Positions 1 to 48,409 of a stretch of DNA of 48,409 nt are shown here, piece by piece. Within the stretch, counting starts at the first letter, position 1. Each line of letters opens with the position of its first letter. The position numbers and the translations under genes are program-made. Origin of the DNA: Hydrogenophilales bacterium (GTDB lineage Bacteria; Pseudomonadota; Gammaproteobacteria; Burkholderiales; Thiobacillaceae). The notes under the pieces were generated by a model that was not told the origin of the DNA, did not search any database, and saw nothing but the letters and a program-made list of their open reading frames with translations. The DNA lies in contig JAGXGP010000008.1 of the NCBI GenBank assembly GCA_024636775.1, positions 1 through 48,409 of the forward strand, in the 5' to 3' direction.

Positions 1-102
1 GGTATTTCCGAGCTGGATGCGTTGATTGCGTATCTGCAGGTGCTGGGCACCATGGTTGATTTCAGCAAGTACACCGACGACGCGTTCGTCAAGTACCGCT
101 AA
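1..102 (+). CDS. ccoO: cbb3 cytochrome c oxidase subunit II, 3' end (partial)
   Basis: The window opens inside this gene; only the last 33 codons and the TAA stop are present. The residues include a [12 protein letters not shown] stretch followed by a short polar tail, typical of the C-terminus of CcoO, the membrane-anchored monohaem cytochrome c subunit of cbb3 oxidase. CcoO receives electrons from CcoP and passes them to the catalytic subunit CcoN. The identification is supported by ccoQ and ccoP immediately downstream, in the usual ccoNOQP order. The haem motif lies outside the window and cannot be checked. Confidence 0.9.
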
Positions 103-123
103 GCAGTTCGAGGAGGCCAGGAT

Positions 124-321
124 ATGGAATGGTTACTGTGGTTTTCCAAGCCCGAAAACACCAAGCCGCTGGCTTTGATCATATTTTTCTTCACCTTTGT
201 TGGCATCGTGGTCTACGTCTACGGTAGCAAAAAGCGGAGCGAGAAACTGGAGTCCTATCGTGACATCCCGTTTCTCGATGAGACGCCAGGTGAAAAAGGC
301 GACACGAAGGACACGCAATGA
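124..321 (+). CDS. ccoQ: cbb3 cytochrome oxidase subunit CcoQ (FixQ)
   Basis: This 65-residue protein has one membrane segment (about residues 14-35) followed by a charged cytoplasmic tail, the architecture of CcoQ/FixQ. In the family it stabilises the assembled cbb3 oxidase and is not catalytic. A strong AGGAGG ribosome site lies just before the ATG. It begins 21 bases after the ccoO stop, and its stop codon overlaps the ccoP start by four bases (ATGA), so ccoO, ccoQ and ccoP are very probably co-translated. Size and position make the call firm, although the sequence itself is poorly conserved in this family. Confidence 0.93.
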   Translation: MEWLLWFSKPENTKPLALIIFFFTFVGIVVYVYGSKKRSEKLESYRDIPFLDETPGEKGDTKDTQ

Positions 322-1238
322 GCGAGCAAAAATTACAATCCCAAACAGTTCAAACCACGGGACACGCGTGGGACGGCGACCTCCAGGAATACAACAATCC
401 GCTGCCAGCTTGGTGGGTTTACACGTTTTATGTCACGGTGGTGTTTGCTATCGTGTACTGGACGATCTATCCGTCCTGGCCCATCGGTAAAGGCTGGATC
501 GGTGGTGCGTCGAATATTACTTACGTCAACAGCGCCGGAGAAACCAAAACACATAGCTGGAACACCCGCGCACTGCTGGTCAAAGATCTGAACGAAGCGG
601 CTGCAGCGCAAAAGCCGTATTTTGACAAAGTGTCGTCGATGTCTTACGAGCAGATTGCCAAAGATCCGGAAATGAACGGCTTCATCATTTCGGCTGGCAA
701 GTCATTGTTTGCCGATAATTGTGCAGCCTGTCACCAGTCCGGGGGACAAGGTGTGGTCGGGTTTTTCCCCAATCTGACCGACGACGATTGGTTGTATGGC
801 GGATCATTCGACAAGATTCACGAAACGCTTCTTGGCGGTCGCCGTGGCTATATGCCCACCTTTAGTGAAGTGCTGTCTGGTGAGCAGATCGATCAGTTGG
901 CCAATTATGTGGCCAGCCTGTCCGGAATTGGCCACGATGCAACTAAAGCCTCTGCGGGTAATGTTCTGTTCCACACTGATACCGCAGCCTGCTTCTATTG
1001 TCACGCTGTTGATGCCAAGGGGCGCAAAGACATCGGCGCCCCGAACCTGACCGACAATATCTGGCTGTGGGCCAACGTACCGGCGGCGCAAGGCGATGCG
1101 GGCAAGGTTGCAGCCATACGCGGAGTGATTTCCGGTGGACTGAACAAAGGCGTCATGCCGGCATGGGCAGGCCGACTCTCAACTGAACAGATCAAGGTGT
1201 TAACGGTCTATGTTCATGAATTGGGCGGTGGGCAATAA
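318..1238 (+). CDS. ccoP: cbb3 cytochrome c oxidase subunit III, dihaem cytochrome c
   Basis: This 306-residue protein carries two haem-c binding motifs, CAACH at residues 135-139 and CFYCH at 225-229, each in a class I cytochrome c domain. A membrane anchor spans about residues 31-52. CcoP sits on the periplasmic face and takes electrons from soluble cytochromes or the bc1 complex for high-affinity oxygen reduction. The length is normal for the family. The ATG overlaps the ccoQ stop. The operon is closed 14 bases after the stop by a strong palindromic terminator at 1253-1288. Confidence 0.97.
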   Translation: MSEQKLQSQTVQTTGHAWDGDLQEYNNPLPAWWVYTFYVTVVFAIVYWTIYPSWPIGKGWIGGASNITYVNSAGETKTHSWNTRALLVKDLNEAAAAQKPYFDKVSSMSYEQIAKDPEMNGFIISAGKSLFADNCAACHQSGGQGVVGFFPNLTDDDWLYGGSFDKIHETLLGGRRGYMPTFSEVLSGEQIDQLANYVASLSGIGHDATKASAGNVLFHTDTAACFYCHAVDAKGRKDIGAPNLTDNIWLWANVPAAQGDAGKVAAIRGVISGGLNKGVMPAWAGRLSTEQIKVLTVYVHELGGGQ

Positions 1239-1252
1239 GGTTTCAGACTAAC

Positions 1253-1288
1253 GAAGCAAAAGCCCCCGTTAACGGGGGCTTTTGCTTC
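1253..1288. terminator. Perfect 36-base palindrome, probable terminator after ccoP
   Basis: The arm GAAGCAAAAGCCCCC is repeated exactly in inverse around a GTTAAC centre, giving a fully self-complementary 36-base element. The A-run before and T-run after the GC core make it look like a bidirectional rho-independent terminator. It separates the structural ccoNOQP unit from the assembly gene ccoG, which starts 24 bases later, so some read-through or a separate promoter is needed for ccoG. Confidence 0.8.
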
Positions 1289-1311
1289 GCGTCAAACCTA
1301 CTTAATACACA

Positions 1312-2832
1312 ATGCAAACAGGCTTAGAAGACCAGCTAGGGCTCTACCAGAAACGCATTCCCATTTTCACGCGTTCGGTGAAGGGGCGTTTCCGGCGTTT
1401 CAAAACGTCGGTTTTGGTGTTGGCTTATGCCATGTATTTTCTGCTGCCCTGGATTCCCTGGGCGCGACTGGATGCGCCTGCGCAAGCCTTGCTGTTTGAC
1501 TTGCCAGGCCGTCAGTTTCTGATTTTCGGCCTCACGGTTTATCCGCAGAACATCATTTGGCTGGCCTTTTTGTTAATCATCGCGGCCATCCTGTTGTTTT
1601 TCGTTACGGGTCTGGTCGGGCGTGCCTTCTGTGGTTATTTCTGCTTCCAGACAGTGTGGACTGATTTTTTCATCTGGATTGAAAAGTCGATTCAAGGTGA
1701 ACGGCCGACTCGGGTACGCCTGTTTCGTCAACCGTGGGATCGGGAAAAAATTATCAAAGTGGGCAGCACCCATGCGCTGTGGTTGCTGGTTTCATTCTGG
1801 ACAGGGCTCAGCTTTGTCGCCTATTTCACGTATGCACCTCAACTCGTACTGGATTTCTTTTCGGGGCGTGCGGCGGATGCAGCCTATATCACAACCGGAT
1901 TGTTGACGCTGACAACCTATGTGGCCGCAGGCCTGATGCGCGAACAGGTCTGTACTTACATTTGTCCGTATGGCCGTTTTCAGAGCGTGATGTACGAGCC
2001 ACAAACACTGGCTGTACATTACGATGCCAAACGCGGGGAGAATGTGCATGGCCGTGCTGCTGTGCGTGCCGGTCGAGGCATTGTTACCGAGCGACGTCAT
2101 GATCGTGCTGAAGGCGGAATAAGTGCCGAACGTCGTCTAATCAATCTGACTACGGGTGCACGCGCACTCGCCGAACGACATGAAAAAGGCTTGGGCGACT
2201 GTATTGATTGTGGCCTGTGCGTGCAGGTATGCCCCGCCGGAATCGACATCCGCGAGGGTCTGCAATACCGATGCATTTCGTGCGGTTTGTGTATCGATGC
2301 CTGCAACACCATCATGGATTCCTTCGGTTTTCCACGCGGACTGATACGCTACGATTCGGAGTCCAATCTGGCTGCTGCGACACGGACACCGCCACGATTG
2401 CATTGGTTGGGCTTGAAAACTCTCGGCTACGGCGCCGCACTCATTTTAATGAGTGGTTTACTGGCCTATAGCATCAGCAGTCAGGATAGCTTTGATCGCG
2501 CTGTCAGCCAGATACGCCAACCGCTCTACGTGGTGCTGTCAAACAATGACATCCGCAACCGCTATCAGGTGAGAATTACCAATAAGGCAGCGCAAGAGCA
2601 GACCTATTTCATCAGCGCGACGGATATTCCCGCAGATGCGCTGGATCTGGGCGGTTTCAGTGAAATAAGTATCAAGCCCGGCCATAGCGGTCTGGTGCAG
2701 GTCAGTGTGCACTTGCCCCCCGCTTTGGCCTCGAAAACAGAGCGTTTCAATCTGGTGATCACCCCGAAGGGGAAGCCAGCCGAAGCGCGTTCTGAGTCCG
2801 TCCATTTTGATAGCCCGAACCGACGTCCATGA
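1312..2832 (+). CDS. ccoG: Cytochrome c oxidase accessory protein CcoG (FixG/RdxA family)
   Basis: This 506-residue membrane iron-sulfur protein is needed for cbb3 oxidase assembly; family members act in copper delivery to CcoN. Membrane segments are visible near residues 34-50, 80-100, 155-175 and 190-208. Two 4Fe-4S ferredoxin motifs follow, with cysteines 297, 300, 303, 307 and 321, 324, 327, 331. Further conserved cysteines sit in CGYFCF (107-112) and CTYICPYGRFQ (214-224). The C-terminal part forms the periplasmic Ig-like domain. Between CPYGRFQ and the first cluster there is an Arg/Glu-rich stretch (about 246-290) longer than I expect for the family. The start codon has no good Shine-Dalgarno sequence. 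The stop overlaps the next gene by four bases. Confidence 0.95.
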   Translation: MQTGLEDQLGLYQKRIPIFTRSVKGRFRRFKTSVLVLAYAMYFLLPWIPWARLDAPAQALLFDLPGRQFLIFGLTVYPQNIIWLAFLLIIAAILLFFVTGLVGRAFCGYFCFQTVWTDFFIWIEKSIQGERPTRVRLFRQPWDREKIIKVGSTHALWLLVSFWTGLSFVAYFTYAPQLVLDFFSGRAADAAYITTGLLTLTTYVAAGLMREQVCTYICPYGRFQSVMYEPQTLAVHYDAKRGENVHGRAAVRAGRGIVTERRHDRAEGGISAERRLINLTTGARALAERHEKGLGDCIDCGLCVQVCPAGIDIREGLQYRCISCGLCIDACNTIMDSFGFPRGLIRYDSESNLAAATRTPPRLHWLGLKTLGYGAALILMSGLLAYSISSQDSFDRAVSQIRQPLYVVLSNNDIRNRYQVRITNKAAQEQTYFISATDIPADALDLGGFSEISIKPGHSGLVQVSVHLPPALASKTERFNLVITPKGKPAEARSESVHFDSPNRRP

Positions 2833-3605
2833 ATACGATGACTACCCTTTTTGGCGGACTGGCTGCAGTGCTGGTTCTGTATGCCGCCGGTGGCTGGGTG
2901 CGTAGCCTTCACCCCATGCTGCGTGCCGTACTGGCGGGCGTGCTTCCTCTGATCACCTACTTTGTACTCATTGTGGGGCAGTGGCCAGGACTGGATGTGG
3001 TGGCCATGCATATTTCAGTTTTCCTTGCAGCTGCATTGGTGCTTTACGCCTTGAACCAGTTTCGCCAGCGCGGTACCGGTCGCATGCACTGGGCGCCAAA
3101 AATGCTGACAGGATTCTTCATTGGGCTGGTGTTTCTCAATGCAGCACTGCTTCAAATCTCAACCAAGGGTCTGCCCGAACCATTAGCAAAATGGTGGCTG
3201 GGGAATGATGACAGCGCCGTGTTCAGTGGCTTTTCCGGTGTGGTTGCACACGGAGAGAATGCGGCTAAAGCGGTTTCATCCGAGCTCAAAGAAACGTATC
3301 AGGAATCGCAATTGGGTTGGCAGGTCGAGTTCTCCGGTCTTGAAGGCGACGAACTCACTCGGTTGATCAGCATTCGCGTAAAAGACCGCACGGGATTGCC
3401 TGTGGACAGGGTGGAAGCAGCATTGATCCTGCAGCGTCCAGGCGCCACGAAACCCACGCTAATTCTGCCTTTAATGGCAAATGAGGCGGGCATCTATACC
3501 GCCAAGCTGAGCTTGCCAAGTCCTGGTCGCTGGCTGCTTGAACTGCAGATCAAGCAAAACGGCATCGTGCAGTTTCAAAATATTCAGGAGCTGGTCGCAT
3601 CGTGA
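2829..3605 (+). CDS. FixH-like cbb3 oxidase assembly protein with extra N-terminal membrane segments
   Basis: This 258-residue protein lies between ccoG and ccoS and overlaps both by four bases. About residues 110-258 look like the FixH domain: a hydrophobic helix, then a short periplasmic beta domain with a conserved WYW-like context around GWQVEF and an RVKDRTGLPVDRVEA stretch. The first 80 or so residues hold about three further hydrophobic helices (near 5-25, 33-50 and 57-77) absent from the classical FixH of about 160 residues. FixH/CcoH is required for stable cbb3 assembly. The FixH assignment rests mainly on position and the C-terminal half. A lineage-specific fusion is the simplest reading. 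Confidence 0.75.
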   Translation: MNTMTTLFGGLAAVLVLYAAGGWVRSLHPMLRAVLAGVLPLITYFVLIVGQWPGLDVVAMHISVFLAAALVLYALNQFRQRGTGRMHWAPKMLTGFFIGLVFLNAALLQISTKGLPEPLAKWWLGNDDSAVFSGFSGVVAHGENAAKAVSSELKETYQESQLGWQVEFSGLEGDELTRLISIRVKDRTGLPVDRVEAALILQRPGATKPTLILPLMANEAGIYTAKLSLPSPGRWLLELQIKQNGIVQFQNIQELVAS

Positions 3606-3787
3606 ACGGCATCATGGGGTTTTTGATCCTGCTGTCCGGCATTTTTGTGTTGTTGATTGTCGTCGGTGTGTTCTGGTCGATCAGGAGTGGTCAGTTCGAT
3701 GACCTCGAAGGCCCGGCTGAACGCATTTTGATGGACGATGATGACCCTTTGCTGCCGACGCGACACTTGAGCAGTAAAGACGAATAA
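3602..3787 (+). CDS. ccoS: cbb3 oxidase assembly protein CcoS
   Basis: This 61-residue single-span protein starts at a GTG that overlaps the stop of the FixH-like gene. It has one membrane helix (about 5-27) followed by the family signature GQFDDLEGPAERILMDDD (residues 31-48). CcoS is required for haem and copper cofactor insertion into cbb3 oxidase. Its place at the end of ccoG-fixH-ccoS is the standard arrangement. Confidence 0.95.
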   Translation: MNGIMGFLILLSGIFVLLIVVGVFWSIRSGQFDDLEGPAERILMDDDDPLLPTRHLSSKDE

Positions 3788-3821
3788 ACTAAAATACGCT
3801 CACTTGAATGGGGTACGCACA

Positions 3822-3929
3822 ATGAAACAATTTATGACTTTCCAAGGCTTGCCGATGGTGGTTGTCACCATCATGATCATCTGGGCATGGATCAGCATCC
3901 TGTCTGTTTTGATTGGGTCGTTTTTCTAA
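3822..3929 (+). CDS. Small membrane protein of 35 residues, unknown
   Basis: An ATG-started frame of 36 codons runs from 3822 to a TAA at 3929, between ccoS and the terminator. It predicts a short N-terminus (MKQFMTFQGLP) followed by one hydrophobic helix of about 23 residues rich in Val, Ile and Trp, ending GSFF. It follows ccoS by 34 bases and is closed by the hairpin at 3952-3991, so it would be the last gene of the oxidase operon. No clear Shine-Dalgarno sequence is seen. Small single-helix subunits are known in cbb3 and other terminal oxidases (CcoM, CydX), but I see no specific match. It could be a chance frame. Confidence 0.5.
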   Translation: MKQFMTFQGLPMVVVTIMIIWAWISILSVLIGSFF

Positions 3930-3951
3930 GTTATTTTCTGAATAACGCCTG

Positions 3952-3991
3952 CCCATGAAAAAGCCCCGCCAATGCGGGGCTTTTTCATGGG
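3952..3991. terminator. Bidirectional terminator between the cco cluster and rpoH
   Basis: An 18-base-pair perfect stem (left arm CCCATGAAAAAGCCCCGC, loop CAAT) lies between the converging oxidase operon and rpoH. The A-run on the left arm and T-run on the right give a U-tract in both directions. Confidence 0.88.
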
Positions 3992-4003
3992 TCTGTTCGA
4001 ACA

Positions 4004-4849
4004 TTATGCCGGGATGACGGCACGCATTTTTTGCAGGGCGCGCGCCTCAATCTGGCGAATGCGCTCAGCGGATACACCATACTCGGCTGCCAGTTCATGC
4101 AGGGTCGAGGATTCGCCTTCCGTCAGCCAGCGTGCCTTGATGATGTGGCGGCTACGATCATCCAGATCCTTTAGCGCGTTCGCCAAACCACTATGCCGCA
4201 GGCGTTCGGTCTGCTCGCGCTCCAGCAATTGGGCCGGGTTTTCATCCGGGCTTGCCAGGTAAGCCAGCGGGCAGTAGCTTTCCTCGCCGTCGTCTACGGT
4301 TGGGTCGATGGAAACATCGTGCCCGGACATCCGCGTTTCCATTTCCAGCACATCCTTGCGGCTGACGTTCAGTTCCTTCGCCATGGCGTCGGCCTGATTG
4401 AGGGTCAGGGCATTGAGCGACTGCTTCAGGCTGCGCAGGTTGAAGAAAAGCTTGCGCTGCGCTTTGGTCGTGGCGACCTTCACCAGACGCCAGTTTCTCA
4501 GCACGAATTCGTGGATCTCGGCACGGATCCAGTGCAGCGCAAACGACACTAGGCGTACGCCGCGTTCCGGATCAAAGCGTTTAACCGCCTTCATCAGGCC
4601 GACATTGCCTTCCTGGATCAGGTCGGCGTGCGGCAGGCCGTAACCCAGATACTGGCGCGCTACGCTTACTACCACGCGTAAATGCGACACCACCAACTGA
4701 CGCGCCGCATCAACGTCCTCGTTGGCGTGCCAAGCACGCGCCAGACGCTGTTCGTCCTCCAGCGTGAGCATGGGATAGCGGTTAACGGTCTGGATATAGC
4801 TATCCAGGCTGTACGCTGCAGGTATAGGTAAAGACATTGATTGCATCAT
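4004..4849 (-). CDS. rpoH: RNA polymerase heat-shock sigma factor sigma-32
   Basis: The product is a sigma-70 family factor of 281 residues. Region 2 is clear (DLIQEGNVGLMKAVKRFDP and the melting segment FALHWIRAEI). It is followed by the RpoH box QRKLFFNLR that separates sigma-32 from other sigma factors, and by a region 4.2 helix-turn-helix near the C-terminus (LAAEYGVSAERIRQIEARAL). Sigma-32 directs transcription of chaperone and protease genes. I chose the ATG at 4849 because GAAGGGGG lies upstream of it. The longer start at 4876 would leave a single base between the CIRCE operator and the ATG, with no room for a ribosome site. Homologues also begin shortly before the SLDSYIQ segment. The CIRCE element suggests HrcA control. 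Confidence 0.96.
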   Translation of the reverse strand: MMQSMSLPIPAAYSLDSYIQTVNRYPMLTLEDEQRLARAWHANEDVDAARQLVVSHLRVVVSVARQYLGYGLPHADLIQEGNVGLMKAVKRFDPERGVRLVSFALHWIRAEIHEFVLRNWRLVKVATTKAQRKLFFNLRSLKQSLNALTLNQADAMAKELNVSRKDVLEMETRMSGHDVSIDPTVDDGEESYCPLAYLASPDENPAQLLEREQTERLRHSGLANALKDLDDRSRHIIKARWLTEGESSTLHELAAEYGVSAERIRQIEARALQKMRAVIPA

Positions 4850-4877
4850 GGTGTGTAAACCCCCTTCTTTATTCATT

Positions 4878-4904
4878 TTAGCACTCTCGGTATCTGAGTG
4901 CTAA
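4878..4904 (-). promoter_or_regulatory. CIRCE operator (HrcA binding site) upstream of rpoH
   Basis: The sequence is an exact match to the CIRCE consensus: TTAGCACTC, nine bases, GAGTGCTAA. It lies 28 bases upstream of the chosen rpoH start, in the expected 5' leader. CIRCE is bound by the repressor HrcA, which itself depends on GroEL. In many bacteria it controls groESL and dnaK; here it would put the sigma-32 gene under HrcA. A TTGACA hexamer at 4959-4964 (minus strand) could be the -35 element, but the -10 is poor. Confidence 0.93.
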
Positions 4905-5417
4905 GTTCGGTCGGGGTTCCACGAAGCCTTGGTTTTTTTGAAAATGTTACGTCGAACCTGTCAAATGGTGTCGTAAACAGCCCGGGAATAGCCTAAACAA
5001 GCGGGGTAGCCCGTGTTGTTCCGTTACGTGTATATATCCCCTTGTGTACGTTCAGGCGCATCTTCAGCCCGGCTCACGGCGATTCTTTAAGCAATATTTG
5101 CGTTCCCGTTTTGAATGGCTAAGTTAGCCAGGTTCACACCAGCGGCGCGACCCGGTTATGTGATTGATGGCAATTAAGTATTACGGAGTTGCTATTTAAA
5201 GCTCAGGGTAACCCCGGAGATTATCTTCTGCACTTAAATAATATCGCCCTCCACTTGTGCAGCGGCGTGAGCGAATTTCACTATGATTGGGACTGAATTT
5301 GCGAGGTCGCCCAAGCTCTAAATCAGCTTCTTGCAAGCGAAAAGTCTTACAGCCATACGTAAGCCAGCGGATGCCCGCTGTGTTGCCGGGCGAAGGGATC
5401 AATTCAGGTGGCTCAGC
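4905..5417. other. Gene-free stretch upstream of rpoH
   Basis: About 510 bases hold no convincing gene. The part next to the CIRCE element must contain the rpoH promoter. The remaining frames are short, lack ribosome sites and have no recognisable protein character. Local composition is more AT-rich than the flanking genes near 5160-5260. No RNA family was recognised. Confidence 0.5.
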
Positions 5418-5645
5418 TTAAAACAAGTCCACATCCGTCGCCTCGCCGGCGTGCAAGGCAGAGAAAATAACGCTGTCGTGTGGATGCGCGCAGATGAAAT
5501 CTGCCAGCCATGGAAAGCAGCCAGCGTAATCGCATTGTGTCGCGTAGTCGTCCAGCTCATCAAGCGGAACCTCGCCAAGTTCATGCAGCGCCTCGTCCGC
5601 CAGCTGATCGGCGAGCGCTTCCAGTGTCTCGTTTTGTATGTTCAT
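5418..5645 (-). CDS. Small acidic protein of 75 residues, unknown function
   Basis: The ATG at 5645 is preceded by GGGAGAA at a good distance, which argues for a real gene. The protein is acidic and soluble, begins MNIQNETLEALADQLADEA and contains two cysteines (CDYAGCFPW). The frame stays open further upstream, but the strong ribosome site marks this start. It stands alone on the minus strand between rpoH and the secreted-protein gene at 5984. I do not recognise the family. Confidence 0.6.
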   Translation of the reverse strand: MNIQNETLEALADQLADEALHELGEVPLDELDDYATQCDYAGCFPWLADFICAHPHDSVIFSALHAGEATDVDLF

Positions 5646-5843
5646 GACTTCTCCCTGATTGGACTGAACTGTAATCCTCCCACTGCAAAGTGTGCTGCTG
5701 ATGACAGTAGATACGTATTTGAATGGTCCGTATGTCCAGGTGGCGGCGGTGTGTCTGGCATGGCCCGAACGTGCTATGTCGGACGCGTTGCGAATGTCGG
5801 CTCCTGCAATATGGATGCTTGAAACTGCGTATGTGCTGAAAAA

Positions 5844-5930
5844 CCACCCCTGTCGTGAGGCGGGGGTGGAAACACCCGAATCTGCGCAGCTTTGGAGAAG
5901 CGCTGTATGCGCAGGCAACCGGTGTCTGCC
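5844..5930 (+). other. Possible structured RNA leader upstream of the 5984 gene
   Basis: Several helices can form. CCACCCC (5844-5850) pairs with GGGGTGG (5863-5869). GGGTG (5864-5868) can instead pair with CACCC (5873-5877) around a GAAA tetraloop, which excludes the first helix. CTGCGCA (5882-5888) pairs with TGCGCAG (5908-5914), enclosing a GCTT/AAGC hairpin. ACACC (5872-5876) can pair with GGTGT (5921-5925). The element lies 54 bases before the GTG at 5984. It resembles no riboswitch consensus I know, so a regulatory role is inference only. Confidence 0.4.
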
Positions 5931-5983
5931 ACTTCGCGCGCTTTAGGTATGAGTGTTTGAAAATTTTATTTTTGGAGAGTTTC

Positions 5984-6271
5984 GTGCGTCACACGAAAGC
6001 ATTGTTCGGACTGGTGCTGGCCGGTTTCACGGCAAGCGCCTTTGCTATCGGCCCGGACATGATCGCCAGCGAAGCCCCGGCCGTGTTGAATAATTTAACG
6101 GTTTCAATTCCCACGCTTTTTTCATCGATCTTGGGCTACCCGTTAGCGTGGTCGGGCGACGTCAGCCGTACGCTGGACAGCAGTGTGCTTGCAGAACCGA
6201 ACTGGATGCTTATGGTGGCGGTGATTGGCCTTATCTACATGAAGGTGAGCCGTAGCCGGCACCGTATGTGA
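5984..6271 (+). CDS. Secreted protein of 95 residues with a C-terminal membrane tail
   Basis: I place the start at the GTG at 5984, because GGAGAG stands just before it and the protein then begins with a clean signal peptide (about 1-20, ending ASAFA). The mature part is short. The end has an EPNWM motif, a hydrophobic helix (about residues 72-87) and a basic tail KVSRSRHRM. That tripartite tail resembles a cell-surface sorting signal of the exosortase type but lacks the PEP motif. The next gene, a decayed PEP-CTERM gene, starts 49 bases downstream, so the two may have formed one unit. Function is unknown. Confidence 0.6.
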   Translation: MRHTKALFGLVLAGFTASAFAIGPDMIASEAPAVLNNLTVSIPTLFSSILGYPLAWSGDVSRTLDSSVLAEPNWMLMVAVIGLIYMKVSRSRHRM

Positions 6272-6320
6272 GTGTTACCGCTGTCGGCCATGATTTTCAC
6301 TGACTTAAGAGGAGAAACGC

Positions 6321-7012
6321 ATGAATCATGTTGCAACCAAACAGGCCTTGGCTGCATCGGTTCTTGTTGTGTCTAGCTTTTTTTTGTCAAACGCTGCCTT
6401 CGCCGTGGCATCAACTACCTACAGCTTCGTCGGTGTGACCAATACCCGTAGCGCGAATAAAGCGTTGGGGGTGGGAGGCCTGTTCGTTGAAGTTATTGAG
6501 CTTCTGGAAAAGTCTGCTCAGGGAAACGCTCAGGTGGCATTCAAGTTCACTAGCGCTTCGTCTTCCTGATTGAGTGATGTGTATTTCGACGACGGGACGT
6601 TGCTGGGAATTGCGTCTATCACCGACTTCGGAACGGTAGCTTTCACACAGTTTGCAAACCCGGTCAATCTTCCGGGTTCCCAGAGTCTGCCCCCCGGTTT
6701 TCAAACGACAGCGGCGTTCCTGCGAATGGTGTGAGTTTTGGGGAATCGCTAACAGTCACTTTTGAACTCTAGTCCGGGCAGGGATATCAAAGTGTTATCC
6801 AGGCCCTGGCGCTGCCCAATACAACAGACAACACGGGAAATTTGCGGATCGGCCTACACGTGCAAAGCTTTCCCAACAGCGGTGGCAGTGAAAGCTTTGT
6901 CAACAGTCCCGATGGTGTCGCCACTCCTGTCCCCGAAGCCCAGACCGTTGCCATGATGCTTGCGAGTCTCGGTCTCGTCGGCTTCATGGCTGCGCGCCGC
7001 CGCAAGGATTGA
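6321..7012 (+). pseudogene. Decayed PEP-CTERM sorting-domain protein gene
   Basis: The gene has a good ribosome site (AGAGGAGAAA), an ATG and a signal peptide (NHVATKQALAASVLVVSSFF...AAFA), but is interrupted three times. An in-frame TGA at 6567-6569 is followed in the same frame by clearly coding sequence (LSDVYFDDGTLLGIASI...). A net one-base deletion near 6705-6725 moves the reading into another frame (VPANGVSFGESLTVTFEL). A TAG at 6770-6772 interrupts that frame. The last part runs on (SGQGYQSVIQALALPNTT...) to a normal PEP-CTERM end (VPEAQTVAMMLASLGLVGF then ARRRK). Three lesions make a dead gene the best explanation, though sequencing error should be excluded. Confidence 0.85.
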
Positions 7013-7324
7013 ATTGAGCAGGTAAGGCTTGCCACTGTCGCGACGTTGGGGAAGTCTGTCTGAAAAAACCGGAGGGGGAACGCCGAACGGTTCATATGAA
7101 GTTGGTTTCCCGTGGCATGAAGTGTCATATTCGATAGCTAAGCTTGCGCTTGAAGCGATGTACTCAGGTTTACCATGTTCTCCGAGATCAGGCTCTCCGC
7201 TTGGTCACTTTGCGAGCCGTAAGGCTCGCTTTTTTTACTCTGTGCCAAACGAAAATTTTGCCCTATGGTTTTTTATGTTTGTCCCCGCGCACCACTCGCG
7301 GGTGGTGAACTTTGGACGGGCGGC
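7013..7324. other. Gene-free spacer between the PEP-CTERM pseudogene and the EAL/GGDEF gene
   Basis: These 312 bases carry one recognisable element, the terminator at 7212-7236. No coding frame with a ribosome site was found. Confidence 0.5.
7212..7236 (+). terminator. Rho-independent terminator
   Basis: A perfect stem GCGAGCC / GGCTCGC with loop GTAA is followed by seven T residues. It would end plus-strand transcription coming from the secreted-protein and PEP-CTERM region before it meets the minus-strand gene that ends at 7325. Confidence 0.88.
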
Positions 7325-9145
7325 TCAGGCGCAATTTTCCAAGGAGAAGGCAACTTCCTCAGCCAACTGCCTGCAAAACGGCAATCTGCGCTGGTCGATA
7401 AACAGGCTGCTGCCCTCAATATGTTTGGCCAGGCTCTTGGCCTCAGAGGCGGCACGCGCCACTTCCTGGTGGAGGTGGAAATGCTCGGGGTCGACCAGCA
7501 CGGCGCCGATAGAAAGTGACACCAGCGGGTGGAAGGTCATGGTGCCACGCCGATCTTCGCTACGGTAACCGCCAGCCTCCACGTGTTCAGTATTTAAGAG
7601 GGTCTGCGATTCGTGATCAAAGCGTGCCAGCATGCCATGGCAACGGATTTCCCAATCGAGGCTTTGAAATAGCACGACGTAATCGTCTCCGCCGATGTGA
7701 CCGATGAAATCGAGTTCCGGATTGCAGCTGTCGCGCAGGATGCGTGCCAGCAACTGCAGCATGTCGTCGCCGCGGCGAAAACCATAGACGTCGTTGTAAG
7801 GCTTGAAGTGGTCTAGATCGAAATACGCGGTAACAAAGGTTTTCGCATTGACCAGCAAGCGCTCCATGTGCTCCTGAATCGGCACATTGCCCGGCATGCC
7901 GGTCAGTGGATTGGCGTAGCGTGCAGCGCTGATCTGCATATCGGTGATTTCGCGCATCAGGTCGAAGCCGGAGCCCAGCCCCAGATAGCGCCCTTCGCTG
8001 GTGATCACAAAACCCTGGGTGAAGGCGCTTTTACCCTTGTTCACCACCAGTTCCGAAAGCTCGCCCATCCGTGTGGCCTTGTCGACGATCAGCGGGTCGG
8101 CGTCCATAAATTCGGCGCAGGGCTTTTTACCATAGAGTTCACGTCCATACAGCCCGATAAAACGGTCGAGCAGAACCGGGCGGTGAATGATGCCGACCGG
8201 AATGCCATTGTCCACCACCGCTACCGCATGCAGATCGGGATGCAGCAGCATCAGGTCGAGGACATCCTGGCTTGCGGTATTTGGCGAAACAGCCGGCGCG
8301 GACGTGGCCAGCCTGCTGGCCGCCACACGCACTGATCCGCTTTCCTGTCGAATTGGAAACACGCTGACCTTGCCGGATTGCAGGCAGTATTCCACTTCGC
8401 TGGGCGGAATCCTGATCGGTACTGGGGAAGGGCGTCCGATCAGGTAACCCTGTGCAAAGCGGATCCCCAGATCCTTCAGCACGGCCAATTCGGACGGGCT
8501 TTCCACCCCTTCGGCGATCACGTGAGAATGCGCGCCTTCAGCCAGCAGCTTGATCGACCGCACAAACTGGATCTTGTGGGGATCCTGATGAATCCCGGCA
8601 ATAAAATGTTTGTCGATTTTGACGAAAGCCGGTTTCAGCTCTGACCATAGCCGCAGACTGGAGAATCCCTCACCCAAGTCATCAATTGCGACCTCGATCC
8701 CTGCTGCATGGAGGTCAGTAACCACCTGCCGCAAGTGTGCGTAATCGAGCGTGGGTGTGCTTTCGGTAATTTCGATCACCACTCGCTTGCTGGCGATGCC
8801 GGCGTTCGCCAGTGCCACTAGCATCGCATCCGGCGTAAAGCTTGCGTCGAGCAGGCTGCCAGGCGACAGATTGACAAATAGCTGCCCTGGCAGATTCAGC
8901 TGTGCAAAAGTCTTCAGCGCCGTGCGTAGGCAGGCCCAGTCCAGCGCGGGGAGCAGGCCGAGGTGCTCGGCCACGTGGAACAGGGTCTGCGGCGCATGCA
9001 GTGGACTGTTCGACGGTCCGCGCGACAAGGCCTCGTAGCCCATAATCCGTCCGTCCATCAGGTCAAGCACGGGTTGCAGCAAGGTTGTCAGCCGCGTGTT
9101 CTCCAGGATGTGTTCCAGATGCGGGCGCAATTCTTCGTGGCTCAT
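7325..9145 (-). CDS. EAL-CBS-GGDEF cyclic-di-GMP protein
   Basis: This 606-residue protein has an N-terminal EAL phosphodiesterase domain (about 10-245), a central region with a paired CBS-like character (about 285-400) and a C-terminal GGDEF domain (about 415-590). The EAL domain keeps its main catalytic residues: E38 in YEALSRGP, N92, E125, D155-D156, K176, E212 and Q232. It should hydrolyse c-di-GMP. The GGDEF signature is GGDDY (485-489) and there is no RxxD inhibitory site before it, so this half is probably degenerate and may only bind nucleotide. No membrane segment is present. I chose the ATG at 9145, with AAAGGT upstream, over a TTG nine codons earlier. The divergent neighbour is the EpsA-like regulator. 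Confidence 0.93.
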   Translation of the reverse strand: MSHEELRPHLEHILENTRLTTLLQPVLDLMDGRIMGYEALSRGPSNSPLHAPQTLFHVAEHLGLLPALDWACLRTALKTFAQLNLPGQLFVNLSPGSLLDASFTPDAMLVALANAGIASKRVVIEITESTPTLDYAHLRQVVTDLHAAGIEVAIDDLGEGFSSLRLWSELKPAFVKIDKHFIAGIHQDPHKIQFVRSIKLLAEGAHSHVIAEGVESPSELAVLKDLGIRFAQGYLIGRPSPVPIRIPPSEVEYCLQSGKVSVFPIRQESGSVRVAASRLATSAPAVSPNTASQDVLDLMLLHPDLHAVAVVDNGIPVGIIHRPVLLDRFIGLYGRELYGKKPCAEFMDADPLIVDKATRMGELSELVVNKGKSAFTQGFVITSEGRYLGLGSGFDLMREITDMQISAARYANPLTGMPGNVPIQEHMERLLVNAKTFVTAYFDLDHFKPYNDVYGFRRGDDMLQLLARILRDSCNPELDFIGHIGGDDYVVLFQSLDWEIRCHGMLARFDHESQTLLNTEHVEAGGYRSEDRRGTMTFHPLVSLSIGAVLVDPEHFHLHQEVARAASEAKSLAKHIEGSSLFIDQRRLPFCRQLAEEVAFSLENCA

Positions 9146-9324
9146 ATCTTTACCTTTGGCTAGCAAATGCAAGCATCGGGGATGCTAGGCGGCAAGCGTT
9201 ACGCGCGTGTGAAGATATGGCGCATTGCGGGTTACAGGCTGAGGGAGAAAACCAGTGAGTTGGAAAAAATCCTTCATATTCTTGTCATCGGCCCCCCCTA
9301 TGCTCTGTGCCCAAGGGATGGGGC

Positions 9325-10119
9325 ATGAATACAACTGACGAATTGACCGACGAAGAATGCGGCCATCTGGCGCGCATTCTGCTCGCCTCGCGCCGGGTCA
9401 CGGCGCGGCATCATTTTTTCAGCTGGGTGCATGGTCCCGTTCAGTCGCTCATTCCGCATGAAATCCTGTTGTGCGGCGTGGCGGATGAAAGTGGCTATCT
9501 GCTACACGAGAACTTTACCGCTTGCCGCTATTTCAAGGACGAGCATTTCCACCGTGTCATCCACCCCGGCGATGGTCTGATCAACCAGCTGGCGCAGGAG
9601 TGGCAGGTCTTCAGTGAGCCGCGCCTGATCGCCGCGTTGCAGGGTGAAGCCGGCGGCTGGCATGCCCGCCTGACCGATCTCGAGCTCAAGAATGTCGCCT
9701 TCCATGGCATGGGCTGGATCAACGGTCAGATCAAGGGCTATGCCAGCTTTTCGCGCGTGCGTGCGGCGTTCGATGGCCGCCTTATGCTCTACCTCGATAT
9801 TCTGTTGCCGCACCTGCTCACCACCCTGGCACGCGTGCTCGCCAACGAGACGCGCGTGAACAGCCACAGCAAACGCCCCTGCGGGTTGATCACCCCGCGC
9901 GAAGTCGAAGTACTCACATGGGTGCGCGATGGCAAGACCAACGACGAAATCGCCGCCATCCTCGGATTGTCGATGCTTACCGTCAAAAATCACCTGCGCC
10001 ACGCGATGAAAAAACTGGTTGTCCGCACCCGCGGTCAGGCCGTTGCCAAGGCCATTGCACTGGGATTTGTTCGTGCCCAAGGCGCGCACATTGAGGCTAG
10101 GGAAACAGTTAAACAGTAG
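9325..10119 (+). CDS. epsA: LuxR-type regulator, EpsA family (XrtB/PEP-CTERM-associated)
   Basis: This 264-residue regulator has a C-terminal LuxR/GerE helix-turn-helix (about 188-245, LITPREVEVLTWVRDGKTNDEIA and then TVKNHLRHAMKKL). The N-terminal domain matches my memory of EpsA regulators that accompany exosortase/exopolysaccharide loci in betaproteobacteria, including the HFFSWVHGPVQSLIPHE opening. The ATG at 9325 has AAGGGA seven bases upstream; a GTG six codons earlier is less likely. A PEP-CTERM gene follows at 10363 and a decayed one precedes at 6321. No exosortase gene is in the window, so its partners must lie elsewhere. The family name is fairly sure; the target genes are inferred. 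Confidence 0.82.
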   Translation: MNTTDELTDEECGHLARILLASRRVTARHHFFSWVHGPVQSLIPHEILLCGVADESGYLLHENFTACRYFKDEHFHRVIHPGDGLINQLAQEWQVFSEPRLIAALQGEAGGWHARLTDLELKNVAFHGMGWINGQIKGYASFSRVRAAFDGRLMLYLDILLPHLLTTLARVLANETRVNSHSKRPCGLITPREVEVLTWVRDGKTNDEIAAILGLSMLTVKNHLRHAMKKLVVRTRGQAVAKAIALGFVRAQGAHIEARETVKQ

Positions 10120-10167
10120 GGTCGGCAGGTTGCGCGCCCGCGCCAGTGCCAAAGCTTCGCCGCAGCA

Positions 10168-10189
10168 TGAGCCGACCGGCTCAGTTTTC
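10168..10189 (+). terminator. Probable terminator after the EpsA-like gene
   Basis: A stem TGAGCC / GGCTCA with loop GACC is followed by GTTTTCC. The T-run is short, so termination may be partial. Confidence 0.6.
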
Positions 10190-10362
10190 CTCTTCATCTC
10201 CCCGCATCGCATGTCATCCACCCCCCCTAAAGTGGCCCCTGTCCGCACACATAGCGGGCCTGATTTCCGGTTGGCCTGGCGTTTCCGGCAGGCCTTCCCC
10301 ATAGGGGGGCGGAAAGGTTCACATCTTTCTGGGTCTTTCGTTTATTCAAAGAGGAGCACTAC

Positions 10363-11238
10363 ATGAAACTCAAACTTATCGCCCTGGCCGCCATGATGGC
10401 CGCCTCCGGTGTCGCCCAAGCGAAAATCGCCGACAGCAATGATCGTACACCGAACGGTGGCGATCTATTCGCCAGCCTGGTGAGCGTTTCCAACAACGCG
10501 TCCTCCACGCTGGACTTGGGTCTGACGATGGACCAGTTCGCAGCCGCTAACGTTAACGCCGATGGCGTTAAGCTGGTATGGGATCTGGCCAACAGCACTT
10601 TCTCCGACCTGAGCGCCGTTTCCACCGGCCTAGCCGGCCAGTTGCAGACGCTGAACTACGGTTCGGTTTATAGCACCTTCGCCACGCCCGGCGTCATCGG
10701 CGCAGCCGACCTCAAGTTCGACATCAAGGCCATGGACGGCACGCCCACCGCTTTTGCTGGTGCGGGCACCAACCGCTATCTGTCCTCCTCGGCGGCCAGC
10801 AGCATCACGGCCACCAACGGCCAAGTGTTCAACATGGACCAATGGGACGTCATTCTCAACGCCTCAAACAATGACATCACCAACAGCACTCATGGTGCGG
10901 ACATCAATATCGCGGGCGCTAACATGTTCGACAACGGTGATGCCCAGAACGTCAATTTCGATGCTGGCGGGGATCAGTGGAATGGACAGGTCAGCTTCAC
11001 TTCCACTGGCGCTGCCAGCAGCGACCTGAGCTTTTACTTCCTCACCAATTCGTCCAACAATGCAGCCACTCTAGCCACAGTCTCCAAGTACGCGGGGGTG
11101 TGGAGCTTCGATGTGGCCACCGCGCAGTTGAGCTATGCCACGGTGGCTGCCGTGCCGGAAGCCGAGACCTACGCCATGATGCTGGCCGGTATGGGCCTGG
11201 TGGGCTTTATGGTGAGCCGCCGCCGCAAGCTGGCCTGA
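10363..11238 (+). CDS. PEP-CTERM sorting-domain surface protein
   Basis: This 291-residue exported protein has an N-terminal signal peptide (about 1-20, ending GVAQA) and a canonical PEP-CTERM tail at about 264-291: VPEAE, a hydrophobic helix, then SRRRKLA. Exosortase is expected to cut this tail and release or anchor the protein at the surface, often in an exopolysaccharide matrix. The mature part is Asn-, Ser- and Ala-rich with a beta-strand-like pattern, and I cannot assign a function. AGAGGAG precedes the ATG. It follows the EpsA-like regulator, which may control it. Confidence 0.9.
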   Translation: MKLKLIALAAMMAASGVAQAKIADSNDRTPNGGDLFASLVSVSNNASSTLDLGLTMDQFAAANVNADGVKLVWDLANSTFSDLSAVSTGLAGQLQTLNYGSVYSTFATPGVIGAADLKFDIKAMDGTPTAFAGAGTNRYLSSSAASSITATNGQVFNMDQWDVILNASNNDITNSTHGADINIAGANMFDNGDAQNVNFDAGGDQWNGQVSFTSTGAASSDLSFYFLTNSSNNAATLATVSKYAGVWSFDVATAQLSYATVAAVPEAETYAMMLAGMGLVGFMVSRRRKLA

Positions 11239-11304
11239 TCGCAGGTGAGCGAGTCATGTGCACTCGATGAGCGCACATGGCGCACAGGAAATTGTTGTGA
11301 TTAT

Positions 11305-11329
11305 GGCTGCCGGCGGTACGCCGGCAGCC
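11305..11329. repeat. GC-rich inverted repeat upstream of the 499-residue secreted protein
   Basis: An 11-base-pair perfect stem GGCTGCCGGCG / CGCCGGCAGCC around GTA lies 36 bases before the ATG at 11365. No T-run follows on either strand. It may be a weak terminator for the PEP-CTERM gene, a leader hairpin or a protein site. Confidence 0.55.
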
Positions 11330-11364
11330 GAACCCGAACGTTTATTGAATTTAGGAGATAGACC

Positions 11365-12864
11365 ATGAAATTGTCCCAAATCACCGTCGCCGTCGCGTCC
11401 CTCGCCGTGGTCCCCGCTTTTGCCGCGGTGGGCAGCCTCACCGCCCTCTATGGTGTGGCGCCCGCCAACACCGTGTATGTGTCCGGCGCCTCCGCCTTGT
11501 CCGGCTCCTTCGCCAACGTGATCGCCGCCAACTGTACCGGCGGCGCAGCCAACGTCAAGTCCCTCACCATCAATGGCAGCACTAGTGACGGCCGCGTCAC
11601 CGTGTGCACCACCAGCTCCACCGACGGCCAGTTCGGCGCCCCCTTCGCGGTGGTCAAGCGCGACACCGGCGGTTCCTTCGAAGGCGTCGGCCCGGTGATC
11701 GACCAGTCCGGTTTGCAGAAGTGGGCAGACGTCAGCAACTGCAACGATGTCAGCCTGCAGTGCGGCCTCGACACCACCACCGTGCGCGTGCCGCAGGCTG
11801 GCCTGAGCGATGTCGATTCCAACGTGTGGGTGGGTATGGCCAACACCGGCGCGCTGAGCATCCCCGTTCCTACACCGACCAGCACGGTGCTGAGCGGCGG
11901 TTTCGCCGGCCAGGGTTTCGGCGTGATGGTGAGCGATAGCCTGTATAACGCCATGATGGCCAAGCAGGTGGCCGAAGGCCGGCTGCCGGCTTCTGCCGGT
12001 GGCGTAGCCTGCGTCGCGGGTAACCTCACCCCCGGCGCCTGCCAGCCCAGCATCAGCAAGGAAGAATACACAGCGGTTGTTTCGGATGGTCTCTTCACTT
12101 ATGTCGCTCCTGCTGCAGTGGGCGCCACATCCAACCCGCTTACCGGTAGCCTCGATACGATCAACCTGTGCCGCCGCGTCGAAACATCGGGCACCCAGGC
12201 GTCGTCCAACGTCTACTTCCTCAACAACTCCTGCGGCAACGCAACTCCCACCAAGGGTTTCAAACCGCCTAAGACTGTCGATTTTTCGGGCGGTGGTGTG
12301 AACCCTGTGACATTCAGCTCCGGCGCGGGTGATGCGGTGACCGGCAACTATGATGACTTCGGCGGCGCGTTTGGCCTGTTCGAAGGTTCGGGCACTGGCG
12401 ATATGCGCAACTGCGTGAGCCGCCGCAATAGCGGTAAAAACCCCAACAACGTGGTTGACACCCTGGGCACTTACGCCATCGGCTGGATCTCGCTGGAAAA
12501 CGCACCGGCTGCTGGTCGTCAGTATCTCAAGCTCGATGGCGTGTCGCCCAACGCGGTGCAGGTTGCGCTGGCCAACGACACCGACGGCGTAGTTGACGGC
12601 TGGATGGCCGATACAGACCAGCGCCGCAACGTGGTGAAGGGTTACTACGATGCAGCACCGGAACTGGAAATGCTGTGGCCTGCCAACACGACCATCGGCA
12701 CTTTCCTGACCTCGCTGAAGAACACCTTCGCCAACCCCGCCGCAGTGAATACGCGCGGCATCTTCCAGGCCAACGGCGTGTTCACCCATGCCGGCAACGA
12801 GACCCAGGTCCACAAGGGCACGCGTAACGGCAACTTCTGCTCACCGCAGGCGCTGGCCGAGTAA
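11365..12864 (+). CDS. Secreted protein of 499 residues, unknown function
   Basis: The gene has a clear ribosome site (TTAGGAGA) and a signal peptide (about 1-20, ending VPAFA). The mature protein opens with a VYVSGASALSGSF segment and a KRDTGGSFEGVGPVID segment. These remind me of uncharacterised betaproteobacterial secreted proteins with a possible periplasmic-binding-protein-like fold. There are about ten cysteines, which suggests disulfides outside the cytoplasm. It has no PEP-CTERM tail or lipobox. A strong terminator follows at 12909-12940. It lies between the PEP-CTERM gene and the two-partner secretion genes and could be a surface or periplasmic partner of either. No enzyme motif was recognised. 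Confidence 0.7.
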   Translation: MKLSQITVAVASLAVVPAFAAVGSLTALYGVAPANTVYVSGASALSGSFANVIAANCTGGAANVKSLTINGSTSDGRVTVCTTSSTDGQFGAPFAVVKRDTGGSFEGVGPVIDQSGLQKWADVSNCNDVSLQCGLDTTTVRVPQAGLSDVDSNVWVGMANTGALSIPVPTPTSTVLSGGFAGQGFGVMVSDSLYNAMMAKQVAEGRLPASAGGVACVAGNLTPGACQPSISKEEYTAVVSDGLFTYVAPAAVGATSNPLTGSLDTINLCRRVETSGTQASSNVYFLNNSCGNATPTKGFKPPKTVDFSGGGVNPVTFSSGAGDAVTGNYDDFGGAFGLFEGSGTGDMRNCVSRRNSGKNPNNVVDTLGTYAIGWISLENAPAAGRQYLKLDGVSPNAVQVALANDTDGVVDGWMADTDQRRNVVKGYYDAAPELEMLWPANTTIGTFLTSLKNTFANPAAVNTRGIFQANGVFTHAGNETQVHKGTRNGNFCSPQALAE

Positions 12865-12908
12865 GCAGGCTCGATCTGTCCGGGCTGGGTTGAGCCGGAT
12901 AGTCTGAT

Positions 12909-12940
12909 GTCCACCCCGCGGCAACGCGGGGTGGACTTTT
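12909..12940 (+). terminator. Rho-independent terminator after the 499-residue protein gene
   Basis: A 12-base-pair perfect stem GTCCACCCCGCG / CGCGGGGTGGAC with loop GCAA is followed by TTTT. It separates the upstream gene from the two-partner secretion genes. Confidence 0.9.
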
Positions 12941-12981
12941 GTGTTTGCGGCTTGGTGTTCGTGAAGCACGGGCATAAAGCA

Positions 12982-13020
12982 GGCAAGCCTTTGCCGACGC
13001 GATGTCGGCAAAGGCTTGCC
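12982..13020. repeat. Perfect 17-base inverted repeat before tpsB
   Basis: The arm GGCAAGCCTTTGCCGAC is exactly inverted around GCGAT. It ends 25 bases before the start codon at 13046. No T-run follows. If transcribed it would form a very stable hairpin close to the ribosome site, so it could limit translation of the transporter. It could also be a second terminator or a protein-binding site. Confidence 0.65.
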
Positions 13021-13045
13021 GCTGTTTGTAGAGAATGTATCGACA

Positions 13046-14611
13046 ATGAATAAAACGCTGTGGTGGTTTGTTTGGATGTTGCTGGGAATTCCGCTGGCTC
13101 ACGCGCAGGAAGCTGCGTTTGACGTATTCGAATACCGGGTGGAAGGCACGACGTTGTTGCCAACTATCGTGGTTGAGCAGGCGGTGTATCCGCATCTCGG
13201 CGAAAGCAAAACCCTCTCCGATGTGGAGAAGGCACGCGAAGCACTGGAAAAGGCCTATCACGGCGCCGGTTATCTCACCGTGCTGGTGAGCATTCCGCAG
13301 CAAAAGGTGGGTGGCGGCGTGGTCAAACTCGCGGTGACCGAGGCGCCGGTGAACCGGCTGCGCGTGGTCGAATCGCGCTATTTCAGCCTGGGCGAGATCA
13401 AGGCGGCGGCGCCCGAGCTGGCCGAAGGCAATGTGCCGAATTTTCCGCAGATGCAAAAGGAGTTGGCGGCGCTGAACCGCAGTGCCGACCGCAAGATCAC
13501 GCCGGTGCTGCGCCCTGGCAAAACGCCGGGTACGGTGGAAGTGGATCTTAAGGTCAAGGACCAGTTGCCCCTGCATGGCAACGTCGAACTCAACGACCGG
13601 TACAGTCAGGACACGACGCGCACGCGGCTGACCACCAGCCTGCGCTGGGACAACCTGTGGCAGAAACAACATGGGCTGGGGATCACGCTGCAGACCGCGC
13701 CGGAGAACACCGACGAAAGCCGCGTGTTTTCGGCCAGCTACACCTGGCCGCTGGCATCCGGAAACTACCTGGCGTTTTACGGCGTGAAATCGGAGTCGGA
13801 CGTAGCAGCGGTGGGAACGCTGAACGTAGTGGGTAACGGGGTGATTTTCGGCGCGCGCTACATCCGGCCGTTGCCGAGTCGCCGCGACGGATTTTTCCAC
13901 ACCGCCACACTGGGCGTGGATTACAAGGATTTCGACCAGTCGGTGTCGCTCATCGGTGGCGGCGATTTCAATACACCGATTACCTATCTGCCATTCACCC
14001 TGGGTTGGGATGGCACCTGGTTGGGGCAGAGTGAGTCGGGACAGCGCCGCAACACCAAAATCGGCGTGGCGTTCAACTTCCACCTGCGCGGCCTGGTGGC
14101 GGATGAGCAGGAGTTTGCCGACAAGCGTTTTAAAGGTCGGGCAAATTATGCCTACCTGCGCGGCAACGCATCGCACGACGAAGCCTGGTCAAACGGCTGG
14201 GGCGTGAGTGCGCGTGCCGGCTGGCAGATTGCCGCGCAACCCCTGATCTCGAACGAGCAGTTTGCCATCGGCGGCGTCGACACCGTGCGCGGCTACCTCG
14301 AATCCGCCGCGCTGGGGGACAACGGGCTGGCACTCAGCCTGGAGGCGACGACCCCCAATTTTGCAAATAAACTGGGTGGTGCGCTCGACGAAGTGCGTTT
14401 GCTGGCTTTTATCGATGGCGGTGCAGTGCAGGTGCGCGCACCGATCACGGCCGAGGATCGCTTCACCCTGGCGGGAACGGGCCTGGGCGTTCGGTTGAAA
14501 GGCTGGCGCGGTGCAACCGCCGGGCTGGATTGGGCCATCGCGCTGAAAGATCGGGGCAACACCGAGCGGGGCGACAGTCGCGCACATTTCAGACTGGGTT
14601 ACGAGTGGTGA
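13046..14611 (+). CDS. Two-partner secretion outer-membrane transporter (ShlB/FhaC/HecB family)
   Basis: This 521-residue TpsB protein has a signal peptide (about 1-20, ending AHAQ), two POTRA domains (about 25-175) that capture the exported partner in the periplasm, and a 16-strand beta-barrel region (about 180-521). The Omp85-superfamily motif VRGY lies near residues 412-418, with GGVDT before it, and should project into the pore. The protein ends in a beta-strand with a terminal aromatic residue (YEW), as outer-membrane barrels do. I start at the ATG at 13046, which gives the signal peptide; the frame is open 10 codons further up. Its cargo TpsA is encoded 119 bases downstream. Confidence 0.94.
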   Translation: MNKTLWWFVWMLLGIPLAHAQEAAFDVFEYRVEGTTLLPTIVVEQAVYPHLGESKTLSDVEKAREALEKAYHGAGYLTVLVSIPQQKVGGGVVKLAVTEAPVNRLRVVESRYFSLGEIKAAAPELAEGNVPNFPQMQKELAALNRSADRKITPVLRPGKTPGTVEVDLKVKDQLPLHGNVELNDRYSQDTTRTRLTTSLRWDNLWQKQHGLGITLQTAPENTDESRVFSASYTWPLASGNYLAFYGVKSESDVAAVGTLNVVGNGVIFGARYIRPLPSRRDGFFHTATLGVDYKDFDQSVSLIGGGDFNTPITYLPFTLGWDGTWLGQSESGQRRNTKIGVAFNFHLRGLVADEQEFADKRFKGRANYAYLRGNASHDEAWSNGWGVSARAGWQIAAQPLISNEQFAIGGVDTVRGYLESAALGDNGLALSLEATTPNFANKLGGALDEVRLLAFIDGGAVQVRAPITAEDRFTLAGTGLGVRLKGWRGATAGLDWAIALKDRGNTERGDSRAHFRLGYEW

Positions 14612-14629
14612 ATGAGCCGAATGGCTCAT
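14612..14629. repeat. Small inverted repeat between tpsB and tpsA
   Basis: ATGAGCC / GGCTCAT with loop GAAT begins directly after the tpsB stop codon. No T-run follows, so complete termination is unlikely. It may tune the ratio of transporter to cargo mRNA. Confidence 0.4.
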
Positions 14630-14730
14630 GAACGCTGCAACAAAAAAATACCCATCTGCAGGTTAACGTAAGCACACAAGGCAGGCCGCCGAACAACGCT
14701 TGAGCATGCGGCTGTCATCAGGAGAATTCA

Positions 14731-17700
14731 ATGAACCGCAACCGTTATCGGCTGATTTTCAGCCCGGCTTTAGGCATGATGGTGCCGGTGGCGGAGACTG
14801 CGCGCAGCCGAGGCAAAATCGGCCCATGCAAGGCCGCGAGCGGGTCGGCGCTGGCGCTGGCGGGTGTGTTGCTGGCGGGGCCGGTTCAGGCAGAGTTGCC
14901 GGTAGAGAGCGCAAATTTTGCCGCACCCGGCACAACGGCGAGTTATCAGGTCAACGGTGCACAGGCTTATATGAGCCAAGTGGGCAACAAGGCTGTTGTT
15001 AACTTCCAGAGCTTTAACGTGAGTGCTGGGCATGACGTGCAGTTTCGTCAGGTGGATAGCTTGGCCACGCAGAATCTGGTGCAGGGTGCGAATTTCGCTT
15101 CGCTCGTTCGCATCCACGACATCAACCCCAGCATCATTGCGGGCAGTATTTCGCAGGCGGCGGGGCAGCAAGCCAATGTGACGATGGTCAACAGCAACGG
15201 CATCGCTTTCATGGGTGGGTCGCAGGTGAACCTGAATAGTTTCACTGCTTCAACGCTCGATATGAAGGACAGTTTTTTGGATAATTTCTTGCCCGGGAAC
15301 TCTGCTGCGCCGCAGTTCGAAGGTGCGATTGATGGCGGCGCGGCGCGCGGCTTCATCAAGGTGTTCGAAGGCGCACAGATCACAGCGGGTCAGCGCGGAC
15401 GCGTCATGCTGATCGCACCTACGGTGGTCAACAAGGGTACGGTGAAAGCACCCGATGGGCAGATTATTACAGCCGCGGCGAGTAAGGTTTATCTGCGCTC
15501 GGCAGGCGGCGAAATAGCCGGGCTGCTGGTTGAGGTAGATAGTCCCGAAGGGCTGTCTACCTACGATGCCGTCAACCCCGATATCAAGGCGGGCGAATTG
15601 GACGGTCAAACAGTCGCGTTGGCCGACCCTGAGCACGACAAGCTGGGAAACGTTACCAACCTGGGTGAACTGACCACGCCGCGCGGCAATGTCACCATGA
15701 TTGGGTTTGCAGTGAACCAGAATGGAATCGCGCGCGCGACCACGTCGGTGGTGTCAGGCGGATCGGTGTATCTGCTGGCAAAGGACACGGCGAAGGATGT
15801 CTCCACACAAACGCCAAGCGCGTTGCGCGCTGGCCGTGTCACCCTCGGCCAAAACAGCTTGACCGAAATCCTGCCCGAAGTGGACGACAGGACCACAACC
15901 CAGGATGGTACAGGCGGTATCGCGCTCGACAGACCGTCGACAGTCAAGATTTTGGGCCAGGACATTCGGATGGCCGGATCAAGTTATGAACAGGACGGCA
16001 AGGAGAAGCCGGGCGCCAAGGGCGCACGCATTGTTGCGCCTGCTGGAATTGTCAGCCTGACCGCGCTGGATAATCCGAGTAAAGAAACCAACTCATCAAC
16101 TTCCATTTTTGGCGGCGCAACACCGGTATCCAGCAAAGCACGGGTGCATATCGCGAGCGGCGCAAAAATCGACGTTGCGGGATTGAACGATGTTGAAGTG
16201 GAGGCGGGTCGCAGCACGGTGGAAATCGACCTGCGCGGCAACGAGTTGAAAGATTCGCCGATCAATCGGCTGGGTGCATTGACTGGCGAAAAGGTCTTTA
16301 TCGACGTCAATCGTGCGTTGGAAAATTCGGATTCAGGCAAAACGACGCTGGTTGCGCGCGATGTGTTAATAGACCTGAAGGCGCAACAGCAGCGTAATGT
16401 GGCTGAGCGTTCGACGCAGGGCGGCGCGGTCGAGGTGTACTCGCAGGGTGCGGCCATCATTGAATCCGGCGCGGTCATCGACTTGTCGGGCGGTAGTTTG
16501 AAATTCACTCCTGGCTCGGTGAAAACCACCTTGCTTACCTCGAACGGAAAACTGATCGATGTGGCCGATGCCAATGCGGAAACACATTACGACGGTATAG
16601 CCACGCGTTACGTTAAAAAATACCCGAAGTGGAACCGCGAGGAAATCATCGACCTCGGCCAGAGTTTCCGTTATGACGCCGGCTACGGTGAAGGCAAAGA
16701 CGCCGGGTCGCTCGCTGTATTCGGTATTGGCGGCGTGTACGCCGATCCGGCAATCGCGGGACGCACACTCACTGGAGAACGCCAGCGCGAGGCAGGCATC
16801 CAGCCAGCAGGGGCGCGTTTTACAGTGGGTTACGATGATACGCCCGGCCCTGACGACAAAAATGCAGTCGCAATCGGTGGGGTTACCGTACAGGATTACA
16901 AACTCAACCAGGCGGTTGAGCTGACGGCGAACCGTGCCGCATTGTCGGGATTCAAACCGGGTGATGTCTTGCCTGCAGTCCTGCAACTCGACAGTGCTTT
17001 GTTGGGTAAGGACAAAGTCGCCCAACTCACTGTTTACAGTAATCAGGCTGTAACAGTGCGTGATGCGCTGCGTGGGCCACAGGGCGGTGCGGTCACACTG
17101 GCCGGTAGCCGTATGACGGTTAACGCGGATATCGATGTGGCTTCTGGCGTAATCGATTTGAGTGCGGTTAATACCATCGGGCAGTTGCCCGATGCTTTGC
17201 CTGCGCCGAAGTTGACTATTGCCGATGGCGTGTCTCTGACAACACGCGGAACCTGGAGCAACGACTTGCCCGGATCGGGCGCGCGCACCGCGGATGCGCC
17301 ACGCATTGATGGCGGCACGATCAAGCTCGCCGCCAAATCACTGGCCGATGGGGCGAACAACTTTATCGCGCAAGGTGAACTGACATTAGGTCAGGGCGTG
17401 ACCCTCGATGCGGATGGTGGGGGTTGGCTCAAAGCCAATGGCAAGGTGAAGGCAGGCGACGGCGGCGAGGTTGCGTTGAGCGGGTATGCCGTGCGTGGAC
17501 TCGAACGTGCCAATGTGCATGCGTATGGATTGGGCAAGGGGGGCAAGCTCAAACTTGGTAGCAATCGTATCCAGATCGGCGGCACAGTAGACGCCACCCC
17601 AGGCACGCTCAATCTCAACACGGATTGGTTCGAGCGCGGCGGATTTGCCGACTACGCATTGACCGCGCTGACCCGGCTCGAAGTGGCCAAAGATACCGAG

Positions 17701-20700
17701 ATCAAACCCGTGTTGATCAGTCGTGAGTTGCGACCTGGCTTTACACTGCGCGCCAGCGGTAGCCGCGTGGCAGACTTCGGCGACCTTGTCGTGCGCGATG
17801 CACGGGTGCGACAGGGGGTCGATCTCTTGCTGGCGGCCGCAGACAGCAAAGCCGAGACCGGCAAGGTGTTGATTGGCCAGGGTGCACGAATCGAGCTTGA
17901 TCCCAAGGCTCAGGCGAGCTTGAATGCTTTCGACCTGATTGATATTGAAGGTACGATCCGTACCCCAGGCGGCACTATTCTGGCTCGCACCAGCAATGCG
18001 TCCAGCACGATCTGGCTGGGACGCGACGCAGTACTGGATACGGCAGGGGTAGCCCAGACCTATGTCGATCATCGCGGATTGACCCAAGGTGAGGTGTTGG
18101 CAGGTGGCACTGTCGATCTTGCTGCGCCCGCCATCGTCAGCGAAGTCGGTTCGCGTGTTGACGTATCGGGTGCCGCACCCGTGCGGCTCGATCTGCCTAA
18201 TGAAAACGGTGGGCTCGGACGCACGATCGGCAGTGATGCGGGCACGGTGAAACTGTTTGCCGGCTCCAGCGCGCTGCTGGACGGTAATTTTGCCGCGCAC
18301 GCGGGCGGGTCAACGCAGCGCGGCGGTGACTTCGACATGGTATTGGGCCAATTTGTCGATCCGGGTCCGAATATATCGCTTACGCCATTGACGTTAAGCC
18401 TGGCGCAATCCGTGGTACCGCAGGCAGATGATTTGCAGCCGGGTGATGTCGTGACCAGTCGTGACACACGGATTGCCGCTGATCGTCTTGAGGTTGCCGG
18501 GTTCGATCGACTGCGTTTCGCCAGCAAGGATGCGATCCAGTTGGAAGACGGTCTTGCACTGGGTGCCGGTCGGTCACTTCCGCTACGTGAACTTGCGCTG
18601 GATGCCGCCAGCATTCGCACTGCGGGTGGCAATGCCGCGTTGTCCGCTGAAACAGTGAGGCTGGGTAACTACGACCCGATCCGCCGCGCAGCAAGCAGCG
18701 CGTCGACCGATACCGGTGTTCTCGCAGTCAATGCGCGCCAGCTTGAACTGGCAGGTAAATTTAAATTGGAGGGCATGGCGCGCGCGGAACTCAACGCTGT
18801 TGAAACGATCAGACTGGCGGGCGTGACAACGGGCACCACGCGTCCAACCGGAGAACTCCAGACCACCGCCGATCTGGTTTTCCACGGCGCAGTTGTGGCA
18901 CCAACGACGTATACCCAGTACCGCATTCTCGCACCGCAACATAGCGTCGCCTTCAGTCGGACTACCGATACGCCCACGCAGCCTTTGTCCGCGCTGGGTA
19001 GTTTGACAGTCGAGGCTCGTGACATCGTTCAGGACGGCAATCTGTGGGCACCGTTTGGCCAAATGGATTTCAAGGCAAGCGAATCGCTGGTCTTTAAAAA
19101 CGGCAGCCTGACTTCTGTAGCCGCTACACCAGGCAGTATCACGCCGTTCGGTAAAGTTCAGAATGGTCGGACCTGGCTGGTGGATCTGGATGCTGCCAAG
19201 GTGCCGGACGGTCAGCTTGAACAGTCCGAACTCGCCGAAAAATCAATTCGTACCGCAGCCAAAACCATCGATATGCAAGCGGGCGCCAAGCTCGACCTTG
19301 CAGGCGGTGGTGATCTGCAAGCATACGAGTTTACCGTTGGGCCGGGCGGTTCACGTGACATTCTCGCTGACAAAAACACCTATGCCATTTTGCCTGCTTA
19401 TACGGGTGGCATCGCGCCAGGCGACGCGCAGGAAGAACGTAGCTTCGACCGTAAGTTGGGTGAGGCGGTCTATCTTTCAGGCGTGCCAGGTTTGAAAGAC
19501 GGTGTCTACACGCTGCTGCCAGCGCATTACGCATTGTTGCCGGGTGCGTACGCGGTCAAGCTCAATACGGGCGTCAAGGATCTGTTGCCGGGGCAGGCTT
19601 ATAGTCGACAGGATGGCGTGCGTATCGCAGCGGGTTATATCACCGACACTCGGGTCAATGCACCGCAAGACGCGCGCTGGAGCGGCATTGAAGTGTTGAC
19701 GCATGATCAGGTACGCGCGCGCTCTGAGTTTATGCTGACCCGGGCCTCGGACTTCTTCGCTGAGAGCCGCAACCGGCCGCAAGATGGGGGCCTGCTGTCG
19801 ATCGCCACCACTGGATCGGGCAGCGACAGCCTCAAGCTCGATGCGATTTACAAGCTGGCCGCCGGAACTGGCGGGCGCGGCGCGGCGGTGGACGTCAGTG
19901 CCCTGAAGCTGGCAATCGTTAACGGCAATCCTTCTGGCATCGACCCGGCTGCAACACCGCTTGATGTGGACAAGCTCAATGCGTTGGGCGCGGACAGCTT
20001 GTTGCTCGGCGGCACGCGCAGCACCAGCGGCGACACCACCACGCTGACTGTCGGCGCGGATACTGTCACGCTTGCCAACGACGCCAGTCATGCTCTGGAA
20101 GCCGGCGAAATTTTGCTGGTGGCGGCCGATACGCTCACACTTAAATCCGGAAGTGTCATCAATGCCCAAGGTGAGGAGGGCGACGCCGGGCACTATGAAA
20201 CGGCGGGCGGCGGTGCACTGGTGCGCGCAGCAGCGACGACCGCTACGTTTGCGCGCACCGGTAATCCGGATCGTACGCAAGGCACGTTGGTCGGCGAGGC
20301 GGGCAGTAAAATCATCGCCGCCGACTCAATTACGCTCGACGCTACCAAGGAAAATGCTTACAAGGGCACCGCCATCTACAACAAAAATGGCGTGATGGTC
20401 GTGGGCAATCTGGCCGTGGGGGCGTCGCGTGTGAATCTTGGCGCGGCGCCCGTTACCGCCGAGGGGATTAGCTACAGTCAGGCCGAACTGAATGAACTTG
20501 ACCTGAAGGAGCTGACGCTTACCAGTTATTCGACGTTCGATCTGTACGGCGATGTGCATGTAGGCCAGCTTGATGCCAACGGCAAGCCGGTTTTGCAAAA
20601 CCTGACGTTGCAAGGCGCGGGGCTGGCCGGGATAGACAACGTTGGCCAGACCGCGCGGATCAACGCCAAAAACTTTACGCTCACTAACCCAAACAACGCC

Positions 20701-23700
20701 GCAACGTTTACGGCAGGCGGCGCATTGGGCAGTGGGAATCTGGCGGTGACCACCGATACGCTGAGGCTGGGCGAAGGCAACAAGAAAATTCAGGGTTATG
20801 GCGGAGTGACGGTCACGGCCAGCGAGTTGATTGGTGCAGGCACGGGCACGCTTGATGTGGATGCGCCGGTGACGCTTAACCTAGCACGCATCAGCGGCGA
20901 GCGTGGCGCAAATCAGGAACTGAATGCCAACGGCGCATTGGTGGTGGCTAATCGCCTCGCTGACCACGCGCTAGCGCCGGTTACCGCGCTGGGTGCGAAG
21001 TGGGCGTTGTCGGGGACGCGCGTTGATTTCAATTCGCGTGCCGAACTGCCGTCAGGAAGTTTCAAACTCAGCGCCCGGAGTGGCGATGTGAAACTCGGCT
21101 CTGAAGCCAAAGTGGATGTCGCCGGGCGCGCTGTGCAATTCTTCGATGTGAGCAAACCCAGTTGGGGCGGTACGGCGGAATTCGTTAGTGACGTGGGCAA
21201 TGTGGAATTTGTCGCCGGGTCGAATGTGGATGTGTCCGCAGCGGCAGGCGGTGACGCGGGCACGTTGATCGTGCGCGCGCAAAACGGCGAAGTCAGTATT
21301 GCCGACAGAACGGTAAAAGGCGACGTGGCGGCGGATGCTGACGGCCGGCGCGGCGAAGGCGCGCGCGTGGTCCTCGACACCGGCACGCTCGCCAGTTTCT
21401 CCGCCCTCAATACGGCGCTCAATAGTGGCGGCTTTGACGGCGAACGCGACTTGCGCGTGCGGACTGGCGACGTGGCTATCGCAGCCAGTGACACGGTGGA
21501 GGCGCTCAACATCAGGATCGCCGCGGACGGTGGCACACTTGATGTAGCGGGCACACTCGATGCCTCCGGTAAGGATGCGGGACGGATTGAACTGTTTGCA
21601 AAAGACGACGTAAACGTACTCGCCACGGCCACACTTAAAGCCGTCTCCAGTGACGCAAACGAAGACGGCGGCGACATCGAGATCGGCAGCCGCAGCCGCG
21701 ATGGCTTTATCAACCTGCTTGCAAGTAATCCTGGCAAAGGCTTCAATGTGGCTGGCGGCGCGGGCGGACAGGGCGGCACGGTGTTGCTGCGCGCGCAACG
21801 CACCGCGAGCGATGTGTATATCGGCGCGCTCGATAGCCGCATCACTGGGGCGCGCTCGGTGGCGGTCGAGGCCTTGAAGGTATACGGCAACAATATCAAC
21901 ACGATCAACACGCTCACTGCGACAGGGGGTAGCGGTACGACTTTGAGTCTGGCAACGATCAATGCTGACAATACCGCCTATGCGGTGAATCACGCGGCAA
22001 TCAAAACGCGTTTGGGCAAGACGGCCGATGCCGGCTTCCATATTCTTAGCGGTGTGGAAGTGCGTGCGGCCGGCGATCTCACGCTCAGCAACGACTGGAA
22101 CCTGGCAACCAGCCGGGCGGGCGGTGAAGCCGGCATGCTGACTTTGCGTGCGGCAGGAAGTCTTAAACTTAACAACAATCTATCGGATGGTTTCAGTCAT
22201 GCCATACCTTGCACGACGGCAGCCTGCTCGGCTACCACGCCTTCGCCTGCAATTTTGCAAGCGGGCGAATCGTGGTCGTACCGATTAATCGCGGGCGCCG
22301 ATGAAGCGGCCGCTAATCCGCTGGCAGTAAAGGCGGGCAGCCATGACGTGACGCTTGCGGCTGGCAAGCTGATCCGTACAGGCACCGGCGATATTCGTAT
22401 CGCATCTGGCCGCGACATCGTGCTGGCAGATAAGCAGTCTGCTATTTACACCGCCGGTCGGGTGGCCGATGCGCTCACTGGTTTCGTCACACCCAATGCG
22501 GTACTGAAACCTGTCTTTTCGCAAGACGGCGGCGATGTCAGCCTCGCCGCGCTGGGCGATATCAGCGGCAAGCCTTCGGCACAACTCTATTCGCAATGGC
22601 TGTATCGCCAGGGTGCGATCAATCCGGCAACCGGGGATTACACCCAGCAACCTGCCTGGTGGGTACGTTTCGATCAGTTCCAGCAGGGGGTCGGCGCACT
22701 CGGTGGCGGCGATGTCACCCTCACCGCGGGCGGCAAAGTAATAGATGTGTCGGCGAGCGCACCGACACAGGGGCGCACCGTCGGTACTGCGCCGGCCAAT
22801 AGCCAGCTTGTGACCACAGGCGGTGGTGATGTGACAATCAAGTCGGGGAGCGATATTCTGGGTGGGTCTTACTATGCAGGCCGAGGTGATTTGGCGCTCC
22901 AGTCCGGCGGCCGAATTGGCGTCAGCGATCAGAAAATAGACTCCAATACTGATCCGATATCGACAATACTCGCGCTGGGTGATGCACAGGCGCGCGTGCG
23001 GGCATCCACTGATGCAACGATCAGTAATGTTCTTACGCCGCATTTACTTAACCCCAGCGCGGGCAATCTGAAAACCCAGTTCCCATTTCTGACAACACCC
23101 ATCATCAGCTTTTATTCGACCTATGGAGAGGATAGCGGTGTCGACCTGCAAAGCCTGTCCGGGAAGGTGGGTTTGACCCACGACAGTCTGCTCGTCACCA
23201 AGAGTCAATTTGTCAATCAGTCTCCTTCCCAGCCGAACGCCTGGCAATTCCTGCCCCCCAGCCTGCAGGCAACCAGTTATCAGGGCGCGATAGAAATCGG
23301 GGGCGGCTTTGCTGACCTGATACTGGCACCCGGTGCCCAGAGCAATCTCACGTTGTTGGCAGCCGATTCGATTACGCTTAAACACAGCCTGAGTCTGAGT
23401 GATATTGACGCGGGCCTGATTCCGAACGCAGTTCGACCTGCCAATATCGCTTCAAATCTTGCGAGTGCAAAAATGGCGCTGGATATTTTGATCAGAGACC
23501 CGGTCTCGCCCAATAGCCTGCGCCCATCCACCCCAACACATCTGGGCGATCCAAAACCGGTTCGTATCTACGCGGTAGCGGGCGATGTGAAAGGCGTTAA
23601 CACATCCAGCAATACGACTTCCACCATTCTCGATGTGTCGAAACGGGCTGTATTGAAGGCGGGACGGGATGTGAGCGATTTCGCTGTGTATATCCAGCAT

Positions 23701-25014
23701 ACCGATACGGCGGATGTCAGTAGCGTGGAAGCTGGACGCGATATTGTGTTCAGCTCAACAAATGACCGGCGTGAACACGAGCAGATACGGATCGGCGGCC
23801 CGGGCCGACTCGAAGTCACCGCAGGCCGCAACATTGATCTCGGCACGTCCGGCGGCATCGTCAGCCGAGGCAATGCGGATAATCCTAACCTTCCTCGCGC
23901 AGGTGCAGATTTGCATCTGGCCGCAGGAGTCGGGGCGAAGGGAGTCGATTATCTGGGCGCAGTGGATCGGCTGGTCGCCATGCTGGAGGCCACAGCACCG
24001 GATGACGCTGCGTTGTGGCAGGCGCGCTGGCTGACCGGTGACGATACGTTGGCCAACGCGGATGCCCTGGCAGCGGTGAAAGTGGTGGATACGCAGGACG
24101 CCGATACTCAGCGCGAACGTGTGCGTGCCCTGTTGTTCTCGGCATTGCGCACCACCGGCCGCGATTCCAATAATGCCGCCAGCCCGTACGCAGGCGATTT
24201 CGCGCGCGGCTACGCTGCGCTGGAAACGATCTTCCCCGGCATTAGCGAGAAAACGGAAACAGGCGATTTTAAAAATTATGCTGGTGAGATAAATCTATTT
24301 GCCAGCCGGGTCAAAACCGAACGCGGCGGCGATATCGAATTCTTTGCCCCCGGCGGCGACGTGATCGTTGGCCTGCCCAACACGCCAGCAGCGCTGGTGA
24401 ATGTGGGCAGCAACGTGCTTGGCATGGTGGCGGTTGAAAAGGGTGATATCAAAGGCGCCAGTCGTGGCGATATACGGGTCAACCAGTCGCGGATTCTGAC
24501 GGTCGGAGGGGGCGATGTGCTGTTGTGGTCCAGCGAAGGCGATATCGATGCTGGAAAAGGCAAGAAAACGGCTTCGGCGGTGCCACCTCCGGTAATCAGT
24601 ATTGACGGCGAAGGCAACGTCACCGTGGAACTGCAAGGTGCAGTGACCGGCAGCGGTATTGGCGCACTTGAAAGCCCCGGTGTGATAGCGGGCAACGTCG
24701 ACCTTATCGCCCCCAAGGGCATCGTCAACGCGGGTGATGCAGGCATCCGCGCGGGCAACCTGAACATCGCGGCGCAGGTGGTGCTGGGGGCGGACAACAT
24801 TTCCGTTTCGGGCAGTTCTAGCGGTACGCCGGTGGCGGATACCAGCGCGGTGTCGGCAGCCTCCAGCGGCGCCAGCAACGCAGGCGGTGAGGTGTCCAAT
24901 GCCACCGCCGCGCTGTCGCAAAACCTGGCCGATGCCGCGCGCGCGGCCGAAGAACTGAAGCAGGCCTTCAAGCCGACCTTCATCACGGCCGAAGTGATAG
25001 GGCACGGAGAATGA
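14731..25014 (+). CDS. Giant filamentous-haemagglutinin-like TpsA exoprotein (3427 residues)
   Basis: The protein starts with an extended signal peptide region (MNRNRYRLIFSPALGMM...VAETARS) and a hydrophobic core, with likely cleavage after residue 54 (GPVQA). A haemagglutination-activity (TPS) domain follows at about 60-320, including the MVNSNGIAFMGG motif (an NPNG-like signature) needed for recognition by TpsB. The rest is a very long right-handed beta-helix of degenerate repeats with many GGDV- and GGxI-type turns. A C-terminal region (about 3100-3380) recalls the DUF3739 domain of filamentous-haemagglutinin-family proteins. Only two cysteines are visible in the mature chain, C2494 and C2499. 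AGGAGA precedes the ATG. The expected role is a secreted or surface-tethered adhesin of about 340 kDa. Confidence 0.92.
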   Translation: MNRNRYRLIFSPALGMMVPVAETARSRGKIGPCKAASGSALALAGVLLAGPVQAELPVESANFAAPGTTASYQVNGAQAYMSQVGNKAVVNFQSFNVSAGHDVQFRQVDSLATQNLVQGANFASLVRIHDINPSIIAGSISQAAGQQANVTMVNSNGIAFMGGSQVNLNSFTASTLDMKDSFLDNFLPGNSAAPQFEGAIDGGAARGFIKVFEGAQITAGQRGRVMLIAPTVVNKGTVKAPDGQIITAAASKVYLRSAGGEIAGLLVEVDSPEGLSTYDAVNPDIKAGELDGQTVALADPEHDKLGNVTNLGELTTPRGNVTMIGFAVNQNGIARATTSVVSGGSVYLLAKDTAKDVSTQTPSALRAGRVTLGQNSLTEILPEVDDRTTTQDGTGGIALDRPSTVKILGQDIRMAGSSYEQDGKEKPGAKGARIVAPAGIVSLTALDNPSKETNSSTSIFGGATPVSSKARVHIASGAKIDVAGLNDVEVEAGRSTVEIDLRGNELKDSPINRLGALTGEKVFIDVNRALENSDSGKTTLVARDVLIDLKAQQQRNVAERSTQGGAVEVYSQGAAIIESGAVIDLSGGSLKFTPGSVKTTLLTSNGKLIDVADANAETHYDGIATRYVKKYPKWNREEIIDLGQSFRYDAGYGEGKDAGSLAVFGIGGVYADPAIAGRTLTGERQREAGIQPAGARFTVGYDDTPGPDDKNAVAIGGVTVQDYKLNQAVELTANRAALSGFKPGDVLPAVLQLDSALLGKDKVAQLTVYSNQAVTVRDALRGPQGGAVTLAGSRMTVNADIDVASGVIDLSAVNTIGQLPDALPAPKLTIADGVSLTTRGTWSNDLPGSGARTADAPRIDGGTIKLAAKSLADGANNFIAQGELTLGQGVTLDADGGGWLKANGKVKAGDGGEVALSGYAVRGLERANVHAYGLGKGGKLKLGSNRIQIGGTVDATPGTLNLNTDWFERGGFADYALTALTRLEVAKDTEIKPVLISRELRPGFTLRASGSRVADFGDLVVRDARVRQGVDLLLAAADSKAETGKVLIGQGARIELDPKAQASLNAFDLIDIEGTIRTPGGTILARTSNASSTIWLGRDAVLDTAGVAQTYVDHRGLTQGEVLAGGTVDLAAPAIVSEVGSRVDVSGAAPVRLDLPNENGGLGRTIGSDAGTVKLFAGSSALLDGNFAAHAGGSTQRGGDFDMVLGQFVDPGPNISLTPLTLSLAQSVVPQADDLQPGDVVTSRDTRIAADRLEVAGFDRLRFASKDAIQLEDGLALGAGRSLPLRELALDAASIRTAGGNAALSAETVRLGNYDPIRRAASSASTDTGVLAVNARQLELAGKFKLEGMARAELNAVETIRLAGVTTGTTRPTGELQTTADLVFHGAVVAPTTYTQYRILAPQHSVAFSRTTDTPTQPLSALGSLTVEARDIVQDGNLWAPFGQMDFKASESLVFKNGSLTSVAATPGSITPFGKVQNGRTWLVDLDAAKVPDGQLEQSELAEKSIRTAAKTIDMQAGAKLDLAGGGDLQAYEFTVGPGGSRDILADKNTYAILPAYTGGIAPGDAQEERSFDRKLGEAVYLSGVPGLKDGVYTLLPAHYALLPGAYAVKLNTGVKDLLPGQAYSRQDGVRIAAGYITDTRVNAPQDARWSGIEVLTHDQVRARSEFMLTRASDFFAESRNRPQDGGLLSIATTGSGSDSLKLDAIYKLAAGTGGRGAAVDVSALKLAIVNGNPSGIDPAATPLDVDKLNALGADSLLLGGTRSTSGDTTTLTVGADTVTLANDASHALEAGEILLVAADTLTLKSGSVINAQGEEGDAGHYETAGGGALVRAAATTATFARTGNPDRTQGTLVGEAGSKIIAADSITLDATKENAYKGTAIYNKNGVMVVGNLAVGASRVNLGAAPVTAEGISYSQAELNELDLKELTLTSYSTFDLYGDVHVGQLDANGKPVLQNLTLQGAGLAGIDNVGQTARINAKNFTLTNPNNAATFTAGGALGSGNLAVTTDTLRLGEGNKKIQGYGGVTVTASELIGAGTGTLDVDAPVTLNLARISGERGANQELNANGALVVANRLADHALAPVTALGAKWALSGTRVDFNSRAELPSGSFKLSARSGDVKLGSEAKVDVAGRAVQFFDVSKPSWGGTAEFVSDVGNVEFVAGSNVDVSAAAGGDAGTLIVRAQNGEVSIADRTVKGDVAADADGRRGEGARVVLDTGTLASFSALNTALNSGGFDGERDLRVRTGDVAIAASDTVEALNIRIAADGGTLDVAGTLDASGKDAGRIELFAKDDVNVLATATLKAVSSDANEDGGDIEIGSRSRDGFINLLASNPGKGFNVAGGAGGQGGTVLLRAQRTASDVYIGALDSRITGARSVAVEALKVYGNNINTINTLTATGGSGTTLSLATINADNTAYAVNHAAIKTRLGKTADAGFHILSGVEVRAAGDLTLSNDWNLATSRAGGEAGMLTLRAAGSLKLNNNLSDGFSHAIPCTTAACSATTPSPAILQAGESWSYRLIAGADEAAANPLAVKAGSHDVTLAAGKLIRTGTGDIRIASGRDIVLADKQSAIYTAGRVADALTGFVTPNAVLKPVFSQDGGDVSLAALGDISGKPSAQLYSQWLYRQGAINPATGDYTQQPAWWVRFDQFQQGVGALGGGDVTLTAGGKVIDVSASAPTQGRTVGTAPANSQLVTTGGGDVTIKSGSDILGGSYYAGRGDLALQSGGRIGVSDQKIDSNTDPISTILALGDAQARVRASTDATISNVLTPHLLNPSAGNLKTQFPFLTTPIISFYSTYGEDSGVDLQSLSGKVGLTHDSLLVTKSQFVNQSPSQPNAWQFLPPSLQATSYQGAIEIGGGFADLILAPGAQSNLTLLAADSITLKHSLSLSDIDAGLIPNAVRPANIASNLASAKMALDILIRDPVSPNSLRPSTPTHLGDPKPVRIYAVAGDVKGVNTSSNTTSTILDVSKRAVLKAGRDVSDFAVYIQHTDTADVSSVEAGRDIVFSSTNDRREHEQIRIGGPGRLEVTAGRNIDLGTSGGIVSRGNADNPNLPRAGADLHLAAGVGAKGVDYLGAVDRLVAMLEATAPDDAALWQARWLTGDDTLANADALAAVKVVDTQDADTQRERVRALLFSALRTTGRDSNNAASPYAGDFARGYAALETIFPGISEKTETGDFKNYAGEINLFASRVKTERGGDIEFFAPGGDVIVGLPNTPAALVNVGSNVLGMVAVEKGDIKGASRGDIRVNQSRILTVGGGDVLLWSSEGDIDAGKGKKTASAVPPPVISIDGEGNVTVELQGAVTGSGIGALESPGVIAGNVDLIAPKGIVNAGDAGIRAGNLNIAAQVVLGADNISVSGSSSGTPVADTSAVSAASSGASNAGGEVSNATAALSQNLADAARAAEELKQAFKPTFITAEVIGHGE

Positions 25015-25218
25015 ATCAGGGTAATCCGGTAAGGATAAGCAGCCATGGATAGGTATAAGCGTAATACTTGCTTGAAATAGAACCCGTGGCCGAGTCGGCA
25101 GGTACGTTCGGCTCATTTCCAGCATTGTTTCGGAGCGGGTTTTTGTAACGTTGTTTCTCCAAAATCGCAATCGCACTGTGCGAATTAGTCGCATTTTCTG
25201 TTGCCATTGGAGAAACAC

Positions 25219-27192
25219 ATGAAGCATCTGGCCCACCTCCTCGCTGTTGGCGTGTTGTTATCGCTTTCCGTGCATGTTCAGGCTGCCTGTCTGGATACCC
25301 GCACCAGCGTTTTTGCCGGCTCGGTGGATTCCACCGTGCCCAACAAAGAGGTGGGCGGGGTGTGCATGAACGATCTCATCATTGACGCTGCTACCGAGGG
25401 CGCCAACTGGGGCAACCATGGCGCGTTTGTGAGGACGGTGTCCCGGTTGACGCGCGATTGGAGGAAAGCGAAAGTCATCAACCATAAGGAACGCAGCCGG
25501 ATCGTCCACGCTGCGGCGCGCTCGGATGTGGGCGACACCTTGCTGGTCAAGATTGCCGCTATCAACGATTTCCACGGCCAGTTGTTCAGCCCGGGAAGTT
25601 TTGCCGGCAAGCCGGTGGGGGGTATCGATACGCTGGCGGCTTACGTCCATGCCATCCGCGCCAAATCACCCAATAGCGTGGCGGTGTCGGCTGGCGACCT
25701 GATCGGTGCGACGCCGCTGGTTTCGGCCCTGTTCCACGACGAACCCACGATCGAAGGCATGAATATCCTGGGCCTCGACTTTAATGCCGTAGGCAACCAC
25801 GAATTCGACGAAGGGCGCGACGAACTGTTGCGTATGCAGCATGGTGGCTGCCACCCCATCGACCCCAACTCCTGTCAGGGCAATGCCGTGGGCACGCCTT
25901 TCCCGTTCGAGGGCGCCCGGTTCAAGTTCCTGGCGGCCAACGTCACCGAAAAGGCCGACGGCAAGACCCTGTTCCCGGCCTATAAGATCAAGAATTTCCA
26001 AGGAAACAATGTGGCCTTCGTCGGCATGACGCTGGCGGCCACGCCCAGTATTGTCACCCCCAGCGGGATTTCTACGCTCGATTTCAAGGATGAGGCCGAT
26101 ACGGTCAATGCACTGATTCCCGAACTGAAAGCGCGGGGTGTGGAAACCGTCGTGGTGCTGATACACGAAGGTGGCCGGGATACCACCGGCACCGTCATCA
26201 ACGACTGCAGCAACGTCTCGGGCGAGATTCTCGACATCGTCCAGCGTCTGGATGACGCGGTGGACCTGGTCGTCAGCGGCCATACGCATCAGGCCTATCT
26301 GTGCAGCCTGCCTAACAGTGCGGGCCGTAACATCCCGGTGACCAGCACCAACGCACAGGGGCGGAGCGTCACCGAGATCGATCTCGTCATCAATACCAGG
26401 ACGCGCGACGTGGTGAGTATCGCCGTTGACAACGTGCTGGTGGATCGCAGCAACACTGCAGTCACCCCGGTAGCCGCGCTAACTGCGCTGGCGGATAACT
26501 ACAATGCCCTGGCCGCCCCGCTGGCCAACGAGGCTATGGGCAACATCACGGCTGACATCAGCCGCAGCAACAATGCCGCGGGCGAATCTGCACTGGGCGA
26601 TGTGATAGCTGATGCGCAACTGGAAGCCACCGCCGCTCCCGAACTGGGTGGCGCAGTGATCGCCGTAATGAACCCAGGCGGTATTCGCGCCGATTTTATT
26701 TATCCGAGCAGCGCGGCAGGAGAAGGTGATGGCGTGGTGACCTACGGCGAAGCGTTCAACGTGCAACCGTTTGGCAATTCCCTGGTGACCAAGACGTTCA
26801 CCGGGCAACAGATTGTTGACCTGCTTGAGCAACAGTGGGGCGAGCTGCAGCCTTTCGCCCGCATCCTGCAAGTGTCGAATGGCCTCAGCTACCAGCACAC
26901 GTTCGACACCACGAGCGCGAACTTCGCCGCACAAAAAGGCGGCAGCTATGTATGTGACGGCAGCGTCAGGCTCAATGGCGTGGCAATCGACAAACTCGCC
27001 AGCTACCGCGTGACCATGAACTCCTTCCTGGCTTCGGGCGGCGATAATTTCACCGTGTTCAACCAGGGCACCAGCCAGCTGGGCGGTGCTCTCGATCTCG
27101 ATGCGATGCAGCAGTATTTCGCGGCGCATAACCCGGTCGTTCCAGGGGCGCAGGCGCGTATTAACAGGCTGGTGACCTGTCCGACGCCTTAA
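25219..27192 (+). CDS. Secreted 5'-nucleotidase-family metallophosphoesterase with extra N-terminal module
   Basis: The 657-residue protein has a signal peptide (1-22) and the two domains of the 5'-nucleotidase/UshA family. The metallophosphatase motifs are DFH (D117, H119), GDL (near 160), GNHEFDEG (about 192-199) and SGHTHQAY further on. The C-terminal nucleotidase domain includes NPGGIRAD and the substrate-clamp-like SGGDNF. Between signal peptide and enzyme lies a module of about 85 residues with two cysteines and the pattern NHGAFV...LTRDWRK...NHKERSRIVHAAARSDVG, which I recognise from other uncharacterised secreted proteins. It should hydrolyse nucleotides outside the cytoplasm. The ATG at 25219 has GGAG eight bases upstream. 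It lies between tpsA and the ExbB-type operon. Confidence 0.92.
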   Translation: MKHLAHLLAVGVLLSLSVHVQAACLDTRTSVFAGSVDSTVPNKEVGGVCMNDLIIDAATEGANWGNHGAFVRTVSRLTRDWRKAKVINHKERSRIVHAAARSDVGDTLLVKIAAINDFHGQLFSPGSFAGKPVGGIDTLAAYVHAIRAKSPNSVAVSAGDLIGATPLVSALFHDEPTIEGMNILGLDFNAVGNHEFDEGRDELLRMQHGGCHPIDPNSCQGNAVGTPFPFEGARFKFLAANVTEKADGKTLFPAYKIKNFQGNNVAFVGMTLAATPSIVTPSGISTLDFKDEADTVNALIPELKARGVETVVVLIHEGGRDTTGTVINDCSNVSGEILDIVQRLDDAVDLVVSGHTHQAYLCSLPNSAGRNIPVTSTNAQGRSVTEIDLVINTRTRDVVSIAVDNVLVDRSNTAVTPVAALTALADNYNALAAPLANEAMGNITADISRSNNAAGESALGDVIADAQLEATAAPELGGAVIAVMNPGGIRADFIYPSSAAGEGDGVVTYGEAFNVQPFGNSLVTKTFTGQQIVDLLEQQWGELQPFARILQVSNGLSYQHTFDTTSANFAAQKGGSYVCDGSVRLNGVAIDKLASYRVTMNSFLASGGDNFTVFNQGTSQLGGALDLDAMQQYFAAHNPVVPGAQARINRLVTCPTP

Positions 27193-27195
27193 GTA

Positions 27196-27228
27196 GAGGG
27201 GGTGTTTTGCTTAGGTGGTTTCCCCCTC
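27196..27228 (+). terminator. Possible weak terminator after the nucleotidase gene
   Basis: GAGGGGG pairs with CCCCCTC across a 19-base loop, followed by ACTTATTT. The long loop and broken T-run make it a weak candidate. Confidence 0.4.
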
Positions 27229-27332
27229 ACTTATTTGTGCGCAAATGCCTGGTGTTGGTGGTCAATCTAAACGGAAGAGTCGCCGCTCAGCACGTTTGGC
27301 CCAAGTGAAGAATTGCTTGACGAGACAGTATG

Positions 27333-27372
27333 TGGAAGCGGGTATGGTCCGTTCGGGCCATACCCACTTCCA
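27333..27372. repeat. Near-perfect 40-base inverted repeat before the ExbB-type operon
   Basis: TGGAAG-C-GGGTATGG pairs with CCATACCC-A-CTTCCA with one mismatch, and the centre can pair further (CCG/CGG around TT). It lies 59 bases upstream of the ATG at 27432. There is no T-run. It is a strong candidate for a leader hairpin or a dyad operator controlling the operon. Confidence 0.6.
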
Positions 27373-27431
27373 TGCCTTGTCATCACCTGTCGGGATAATC
27401 CGCAGCTTGGTTTAGCCCGGTTGAAACCCCC

Positions 27432-29093
27432 ATGCGTGTACTTGCTTTTACGATTGCCCTGTTGCTTTCCCTGTTTTCCGCGACCAGCCATGCCTGGTGG
27501 AACGAGGATTGGAGTGCGCGCAAGAAAATCACGCTGACGAACTCGGCAGGCGAGGTGAGTGACGCTCCGGTGCTGATCCGTCTGCATACCGGCAATTTCG
27601 ATTTCCTGTCGGCCAACGAAAACGGCAGCGACCTGCGCGTGCTGGCGGGAGACGACGCGACCGAACTCAAATTTCATATCGAAAAATGGGATGGCATCAA
27701 TCAATTGGCGCTGGTGTGGGTGAAGTTGCCCAAGCTTGCCGCCAGCACCGATGCCTGGCTGTACTTCGGCAACGAGGCGGCGACGCCCGCGTCCGACGCA
27801 AAGGCCACGTATGACGCCGCCAGCGCGGCATATCACTTTGCCGAGGCGAGCGGCAATCCGGTGGACAGCGGGCCAGATGGGCTCAATGCAACAGCATTCA
27901 GCGGCGAGCGTGTGGCGGCGTCATTTGCCAACGGCGGTGCGAAATTCAATGGGTCACAAACCCTGACGCTGCCCGCGATCAATGCAGCGGGTGGGATGAG
28001 CGTGGCGATGTGGGTCAAGCCTGTTTCGCTTGATGGCGCGCTCATGCAGGCGAGTGGGTTGAACGCCGTACTGACTGGCGGAATGCTGAATGTTCAGGCA
28101 GGCGCGGCCAATATCACCGCGTCGGCACCGCTGACGGCGGGAAAATGGCACTACGTGGCGATCACTGTGGGCAGCACGCTGAAGGTCTATATCGACGGCA
28201 AGCTGGCTGGCGAAGCGCCCGGCGCGGCGTTGCCTGCCGGGGCGCTGACCGTGGGTGCGGGTTACAGCGGCGAGATGGATGAGGTGCAATTGAGCGGCAA
28301 GGTGCGAGATGCCGCCTGGATCGCGGTGCAGGCCGCGCAAGGCCCCACTGGCGCGCTGGTGGCGCTGGGCGCAGACGAATTCAGCGAAGGTGGCGATGAA
28401 GGCGGCATTTGGGGCACCTTGTTTGGCGCGCTGACCGTGGATGGCTGGGTCGCGATCGGCATCCTGGCGGTCATGCTGGTGATCGCGCTGTGGATCATGG
28501 TCGTCAAGGCCATTTATGTGAATCGTGTCGATCACGCCAACCGCCAGTTCATGCACAGGTTCCGCGAGCTGTCGACTGACCTCGGAGCGATCGACAAGAC
28601 GCAGGGCATGGCGGACGCGTTCAGGCATTCCTCGCTGTACCGCCTCTACCACGTTGCCTCGGTCGAATTGTCGCATCGTTTCAAGGACACCGATGCCGCG
28701 CATCTGGCCGATAAAAATCTGTCGCCGCAGTCGCTCGACGCGATTCGCGCCAGTCTGGATACCGGGCTGGTCAAGGAAACCACACTGATGAACAAGCTTA
28801 TGGTGATGCTCACCATAGCGATTTCCGGCGGGCCGTTTATTGGGCTGCTGGGCACGGTGATGGGAGTGATGATCACCTTTGCCGTGATTGCTGCCACTGG
28901 TGATGTCAACGTGGCGGCGATTGCGCCCGGTATCGCGGCAGCGTTGATGGCGACCGCAGCGGGGATGGCCGTGGCGATTCCTGCCCTGTTTGGTTACAAC
29001 TATCTGAATTCACGCATCAAAGCCATTACCTCCGATATGCGTGTGTTCAACGATGAGTTGATCACCAAGCTGGCCGAAAACTACAGCCGCTGA
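27432..29093 (+). CDS. ExbB/TolQ/MotA-type proton channel with DUF2341-LamG-like exported domain
   Basis: This 553-residue protein joins two parts. Residues 1-20 are a signal peptide, about 21-115 resemble DUF2341 (WWNEDWSARKKITL opening), and about 125-300 resemble a LamG/concanavalin-A-like jellyroll. Residues 338-358 are a first membrane helix, followed by a cytoplasmic segment and two further helices (about 458-482 and 494-520) with GGPFIGLLGTVMGVM, the MotA/TolQ/ExbB proton-channel signature. ExbB normally has no such periplasmic head. It is the first gene of a tight operon with exbD (36 bases later), a TonB-like gene, a porin, an ankyrin and a coiled-coil gene. It should form a proton-driven motor with ExbD. 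The head may bind sugar or protein at the outer membrane, which is inference. Confidence 0.9.
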   Translation: MRVLAFTIALLLSLFSATSHAWWNEDWSARKKITLTNSAGEVSDAPVLIRLHTGNFDFLSANENGSDLRVLAGDDATELKFHIEKWDGINQLALVWVKLPKLAASTDAWLYFGNEAATPASDAKATYDAASAAYHFAEASGNPVDSGPDGLNATAFSGERVAASFANGGAKFNGSQTLTLPAINAAGGMSVAMWVKPVSLDGALMQASGLNAVLTGGMLNVQAGAANITASAPLTAGKWHYVAITVGSTLKVYIDGKLAGEAPGAALPAGALTVGAGYSGEMDEVQLSGKVRDAAWIAVQAAQGPTGALVALGADEFSEGGDEGGIWGTLFGALTVDGWVAIGILAVMLVIALWIMVVKAIYVNRVDHANRQFMHRFRELSTDLGAIDKTQGMADAFRHSSLYRLYHVASVELSHRFKDTDAAHLADKNLSPQSLDAIRASLDTGLVKETTLMNKLMVMLTIAISGGPFIGLLGTVMGVMITFAVIAATGDVNVAAIAPGIAAALMATAAGMAVAIPALFGYNYLNSRIKAITSDMRVFNDELITKLAENYSR

Positions 29094-29129
29094 ATCGACA
29101 ACGGAATCAGTCCATAACCGGAGACCGCC

Positions 29130-29534
29130 ATGCAGGTTCAGGATGACAACGAACCATACGACCAGATCAATGTAGTGCCAATGCTCGATCTGGCCTATGT
29201 GCTGCTGGTGATTTTCATCATCATGACCACCGCTTCGGTTCAGGGCATCAAGGTCAATCTGCCGAAGGCGAGCGATACGCCCAGTCTGGCCAAGCCGCAG
29301 ACCAAGGCCATCACTATCACCGAGGGCGGACAGATTTTTCTCGATACCTATCCGGTGAGCCTGGAGGAATTGCGTACCCAACTGGCCGCGCTGAAGGCCG
29401 TTAATCCCGAGCTGCCCGTGGTGGTGAAGGGCGACACCGTGGTCGAGTATGGCCGCGTGATGGAAGTGCTTGAGCTATTGGGTCAGCTCGGCATCACCCA
29501 GCTCGGTCTCGTCACCCAAAAACTGGTGAAGTAG
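29130..29534 (+). CDS. exbD: ExbD/TolR-type biopolymer transport protein
   Basis: The 134-residue protein has a short cytoplasmic N-terminus, one membrane helix (about 18-34) and a periplasmic domain, as in ExbD/TolR. The conserved proton-carrying aspartate is D20 in VPMLDLAYVLL, the position of D25 in E. coli ExbD. The periplasmic part includes GDTVVEYGRVMEVLELLGQLG, the usual family ending. It forms the stator with the ExbB-type protein encoded just upstream. Its stop codon is immediately followed by the GTG of the TonB-like gene, so translation is coupled. Confidence 0.94.
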   Translation: MQVQDDNEPYDQINVVPMLDLAYVLLVIFIIMTTASVQGIKVNLPKASDTPSLAKPQTKAITITEGGQIFLDTYPVSLEELRTQLAALKAVNPELPVVVKGDTVVEYGRVMEVLELLGQLGITQLGLVTQKLVK

Positions 29535-30209
29535 GTGATCGATGACGACAGCAAGCCGGCATGGGTGCGCTGGGGCGGTGCCGCGCTGGCACTGGCTGTC
29601 GCCGTACTGCTCGTGCTGTGGCTGCGGGATATGCTGCAATCGGCCAAGCCGTCGAAACCGATGAAGTTGCAGCAGATCACCCTGATGCGCCCGCCTCCGC
29701 CTCCGCCGCCTCCGCCACCGGAAGAAAAGCCACCCGAGCCCGAGGTGAAGGAGGAGGTGAAGCTCGACGAGCCGCAGCCGACACCTGAGCCGCAGCAGGC
29801 CGACGCCCCGCCGCCCGGGCCGGACTTGGGCATAGATGCTGAAGGCAGCGGCAGTGGCGACGGCTTCGGGCTGGTTGGAAAAAAAGGCGCGGCCGACCTG
29901 ATCGGCGGCGGTACCAAAGGTAATCCGTGGGCGTGGTACGACGCTCTGGTGAACGACGCCGTGAACTCGGCTGTTCAGACCGCGCTGGGGCGCGAGAAAG
30001 CACTCAAGAACAAGAACTACAAGGTGATCGTGAGGGTATGGATCGGCAGCGACGGCCAGGTTACACGAGCAGCTTTGATGGACAGCACGGGCGATGCCAG
30101 GGCGGACGAGGTACTGAAGGAGGCGTTGAAGGGAATGCGTGCCCTGCGCGATAGCCCGCCGGCAGATATGCCGCAACCGATGAAAATACGCGTGGTTTCA
30201 CGCGCCTGA
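29535..30209 (+). CDS. TonB-like energy transducer
   Basis: The 224-residue protein has a membrane anchor (about 14-30), a proline/glutamate-rich periplasmic spacer (about 53-95, with ten consecutive prolines), a glycine-rich segment and a C-terminal TonB-like domain (about 155-223). The last carries the VRVWIGSDGQVTRAALMDSTGD pattern of the family. It starts at a GTG directly adjacent to the exbD stop. TonB transmits proton-motive force from ExbB-ExbD to an outer-membrane partner. No TonB-dependent receptor with an obvious plug domain is in the window, so the partner may be the porin at 30220 or the two-partner secretion pore. That is inference. Confidence 0.88.
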   Translation: MIDDDSKPAWVRWGGAALALAVAVLLVLWLRDMLQSAKPSKPMKLQQITLMRPPPPPPPPPPEEKPPEPEVKEEVKLDEPQPTPEPQQADAPPPGPDLGIDAEGSGSGDGFGLVGKKGAADLIGGGTKGNPWAWYDALVNDAVNSAVQTALGREKALKNKNYKVIVRVWIGSDGQVTRAALMDSTGDARADEVLKEALKGMRALRDSPPADMPQPMKIRVVSRA

Positions 30210-30219
30210 AACAGGACGA

Positions 30220-31830
30220 ATGAAAAGTATGTCGATTCGAAAAAAACTACTGGCGGTTGCCATCACAGCATTCTTCGCGGGTAGCGCAGTTGCTGCGCCT
30301 GACGACAAGCGTGCGGATGTGGAAATGTTGCACGAAACTACCTTGAGTCTGATTCAGTTACTGGTCGAGCAGGGCGTGTTGAAGCAGGAAGCCGCCGATG
30401 CGCTGCTGAAGAAGGCTGAGCAGCGCGCCGTCGAGAAAACCGCGCAGGCCAAAGCTGCCGAGGCCGAAGCAGGCAATGCCGAAACGGGTAAGGACGTGGT
30501 ACGCGTGGTGTATGTGCCCGAACACGTCAAACGCGAAATCCGCGAGCAGGTGCGCCAGGAAGTGGTGGCGCAGGCCAAGCTGGAACGCTGGGGCGACGTC
30601 AACGCCGTACCAGAATGGCTCGACCGGCTGAAATGGGACGGCGACATCCGCCTGCGTTACCAGGACGATTTGTTCGCAGACGGCAACGCGCCAGAAACGG
30701 CTTTCCAGACAATTGGTCAGAACATTGGCAATACGCTGGAAGATCGCCAACGCGAGCGTGTTCGTCTGCGTTTGGCATTGAATGCGAACGTCACCAGTAA
30801 CGTGGACGCCGGTATCCGCATCACAACCGGCAATACTTCCGATCCGGTCTCCACCAACCAGACGCTCGGCAACACCGGAAATAAATACAGTCTGGTACTC
30901 GACCGCGCCTTTCTCAAGTTGCGACCGACCGATGGTTTGACACTGTGGGGCGGCCGGATCCCCAATCCTTTCTTTTCCACTGACCTGGTTTGGGATAGCG
31001 ACGTCAATTTTGAGGGCGCTGCACTGAGCTACGCGCCGGGTTCGCAGGAGCTGCAACGCGAATTCAAGCCCTTCGTTACGGCGGGCGTGTTTCCCTTGCA
31101 GGAAATCGAGGGAAAAACCGGCATAGCGTCCAAAGACAAGTGGTTGGTCGCTGCGCAGGCAGGGCTGGAGTGGGTACCGTCGACACGTGCTCGCTTCAAA
31201 TTGGGCGCAGCGTATTACCAGTACAAGAATGTGTCGGGCGTTCGAAACCTGACCCCAACCACGACAGGGCAGTATGACCTCAACTCGCCGCAGTTTCGCC
31301 AGAAAGGAAATACGCTTTTCGTGATTGATAGCGACGCCAACAACAATGGAAACCCAAACAGCGAGTTTGATCCGGTTTATGGGTTAGCGGCCGATTACCG
31401 CATTGCCAACCTGACGCTGGTCGCCGATTTCGCCGAGTTCTTCCCCGTCCACGTCATCGGCAGCTTCGACTGGGCGCGCAACGTCGGCTTTGACCAGGCT
31501 GAGATTCTGACGCGTACCGGTCAGAACATCCAGCCGGAGACCGACGGTTTTCAGGCCAGACTCACCGTTGGCTATCCCAAAGTCAGTGAACGTCATGAAT
31601 GGCAGGCCTATGTTGGCTACCGCCATTTGGAGCGTGACGCAGTTCTGGATGCCTTCACCGATTCGGACTTCCACCTCGGCGGTACCAACGCCAAGGGCTT
31701 TATGATCGGTGGAGAGTACGGGATTTACAAAAACACCTCAGTTTCAGCGCGCTGGATGTCGTCGGACGAAATCAGCGGGCTGCCGTTGTCCATCGACGTG
31801 TTCCAGCTCGACCTCAATGCCAAGTTCTAG
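30220..31830 (+). CDS. Putative outer-membrane porin with N-terminal coiled coil
   Basis: This 536-residue protein has a signal peptide (about 1-26), an alpha-helical, Ala/Glu/Lys-rich segment (about 28-110) likely to form a periplasmic coiled coil, then a beta-barrel region with repeated amphipathic strands ending in a C-terminal aromatic (LDLNAKF). The layout matches the 'putative porin' family (Porin_5). It starts 10 bases after the TonB-like gene and overlaps the ankyrin gene by 14 bases. As an outer-membrane protein encoded directly behind tonB, it is a candidate target of the energy module, although this family is not known to be TonB-dependent. Confidence 0.83.
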   Translation: MKSMSIRKKLLAVAITAFFAGSAVAAPDDKRADVEMLHETTLSLIQLLVEQGVLKQEAADALLKKAEQRAVEKTAQAKAAEAEAGNAETGKDVVRVVYVPEHVKREIREQVRQEVVAQAKLERWGDVNAVPEWLDRLKWDGDIRLRYQDDLFADGNAPETAFQTIGQNIGNTLEDRQRERVRLRLALNANVTSNVDAGIRITTGNTSDPVSTNQTLGNTGNKYSLVLDRAFLKLRPTDGLTLWGGRIPNPFFSTDLVWDSDVNFEGAALSYAPGSQELQREFKPFVTAGVFPLQEIEGKTGIASKDKWLVAAQAGLEWVPSTRARFKLGAAYYQYKNVSGVRNLTPTTTGQYDLNSPQFRQKGNTLFVIDSDANNNGNPNSEFDPVYGLAADYRIANLTLVADFAEFFPVHVIGSFDWARNVGFDQAEILTRTGQNIQPETDGFQARLTVGYPKVSERHEWQAYVGYRHLERDAVLDAFTDSDFHLGGTNAKGFMIGGEYGIYKNTSVSARWMSSDEISGLPLSIDVFQLDLNAKF

Positions 31831-32629
31831 GCTGGCGTTTTTTGCCCTGCTGCTCACATCTACGGCGTGGGGCGGACAGCCTTGGGATGACAGCGAACTG
31901 GAATGGCTGATGCAGGAAGCCGATGCCCACCCGCCGCGCGAGGCGCGCCTGAATCTGCCGCCGGAGCGTTTCGCCGCGATCGCAACCGACGGTAATTTCG
32001 TGATGCCACGCCAGCAGGTGGGCGACGAGGCCAGACTGATGGATGCCGCGCGTCGCAGCGACATCGAAGCGGTGCGCGCGCTGCTCAAGTCTGGCGCGAA
32101 TCCGAACATGGGCGATTACTGGCGCGATGTGCCGCTGATGGAAGCCGTGCGGCAAGACAATCTGGAACTCACACAGATACTGATTGACGCCGACGCCACC
32201 CCCAACATCAAGGGGCGCGGCTATACGCCGCTTGGCCTGGCTGCCAAAAATGGCAACGTGCGCCTGGTCGAGATGCTGTTGCGCGCCGGCGCCGACCCGG
32301 ATCGCAAAAGCGACGATGGCGACACGCCCATGCATGGAGCAGCACTGATGGGGCATGCGCGGGTGATTAACGCATTGGCTCGCGTCCGGCCAGATTTGAG
32401 GCAATTCAATCGTGACGGCTTGTCGCCCCTTGCCGTGGCTGCCGCCAATGGGCAATACGATGCCGCACGTGCCCTGGTCGTTGGTGCGGGTGCATCCCCG
32501 GATTGGGGCGACAAAAAACTTCATCCGCCGTTATGGTGGGCATTTTCGGTCGGCGATCACGATATGGCCAGACTACTCCTTGAACTTGGCGCGGCGCCGG
32601 GCCAGTTGCCCGTAGGGGCTTTGCAATGA
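31817..32629 (+). CDS. Exported ankyrin-repeat protein
   Basis: The 270-residue protein starts at an ATG inside the 3' end of the porin gene, in another frame. That start gives a signal peptide (about 1-19, SRLAFFALLLTSTAWGG). Residues 72-260 hold about six ankyrin repeats (for instance EARLMDAARRSDIEAVRALLKSGANPN and GYTPLGLAAKNGNVRLVEMLLRAGADP). The protein has no cysteine or enzyme motif and should be a periplasmic scaffold that binds a partner. The next gene overlaps its stop by four bases. A periplasmic ankyrin protein in an ExbB-ExbD-TonB operon suggests assembly or regulation of that complex (inference). Confidence 0.85.
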   Translation: MPSSRLAFFALLLTSTAWGGQPWDDSELEWLMQEADAHPPREARLNLPPERFAAIATDGNFVMPRQQVGDEARLMDAARRSDIEAVRALLKSGANPNMGDYWRDVPLMEAVRQDNLELTQILIDADATPNIKGRGYTPLGLAAKNGNVRLVEMLLRAGADPDRKSDDGDTPMHGAALMGHARVINALARVRPDLRQFNRDGLSPLAVAAANGQYDAARALVVGAGASPDWGDKKLHPPLWWAFSVGDHDMARLLLELGAAPGQLPVGALQ

Positions 32630-33267
32630 AACGATTTGTTATATCCATTTTTCTCGTAGCGATGGCAGCCACCCCGGCATGGGCGGCCAATGACAGCCGC
32701 GAAAGGCAGATGCTGCGCCGGATGCAGCAACAGGTGCAGCAGGTCGATCAGGCGCGTGCGCAGGCTGAGCAGGAAAAAGCCACTGCGCTGGCGGACAAGG
32801 AAACGGCGGAGCGTGACCTGGAGAAGACGCGTTCGGATACGGCCGCGACCAGGCGGCAGCTGGCAGGTGAACGCTCGGCGCGCATCCGGATTGAGCGTGA
32901 ACTTCAAGCTTTGCAGACGGAACGAGATATGCTGAAAGCGCGTCTGGCCGATACCGAGAAACAGTTGGCTGCTAGCACGGCCCTGCAAAGCTCCATCGCC
33001 CAAACGCTCGCCCAGGCCGAATCCGAAAAAAAACAGGCAGCGGCCCGGCTTGCTGGCAAAGAGCAGGATTTGAACGTCTGCCAGAGCCACAATGGACGGC
33101 TTTATGGCATTGGTCGCGAGATGATGCAGAAGTATCGCGACAAATCCTGCCAGGATGCACTCGCGCAGGCCGAACCTTTCACCGGCCTGAAAAAGGTCGA
33201 AATTGAAAACCTGCTGGAAATCTGGCGTGACCGCCTGGATCGGGAAACGCTCAGTGCCACCCCCTGA
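32626..33267 (+). CDS. Exported coiled-coil protein, last gene of the ExbB-type operon
   Basis: The 213-residue protein has a signal peptide (1-20, ending TPAWA), a long coiled coil (about 25-150, rich in Gln, Glu, Arg and Ala) and a small C-terminal domain with two cysteines (CQSHNG and KSCQDALAQ) that could form a disulfide. The ATG overlaps the ankyrin gene stop. Such proteins often act as periplasmic spacers or clamps. I do not recognise a named family. It closes the operon; no strong terminator is evident after it. Confidence 0.75.
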   Translation: MKRFVISIFLVAMAATPAWAANDSRERQMLRRMQQQVQQVDQARAQAEQEKATALADKETAERDLEKTRSDTAATRRQLAGERSARIRIERELQALQTERDMLKARLADTEKQLAASTALQSSIAQTLAQAESEKKQAAARLAGKEQDLNVCQSHNGRLYGIGREMMQKYRDKSCQDALAQAEPFTGLKKVEIENLLEIWRDRLDRETLSATP

Positions 33268-33407
33268 GAGGATGGCGCTGAGCAGGTTGTAGCCTTACAC
33301 GTGCTTACTTGTTTCTCCGTATCGAGGGCTTGGGATTAATGGGTGTCGCACAGGAACGGGTGAGATGATTGAACAATCAATGCGCTGTCTGGTAGCCAGG
33401 AAAAATA

Positions 33408-33605
33408 CTAACGTAGTTCCTCACGCACTTTTTTGCAGGTCAGTACAACCAGATAATCTTTGACACGAGAGTTCGCGTTCAAACTTTCAAAAATATCAGT
33501 ATAAATTTTATCTACCTCTTCTACAGGCCGATGTGTTTCGGCGGCCAGCGTGTTGATGGCATTGAGGTGTTTGGAGCGTAACTTAACGGGGTCTAAATTA
33601 TGCAT
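33408..33605 (-). CDS. DUF3562-like small protein (65 residues)
   Basis: The protein has the pattern AINTLAAETHRPVEEVDKIY then RVKDYLVVLTCKKVREELR, typical of DUF3562 proteins, which are short predicted helical proteins of unknown role in proteobacteria. GAGGAT precedes the ATG on the minus strand. It is a single gene facing the end of the ExbB-type operon, with 140 bases between. It marks the start of an AT-richer, gene-poor region. Confidence 0.75.
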   Translation of the reverse strand: MHNLDPVKLRSKHLNAINTLAAETHRPVEEVDKIYTDIFESLNANSRVKDYLVVLTCKKVREELR

Positions 33606-34145
33606 TGGGTATCCTCATTAACCAGGTAACGGTCAGCAATTCAAGCAAAACAGATTGTTTTCAGACTTTTATCAGACTTTTAGTTAAGTTGTGAAATTGT
33701 ACCCATTGATGAATAGAATTGAGGTTTAGGTGGAGCGCCGTTTGACATCTGATTTTTGATGTCTGAACTGCCTACTCATTCGACGGGTTCGCGCGCCTTA
33801 TATCTCTTGTCCTTTCCTGGAAGAAATTAACTGAATCGCTTGAGTCCACTTGTTTCAAATGGAGGGGCGAAAAGGTAAGGCGGCGCCGAATTTAGAAGGG
33901 CGGAAGCTGGTGCAGTATCAAGCGGAGTGGCTGATACTGCTTCCTCGTCTGGTGTATTTAACACCCGAATATTTTGCCATTATATGTAAATGATTAAATG
34001 TGAAAAGTTAAAGTTTTGTGACAGAATTTTGGATTGTAGATATTAATATTTGTGATGTTTGGTTGAATAAACGAATGGATCGCTTGAATATAACAATCAA
34101 AAATATATACTGTTTATTCTGTTTGTTTTTAATCAAAAATTCACC
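33606..34145. other. AT-rich gene-free region
   Basis: About 540 bases lack a convincing gene. The part from about 33950 to 34140 is strikingly AT-rich compared with the GC-rich flanks and lies just before the histone-like gene, so it probably contains that gene's promoter. The sequence CAGACTTTT occurs twice close together near 33662-33680. No repeat array, tRNA or mobile element was seen. Confidence 0.5.
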
Positions 34146-34661
34146 ATGCCCATTAAAACGCTTAAACCCAAACCCGCAACATCAGCCGCAAATGCAAAAG
34201 GTGCTATCAGCGTCAAGCCCGCTCCCAGGACAAAAGCAGTCAAAGCAGCTGACCCAGTGATGACTAAGCCTGCTAGAAGAAGGGCCGCAACTCCTGCCCA
34301 GGCCGCACCAGTCACAGCCAAGAAAACCGTTGCAACCCGGGTGCCCAGAAAATCGGCCTCGGCTAAGAAGGCTCCAATCGAGCCAGCGCTTGTTGTCCAA
34401 AAGGACAGCAAAAAAGCCAAGCCCGGCAAGGTACGGAAACCCAAGCTGATTCGCGACAGTTTTACCATGCCCGATGTTGAATACGCCGTAATTGCGGCCC
34501 TTAAAAAACGTTGTTTGAATGTGGGCGTGTCGGCGAAGAAAAGCGAGATTCTGCGGGCAGCCGTTGCAAATCTGGCGAGATTGAGTGATCGATCGGTTCT
34601 TGCTGCGCTTCGTCGTCTTGACGTCATCAAGACAGGACGGCCCGCTAAAGGTGGCAAGTAG
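34146..34661 (+). CDS. Histone-H1-like basic protein with conserved C-terminal domain
   Basis: The 171-residue protein has a disordered N-terminal half rich in Lys, Ala and Pro (about 1-98), as in bacterial histone-H1-like proteins. The C-terminal domain (about 99-171) contains LIRDSFTMPDVEYAVIAALKKR and KKSEILRAAVANLARLSD and ends GRPAKGGK. I recognise this domain from uncharacterised betaproteobacterial proteins; the helix pattern could be a ribbon-helix-helix-like DNA-binding unit. A chromatin or nucleoid role is likely. There is no clear Shine-Dalgarno sequence before the ATG. The strongly AT-rich upstream region contrasts with the gene and with the flanks. Confidence 0.78.
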   Translation: MPIKTLKPKPATSAANAKGAISVKPAPRTKAVKAADPVMTKPARRRAATPAQAAPVTAKKTVATRVPRKSASAKKAPIEPALVVQKDSKKAKPGKVRKPKLIRDSFTMPDVEYAVIAALKKRCLNVGVSAKKSEILRAAVANLARLSDRSVLAALRRLDVIKTGRPAKGGK

Positions 34662-35165
34662 TCCAATTGTTGGATTCAGGGACTAAGGAAATATCACTTG
34701 GTTTGATGTAAGGCAATGCGTACGGCCTGGCTGCCGGTGAGTCGATTTGCCTATTGGGTAGGGTGTTAGCTAGCGGGGTGAATCTTCAATTAAGCGATTC
34801 CGAGAGCTGCTCATGGCAGTCGCTTCCCTCGCTTGTTGATAACCAAACTGCTTCATCTTCTTTCCAAACTCGCGGCCATGTCGATACGCACGGGCCGTAA
34901 TCTTAGCAAACGCGTGGTTAGCCTCTTCATCATTCTGCTCGGGATCAGGTACGCGTTTATTCGGCCTTGTCTGTTGGTTATCGTGGCGCGCTAATTCGCA
35001 GCTCGGCTGCGATCTCGACCAGAATTCACGTAAGCATCGCCGTTTGCTATGGTTGATTGCTACATCTTCTTCGGCTTCAACAGCACTTCCATCCTGTCAT
35101 AGATAACGAGCTAACTATGGCGCATCCCTTGCGATATTGATGGGCTCGCACAGTAAGCTGGGGAT
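34662..35165. other. Spacer of about 500 bases with possible gene remnant
   Basis: No gene with a start codon and ribosome site was found between the histone-like gene and ftsX. The only coding-like signal is an open frame on the minus strand (34770-35096), listed separately. Confidence 0.45.
34770..35096 (-). pseudogene. Possible gene remnant: 108-codon open frame without a start codon
   Basis: On the minus strand a frame of 108 sense codons ends in TAG at 34770. It predicts a hydrophilic, charged peptide with a protein-like stretch (PDPEQNDEEANHAFAKITA then YRHGREFGKKMKQFGYQQ). No ATG, GTG or TTG occurs in its first 85 or so codons and a TGA stands just upstream, so it cannot be translated as it is. 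It may be the 3' part of a frameshifted gene, or chance. No family was recognised. Confidence 0.3.
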
Positions 35166-36074
35166 TTAACGCGTCGCTTCAACTTGACCGAGCGTTCGCG
35201 TGACTGAAATCCAGGCACCAAGCCAGCCAGATAGTGTGGTGAGCCCTAACACCAGGGCGATTTCGGTGAACGTCGGCGGCAGTAACTGGAAAGCCGAACC
35301 ATATAAGCCGGCCAGGTTTTCAACGGGTGCGTGCAACATCCAGCCGGCGATTGCCAGCACACCGCCCGCGGCCAGGCCGCCCAGTAGGCCTTGCAAGGCG
35401 CCCAGGTACAGAAAGGGTCGACGAATATAGTGGTTGGTCGCACCGATGAGGCGACTGACGTGGATTTCATCGCGTCGACTCAGCACCTGGGCGCGGATGG
35501 CATTGCCTGAAATGGCAAGCAGCGCTATGGCAAACAGGCCGGCCAGTACCCAAACCCCGGTGTGGCCAATGGCCAGCGCAGCCTGCAGGCGGTCTGCCCA
35601 TTGGCTGTCGAGATGGGTTTCCGTCACGCCGGGCATTTTTTTGAGCTCATCCGAGATGCGTGCCAATGAGACGCGCGAGGTGTCTTCAGGCTGTACCACC
35701 CAGGCATCGGGTAGCGGATTCTGCGTAAGACCGGCCGTTATATCGGAAAGATCCTGGGAGGCGCTCAGTGCGGCCAGGGCCTCGTCCTTGAGAACAAGGC
35801 GTGCATGAGCGATGTCGGTTTGTTTCAGTCGTGCGGCCAGCGCTTGTTTGTGTGCACTTGAGACGTCAGCATCCAGAAAGACGCTGATTTCGGGTTGCGC
35901 GGGCAGGTTGCCAGCCAGTTGGTTGAGGTTGCCAAGAACCAGATAGAGTCCGCTCGGCAGGCTGATGGCCACCCCCATCGCCAGCGCGGTCAGCAGGGTG
36001 GCAACGGGGTGTACAGCCAGCCGCCGTAGCGAGGAGGTGAATGCATGCTTTTGATGCCGCAGCCAGGCGATCAT
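35166..36074 (-). CDS. ftsX: Cell-division protein FtsX
   Basis: The 302-residue membrane protein has four predicted helices (about 23-46, 172-192, 222-247 and 270-291) and a periplasmic loop (about 50-165) between the first two, the FtsX topology. With the ATPase FtsE it forms an ABC-type complex at the division septum that activates peptidoglycan hydrolases through periplasmic regulators. Its start overlaps the end of ftsE by four bases. The order ftsY-ftsE-ftsX is the standard proteobacterial arrangement. Confidence 0.95.
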   Translation of the reverse strand: MIAWLRHQKHAFTSSLRRLAVHPVATLLTALAMGVAISLPSGLYLVLGNLNQLAGNLPAQPEISVFLDADVSSAHKQALAARLKQTDIAHARLVLKDEALAALSASQDLSDITAGLTQNPLPDAWVVQPEDTSRVSLARISDELKKMPGVTETHLDSQWADRLQAALAIGHTGVWVLAGLFAIALLAISGNAIRAQVLSRRDEIHVSRLIGATNHYIRRPFLYLGALQGLLGGLAAGGVLAIAGWMLHAPVENLAGLYGSAFQLLPPTFTEIALVLGLTTLSGWLGAWISVTRTLGQVEATR

Positions 36075-36733
36075 GCGGCCAGCTCCTCGACCTTGCCGTG
36101 ATCCAGTTGCAGAATGCGGCCGCCCAGTGCGGAAATGGCGCGGTCATCGTGGGTGGCGATAAGGAGCGTCGTACCGACCCGATGAAAGTCGCGGAACATG
36201 GACATGATATCTGCGGCATAGCCGGCATCGAGATTGCCGGTGGGTTCATCGGCCAGCAACAGGGCAGGGCGACCCACCAGTGCGCGGGCAATGCATAGGC
36301 GTTGCTGCTCGCCGCCCGAAAGACTGATCGGATTGGCTTTTTCACGATTCAGCAAGCCGACTTTGTCGATGACAGCGCGTGCGCGCTTCAGGGATTCGCG
36401 GCGGTCCAGCCCGGCGATGTCGAGCGGCAATACGACGTTTTCAATCGCGCTACGGTCGAATAGCAGTTTGTGATCCTGGAACACCAGACCGATGTTGCGG
36501 CGCAGATAGGGCACCGCCCGGCTAGACAGGCGACTGATGTTCTGGCCGCTAACGGTCAGGGAACCGCTGGTGGGGCGTTCGATTGCGGCGATCAGCTTTA
36601 ACAGCGTGCTTTTGCCGGCGCCGGAATGGCCGGTCAGGAAAACCAGCTCGCCCTGCTCGATGATCAGGTTGACACCAGACAGGGCCTCGTGCCCGCCGGG
36701 GTAGCGCTTGGTGACTTGGCTGAAATGGATCAT
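36071..36733 (-). CDS. ftsE: Cell-division ATP-binding protein FtsE
   Basis: The 220-residue ABC ATPase has Walker A GHSGAGKS (35-42), the signature LSGGEQQR (138-145), Walker B LLLADEP (about 158-164) and the H-loop histidine in ATHDDRA. It drives FtsX at the septum. It starts three bases after the ftsY stop and overlaps ftsX, so the three genes form one operon. Confidence 0.97.
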
Positions 36734-36736
36734 GCG

Positions 36737-37801
36737 CTAGGCAGCCTCAAACTGAAAAATGGCGTCGACGAATTCGCTGGCATCAAAGGGTCGCAGGTCA
36801 TCGACGCCTTCCCCTACGCCGATGTAGCGAACCGGGATGGGACGAGCGGGCGCTGACCGGGCCTGGGCGATGGCCGCAATCGCCCCACCTTTGGCGGTGC
36901 CGTCGAGCTTGGTCAATACCAGGCCAGTCACCCCCAGCGCATCATCGAAGGACTTGACCTGCGCGACGGCATTCTGGCCGGTGTTGGCATCCAGCACCAG
37001 GAGAACCTCGTGCGGCGCACCGGGGGCAGCCTTTTCGATGACGCGCTTCACCTTTTTGATTTCTTCCATCAGGTTGAGCTGCGTCGGCAGGCGACCGGCG
37101 GTGTCGGCCAGTACCACGTCAATGCCGCGTGCGCGCGCAGCCTGGATGGCATCGAAAATCACGGCGGCGGAGTCGCCCTTTTCCTGGCTCACCACGGTGA
37201 CATTGTTGCGTTCGCCCCAGACCTGTAACTGCTCACGGGCGGCAGCGCGAAAGGTGTCGCCCGCTGCCAGCAGAACCGACAAACCCTGCGCCTGGTACAG
37301 CTTGGCGAGTTTGCCGATGGTGGTGGTTTTGCCGGCGCCGTTGACGCCAGCCAGCATCAGGATGAAAGGTTTATGCGAGGTGACGTCGAGCGGCGCCTGC
37401 AACGGAGAAAGCATGGCAACCAGCGCCTGCTTCAGGGCGACTTGCAGGTCGACCGCTTCAGTCAGGCCTTCGCGCCGAACTTTTTTCTGCAGGGTGTCGA
37501 GCAGTATCTGGGTGGCGTCGACGCCGATGTCGGCGGTGATGAGGATGGTTTCGAGTTCATCGAACAACTCGGCGTCGATCTTGCGGCCGACGCCGAACAG
37601 GCTGAAAAACTGGCCGCCCAGACGGCCGCGGGTTTTAGCGAGCCCCTGCTTCAGCCGTTGTGCCCAACCCGGTCGAGCCACCGTGGCGTCAACATTGGCT
37701 GGCTCATCTGGCGGAAGCGGCGCATGCGGTTTAACCGCCGGCAGCGCGGGTGCGGGCAGGTCTGGTTCGGGGGCGGGTTTGGACTTGAAGAAACTAAACA
37801 C
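36737..37801 (-). CDS. ftsY: Signal recognition particle receptor FtsY
   Basis: The 354-residue SRP GTPase has a proline-rich N-terminal segment (about 8-45), the NG domain with P-loop GVNGAGKTT (152-160), DTAGRLPTQ and TKLDGTAKGG. FtsY receives ribosomes bound to SRP at the inner membrane for co-translational insertion. The N-terminal acidic A domain is shorter than in E. coli, as is usual in betaproteobacteria. It starts at a GTG without a good ribosome site. It is divergent from the M16 peptidase operon. Confidence 0.97.
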   Translation of the reverse strand: MFSFFKSKPAPEPDLPAPALPAVKPHAPLPPDEPANVDATVARPGWAQRLKQGLAKTRGRLGGQFFSLFGVGRKIDAELFDELETILITADIGVDATQILLDTLQKKVRREGLTEAVDLQVALKQALVAMLSPLQAPLDVTSHKPFILMLAGVNGAGKTTTIGKLAKLYQAQGLSVLLAAGDTFRAAAREQLQVWGERNNVTVVSQEKGDSAAVIFDAIQAARARGIDVVLADTAGRLPTQLNLMEEIKKVKRVIEKAAPGAPHEVLLVLDANTGQNAVAQVKSFDDALGVTGLVLTKLDGTAKGGAIAAIAQARSAPARPIPVRYIGVGEGVDDLRPFDASEFVDAIFQFEAA

Positions 37802-37929
37802 GGATAAAGGCGGTCAGCACTGCTGTTTGACGGACGCTGTATCTTATCATTCAGGCAGTCGACTCCACACGGGTTTCAGCACGGCGTGGATTGATGTCAG
37901 CGAGGGCGCACATTATGAGGAGTGACAAC

Positions 37930-39288
37930 ATGCAGGGCATGTGGGGATTGGTATTGGCGTTTGCGGTAGCCGGCGCACAGGCGGCGGTGACCGATGTGAC
38001 GCTGGACAACGGCTTGCGGGTGATTGTGCAGGAAGATCATCGCGCACCGGTGATGGTGTCGCAGGTGTGGTATCGGGCGGGGTCGGTTGATGAATTCAAC
38101 GGCACCACCGGCGTGGCCCACGTGCTTGAACACATGATGTTCAAGGGAACCAAAGAAGTGCCGCCGGGAGAGTTCTCCAAGCGCATTGCCGCGGCCGGTG
38201 GGCGCGAGAACGCGTTTACCAGCCGCGATCACACGGCGTATTTTCAGCAGATGCAGAAAGACCGGCTCGAGTTGGCCCTGCAGTTGGAAGCCGACCGCAT
38301 GACCAATCTCATCATCAGCGATGAACTGTTCGCCAAAGAAATCCAGGTGGTGATGGAGGAGCGGCGCTTGCGCACCGACGATCAGGCGCAGTCGATCGCG
38401 TATGAGCGCTTGATGGCAACCGCGTATCAGGCGCACCCGTACCGCCGCCCCATCATCGGCTGGATGGACGACTTGCAGAACATGACTGGGCAGGATGCGC
38501 GGGATTGGTATAACCGCTGGTACACCCCCAACAACGCCACGCTGGTGGTGGCGGGTGACGTCAAGGCCGACGAAGTCATTGCATTGGCCAAGAAATATTT
38601 TGGCCCGCTGCCCGCGCGTGCGCTGCCCGACCGCAAGCCGCAAGTTGAGCCGGCGCAAATTGGCAGCAAGCGCATCGTGGTGAAAGCGCCGGCGCAAGTC
38701 CCTTATTTGCTGATGGCCTGGCACGCGCCTTCACTCAAGGATTGGGAAAAAGACACGACGCCTTATGCGCTGCAGATTCTGGCCGGCGTGCTGTCGGGCA
38801 ACGATTCGGCACGTTTGCAAAAAACACTGGTTAAAACGCAGCAGATTGCGGTGAACGCCAGTGCAGGCTACGACGCGGTTTCGCGTGGCCCCGCCCTGTT
38901 CATGGTGGATGCGACGCCGGCGGCAGGCAAATCGGTTGCGGACCTGGAGCAAGCCATACGCAAGGAGCTGGATCGCGTCAAACGTGAAGGTATTAGTGAT
39001 TCGGAACTGGCGCGAGTGAAAGCGCAGGTCATTGCGGGGGAAGTTTACCAGCGCGATTCGCTGTTTTATCAGGCCATGCAGCTGGGGGATTACGTGACCG
39101 CGGGCCTGCCGCCCGCAGCCTTGGCGGGACGTGTCGAGAAATTGCGTGCGGTCACCGCGAAGGAAGTACAAGCCGCTGCGCAGCAATGGTTGAAGGACGA
39201 TCAACTGAGCGTGGCTGAACTTGATCCACAAGTCTTGAAGCCTCAGGCTAAGAACGCGGCCGTGTCAGGAGTGCGTCATGCAAACTAA
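37930..39288 (+). CDS. M16 family zinc metallopeptidase, catalytic partner
   Basis: The 452-residue protein has a signal peptide (about 1-18) and the inverted zinc motif HVLEH (H64, E67, H68) with the downstream glutamate in VVMEERR (about 143-144). This is the active subunit of a periplasmic M16B peptidase (pitrilysin/processing-peptidase fold). I start at the ATG at 37930 because GAGGAG lies eight bases upstream; longer starts spoil the signal peptide. The next gene, overlapping by 11 bases, is a second M16 protein without the zinc motif. Pairs of this kind usually work as heterodimers. Confidence 0.93.
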   Translation: MQGMWGLVLAFAVAGAQAAVTDVTLDNGLRVIVQEDHRAPVMVSQVWYRAGSVDEFNGTTGVAHVLEHMMFKGTKEVPPGEFSKRIAAAGGRENAFTSRDHTAYFQQMQKDRLELALQLEADRMTNLIISDELFAKEIQVVMEERRLRTDDQAQSIAYERLMATAYQAHPYRRPIIGWMDDLQNMTGQDARDWYNRWYTPNNATLVVAGDVKADEVIALAKKYFGPLPARALPDRKPQVEPAQIGSKRIVVKAPAQVPYLLMAWHAPSLKDWEKDTTPYALQILAGVLSGNDSARLQKTLVKTQQIAVNASAGYDAVSRGPALFMVDATPAAGKSVADLEQAIRKELDRVKREGISDSELARVKAQVIAGEVYQRDSLFYQAMQLGDYVTAGLPPAALAGRVEKLRAVTAKEVQAAAQQWLKDDQLSVAELDPQVLKPQAKNAAVSGVRHAN

Positions 39289-40618
39289 ACAGCTATTTTT
39301 CAAACTTCCATCGCCCGGAATCTTCCTGGTTGCATTGCTATTGTCCTTGCCACAGGTGGCGCAGGCCGCGCTGACTATTCAGCACTGGCAAACGCCGCAG
39401 GGCGCACGCGTGGTGTTTGTCGAAAGCCACGAATTGCCGATGCTGGATGTGGCAGTGGAGTTTCCCGCCGGCAGCGCCCGCGATCCCGCGGGCAAGCCGG
39501 GGCTCGCCCAGTTGACGCATGGCATGCTTGACCAGGGAGCAGGCGGGCTGTCGGACACCGCGATTGCGTATGGCCTCGCCGATGTAGGCGCCGTGTTGTC
39601 GGGACGTCTGGATCGTGACCGCGGCGGTGTTACGCTGCGCACCTTGTCCTCGACCCCGGAAAAGGACAAGGCGCTGGCAATGCTTGCGCGCGTGTTGCAG
39701 CAGCCCGATTTTCCGGGTGCGGTCGTCACGCGCGAAAAGAAGCGTCTGATTGCGGGCATCCGTGAAGCCGAAGCCGATCCCGGTAACGTTGCCAGCAAGG
39801 CGTTTTATCGTGCGTTGTACGGTACACATGCTTATGCCCACGATGAGGCGGGCGAGATCAACTCGATTGAAAAGCTGACGCGCGGTGATTTGCAGGCCTT
39901 TTACCGCAGCCACTACAGCGCCCCCAATGCAGTGATTGCATTGATGGGTGACATCACGCGGGCCGAGGCCGAAGCCATTGCAAATCACCTGGCAGCAGGG
40001 TTGTCCCAGGTGCCGGCGCTGCCGGCACTGCCTAAGCCAGCGCAGGCAGCCGCTTCAGACACTCGCATTGCGTACCCCTCTACACAAAGTCATGTGTTGA
40101 TGGGTGTAGTGGGGGTGTCGCGCAACGATCCCGATTACTTCTCGCTGTATGTCGGCAACTATGTGCTGGGCGGCGGCGGCTTCGATTCGCAGTTGATGCG
40201 CGAGGTGCGCGACAAGCGAGGCTATGCTTACAGTGCATACAGTTATTTTCTGCCACTGGGCGAAGCCGGACCGTTTCAGCTTGGCTTGCAGACCAAGCTT
40301 GCGCAGACCGACGATGCCTTGAAGGTAGCGCAATCCACCCTGCGGGATTTCATCGCCAAAGGCCCGAGCGAAGCTGAACTCACCCAGGCCAAGTCCAATC
40401 TCACTGGCGGGTTTCCGCTGCGGATCGACAGCAACAAGAAAATACTCGAATACCTGTCGGTGATCGGCTTTTATCGCTTGCCGCTGGATTATCTGGACAC
40501 CTGGGTTGATCAGGTTAACGCGGTGGATGTAGCAGCGGTGAAGCAAGCGTTTGCCCGACGGATTAACCCCAACAAGCTGGTGACCGTGGTCGTGGGAGGA
40601 TCAGCGAGTGCTCGCTAA
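39278..40618 (+). CDS. M16 family peptidase-like protein, non-catalytic partner
   Basis: The 446-residue protein has a signal peptide (about 1-30, ending QVAQA) and the M16 fold. The zinc motif is lost: the corresponding position reads LAQLTHGMLDQGAGG. The C-terminal half keeps a substrate-binding-type segment (GGGGFDSQLMREVRDKRGYAYSA). It should pair with the preceding catalytic protein as the alpha/beta subunits of mitochondrial processing peptidase do. It overlaps rsmD by 11 bases. Confidence 0.92.
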   Translation: MQTKQLFFKLPSPGIFLVALLLSLPQVAQAALTIQHWQTPQGARVVFVESHELPMLDVAVEFPAGSARDPAGKPGLAQLTHGMLDQGAGGLSDTAIAYGLADVGAVLSGRLDRDRGGVTLRTLSSTPEKDKALAMLARVLQQPDFPGAVVTREKKRLIAGIREAEADPGNVASKAFYRALYGTHAYAHDEAGEINSIEKLTRGDLQAFYRSHYSAPNAVIALMGDITRAEAEAIANHLAAGLSQVPALPALPKPAQAAASDTRIAYPSTQSHVLMGVVGVSRNDPDYFSLYVGNYVLGGGGFDSQLMREVRDKRGYAYSAYSYFLPLGEAGPFQLGLQTKLAQTDDALKVAQSTLRDFIAKGPSEAELTQAKSNLTGGFPLRIDSNKKILEYLSVIGFYRLPLDYLDTWVDQVNAVDVAAVKQAFARRINPNKLVTVVVGGSASAR

Positions 40619-41183
40619 GCAGGCCGCGCCACAACGCGCGCACGGCGTCGCCAACCGCGTCCGCATCATTGGCGGCCAGTTCCGTCGCCGGCTGCTGGAT
40701 TTTCCCGGTGGCACCGGCTTGCGCCCGACCCCCGACAGTGTGCGCGAAACCTTGTTCAACTGGCTCGGGCAGGATCTACCGGGCTGGACCTGCCTCGATC
40801 TGTTTGCCGGCAGCGGGGCATTGGGTTTTGAAGCGGCCTCGCGTGTCGCAGAACGGGTCATCATGATCGAACGCGATGCCAAGGCAATCGGGGCCCTGGA
40901 AAAAAACCGCACCCTGCTGGGTGCCTCGGCGATCACCATTTTGCGGGCCGATGCGCTGGCCTGGCTGGCGAATAATCGCGAAACATTCGATCTGGTTTTT
41001 CTCGACCCGCCTTTTGACAGCGGTCTGGCTGCGACCGTCTTGGCCAGCCTTGCGCCACATCTCAAGTCCGGAGGTCAGGTTTACGTGGAGCAAGGATCAA
41101 CAGTGTCAGCGCCGCCGGGGTTTATCATTCACCGCAGCGGGCGCGCTGGGCGCTCGCATTTTGCGCTGCTCATCAAGGAGTAA
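40608..41183 (+). CDS. rsmD: 16S rRNA (guanine966-N2)-methyltransferase
   Basis: The 191-residue Rossmann methyltransferase has an [15 protein letters not shown] opening, [15 protein letters not shown], the SAM-binding [16 protein letters not shown] and the catalytic LDPPFDSG, all typical of RsmD. It methylates G966 of 16S rRNA in the 30S subunit. The GTG at 40608 has GGAGGA upstream. The coaD gene follows after two bases, a conserved pairing. Confidence 0.95.
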
Positions 41184-41185
41184 GA

Positions 41186-41668
41186 ATGCTGACCGCTGTA
41201 TACCCAGGCACATTTGACCCTATTACGCGTGGCCACGAAGATCTGGTGCGGCGCGCAGTGCGGTTGTTCGACCATGTTGTTGTTGCGGTAGCCGAATCGC
41301 GCAACAAAGGCGCCTTTTTCAGCATGGAGGAGCGCGTGGAGATGACGCGCGAGGTGCTGGCTGATGTACCGAAGGTTCGGGTGGAAGGCTTCTCCAGTCT
41401 GTTGATAGATTTCGTTGCCGAGCAGGGGGCCATTGCGGTTTTACGGGGTTTGCGGGCAGCGTCAGATTTTGAGTACGAATTCCAGTTGGCAGGGATGAAC
41501 CGCAACCTCAAGCCTGACATTGAAACACTGTTCCTGACACCGTCGGATCAGTACATGTTCATCTCCGCCAGCATGATTCGCGAGATAGCGCAGTTGGGGG
41601 GAGACGTGTCGCCCTTTGTCCACCCATTGGTGGCGAAGCGATTAAGTGAGAAAATAAGAAAAAACTGA
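41186..41668 (+). CDS. coaD: Phosphopantetheine adenylyltransferase
   Basis: The 160-residue nucleotidyltransferase has the [19 protein letters not shown] opening with the TxGH motif, the [20 protein letters not shown] segment and the [22 protein letters not shown] ending (an ISSTxxR variant). It transfers AMP to 4'-phosphopantetheine, the fourth step of coenzyme A synthesis. Normal length. Confidence 0.97.
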
Positions 41669-41935
<267 letters not shown>

Positions 41936-43942
41936 TCAGGCTGTTCTGGCCAACCGTTCTCTACTCTGCGTGGTGGTGATGGCATCGACAATGTGCCCGT
42001 TGATGCGGGCCAGGTTATCGAGCTGATCCACCACGGTCTCGATTGAGGCTTCGAGCTCTGCGATACGGGCATCCAGCGTTTCTGTTGCAGCATGAATGCG
42101 GCTCACACTATCCAGTCTGCGTTTGAGCTGGGTTTTATGCTCGCGTATCTGGGTTTCCATCGGCGCGATTAGCGCCTTCAGCCACGATTCGGTCTCGCTG
42201 TTTGCAAGTTCGAATACCTGAACCACCTTGCTCGCCAGGGTTTCAAAAAATCGGGCAGTTAATTGATGCTGGCCTACGGTCAGCATCCTGAAAACGGTAT
42301 TGAAACGTTCTTCGAAAATACGCTCAAGCCGTGCCATTTCCTTGCGGTATTTACGCAGACTGTGATCGGGTGGGTTGACCGCAGCCAGTCCGTGCTCATC
42401 ACTGAACTTTTGATACATTGCCGTCATCATGGAGCGCATTTCGCTGATGATCGACGAAGATGCAACCAGATCGCTATCAATTTGACGGAAGAAGTGTCCC
42501 ATGGCTTCACGCAATCCGTAGCTGAAATGGCTTTTTTCCATGGCCTGCCGTGTACGCCGTACTTCACTCCGCAGGTTTTGCATGCCCAGCCGTTTGCGCA
42601 TCGATTCAACCTGCGAGGCAAATACGTTGCGTAGCGCATTGAATTGTTGCAGGCCACGATCGAAATGCTGCTTGTCCTCGTTGGCCTTGACCATCATCGC
42701 CTGTATGACATCGCGATTCTTGCCCCGCAGCCCCTGTAACTCGTCGACCTGATCCTGAATGTTGGCGAGTCGGGTTTCCAGCAGTTCGGTGGTTTTGATC
42801 ACCACGTCTTCCACTGCAGCCTGGGTTGATTCACTGACCAGCGCCTGTTTGCACGGAATGAGTTCCTGCGTCAGCGCGGCCTCCAGTTCGGGCAGGCGGC
42901 TTCTTGCCAGCAGTTCGGGATCGTTGCGTACCTTGGCGACCAGTGCTTTTTGCGCTGATACGGGGAAGATCTGAGCCATAGGCAACTCAAGCTGGGCCGC
43001 ACTGCTGGCGACCTGCTTGGCAATTTCGGCGTCGATTTCGGCCGGCGTTTTGAGTTCGTCCCACAGGCCGTCTATTTTGTTCAGTACCACCAGGCGCGCC
43101 CGACTGGCGCCCTGCATCGGGGCGATGTATTGACGCCATATTTCAATGTCAGACTTGGTGACCCCGGTATCCGCGGCCAGCAGGAACAGCACCGCATGGG
43201 CGCTGGGCAGCATGTTCAGGGTCAGCTCGGGTTCGGTACCGATGGCATTCAGGCCCGGCGTATCAAGAATCACCAGTCCCTGCTTCAACAAGGGATGCGG
43301 GAAATTGATCAGTGCGTGGCGCCAGCGTGGAATCGCGATGCCGCCATCACGGGTCAGCGTGCGGGCGGTTTCTTCGTCATTCGGGTTGATCAGTCCGTAG
43401 GATTCTGCGGTGGCTGCGTCCACATGCATGGTGTCGGCCAGATGGATCAATACCGCACTCATTTCATCAGCGGAATCAAGATTGAGTGGGAACTCGATCC
43501 AGGCGTCAGCGTTATGCTTGAAATCGGCAATGCTGCCTTCGTGCGTTCGGGTGTCGATGGGCAGCAGACGCAACGAGGGCCGGTGAGTGGGATTGTAATA
43601 GAGCTCGGTGGGGCACATGGTGGTGCGCCCAGCAGCCGAGGGCAGGACGCGCTGCCGGTAATCCGAAAAGAAGATTGAATTGATTAACTCTGATTTTCCG
43701 CGCGAAAATTCCGCCACAAAGGCCACATTCAGGGTGTCTTCCTGCAGGCGCTCCAGCAGTTGGTTCAGCCGAAGTTCCGCGTCGGGATCAATCAACTCCT
43801 CGGCGGCGAGCCAATTACGCAGGGCTTCGATGCGTACGAATACAGCATCGCGCCAGCTACTGTAATGCTCGAACTCGTCTACCAGAGTGGTGGGTTTCAT
43901 CAGGGTCAATTCACTGGATAAGGCACGGTCATATAACGACAC
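41936..43942 (-). CDS. Dynamin-like GTPase
   Basis: The 668-residue protein has the dynamin-type G domain: a P-loop at about 78-84 (EFSRGKS), switch threonine region RTTMCPTEL, DTPGLNAIG and NKIDGLWDEL. Long coiled-coil segments follow in the C-terminal 300 residues (about 390-440 and 610-650). Bacterial dynamin-like proteins act on membranes. It starts at a GTG at 43942, 36 bases after mutM; an ATG at 43900 is an alternative because no ribosome site decides the matter. It probably shares a transcript with mutM. Confidence 0.88.
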   Translation of the reverse strand: MSLYDRALSSELTLMKPTTLVDEFEHYSSWRDAVFVRIEALRNWLAAEELIDPDAELRLNQLLERLQEDTLNVAFVAEFSRGKSELINSIFFSDYRQRVLPSAAGRTTMCPTELYYNPTHRPSLRLLPIDTRTHEGSIADFKHNADAWIEFPLNLDSADEMSAVLIHLADTMHVDAATAESYGLINPNDEETARTLTRDGGIAIPRWRHALINFPHPLLKQGLVILDTPGLNAIGTEPELTLNMLPSAHAVLFLLAADTGVTKSDIEIWRQYIAPMQGASRARLVVLNKIDGLWDELKTPAEIDAEIAKQVASSAAQLELPMAQIFPVSAQKALVAKVRNDPELLARSRLPELEAALTQELIPCKQALVSESTQAAVEDVVIKTTELLETRLANIQDQVDELQGLRGKNRDVIQAMMVKANEDKQHFDRGLQQFNALRNVFASQVESMRKRLGMQNLRSEVRRTRQAMEKSHFSYGLREAMGHFFRQIDSDLVASSSIISEMRSMMTAMYQKFSDEHGLAAVNPPDHSLRKYRKEMARLERIFEERFNTVFRMLTVGQHQLTARFFETLASKVVQVFELANSETESWLKALIAPMETQIREHKTQLKRRLDSVSRIHAATETLDARIAELEASIETVVDQLDNLARINGHIVDAITTTQSRERLARTA

Positions 43943-43978
43943 CAGAACCGTAAACTTGATACCAAAGGAACAATATTT

Positions 43979-44791
43979 TTAACGCTGGCATCCTGGGCAG
44001 TAAAAACTGGCGCGCTGACCCTGCACAATCCTGCGTATTGGCGCGGCACATGTCTTGCAGGGCATGCCTTCGCGGTCATATACCCGGGTTTGAAGCTGAA
44101 AATAGCCCAATTCGCCGCTGCTGTGGACGTAATCCCGGAGTGAGCTGCCGCCCGCCGCGATGGCAGCGGCCAGCACCTGTTTGATCGCGATTGTGAGGCG
44201 GGCACTCGCCGGCCGGGTGAGACGGCGCGCAGAGACGGTGGGGCGGATGCCGGCATGGAACAGCGATTCTGATGCATAAATATTGCCGACACCGACGACC
44301 ACCTGCGCATCCATGATGACCTGTTTGATGGAAGTCTGGCGACGTTGGCACTGTGCGTGTAGGTATGCGGCGTCGAATTCCGCTGTGAGAGGCTCCGGCC
44401 CCAAGTGGGCCAGCAGGGGATGTCGCGCGACATCTTCGGTCCATAAAACAGCGCCAAATCGTCGTGGGTCGCGCAGCCGTAAGATAGTGCCGTCGTCGAA
44501 CAGCCAGTCGATATGGTCATGCAGGGCGGCCGGTTCGTCGGGCAGTGTAAAGCGCAGACTGCCCGACATGCCGAGGTGTACCAGCTGCGTGACCGACCCA
44601 AAATCAAACAGTAAATATTTACCGCGTCGATCCAGCGATTTCAGTACCCGCCCTTTCAGGCGTGCTTCCAGGTCGTCCGGCACCGGCCAGCGCAGGCGTG
44701 GATTGCGTACCACCATGCTGGTAAGGGAGCGGCCTTGCAGGCGTGGCAGCAGGCCCAGGCGGGTGGTTTCGACTTCAGGTAATTCAGGCAT
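43979..44791 (-). CDS. mutM: Formamidopyrimidine-DNA glycosylase (Fpg)
   Basis: The 270-residue repair enzyme starts at the ATG whose product begins MPELPEVETTRLGL. The proline exposed after Met removal is the catalytic nucleophile and E2 (mature numbering) is conserved, which fixes the start despite an open frame 14 codons longer. The C-terminal zinc finger is present (CKTC, then CPGC 16 residues later). The enzyme removes 8-oxoguanine and ring-opened purines and cleaves the AP site. The dynamin-like gene follows after 36 bases. Confidence 0.97.
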   Translation of the reverse strand: MPELPEVETTRLGLLPRLQGRSLTSMVVRNPRLRWPVPDDLEARLKGRVLKSLDRRGKYLLFDFGSVTQLVHLGMSGSLRFTLPDEPAALHDHIDWLFDDGTILRLRDPRRFGAVLWTEDVARHPLLAHLGPEPLTAEFDAAYLHAQCQRRQTSIKQVIMDAQVVVGVGNIYASESLFHAGIRPTVSARRLTRPASARLTIAIKQVLAAAIAAGGSSLRDYVHSSGELGYFQLQTRVYDREGMPCKTCAAPIRRIVQGQRASFYCPGCQR

Positions 44792-44945
44792 GTCAGAAAA
44801 GGGGTTGGGTGTAGTGGGGGAGCGCTTACTCAAGCATGAGTGTGATTTAGCCGTATCATTTCAAGAAAAGTGGGTTGCAGTGTCTCGTGTGCTTGAGCGT
44901 TTCCACGAGGCATCTTGCTCGGAAACGGTTACAAATGAACCTTGC

Positions 44946-44973
44946 TTGCCCGCAGCCCTCGAAAGCTTAGAAT
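44946..44973 (+). promoter_or_regulatory. Candidate sigma-70 promoter of the TPR-lolB-ispE operon
   Basis: TTGCCC and TAGAAT stand 16 bases apart, 36 bases before the ATG at 45010, in the region divergent from mutM. The -35 box is imperfect. Confidence 0.4.
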
Positions 44974-45009
44974 CAGCTCAGGCCCACTTAATTACCAAGG
45001 CAATATTAC

Positions 45010-46779
45010 ATGGCACATCTCAAGACTCTTCCGCTTTTTGCGGCACTGGTGCTCGCATCCGCGTGCAGCCAGCCTGGCGTCAAGGCATCCCAGTTGGTTG
45101 TGGCGGAGTCGTCGCCGCAACAAGCGGTCCAGCCCGCGGTGGAGGCGGCGACTCCGCCAGCAACTGAGCCTGCCGTCAAGGCCGAACCCGAATATCCCAA
45201 ACAGTCCCTCACGCCTGACATTCTCTTCAAGTTCCTGGTTGCCGAAGTGGCGGGCCAGCGGGGTGCGATTCTGATTGCCCAATCAACTTATCTTGACCTG
45301 GCACGTCAGACACGTGATCCGCGCATTGCGCGTCGCGCTGCTGAAATAGCGTTGTTTGCGCGTGACCAGGCCGGAGCGCTGGAAGCCACGCGTTTGTGGG
45401 CGGCATCTGAAGCCGACTCGGAGCGCGCGCAGCAGACGCTGGCGGCCTTGTTGCTGAATGAGGGCAAGGTGGTTGAGGCTGAGCCCATTCTGCAGACCTT
45501 GCTGAAGGACGACCCCGCCAAGGGGTTTTTGCACCTTTCTGCCTTGATGGGCAAGATGCAGGACACCCGTGCCGCATATGACTTGGTGATGCGGCTTGCC
45601 GCCGACTATCCCAACCTGCCGGAAGCGCGATATGCCGAAGCGCAGTCAGCAGCGAATGCGGGACGCTTTGATGAAGCGATTGCTGCGTTGAAAGTGGCAG
45701 AAGTTCAGCGTCCCGGATGGGAAGCAGCAGGGCTGATGCGCACGCAGCTTCTGGCAAAAACCTCGCGGTCCGATGCCCTGGCGTTTATGCGTGAGTTTTT
45801 GGCAGCGCATCCGGAGGCGCGTGAGATGCGCTTGGCCTATGCGCGTACGCTGGTCAATGCCAACCAGTTCACTGAGGCACGCAGTGAATTTACGCGGCTG
45901 ACCCAGGATTTCCCGCGCAACGCTGAAGTCGGGCTGGCCGCCGGGCTGCTGTCATTGCAAATGGGCGATGTCAACGCGGCGCGGGATCTACTGACGCAGA
46001 CGTTGGAGTACAACCCGCGCGATCCGGACACCGTGCATTACTACCTGGGCCAGGTGGCCGAGCAGATGAAGCTTCCGGAAGTCGCGGCGGCTCACTACGC
46101 TGATGTCAAGACCGGCAACTATCTGGTTTCGGCGCGGGCACGTCAGGCAGCTTTGCTGATTGCTGCAGGCAAGCCTGAAGAAGCCAGCAAATTGCTGGCG
46201 AACACGCAGGGCGAAAACGATGCACAGAACGTGCGCCTGATTCAGGCGCAGGCCGAGTTGTTGCGTGACAGCAAGGTTCCGGCAGCCGCGTTCGATGTGC
46301 TGACAGCAGGCCTCAAGCGCTATCCAGATTCGGCCAATCTGCTGTATGACCGCGCCATGGCAGCCGAAAAGCTGGACAAGCTGGACGTGCTGGAAGCCGA
46401 CCTTCGCCGGGCAATTGTGTTGCGTCCGGATGACGCTCAGGCCTACAACGCGCTGGGGTACACACTGGCGGATCGCACCAGCCGTTTGCCCGAGGCGCTC
46501 GTTCTGCTCGACAAAGCGCTGACCCTGTCGCCGGAGGATCCCTATATTCTTGATAGTGTCGGCTGGGCGCAGTACCGGGCGGGCAATCTGCCGCGTGCAC
46601 AGGAGTATCTGGAGCATGCGTATAAGCTGCGTCCCGATCCCGAAATCGCCGCCCATCTTGGCGAAGTCTTGTGGGCGAAGGGGCAGCGCGATGAGGCGGG
46701 CAAGTTATGGCAAGCCGGATTGCAACGCCATCCTCAAAATGAGGTACTGCTCGAAACCTTGCGACGGTTGAAACCCTGA
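45010..46779 (+). CDS. TPR-repeat lipoprotein
   Basis: The 589-residue protein has a lipoprotein signal peptide with lipobox LASAC (C19), a proline/alanine-rich linker and about twelve tetratricopeptide repeats (for instance DAQAYNALGYTLADRTSRLPEALVLLDKALTLSP, then DPYILDSVGWAQYRAGNLPRAQEYLEHAYKLRPD). It should be membrane-anchored in the periplasm as a protein-binding scaffold. It starts the lolB-ispE operon, its stop codon overlapping lolB. Such a TPR protein before lolB is common in betaproteobacteria; the partner is unknown. Confidence 0.93.
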   Translation: MAHLKTLPLFAALVLASACSQPGVKASQLVVAESSPQQAVQPAVEAATPPATEPAVKAEPEYPKQSLTPDILFKFLVAEVAGQRGAILIAQSTYLDLARQTRDPRIARRAAEIALFARDQAGALEATRLWAASEADSERAQQTLAALLLNEGKVVEAEPILQTLLKDDPAKGFLHLSALMGKMQDTRAAYDLVMRLAADYPNLPEARYAEAQSAANAGRFDEAIAALKVAEVQRPGWEAAGLMRTQLLAKTSRSDALAFMREFLAAHPEAREMRLAYARTLVNANQFTEARSEFTRLTQDFPRNAEVGLAAGLLSLQMGDVNAARDLLTQTLEYNPRDPDTVHYYLGQVAEQMKLPEVAAAHYADVKTGNYLVSARARQAALLIAAGKPEEASKLLANTQGENDAQNVRLIQAQAELLRDSKVPAAAFDVLTAGLKRYPDSANLLYDRAMAAEKLDKLDVLEADLRRAIVLRPDDAQAYNALGYTLADRTSRLPEALVLLDKALTLSPEDPYILDSVGWAQYRAGNLPRAQEYLEHAYKLRPDPEIAAHLGEVLWAKGQRDEAGKLWQAGLQRHPQNEVLLETLRRLKP

Positions 46780-47342
46780 TGATGCGGCTGACACCTGCGC
46801 TGGCGATCATGCTGGCGTTGAGTGGCTGTGCGTCAACGCCACAGGCCCCGTCTTCACCGGTTCGAACCGTGGTGACGGATAACTGGAACCTGAAAGGTCG
46901 AATAGGCATCCGGACCGATGAGCAAAGCCTGTCCGGGCAAATTCACTGGACGCACCACCCCGAAACAGATGAGTTGTTGATGATTTCTCCGCTGGGCCAG
47001 GGGGTGGCTCGAATCGTTCGTGACGCCACGGGCGTAACTCTTGAAGTCCCTAATCAAAGACCCCGCCATGCAGCTGATGCCGAATCGCTGACGCGCGCTG
47101 TGCTGGGTTATGGTCTGCCACTCTCAGGATTGTCTTGGTGGGTGCAGGCCCTTCCCGCCCCCGGGCGCACTTTCGAAGCCACGCGGGATGCCATGGGACG
47201 CATCGCACAGCTCAAGCAGGATGGCTGGGTCATTGACTATCTGCAATACGCCGATGACGCACCCGCGCGTCCGCGCAAGCTGTTGGTCGTGCGGTCGGGA
47301 TTGGAGATACGCCTGGTGACCGACACCTGGAAAGGCGAATGA
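46779..47342 (+). CDS. lolB: Outer-membrane lipoprotein receptor LolB
   Basis: The 187-residue protein is itself a lipoprotein (lipobox LSGC, C17) with the LolB beta-barrel pattern NWNLKGRIGIRTDEQSLSGQIHWTH and a C-terminal LVVRSGLEIRLVTDTW. LolB takes lipoproteins from the chaperone LolA and inserts them into the outer membrane. The ATG overlaps the TPR gene stop, and the stop overlaps ispE. The lolB-ispE-tRNA-Gln-prs order is conserved in the group. Confidence 0.94.
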   Translation: MMRLTPALAIMLALSGCASTPQAPSSPVRTVVTDNWNLKGRIGIRTDEQSLSGQIHWTHHPETDELLMISPLGQGVARIVRDATGVTLEVPNQRPRHAADAESLTRAVLGYGLPLSGLSWWVQALPAPGRTFEATRDAMGRIAQLKQDGWVIDYLQYADDAPARPRKLLVVRSGLEIRLVTDTWKGE

Positions 47343-48172
47343 CCCACGTATTTCCGGCCCCGGCCAAGCTGAACCTTTTTTTGCATATCGTCGGCCGCCG
47401 CGCCGATGGTTACCACCTGCTGCAAAGCGTGTTCCGGTTGATCGACCATTCCGATCAAGTCCACCTGCAATTGCGTACCGACGGCCGCGTGGTGCGCGAT
47501 ACCGATCTGCCAGGCGTGCTCGAGGACGATGATTTGACGGTCCGAGCAGCGCGCCTGCTGCAAGCCCAGGCCCCGGCAGGGGCAGGTGTGAGTATCCGGC
47601 TCGTGAAGAATTTGCCGCTGGGTGGCGGCCTGGGCGGCGGCAGTTCCGATGCGGCCACCGTATTGCTGGCGCTGAATCGCTTGTGGCAGCTCAATCTGTC
47701 GCGTGAAGACCTGCAAAAACTGGCACTGCAACTGGGTGCCGACGTGCCGATGTTTGTTTTTGGCCAGACGGCACTTGCCGAAGGCGTCGGCGAAATCCTG
47801 CAACCGATCAGCGCGCTACCGGCATGGTATGTGGTGTTGACGCCACCGGTGCAGGTGCCCACCGCAGCGATTTTTGCTACGCCGGAATTGACACGCAACA
47901 CGCCAGCCCTCAAAATAGCGCGCTTTTCCGCAGGCATGGGTCGTAACGATCTACAGTCCGTTGTGGTCAATCGCTATCCTGAAGTCGCTCGCCATCTCGA
48001 TTGGCTGAGCCAATTTGGTGAAGCGCGGATGACCGGCTCGGGTGCCTGCGTGTTTGCATCGTTTGGGGCGGAAGACGCGGCGCGTGATGTGCTGCGCCAA
48101 TTGCCCGGCACGATGAAAGGTTTTGTAGCGCAAGGTCTCGACAAGCATCCGCTTTACGACTATTGCGCTTGA
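47339..48172 (+). CDS. ispE: 4-diphosphocytidyl-2-C-methyl-D-erythritol kinase
   Basis: The 277-residue GHMP kinase has PAKLNLFLHIVGRRADGYHLLQSVF with the active-site lysine, the ATP-binding glycine loop LPLGGGLGGGSSDAAT (about 95-110), LGADVPMFVFG with the catalytic aspartate, and MTGSGACVFASF. It phosphorylates CDP-methylerythritol in the non-mevalonate isoprenoid pathway. It overlaps the lolB stop by four bases. Confidence 0.97.
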   Translation: MTHVFPAPAKLNLFLHIVGRRADGYHLLQSVFRLIDHSDQVHLQLRTDGRVVRDTDLPGVLEDDDLTVRAARLLQAQAPAGAGVSIRLVKNLPLGGGLGGGSSDAATVLLALNRLWQLNLSREDLQKLALQLGADVPMFVFGQTALAEGVGEILQPISALPAWYVVLTPPVQVPTAAIFATPELTRNTPALKIARFSAGMGRNDLQSVVVNRYPEVARHLDWLSQFGEARMTGSGACVFASFGAEDAARDVLRQLPGTMKGFVAQGLDKHPLYDYCA

Positions 48173-48186
48173 GTAGTACCCAATAT

Positions 48187-48261
48187 TGGGGAGTCGCCAA
48201 GTGGTAAGGCATCGGATTTTGATTCCGACATTCGTAGGTTCGATCCCTACCTCCCCAGCCA
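48187..48261 (+). tRNA. tRNA-Gln (UUG anticodon)
   Basis: A complete cloverleaf of 75 bases is visible. The acceptor arms TGGGGAG and CTCCCCA pair fully. The anticodon arm TCGGA / TCCGA has loop TTTTGAT with anticodon TTG at 48219-48221. A T-arm with GGTTCGATCCC-like loop is present and the CCA end is encoded. It lies between ispE and prs, its usual place. Confidence 0.97.
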
Positions 48262-48270
48262 GTTAAGTAA

Positions 48271-48295
48271 ACAGCCGCCCGAGGCGGCTGTTTTT
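48271..48295 (+). terminator. Rho-independent terminator after tRNA-Gln
   Basis: A nine-base-pair stem ACAGCCGCC / GGCGGCTGT with loop CGA is followed by T residues. It ends the operon transcript or the tRNA precursor before prs. Confidence 0.92.
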
Positions 48296-48336
48296 GTTGT
48301 TGTAGCGGCCTAAAATCCGCGCCGTCGGAGACTTGC

Positions 48337-48409
48337 GTGTCCATAGACAACTTGATGGTGTTCACTGGCAATGCCAACCCGCGTCTTGCTGGCGATGTGG
48401 CACGTCACC
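48337..48409 (+). CDS. prs: Ribose-phosphate pyrophosphokinase, 5' end (partial)
   Basis: The gene starts at a GTG with GGAG upstream and runs off the window. The first residues, SIDNLMVFTGNANPRLAGDVA, are those of PRPP synthetase, which makes phosphoribosyl pyrophosphate from ribose-5-phosphate and ATP. The position after tRNA-Gln supports the call. Confidence 0.93.
   Translation, partial: MSIDNLMVFTGNANPRLAGDVARH

What the first reader, a model, noticed from the sequence alone, without database searches (positions are those of the whole stretch)
27432..29093. ExbB-type proton channel carrying a DUF2341-LamG-like periplasmic head
The sequence shows a signal peptide, about 280 exported residues with a DUF2341-like and a jellyroll (LamG-like) region, then a three-helix ExbB/TolQ/MotA channel. 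Known ExbB, TolQ and MotA proteins lack such a head. A stator that reaches into the periplasm and may bind a sugar or protein directly suggests a motor whose output or control differs from canonical Ton and Tol.
Basis: partly seen in the sequence, partly recalled or inferred. Interest (0 to 1): 0.75.

Follow-up and report, generated by a model that had tools for sequence, protein, structure and literature searches.

The report
Lectin-headed motor for giant surface protein
A proton-driven inner-membrane motor part carries a sugar-binding-type head in the periplasm, and its genes nearly always occur together with one kind of giant secreted surface protein and one kind of outer-membrane barrel, which suggests a motor dedicated to that surface protein.

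Summary
In detail: window 27432-29093 encodes a signal peptide, DUF2341, a LamG-type jellyroll and a complete TolQ/ExbB-type channel. The fusion is conserved, and mBio 2025 (PMC12505986) already mentions DUF2341 appendages in passing, so 'ExbB proteins lack such a head' is too strong.

The larger result is the company it keeps. ExbD, a TonB-like protein, Porin_5 and a coiled-coil protein follow in 57 of 58 loci; a two-partner-secreted giant (TpsA) lies upstream in 61 of 63. Among 369 genomes of the class, headed ExbB, DUF3739 (the TpsA mark) and full-length Porin_5 occur in 22, 24 and 24; 21 hold all three. Among 319 genomes of the phylum, headed ExbB and DUF3739 mark the same 10.

These TpsA proteins end in a conserved strand motif (PSF[IL]TVEV[IL]GFG[DE]), found in 59 of 73 TpsA ORFs and 0 of 2032 others; it resembles a TonB box and the TonB motor box.

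Best reading: a dedicated Ton-type motor acting across the periplasm on a tethered TpsA and its barrel. Linkage is shown; mechanical coupling is inferred. No held paper describing the system was found. Import through Porin_5 is the main rival.

The parts
13016..14611 (+). TpsB, two-partner-secretion outer-membrane transporter (POTRA_2 + ShlB)
   Evidence: Pfam ShlB 1e-21, POTRA_2 1.3e-14
14731..25014 (+). TpsA, 3427-aa giant exoprotein: ESPR signal + TPS domain at the N-terminus, DUF3739 near the C-terminus
   Evidence: Pfam ESPR, TPS, DUF3739 2.8e-39; DUF3739 placed at 24508-24834
24970..25011 (+). C-terminal strand motif KPTFITAEVIGHGE of TpsA
   Evidence: strict pattern in the last 60 residues of 59 of 73 TpsA ORFs (fragments included) and 0 of 2032 other ORFs of 150 aa or more in the same 80 loci
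25201..27192 (+). 5'-nucleotidase (Metallophos + 5_nucleotid_C), the occupant here of a phosphoesterase slot between TpsA and the motor; ATG at 25219 is a likelier start than the listed TTG
   Evidence: Pfam; slot survey
27432..29093 (+). headed ExbB: signal peptide, DUF2341, LamG-type jellyroll, ExbB/TolQ channel
27621..27869 (+). DUF2341 region of the head (residues 64-146)
27951..28325 (+). LamG-type jellyroll of the head (residues 174-298)
28725..29042 (+). MotA_ExbB channel core (residues 432-537); Thr475 and Thr508 invariant, Ala503 in place of the TolQ Glu
29130..29534 (+). ExbD (134 aa) with the transmembrane Asp (Asp20, aligned to E. coli ExbD Asp25)
   Evidence: Pfam ExbD 2.5e-28; alignment to ExbD structures
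29535..30209 (+). TonB-like transducer (224 aa, GTG start): TM helix without SHLS motif, motor-box-like QQITLMR before the poly-proline stretch, TonB C-terminal domain
   Evidence: Pfam TonB_2 and TIGR01352 over cut-off
30220..31830 (+). Porin_5 outer-membrane protein: N-terminal helices + 16-strand barrel, no plug domain in the model
   Evidence: Pfam 7.1e-176; model and fold search
31817..32629 (+). ankyrin-repeat protein with a likely signal peptide (probable start 31817 by eye; a related gene is found in a subset of loci)
   Evidence: Pfam Ank_2 (scanned from 31769); 24 of 58 loci
32626..33267 (+). coiled-coil-type protein with a likely signal peptide, last conserved gene of the set
   Evidence: 58 of 58 loci with enough downstream sequence; no Pfam family

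Best explanation
The gene encodes the channel subunit (a pentamer in known relatives) of a dedicated Ton-type motor: headed ExbB, ExbD and a TonB-like transducer. Its client is a DUF3739-type two-partner-secreted giant protein (TpsA) together with the Porin_5 barrel. Shown here: the architecture, the conserved operon, the near-obligate co-occurrence across genomes, and a conserved TpsA C-terminal strand motif. Inferred: TpsA is threaded out through TpsB and its C-terminus stays in the periplasm, as in HMW1 and HxuA. Proton flow moves ExbD and the TonB-like protein. The TonB C-terminal domain, or the ExbD groove, grips the TpsA tail by strand addition and applies force, to complete, tension or release the surface protein. 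The jellyroll heads form a crown around the motor that docks a periplasmic partner (TpsA tail region, TonB C-terminal domain or Porin_5 helices). Porin_5 is the outer-membrane anchor or conduit beside it.
For: (1) ExbD, TonB-like, Porin_5 and coiled-coil genes all follow in 57 of 58 loci with at least 5.5 kb downstream; TpsA lies upstream in 61 of 63 with at least 5 kb upstream. (2) A Porin_5-seeded sample: 19 of 23 loci carry the headed ExbB; 3 of the 4 misses end at contig edges, and in the fourth (L155, genome G069) the motor lies about 22 kb from DUF3739 on the same contig. (3) Co-occurrence in 369 genomes: headed ExbB 22, DUF3739 24, full-length Porin_5 24, all three 21; pairwise Fisher p 5e-30 or less. 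In 319 genomes of the phylum: DUF3739 10, headed ExbB the same 10, though in G689 only residues 275-551 lie on the contig. In 60 near relatives: ExbB of this family in 21 (in G017 only its channel end, at a contig edge), Porin_5 in 23 plus one weak hit, TonB-like in 22, TpsA C-terminus in 18; nested apart from contig ends. (4) TpsA tail motif: 59 of 73 TpsA ORFs against 0 of 2032 others. It fits the D-box pattern of hydrophobic and hydrophilic residues with a proline before it (PMC10907165, passages) and contains LTV as in the colicin M TonB box ETLTV (PMC11658791, passages); I made no statistical test of that resemblance. (5) 22 of 77 parsed tails carry two cysteines after the motif, like the disulphide lock that holds HMW1 and HxuA C-termini in the periplasm (PMC5422565, passages). 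(6) Motor parts look competent: Thr475 and Thr508 in 40 of 40, ExbD Asp, a loosely defined motor box in 78 of 89 TonB-like proteins. (7) Porin_5 has no plug in the model, so it does not look like a TonB-dependent receptor.
Against: No physical interaction was tested. The strand motif could instead pair with TpsB. Genomes share ancestry and the two large samples overlap in part, so the Fisher values overstate independence. 3 of 8 genomes whose motor locus showed no adjacent TpsA gave no DUF3739 at all (G724, G726, G727), though their completeness is not given. The TonB-like protein lacks the SHLS motif that TonB and TolA use to dock on the motor (0 of 89). The channel has Ala where TolQ has Glu. 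The review read says folding is thought to drive two-partner secretion, without such a motor (PMC5422565, passages).
Confidence: 0.5

Rival explanations
1. Import machine: TpsA is a surface catcher, Porin_5 the outer-membrane conduit, and the motor with its TonB-like protein opens Porin_5 to take up a nutrient released by the neighbouring phosphoesterases (phosphate or phospho-organics). The heads bind the incoming ligand.
For: 23 of 31 loci of the group nearest the window (L026-L056, head identity 55% or more) carry a 5'-nucleotidase, PhoX, phytase-like, GDPD or choice-of-anchor-I gene near the motor, against 0 of 40 control stretches of 20 kb (families). HxuA/HxuB/HxuC couples a TpsA to a TonB-dependent receptor (PMC5422565, passages). 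Porin_5 accompanies the motor in 57 of 58 loci.
Against: Only 2 of 49 of the remaining loci carry such a gene, and not between TpsA and the motor; 2 of 29 in the second set, whose own genes supplied some queries; 2 of 20 stretches upstream of TpsB. The queries were chosen after seeing the loci. I know of no established activity for choice-of-anchor-I. No Pho-box excess in the window. Porin_5 shows no plug in the model and I saw no TonB-box-like strand in its aligned N-terminus.
Confidence: 0.25
2. Adhesin-moving machine: the motor drives TpsA along or across the surface, as GldLM drives SprB or AglRQS drives gliding, giving dynamic adhesion or motility.
For: Motor plus giant surface protein plus outer-membrane barrel is a similar parts list (recalled for the gliding systems). 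SiiAB is cited as a motor for type I secretion and AglRQS for motility (PMC12204202, passages). The Porin_5 model is nearest to the attachment porin OmpM1.
Against: No gliding gene was named over cut-off in the window genes scanned. The TonB-like protein has only a weak match to GltJ (E 0.0016, 17.6 bits against a cut-off of 450). Motility of these organisms was not examined.
Confidence: 0.1
3. Ordinary extra ExbBD-TonB set with an incidental periplasmic decoration; the linkage to TpsA and Porin_5 is inherited operon order without direct coupling.
For: Extensions on such channel subunits are described as frequent (PMC12505986, section), and long ExbB extensions exist (PMC9008036, passages).
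Against: The partners stay together in a genome even when apart on the map: G069 (about 22 kb), G195 (about 18 kb), G369 (different contigs), and 5 of 8 genomes whose motor locus shows no adjacent TpsA have DUF3739 elsewhere. All 19 ExbB genes visible beside Porin_5 in the second sample keep the head.
Confidence: 0.1

Closest known systems
ExbB-ExbD-TonB (Ton) and TolQ-TolR-TolA (Tol) motors
   Same: Channel fold (target TM 0.74-0.84), Thr ring, ExbD Asp, motor-box-like strand, TonB-type C-terminal domain
   Different: About 300-residue DUF2341-LamG head; Ala503 where TolQ has Glu; no SHLS motif in the transducer; plugless Porin_5 rather than a TonB-dependent receptor in the operon; DUF3739 TpsA as companion
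Serratia marcescens ExbB with periplasmic extension (HasB system)
   Same: Signal peptide plus exported N-terminal extension on ExbB; the extension contacts the transducer's C-terminal domain (PMC9008036, passages)
   Different: That extension is about 50 residues, Ala/Pro-rich and likely unstructured; here two folded beta regions
DUF2341/DUF3450 appendages on non-flagellar MotA-type subunits (PMC12505986)
   Same: Same domain named as an appendage of unknown function
   Different: The passages and two sections read give no operon, TpsA, Porin_5 or function
SiiAB proton channel of the Salmonella giant adhesin system
   Same: A motor of this superfamily tied to a secretion system (cited for type I secretion in PMC12204202, passages; the giant adhesin is recalled)
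   Different: Type I secretion there, two-partner secretion here; no TonB-like protein or Porin_5 there (recalled)
HMW1/HMW1B and HxuA/HxuB/HxuC two-partner secretion
   Same: TpsA with C-terminus retained in the periplasm by a disulphide loop; HxuC ties a TpsA to TonB-driven uptake (PMC5422565, passages)
   Different: hmw and hxu are described as three-gene operons without ExbBD-TonB; absence of DUF3739 there is recalled
OmpM1 attachment porin of Veillonella
   Same: Best structural match of the Porin_5 model
   Different: No other Pfam domain, such as an S-layer-homology domain, was found in Porin_5

Membership tests
MotA/TolQ/ExbB proton-channel superfamily | MotA_ExbB domain over curated cut-off and ExbB/TolQ fold | tested here: met
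   93.5 bits against 22.9; Foldseek to TolQ/ExbB
MotA/TolQ/ExbB proton-channel superfamily | Conserved Thr ring (E. coli ExbB T148/T181, PMC6778125 passages) facing the ExbD Asp | tested here: met
   T475 and T508 in 40 of 40; ExbD Asp20 aligned to Asp25
MotA/TolQ/ExbB proton-channel superfamily | Glu in TM3 (GIAEAL of TolQ; E176 in ExbB by recall) | tested here: not met
   Ala in 40 of 40 aligned and in 78 of 80 ORFs, 2 not readable; the paralog L003 of the same genome also lacks it, so this does not exclude membership
ExbB or TolQ equivalogs proper | NCBIfam equivalog cut-offs | tested here: not met
   tolQ 119.5 of 221, exbB 70.8 of 206.2, exbB2 65.4 of 135.35
TonB/TolA force transducers | TonB-type C-terminal domain | tested here: met
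   TonB_2 26.5 against 22; TIGR01352 29.8 against 27.1
TonB/TolA force transducers | Motor box (D-box) strand after the TM helix | tested here: met
   loose pattern in 78 of 89, alignment; in the window one position differs from the published rule (Gln for a hydrophobic residue)
TonB/TolA force transducers | SHLS motif in the TM helix | tested here: not met
   0 of 89; His in the TM of 4 of 89
TonB-dependent nutrient import system | Outer-membrane receptor with plug domain and TonB box in the system | tested here: not met
   Porin_5 model has helices and 16 strands, no plug; no such receptor among the window genes scanned; the rest of the genome was not searched for receptors
Two-partner secretion (type Vb) | TpsB with POTRA and ShlB/FhaC domain beside TpsA with TPS domain | tested here: met
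SiiAB-type adhesin motor | Association with a type I secretion system | tested here: not met
   the neighbour is two-partner secretion; no type I part among the window genes scanned
Lectin function of the head | Carbohydrate binding | not testable with these tools
   only fold and family matches

The most novel reading that the evidence does not exclude
Energised two-partner secretion: a proton-driven Ton-type motor with a crown of lectin-type heads grips a TonB-box-like strand at the very C-terminus of a giant TpsA still held in its TpsB pore, and uses force to drive, tension, retract or release it. A class of two-partner secretion would then be motor-powered and mechanically controlled from the inner membrane.
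Probability: 0.3. Interest if true: 0.88.

Novelty: new variant of a known kind. Interest (0 to 1): 0.72.

Why it matters
How a TpsA chain is pulled or pushed through the outer membrane, with no ATP or ion gradient at hand there, is posed as a question in a review of two-partner secretion (PMC5422565, passages). A family in which the TpsA is tied genome by genome to its own Ton-type motor makes that question testable. It also gives a candidate function to three poorly understood families at once: DUF2341-LamG heads on ExbB, DUF3739 and Porin_5. It supplies a short, mutable peptide motif to test.

Tried and rejected
Pho-box scan (TGTCAY-N5-TGTCAY, up to 2 mismatches): 6 matches against 10 expected, so no support for phosphate control in the window. 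Phosphoesterase slot as a family-wide theme: rejected, since it holds for 23 of 31 loci of one group and 2 of 49 of the rest. A control for the tail motif in other TpsA proteins of the same genomes was not possible: each of six genomes of 99-100% completeness has a single TPS-domain protein. Sequence searches of the PDB found nothing useful for the TonB-like protein, Porin_5 or the TpsA C-terminus; for the head the only match under 0.1 was an S-layer-domain protein (4qvs, E 7e-6). The looser regex matched 75 of 85 TpsA tails; the misses are partly close variants (L047-L049 and L051 carry STEV, L062 AVDV), partly divergent or N-masked tails. In the phylum search 5 of 15 hits are ordinary channel-only ExbB and were dropped from the count of 10. 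The partial, weaker Porin_5 hits (under 120 bits) were not counted as full-length; G282 (weak DUF3739 with a stop) was counted among the 24. The secreted-nuclease and PstS-like labels used for two queries were given by eye; the PstS-like ORF has no Pfam match and was left out, while the nuclease-like query stayed in. Searches for mechanism residues in PMC12215075 and PMC5903867 found no passage. Literature searches for this system. DUF3739 occurs in no held paper, DUF2341 in six, two of which also hold ExbB; I looked into one of the two. The held library is open-access PubMed Central only.
Full report
OBSERVATION. The reported gene is real. Window 27432-29093 (+) encodes 553 residues with a signal peptide, DUF2341 (residues 64-146), Laminin_G_3 (174-298) and MotA_ExbB (432-537), all three domains over Pfam cut-offs. 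The AlphaFold2 model (40-sequence alignment; mean pLDDT 81, pTM 0.54) is mainly beta over residues 29-317 and helical in the channel part. Foldseek matches the channel to TolQ and ExbB (target TM 0.74-0.84 in the rows shown) and the head to ConA-like lectin jellyrolls, the latter as fold similarity only. The window belongs to a Thiobacillus-like organism: the closest named relative is a contig of a Thiobacillus MAG with 98% identity over the head.

CONSERVATION OF THE FUSION. One scan of the genome collection with the head profile gave 447 stretches, 413 of them encoding relatives of the head; the best 80 were fetched (L026-L105). Record titles include Thiobacillus, Nitrosospira, Nitrosovibrio, Gallionellaceae, Sulfuricella, Rubrivivax and Hydrogenophaga. 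Thirty-nine aligned full-length relatives are 45-99% identical to the window protein. The RLHTGNF region of DUF2341 and the channel are the most conserved parts. Thr475 and Thr508, the ring threonines, are invariant in 40 of 40. The Glu of TolQ's GIAEAL is Ala in 40 of 40 and in 78 of 80 ORFs (2 unreadable). One paralog of the same genome (L003) also lacks it.

THE OPERON. In the 58 of 80 loci with at least 5.5 kb downstream, ExbD follows in 58, the TonB-like gene in 58, Porin_5 in 57 (in L102 a Porin_5 gene lies upstream instead), the coiled-coil gene in 58, and an ankyrin gene related to the window's in 24. A TpsA related to the window's lies upstream in 61 of the 63 loci with at least 5 kb upstream. 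It is missing in L086 and L104, whose surroundings look like polysaccharide-export loci by eye. In the window, TpsB (13016-14611) and TpsA (14731-25014; ESPR, TPS and DUF3739) are present.

A SECOND, PORIN_5-SEEDED SAMPLE. A search of 369 genomes of the class with PF16930 gave 24 genomes with a full-length match (over 460 bits), the window's included. Of the 23 other loci that I fetched, 19 carry headed ExbB. The four without it are three contig edges (L129, L137, L160) and L155, whose genome G069 has the motor about 22 kb from DUF3739 on the same contig. All 19 ExbB genes seen beside Porin_5 have the head.

CO-OCCURRENCE. In the same 369 genomes, headed ExbB (E at most 1e-30) is in 22, DUF3739 in 24 (23 over cut-off) and full-length Porin_5 in 24; 21 have all three. 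The four discordant genomes are G160, G163 and G259 (220-340 contigs) and G282 (weak DUF3739 with a stop). Pairwise Fisher p is 5e-30 to 3e-34. In 319 genomes of the phylum, DUF3739 is in 10 and headed ExbB in the same 10; in G689 only residues 275-551 of the ExbB lie on the contig, and five further hits are ordinary channel-only ExbB. The two samples share at least G000, G166 and G333, and the genomes share ancestry, so the p-values are descriptive. In 60 relatives, ExbB of this family is in 21 (in G017 only its channel end, at a contig edge), Porin_5 in 23 plus one weak hit (G058), the TonB-like gene in 22 and the TpsA C-terminus in 18. Each of the 18 also has the ExbB. The 3 ExbB genomes without the TpsA end (G007, G017, G021) have motor contigs that stop near or inside the operon; G018 and G033 show Porin_5 near a contig start without ExbB. 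Of 8 genomes chosen because the motor locus showed no adjacent TpsA (including one distant TpsA and one contig edge), 5 carry DUF3739 elsewhere and 3 do not. Six genomes of 99-100% completeness each have exactly one TPS-domain protein, so in these six the motor-linked TpsA is the only one found.

THE TPSA TAIL. After DUF3739 and a variable Ala/Ser-rich linker, these TpsA proteins end in a short conserved strand, consensus [KR]P[ST]F[IL][TS]VEV[IL]GFG[DE]. A strict pattern occurs in the last 60 residues of 59 of 73 TpsA ORFs (fragments included) and 0 of 2032 other ORFs of 150 aa or more in the 80 loci. Of 77 tails parsed, 36 stop one residue after the motif, 22 have two cysteines after it and 19 are longer without Cys. 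The pattern fits the D-box rule (alternating hydrophobic and hydrophilic residues, then two hydrophobic and one hydrophilic, with flanking proline; here the proline is on the N-terminal side) in PMC10907165 (passages), and it contains LTV as in the TonB box ETLTV of colicin M (PMC11658791, passages). I made no statistical test of this resemblance. HMW1 and HxuA keep their C-terminus in the periplasm through a disulphide loop (PMC5422565, passages). That the present tail is periplasmic and is gripped by TonB or ExbD is my inference.

THE OTHER PARTS. ExbD keeps the essential Asp and aligns over its length with E. coli ExbD. The TonB-like protein has a TonB C-terminal domain over cut-off and a motor box by a loose pattern in 78 of 89 relatives. 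It has no SHLS motif (0 of 89) and a TM histidine in only 4 of 89. The Porin_5 model (mean pLDDT 77) has three longer N-terminal helices after the signal peptide and 16 strands of nine or more residues, with no plug. Its best structural match is OmpM1, the attachment porin of Veillonella (TM 0.44-0.46 by query, 0.71-0.73 by target).

PHOSPHOESTERASE SLOT. Near the motor, mostly between TpsA and headed ExbB, the group nearest the window (L026-L056, head identity 55% or more, chiefly Thiobacillus and Nitrosospira) carries 5'-nucleotidase (as here), PhoX, PEP-CTERM PhoX-like, PEP-CTERM phytase-like, GDPD or PEP-CTERM choice-of-anchor-I proteins: 23 of 31 loci. The figure is 2 of 49 in the rest, 2 of 29 in the second set (whose own genes supplied some queries), 2 of 20 stretches upstream of TpsB, and 0 of 40 control stretches of 20 kb. 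The queries were picked after seeing the loci, so the control is lenient. The link to phosphate is a group feature, not a family one.

MECHANISM. Shown: architecture, operon, co-occurrence, tail motif, channel residues. Inferred: a 5:2 motor whose TonB-like arm or ExbD groove takes the TpsA tail as an added strand and applies force, with heads crowning the motor and docking a periplasmic partner. The Serratia ExbB extension that contacts HasB's C-terminal domain (PMC9008036, passages) is a precedent for the head contacting the transducer. SiiAB is a precedent for a motor tied to a secretion system (PMC12204202, passages).

NOVELTY. DUF2341 on a channel subunit is in print as a passing remark (PMC12505986, passages and two sections). 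The linkage to DUF3739 TpsA and Porin_5, and the tail motif, were not found in print, which cover open-access PubMed Central only and of which most hits were seen as listings. I rate it a new variant of a known kind (Ton/Tol-type motors).

Noticed in passing
L142 (unnamed same-genus genome, G020:C15), 3220-9999 +: A 2259-aa repeat-rich surface-type protein (by eye) contains a DUF2341-LamG unit 33% identical to the head, so the head looks like a module shared with giant surface proteins.
   Followed up: partly
window 27334-27371: Near-perfect inverted repeat (GGAAGCGGGTATGG ... CCATACCCACTTCC) in the 239-bp gap before headed exbB, not followed by a T run; role unknown (read; not listed).
   Followed up: no
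window 11365-12864 +: 499-aa ORF just upstream of TpsB with no Pfam or NCBIfam match.
   Followed up: partly
window 7325-11238: EAL-GGDEF-CBS protein (-), LuxR-type regulator and PEP-CTERM protein upstream of the TpsB/TpsA genes; c-di-GMP control is possible.
   Followed up: no
L086, L102, L104: Motor genes lie beside genes that look like polysaccharide-export or exosortase genes by eye; in L086 and L104 no TpsA is adjacent.
   Followed up: partly
L143 (G024:C112) 7306-17999: A second headed ExbB-ExbD-TonB set without a Porin_5 hit, next to PEP-CTERM proteins, a 5'-nucleotidase with RTX repeats and a secreted-nuclease-like ORF (the last by eye).
   Followed up: partly
L144 (G018:C63): The TonB-like frame is interrupted by a stop while ExbD, Porin_5, ankyrin and coiled-coil genes remain, which looks like a decaying copy.
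   Followed up: no
L028 7387-8106 -: A DsbC-type disulphide isomerase gene sits right after TpsA; some tails of the family carry two cysteines.
   Followed up: no
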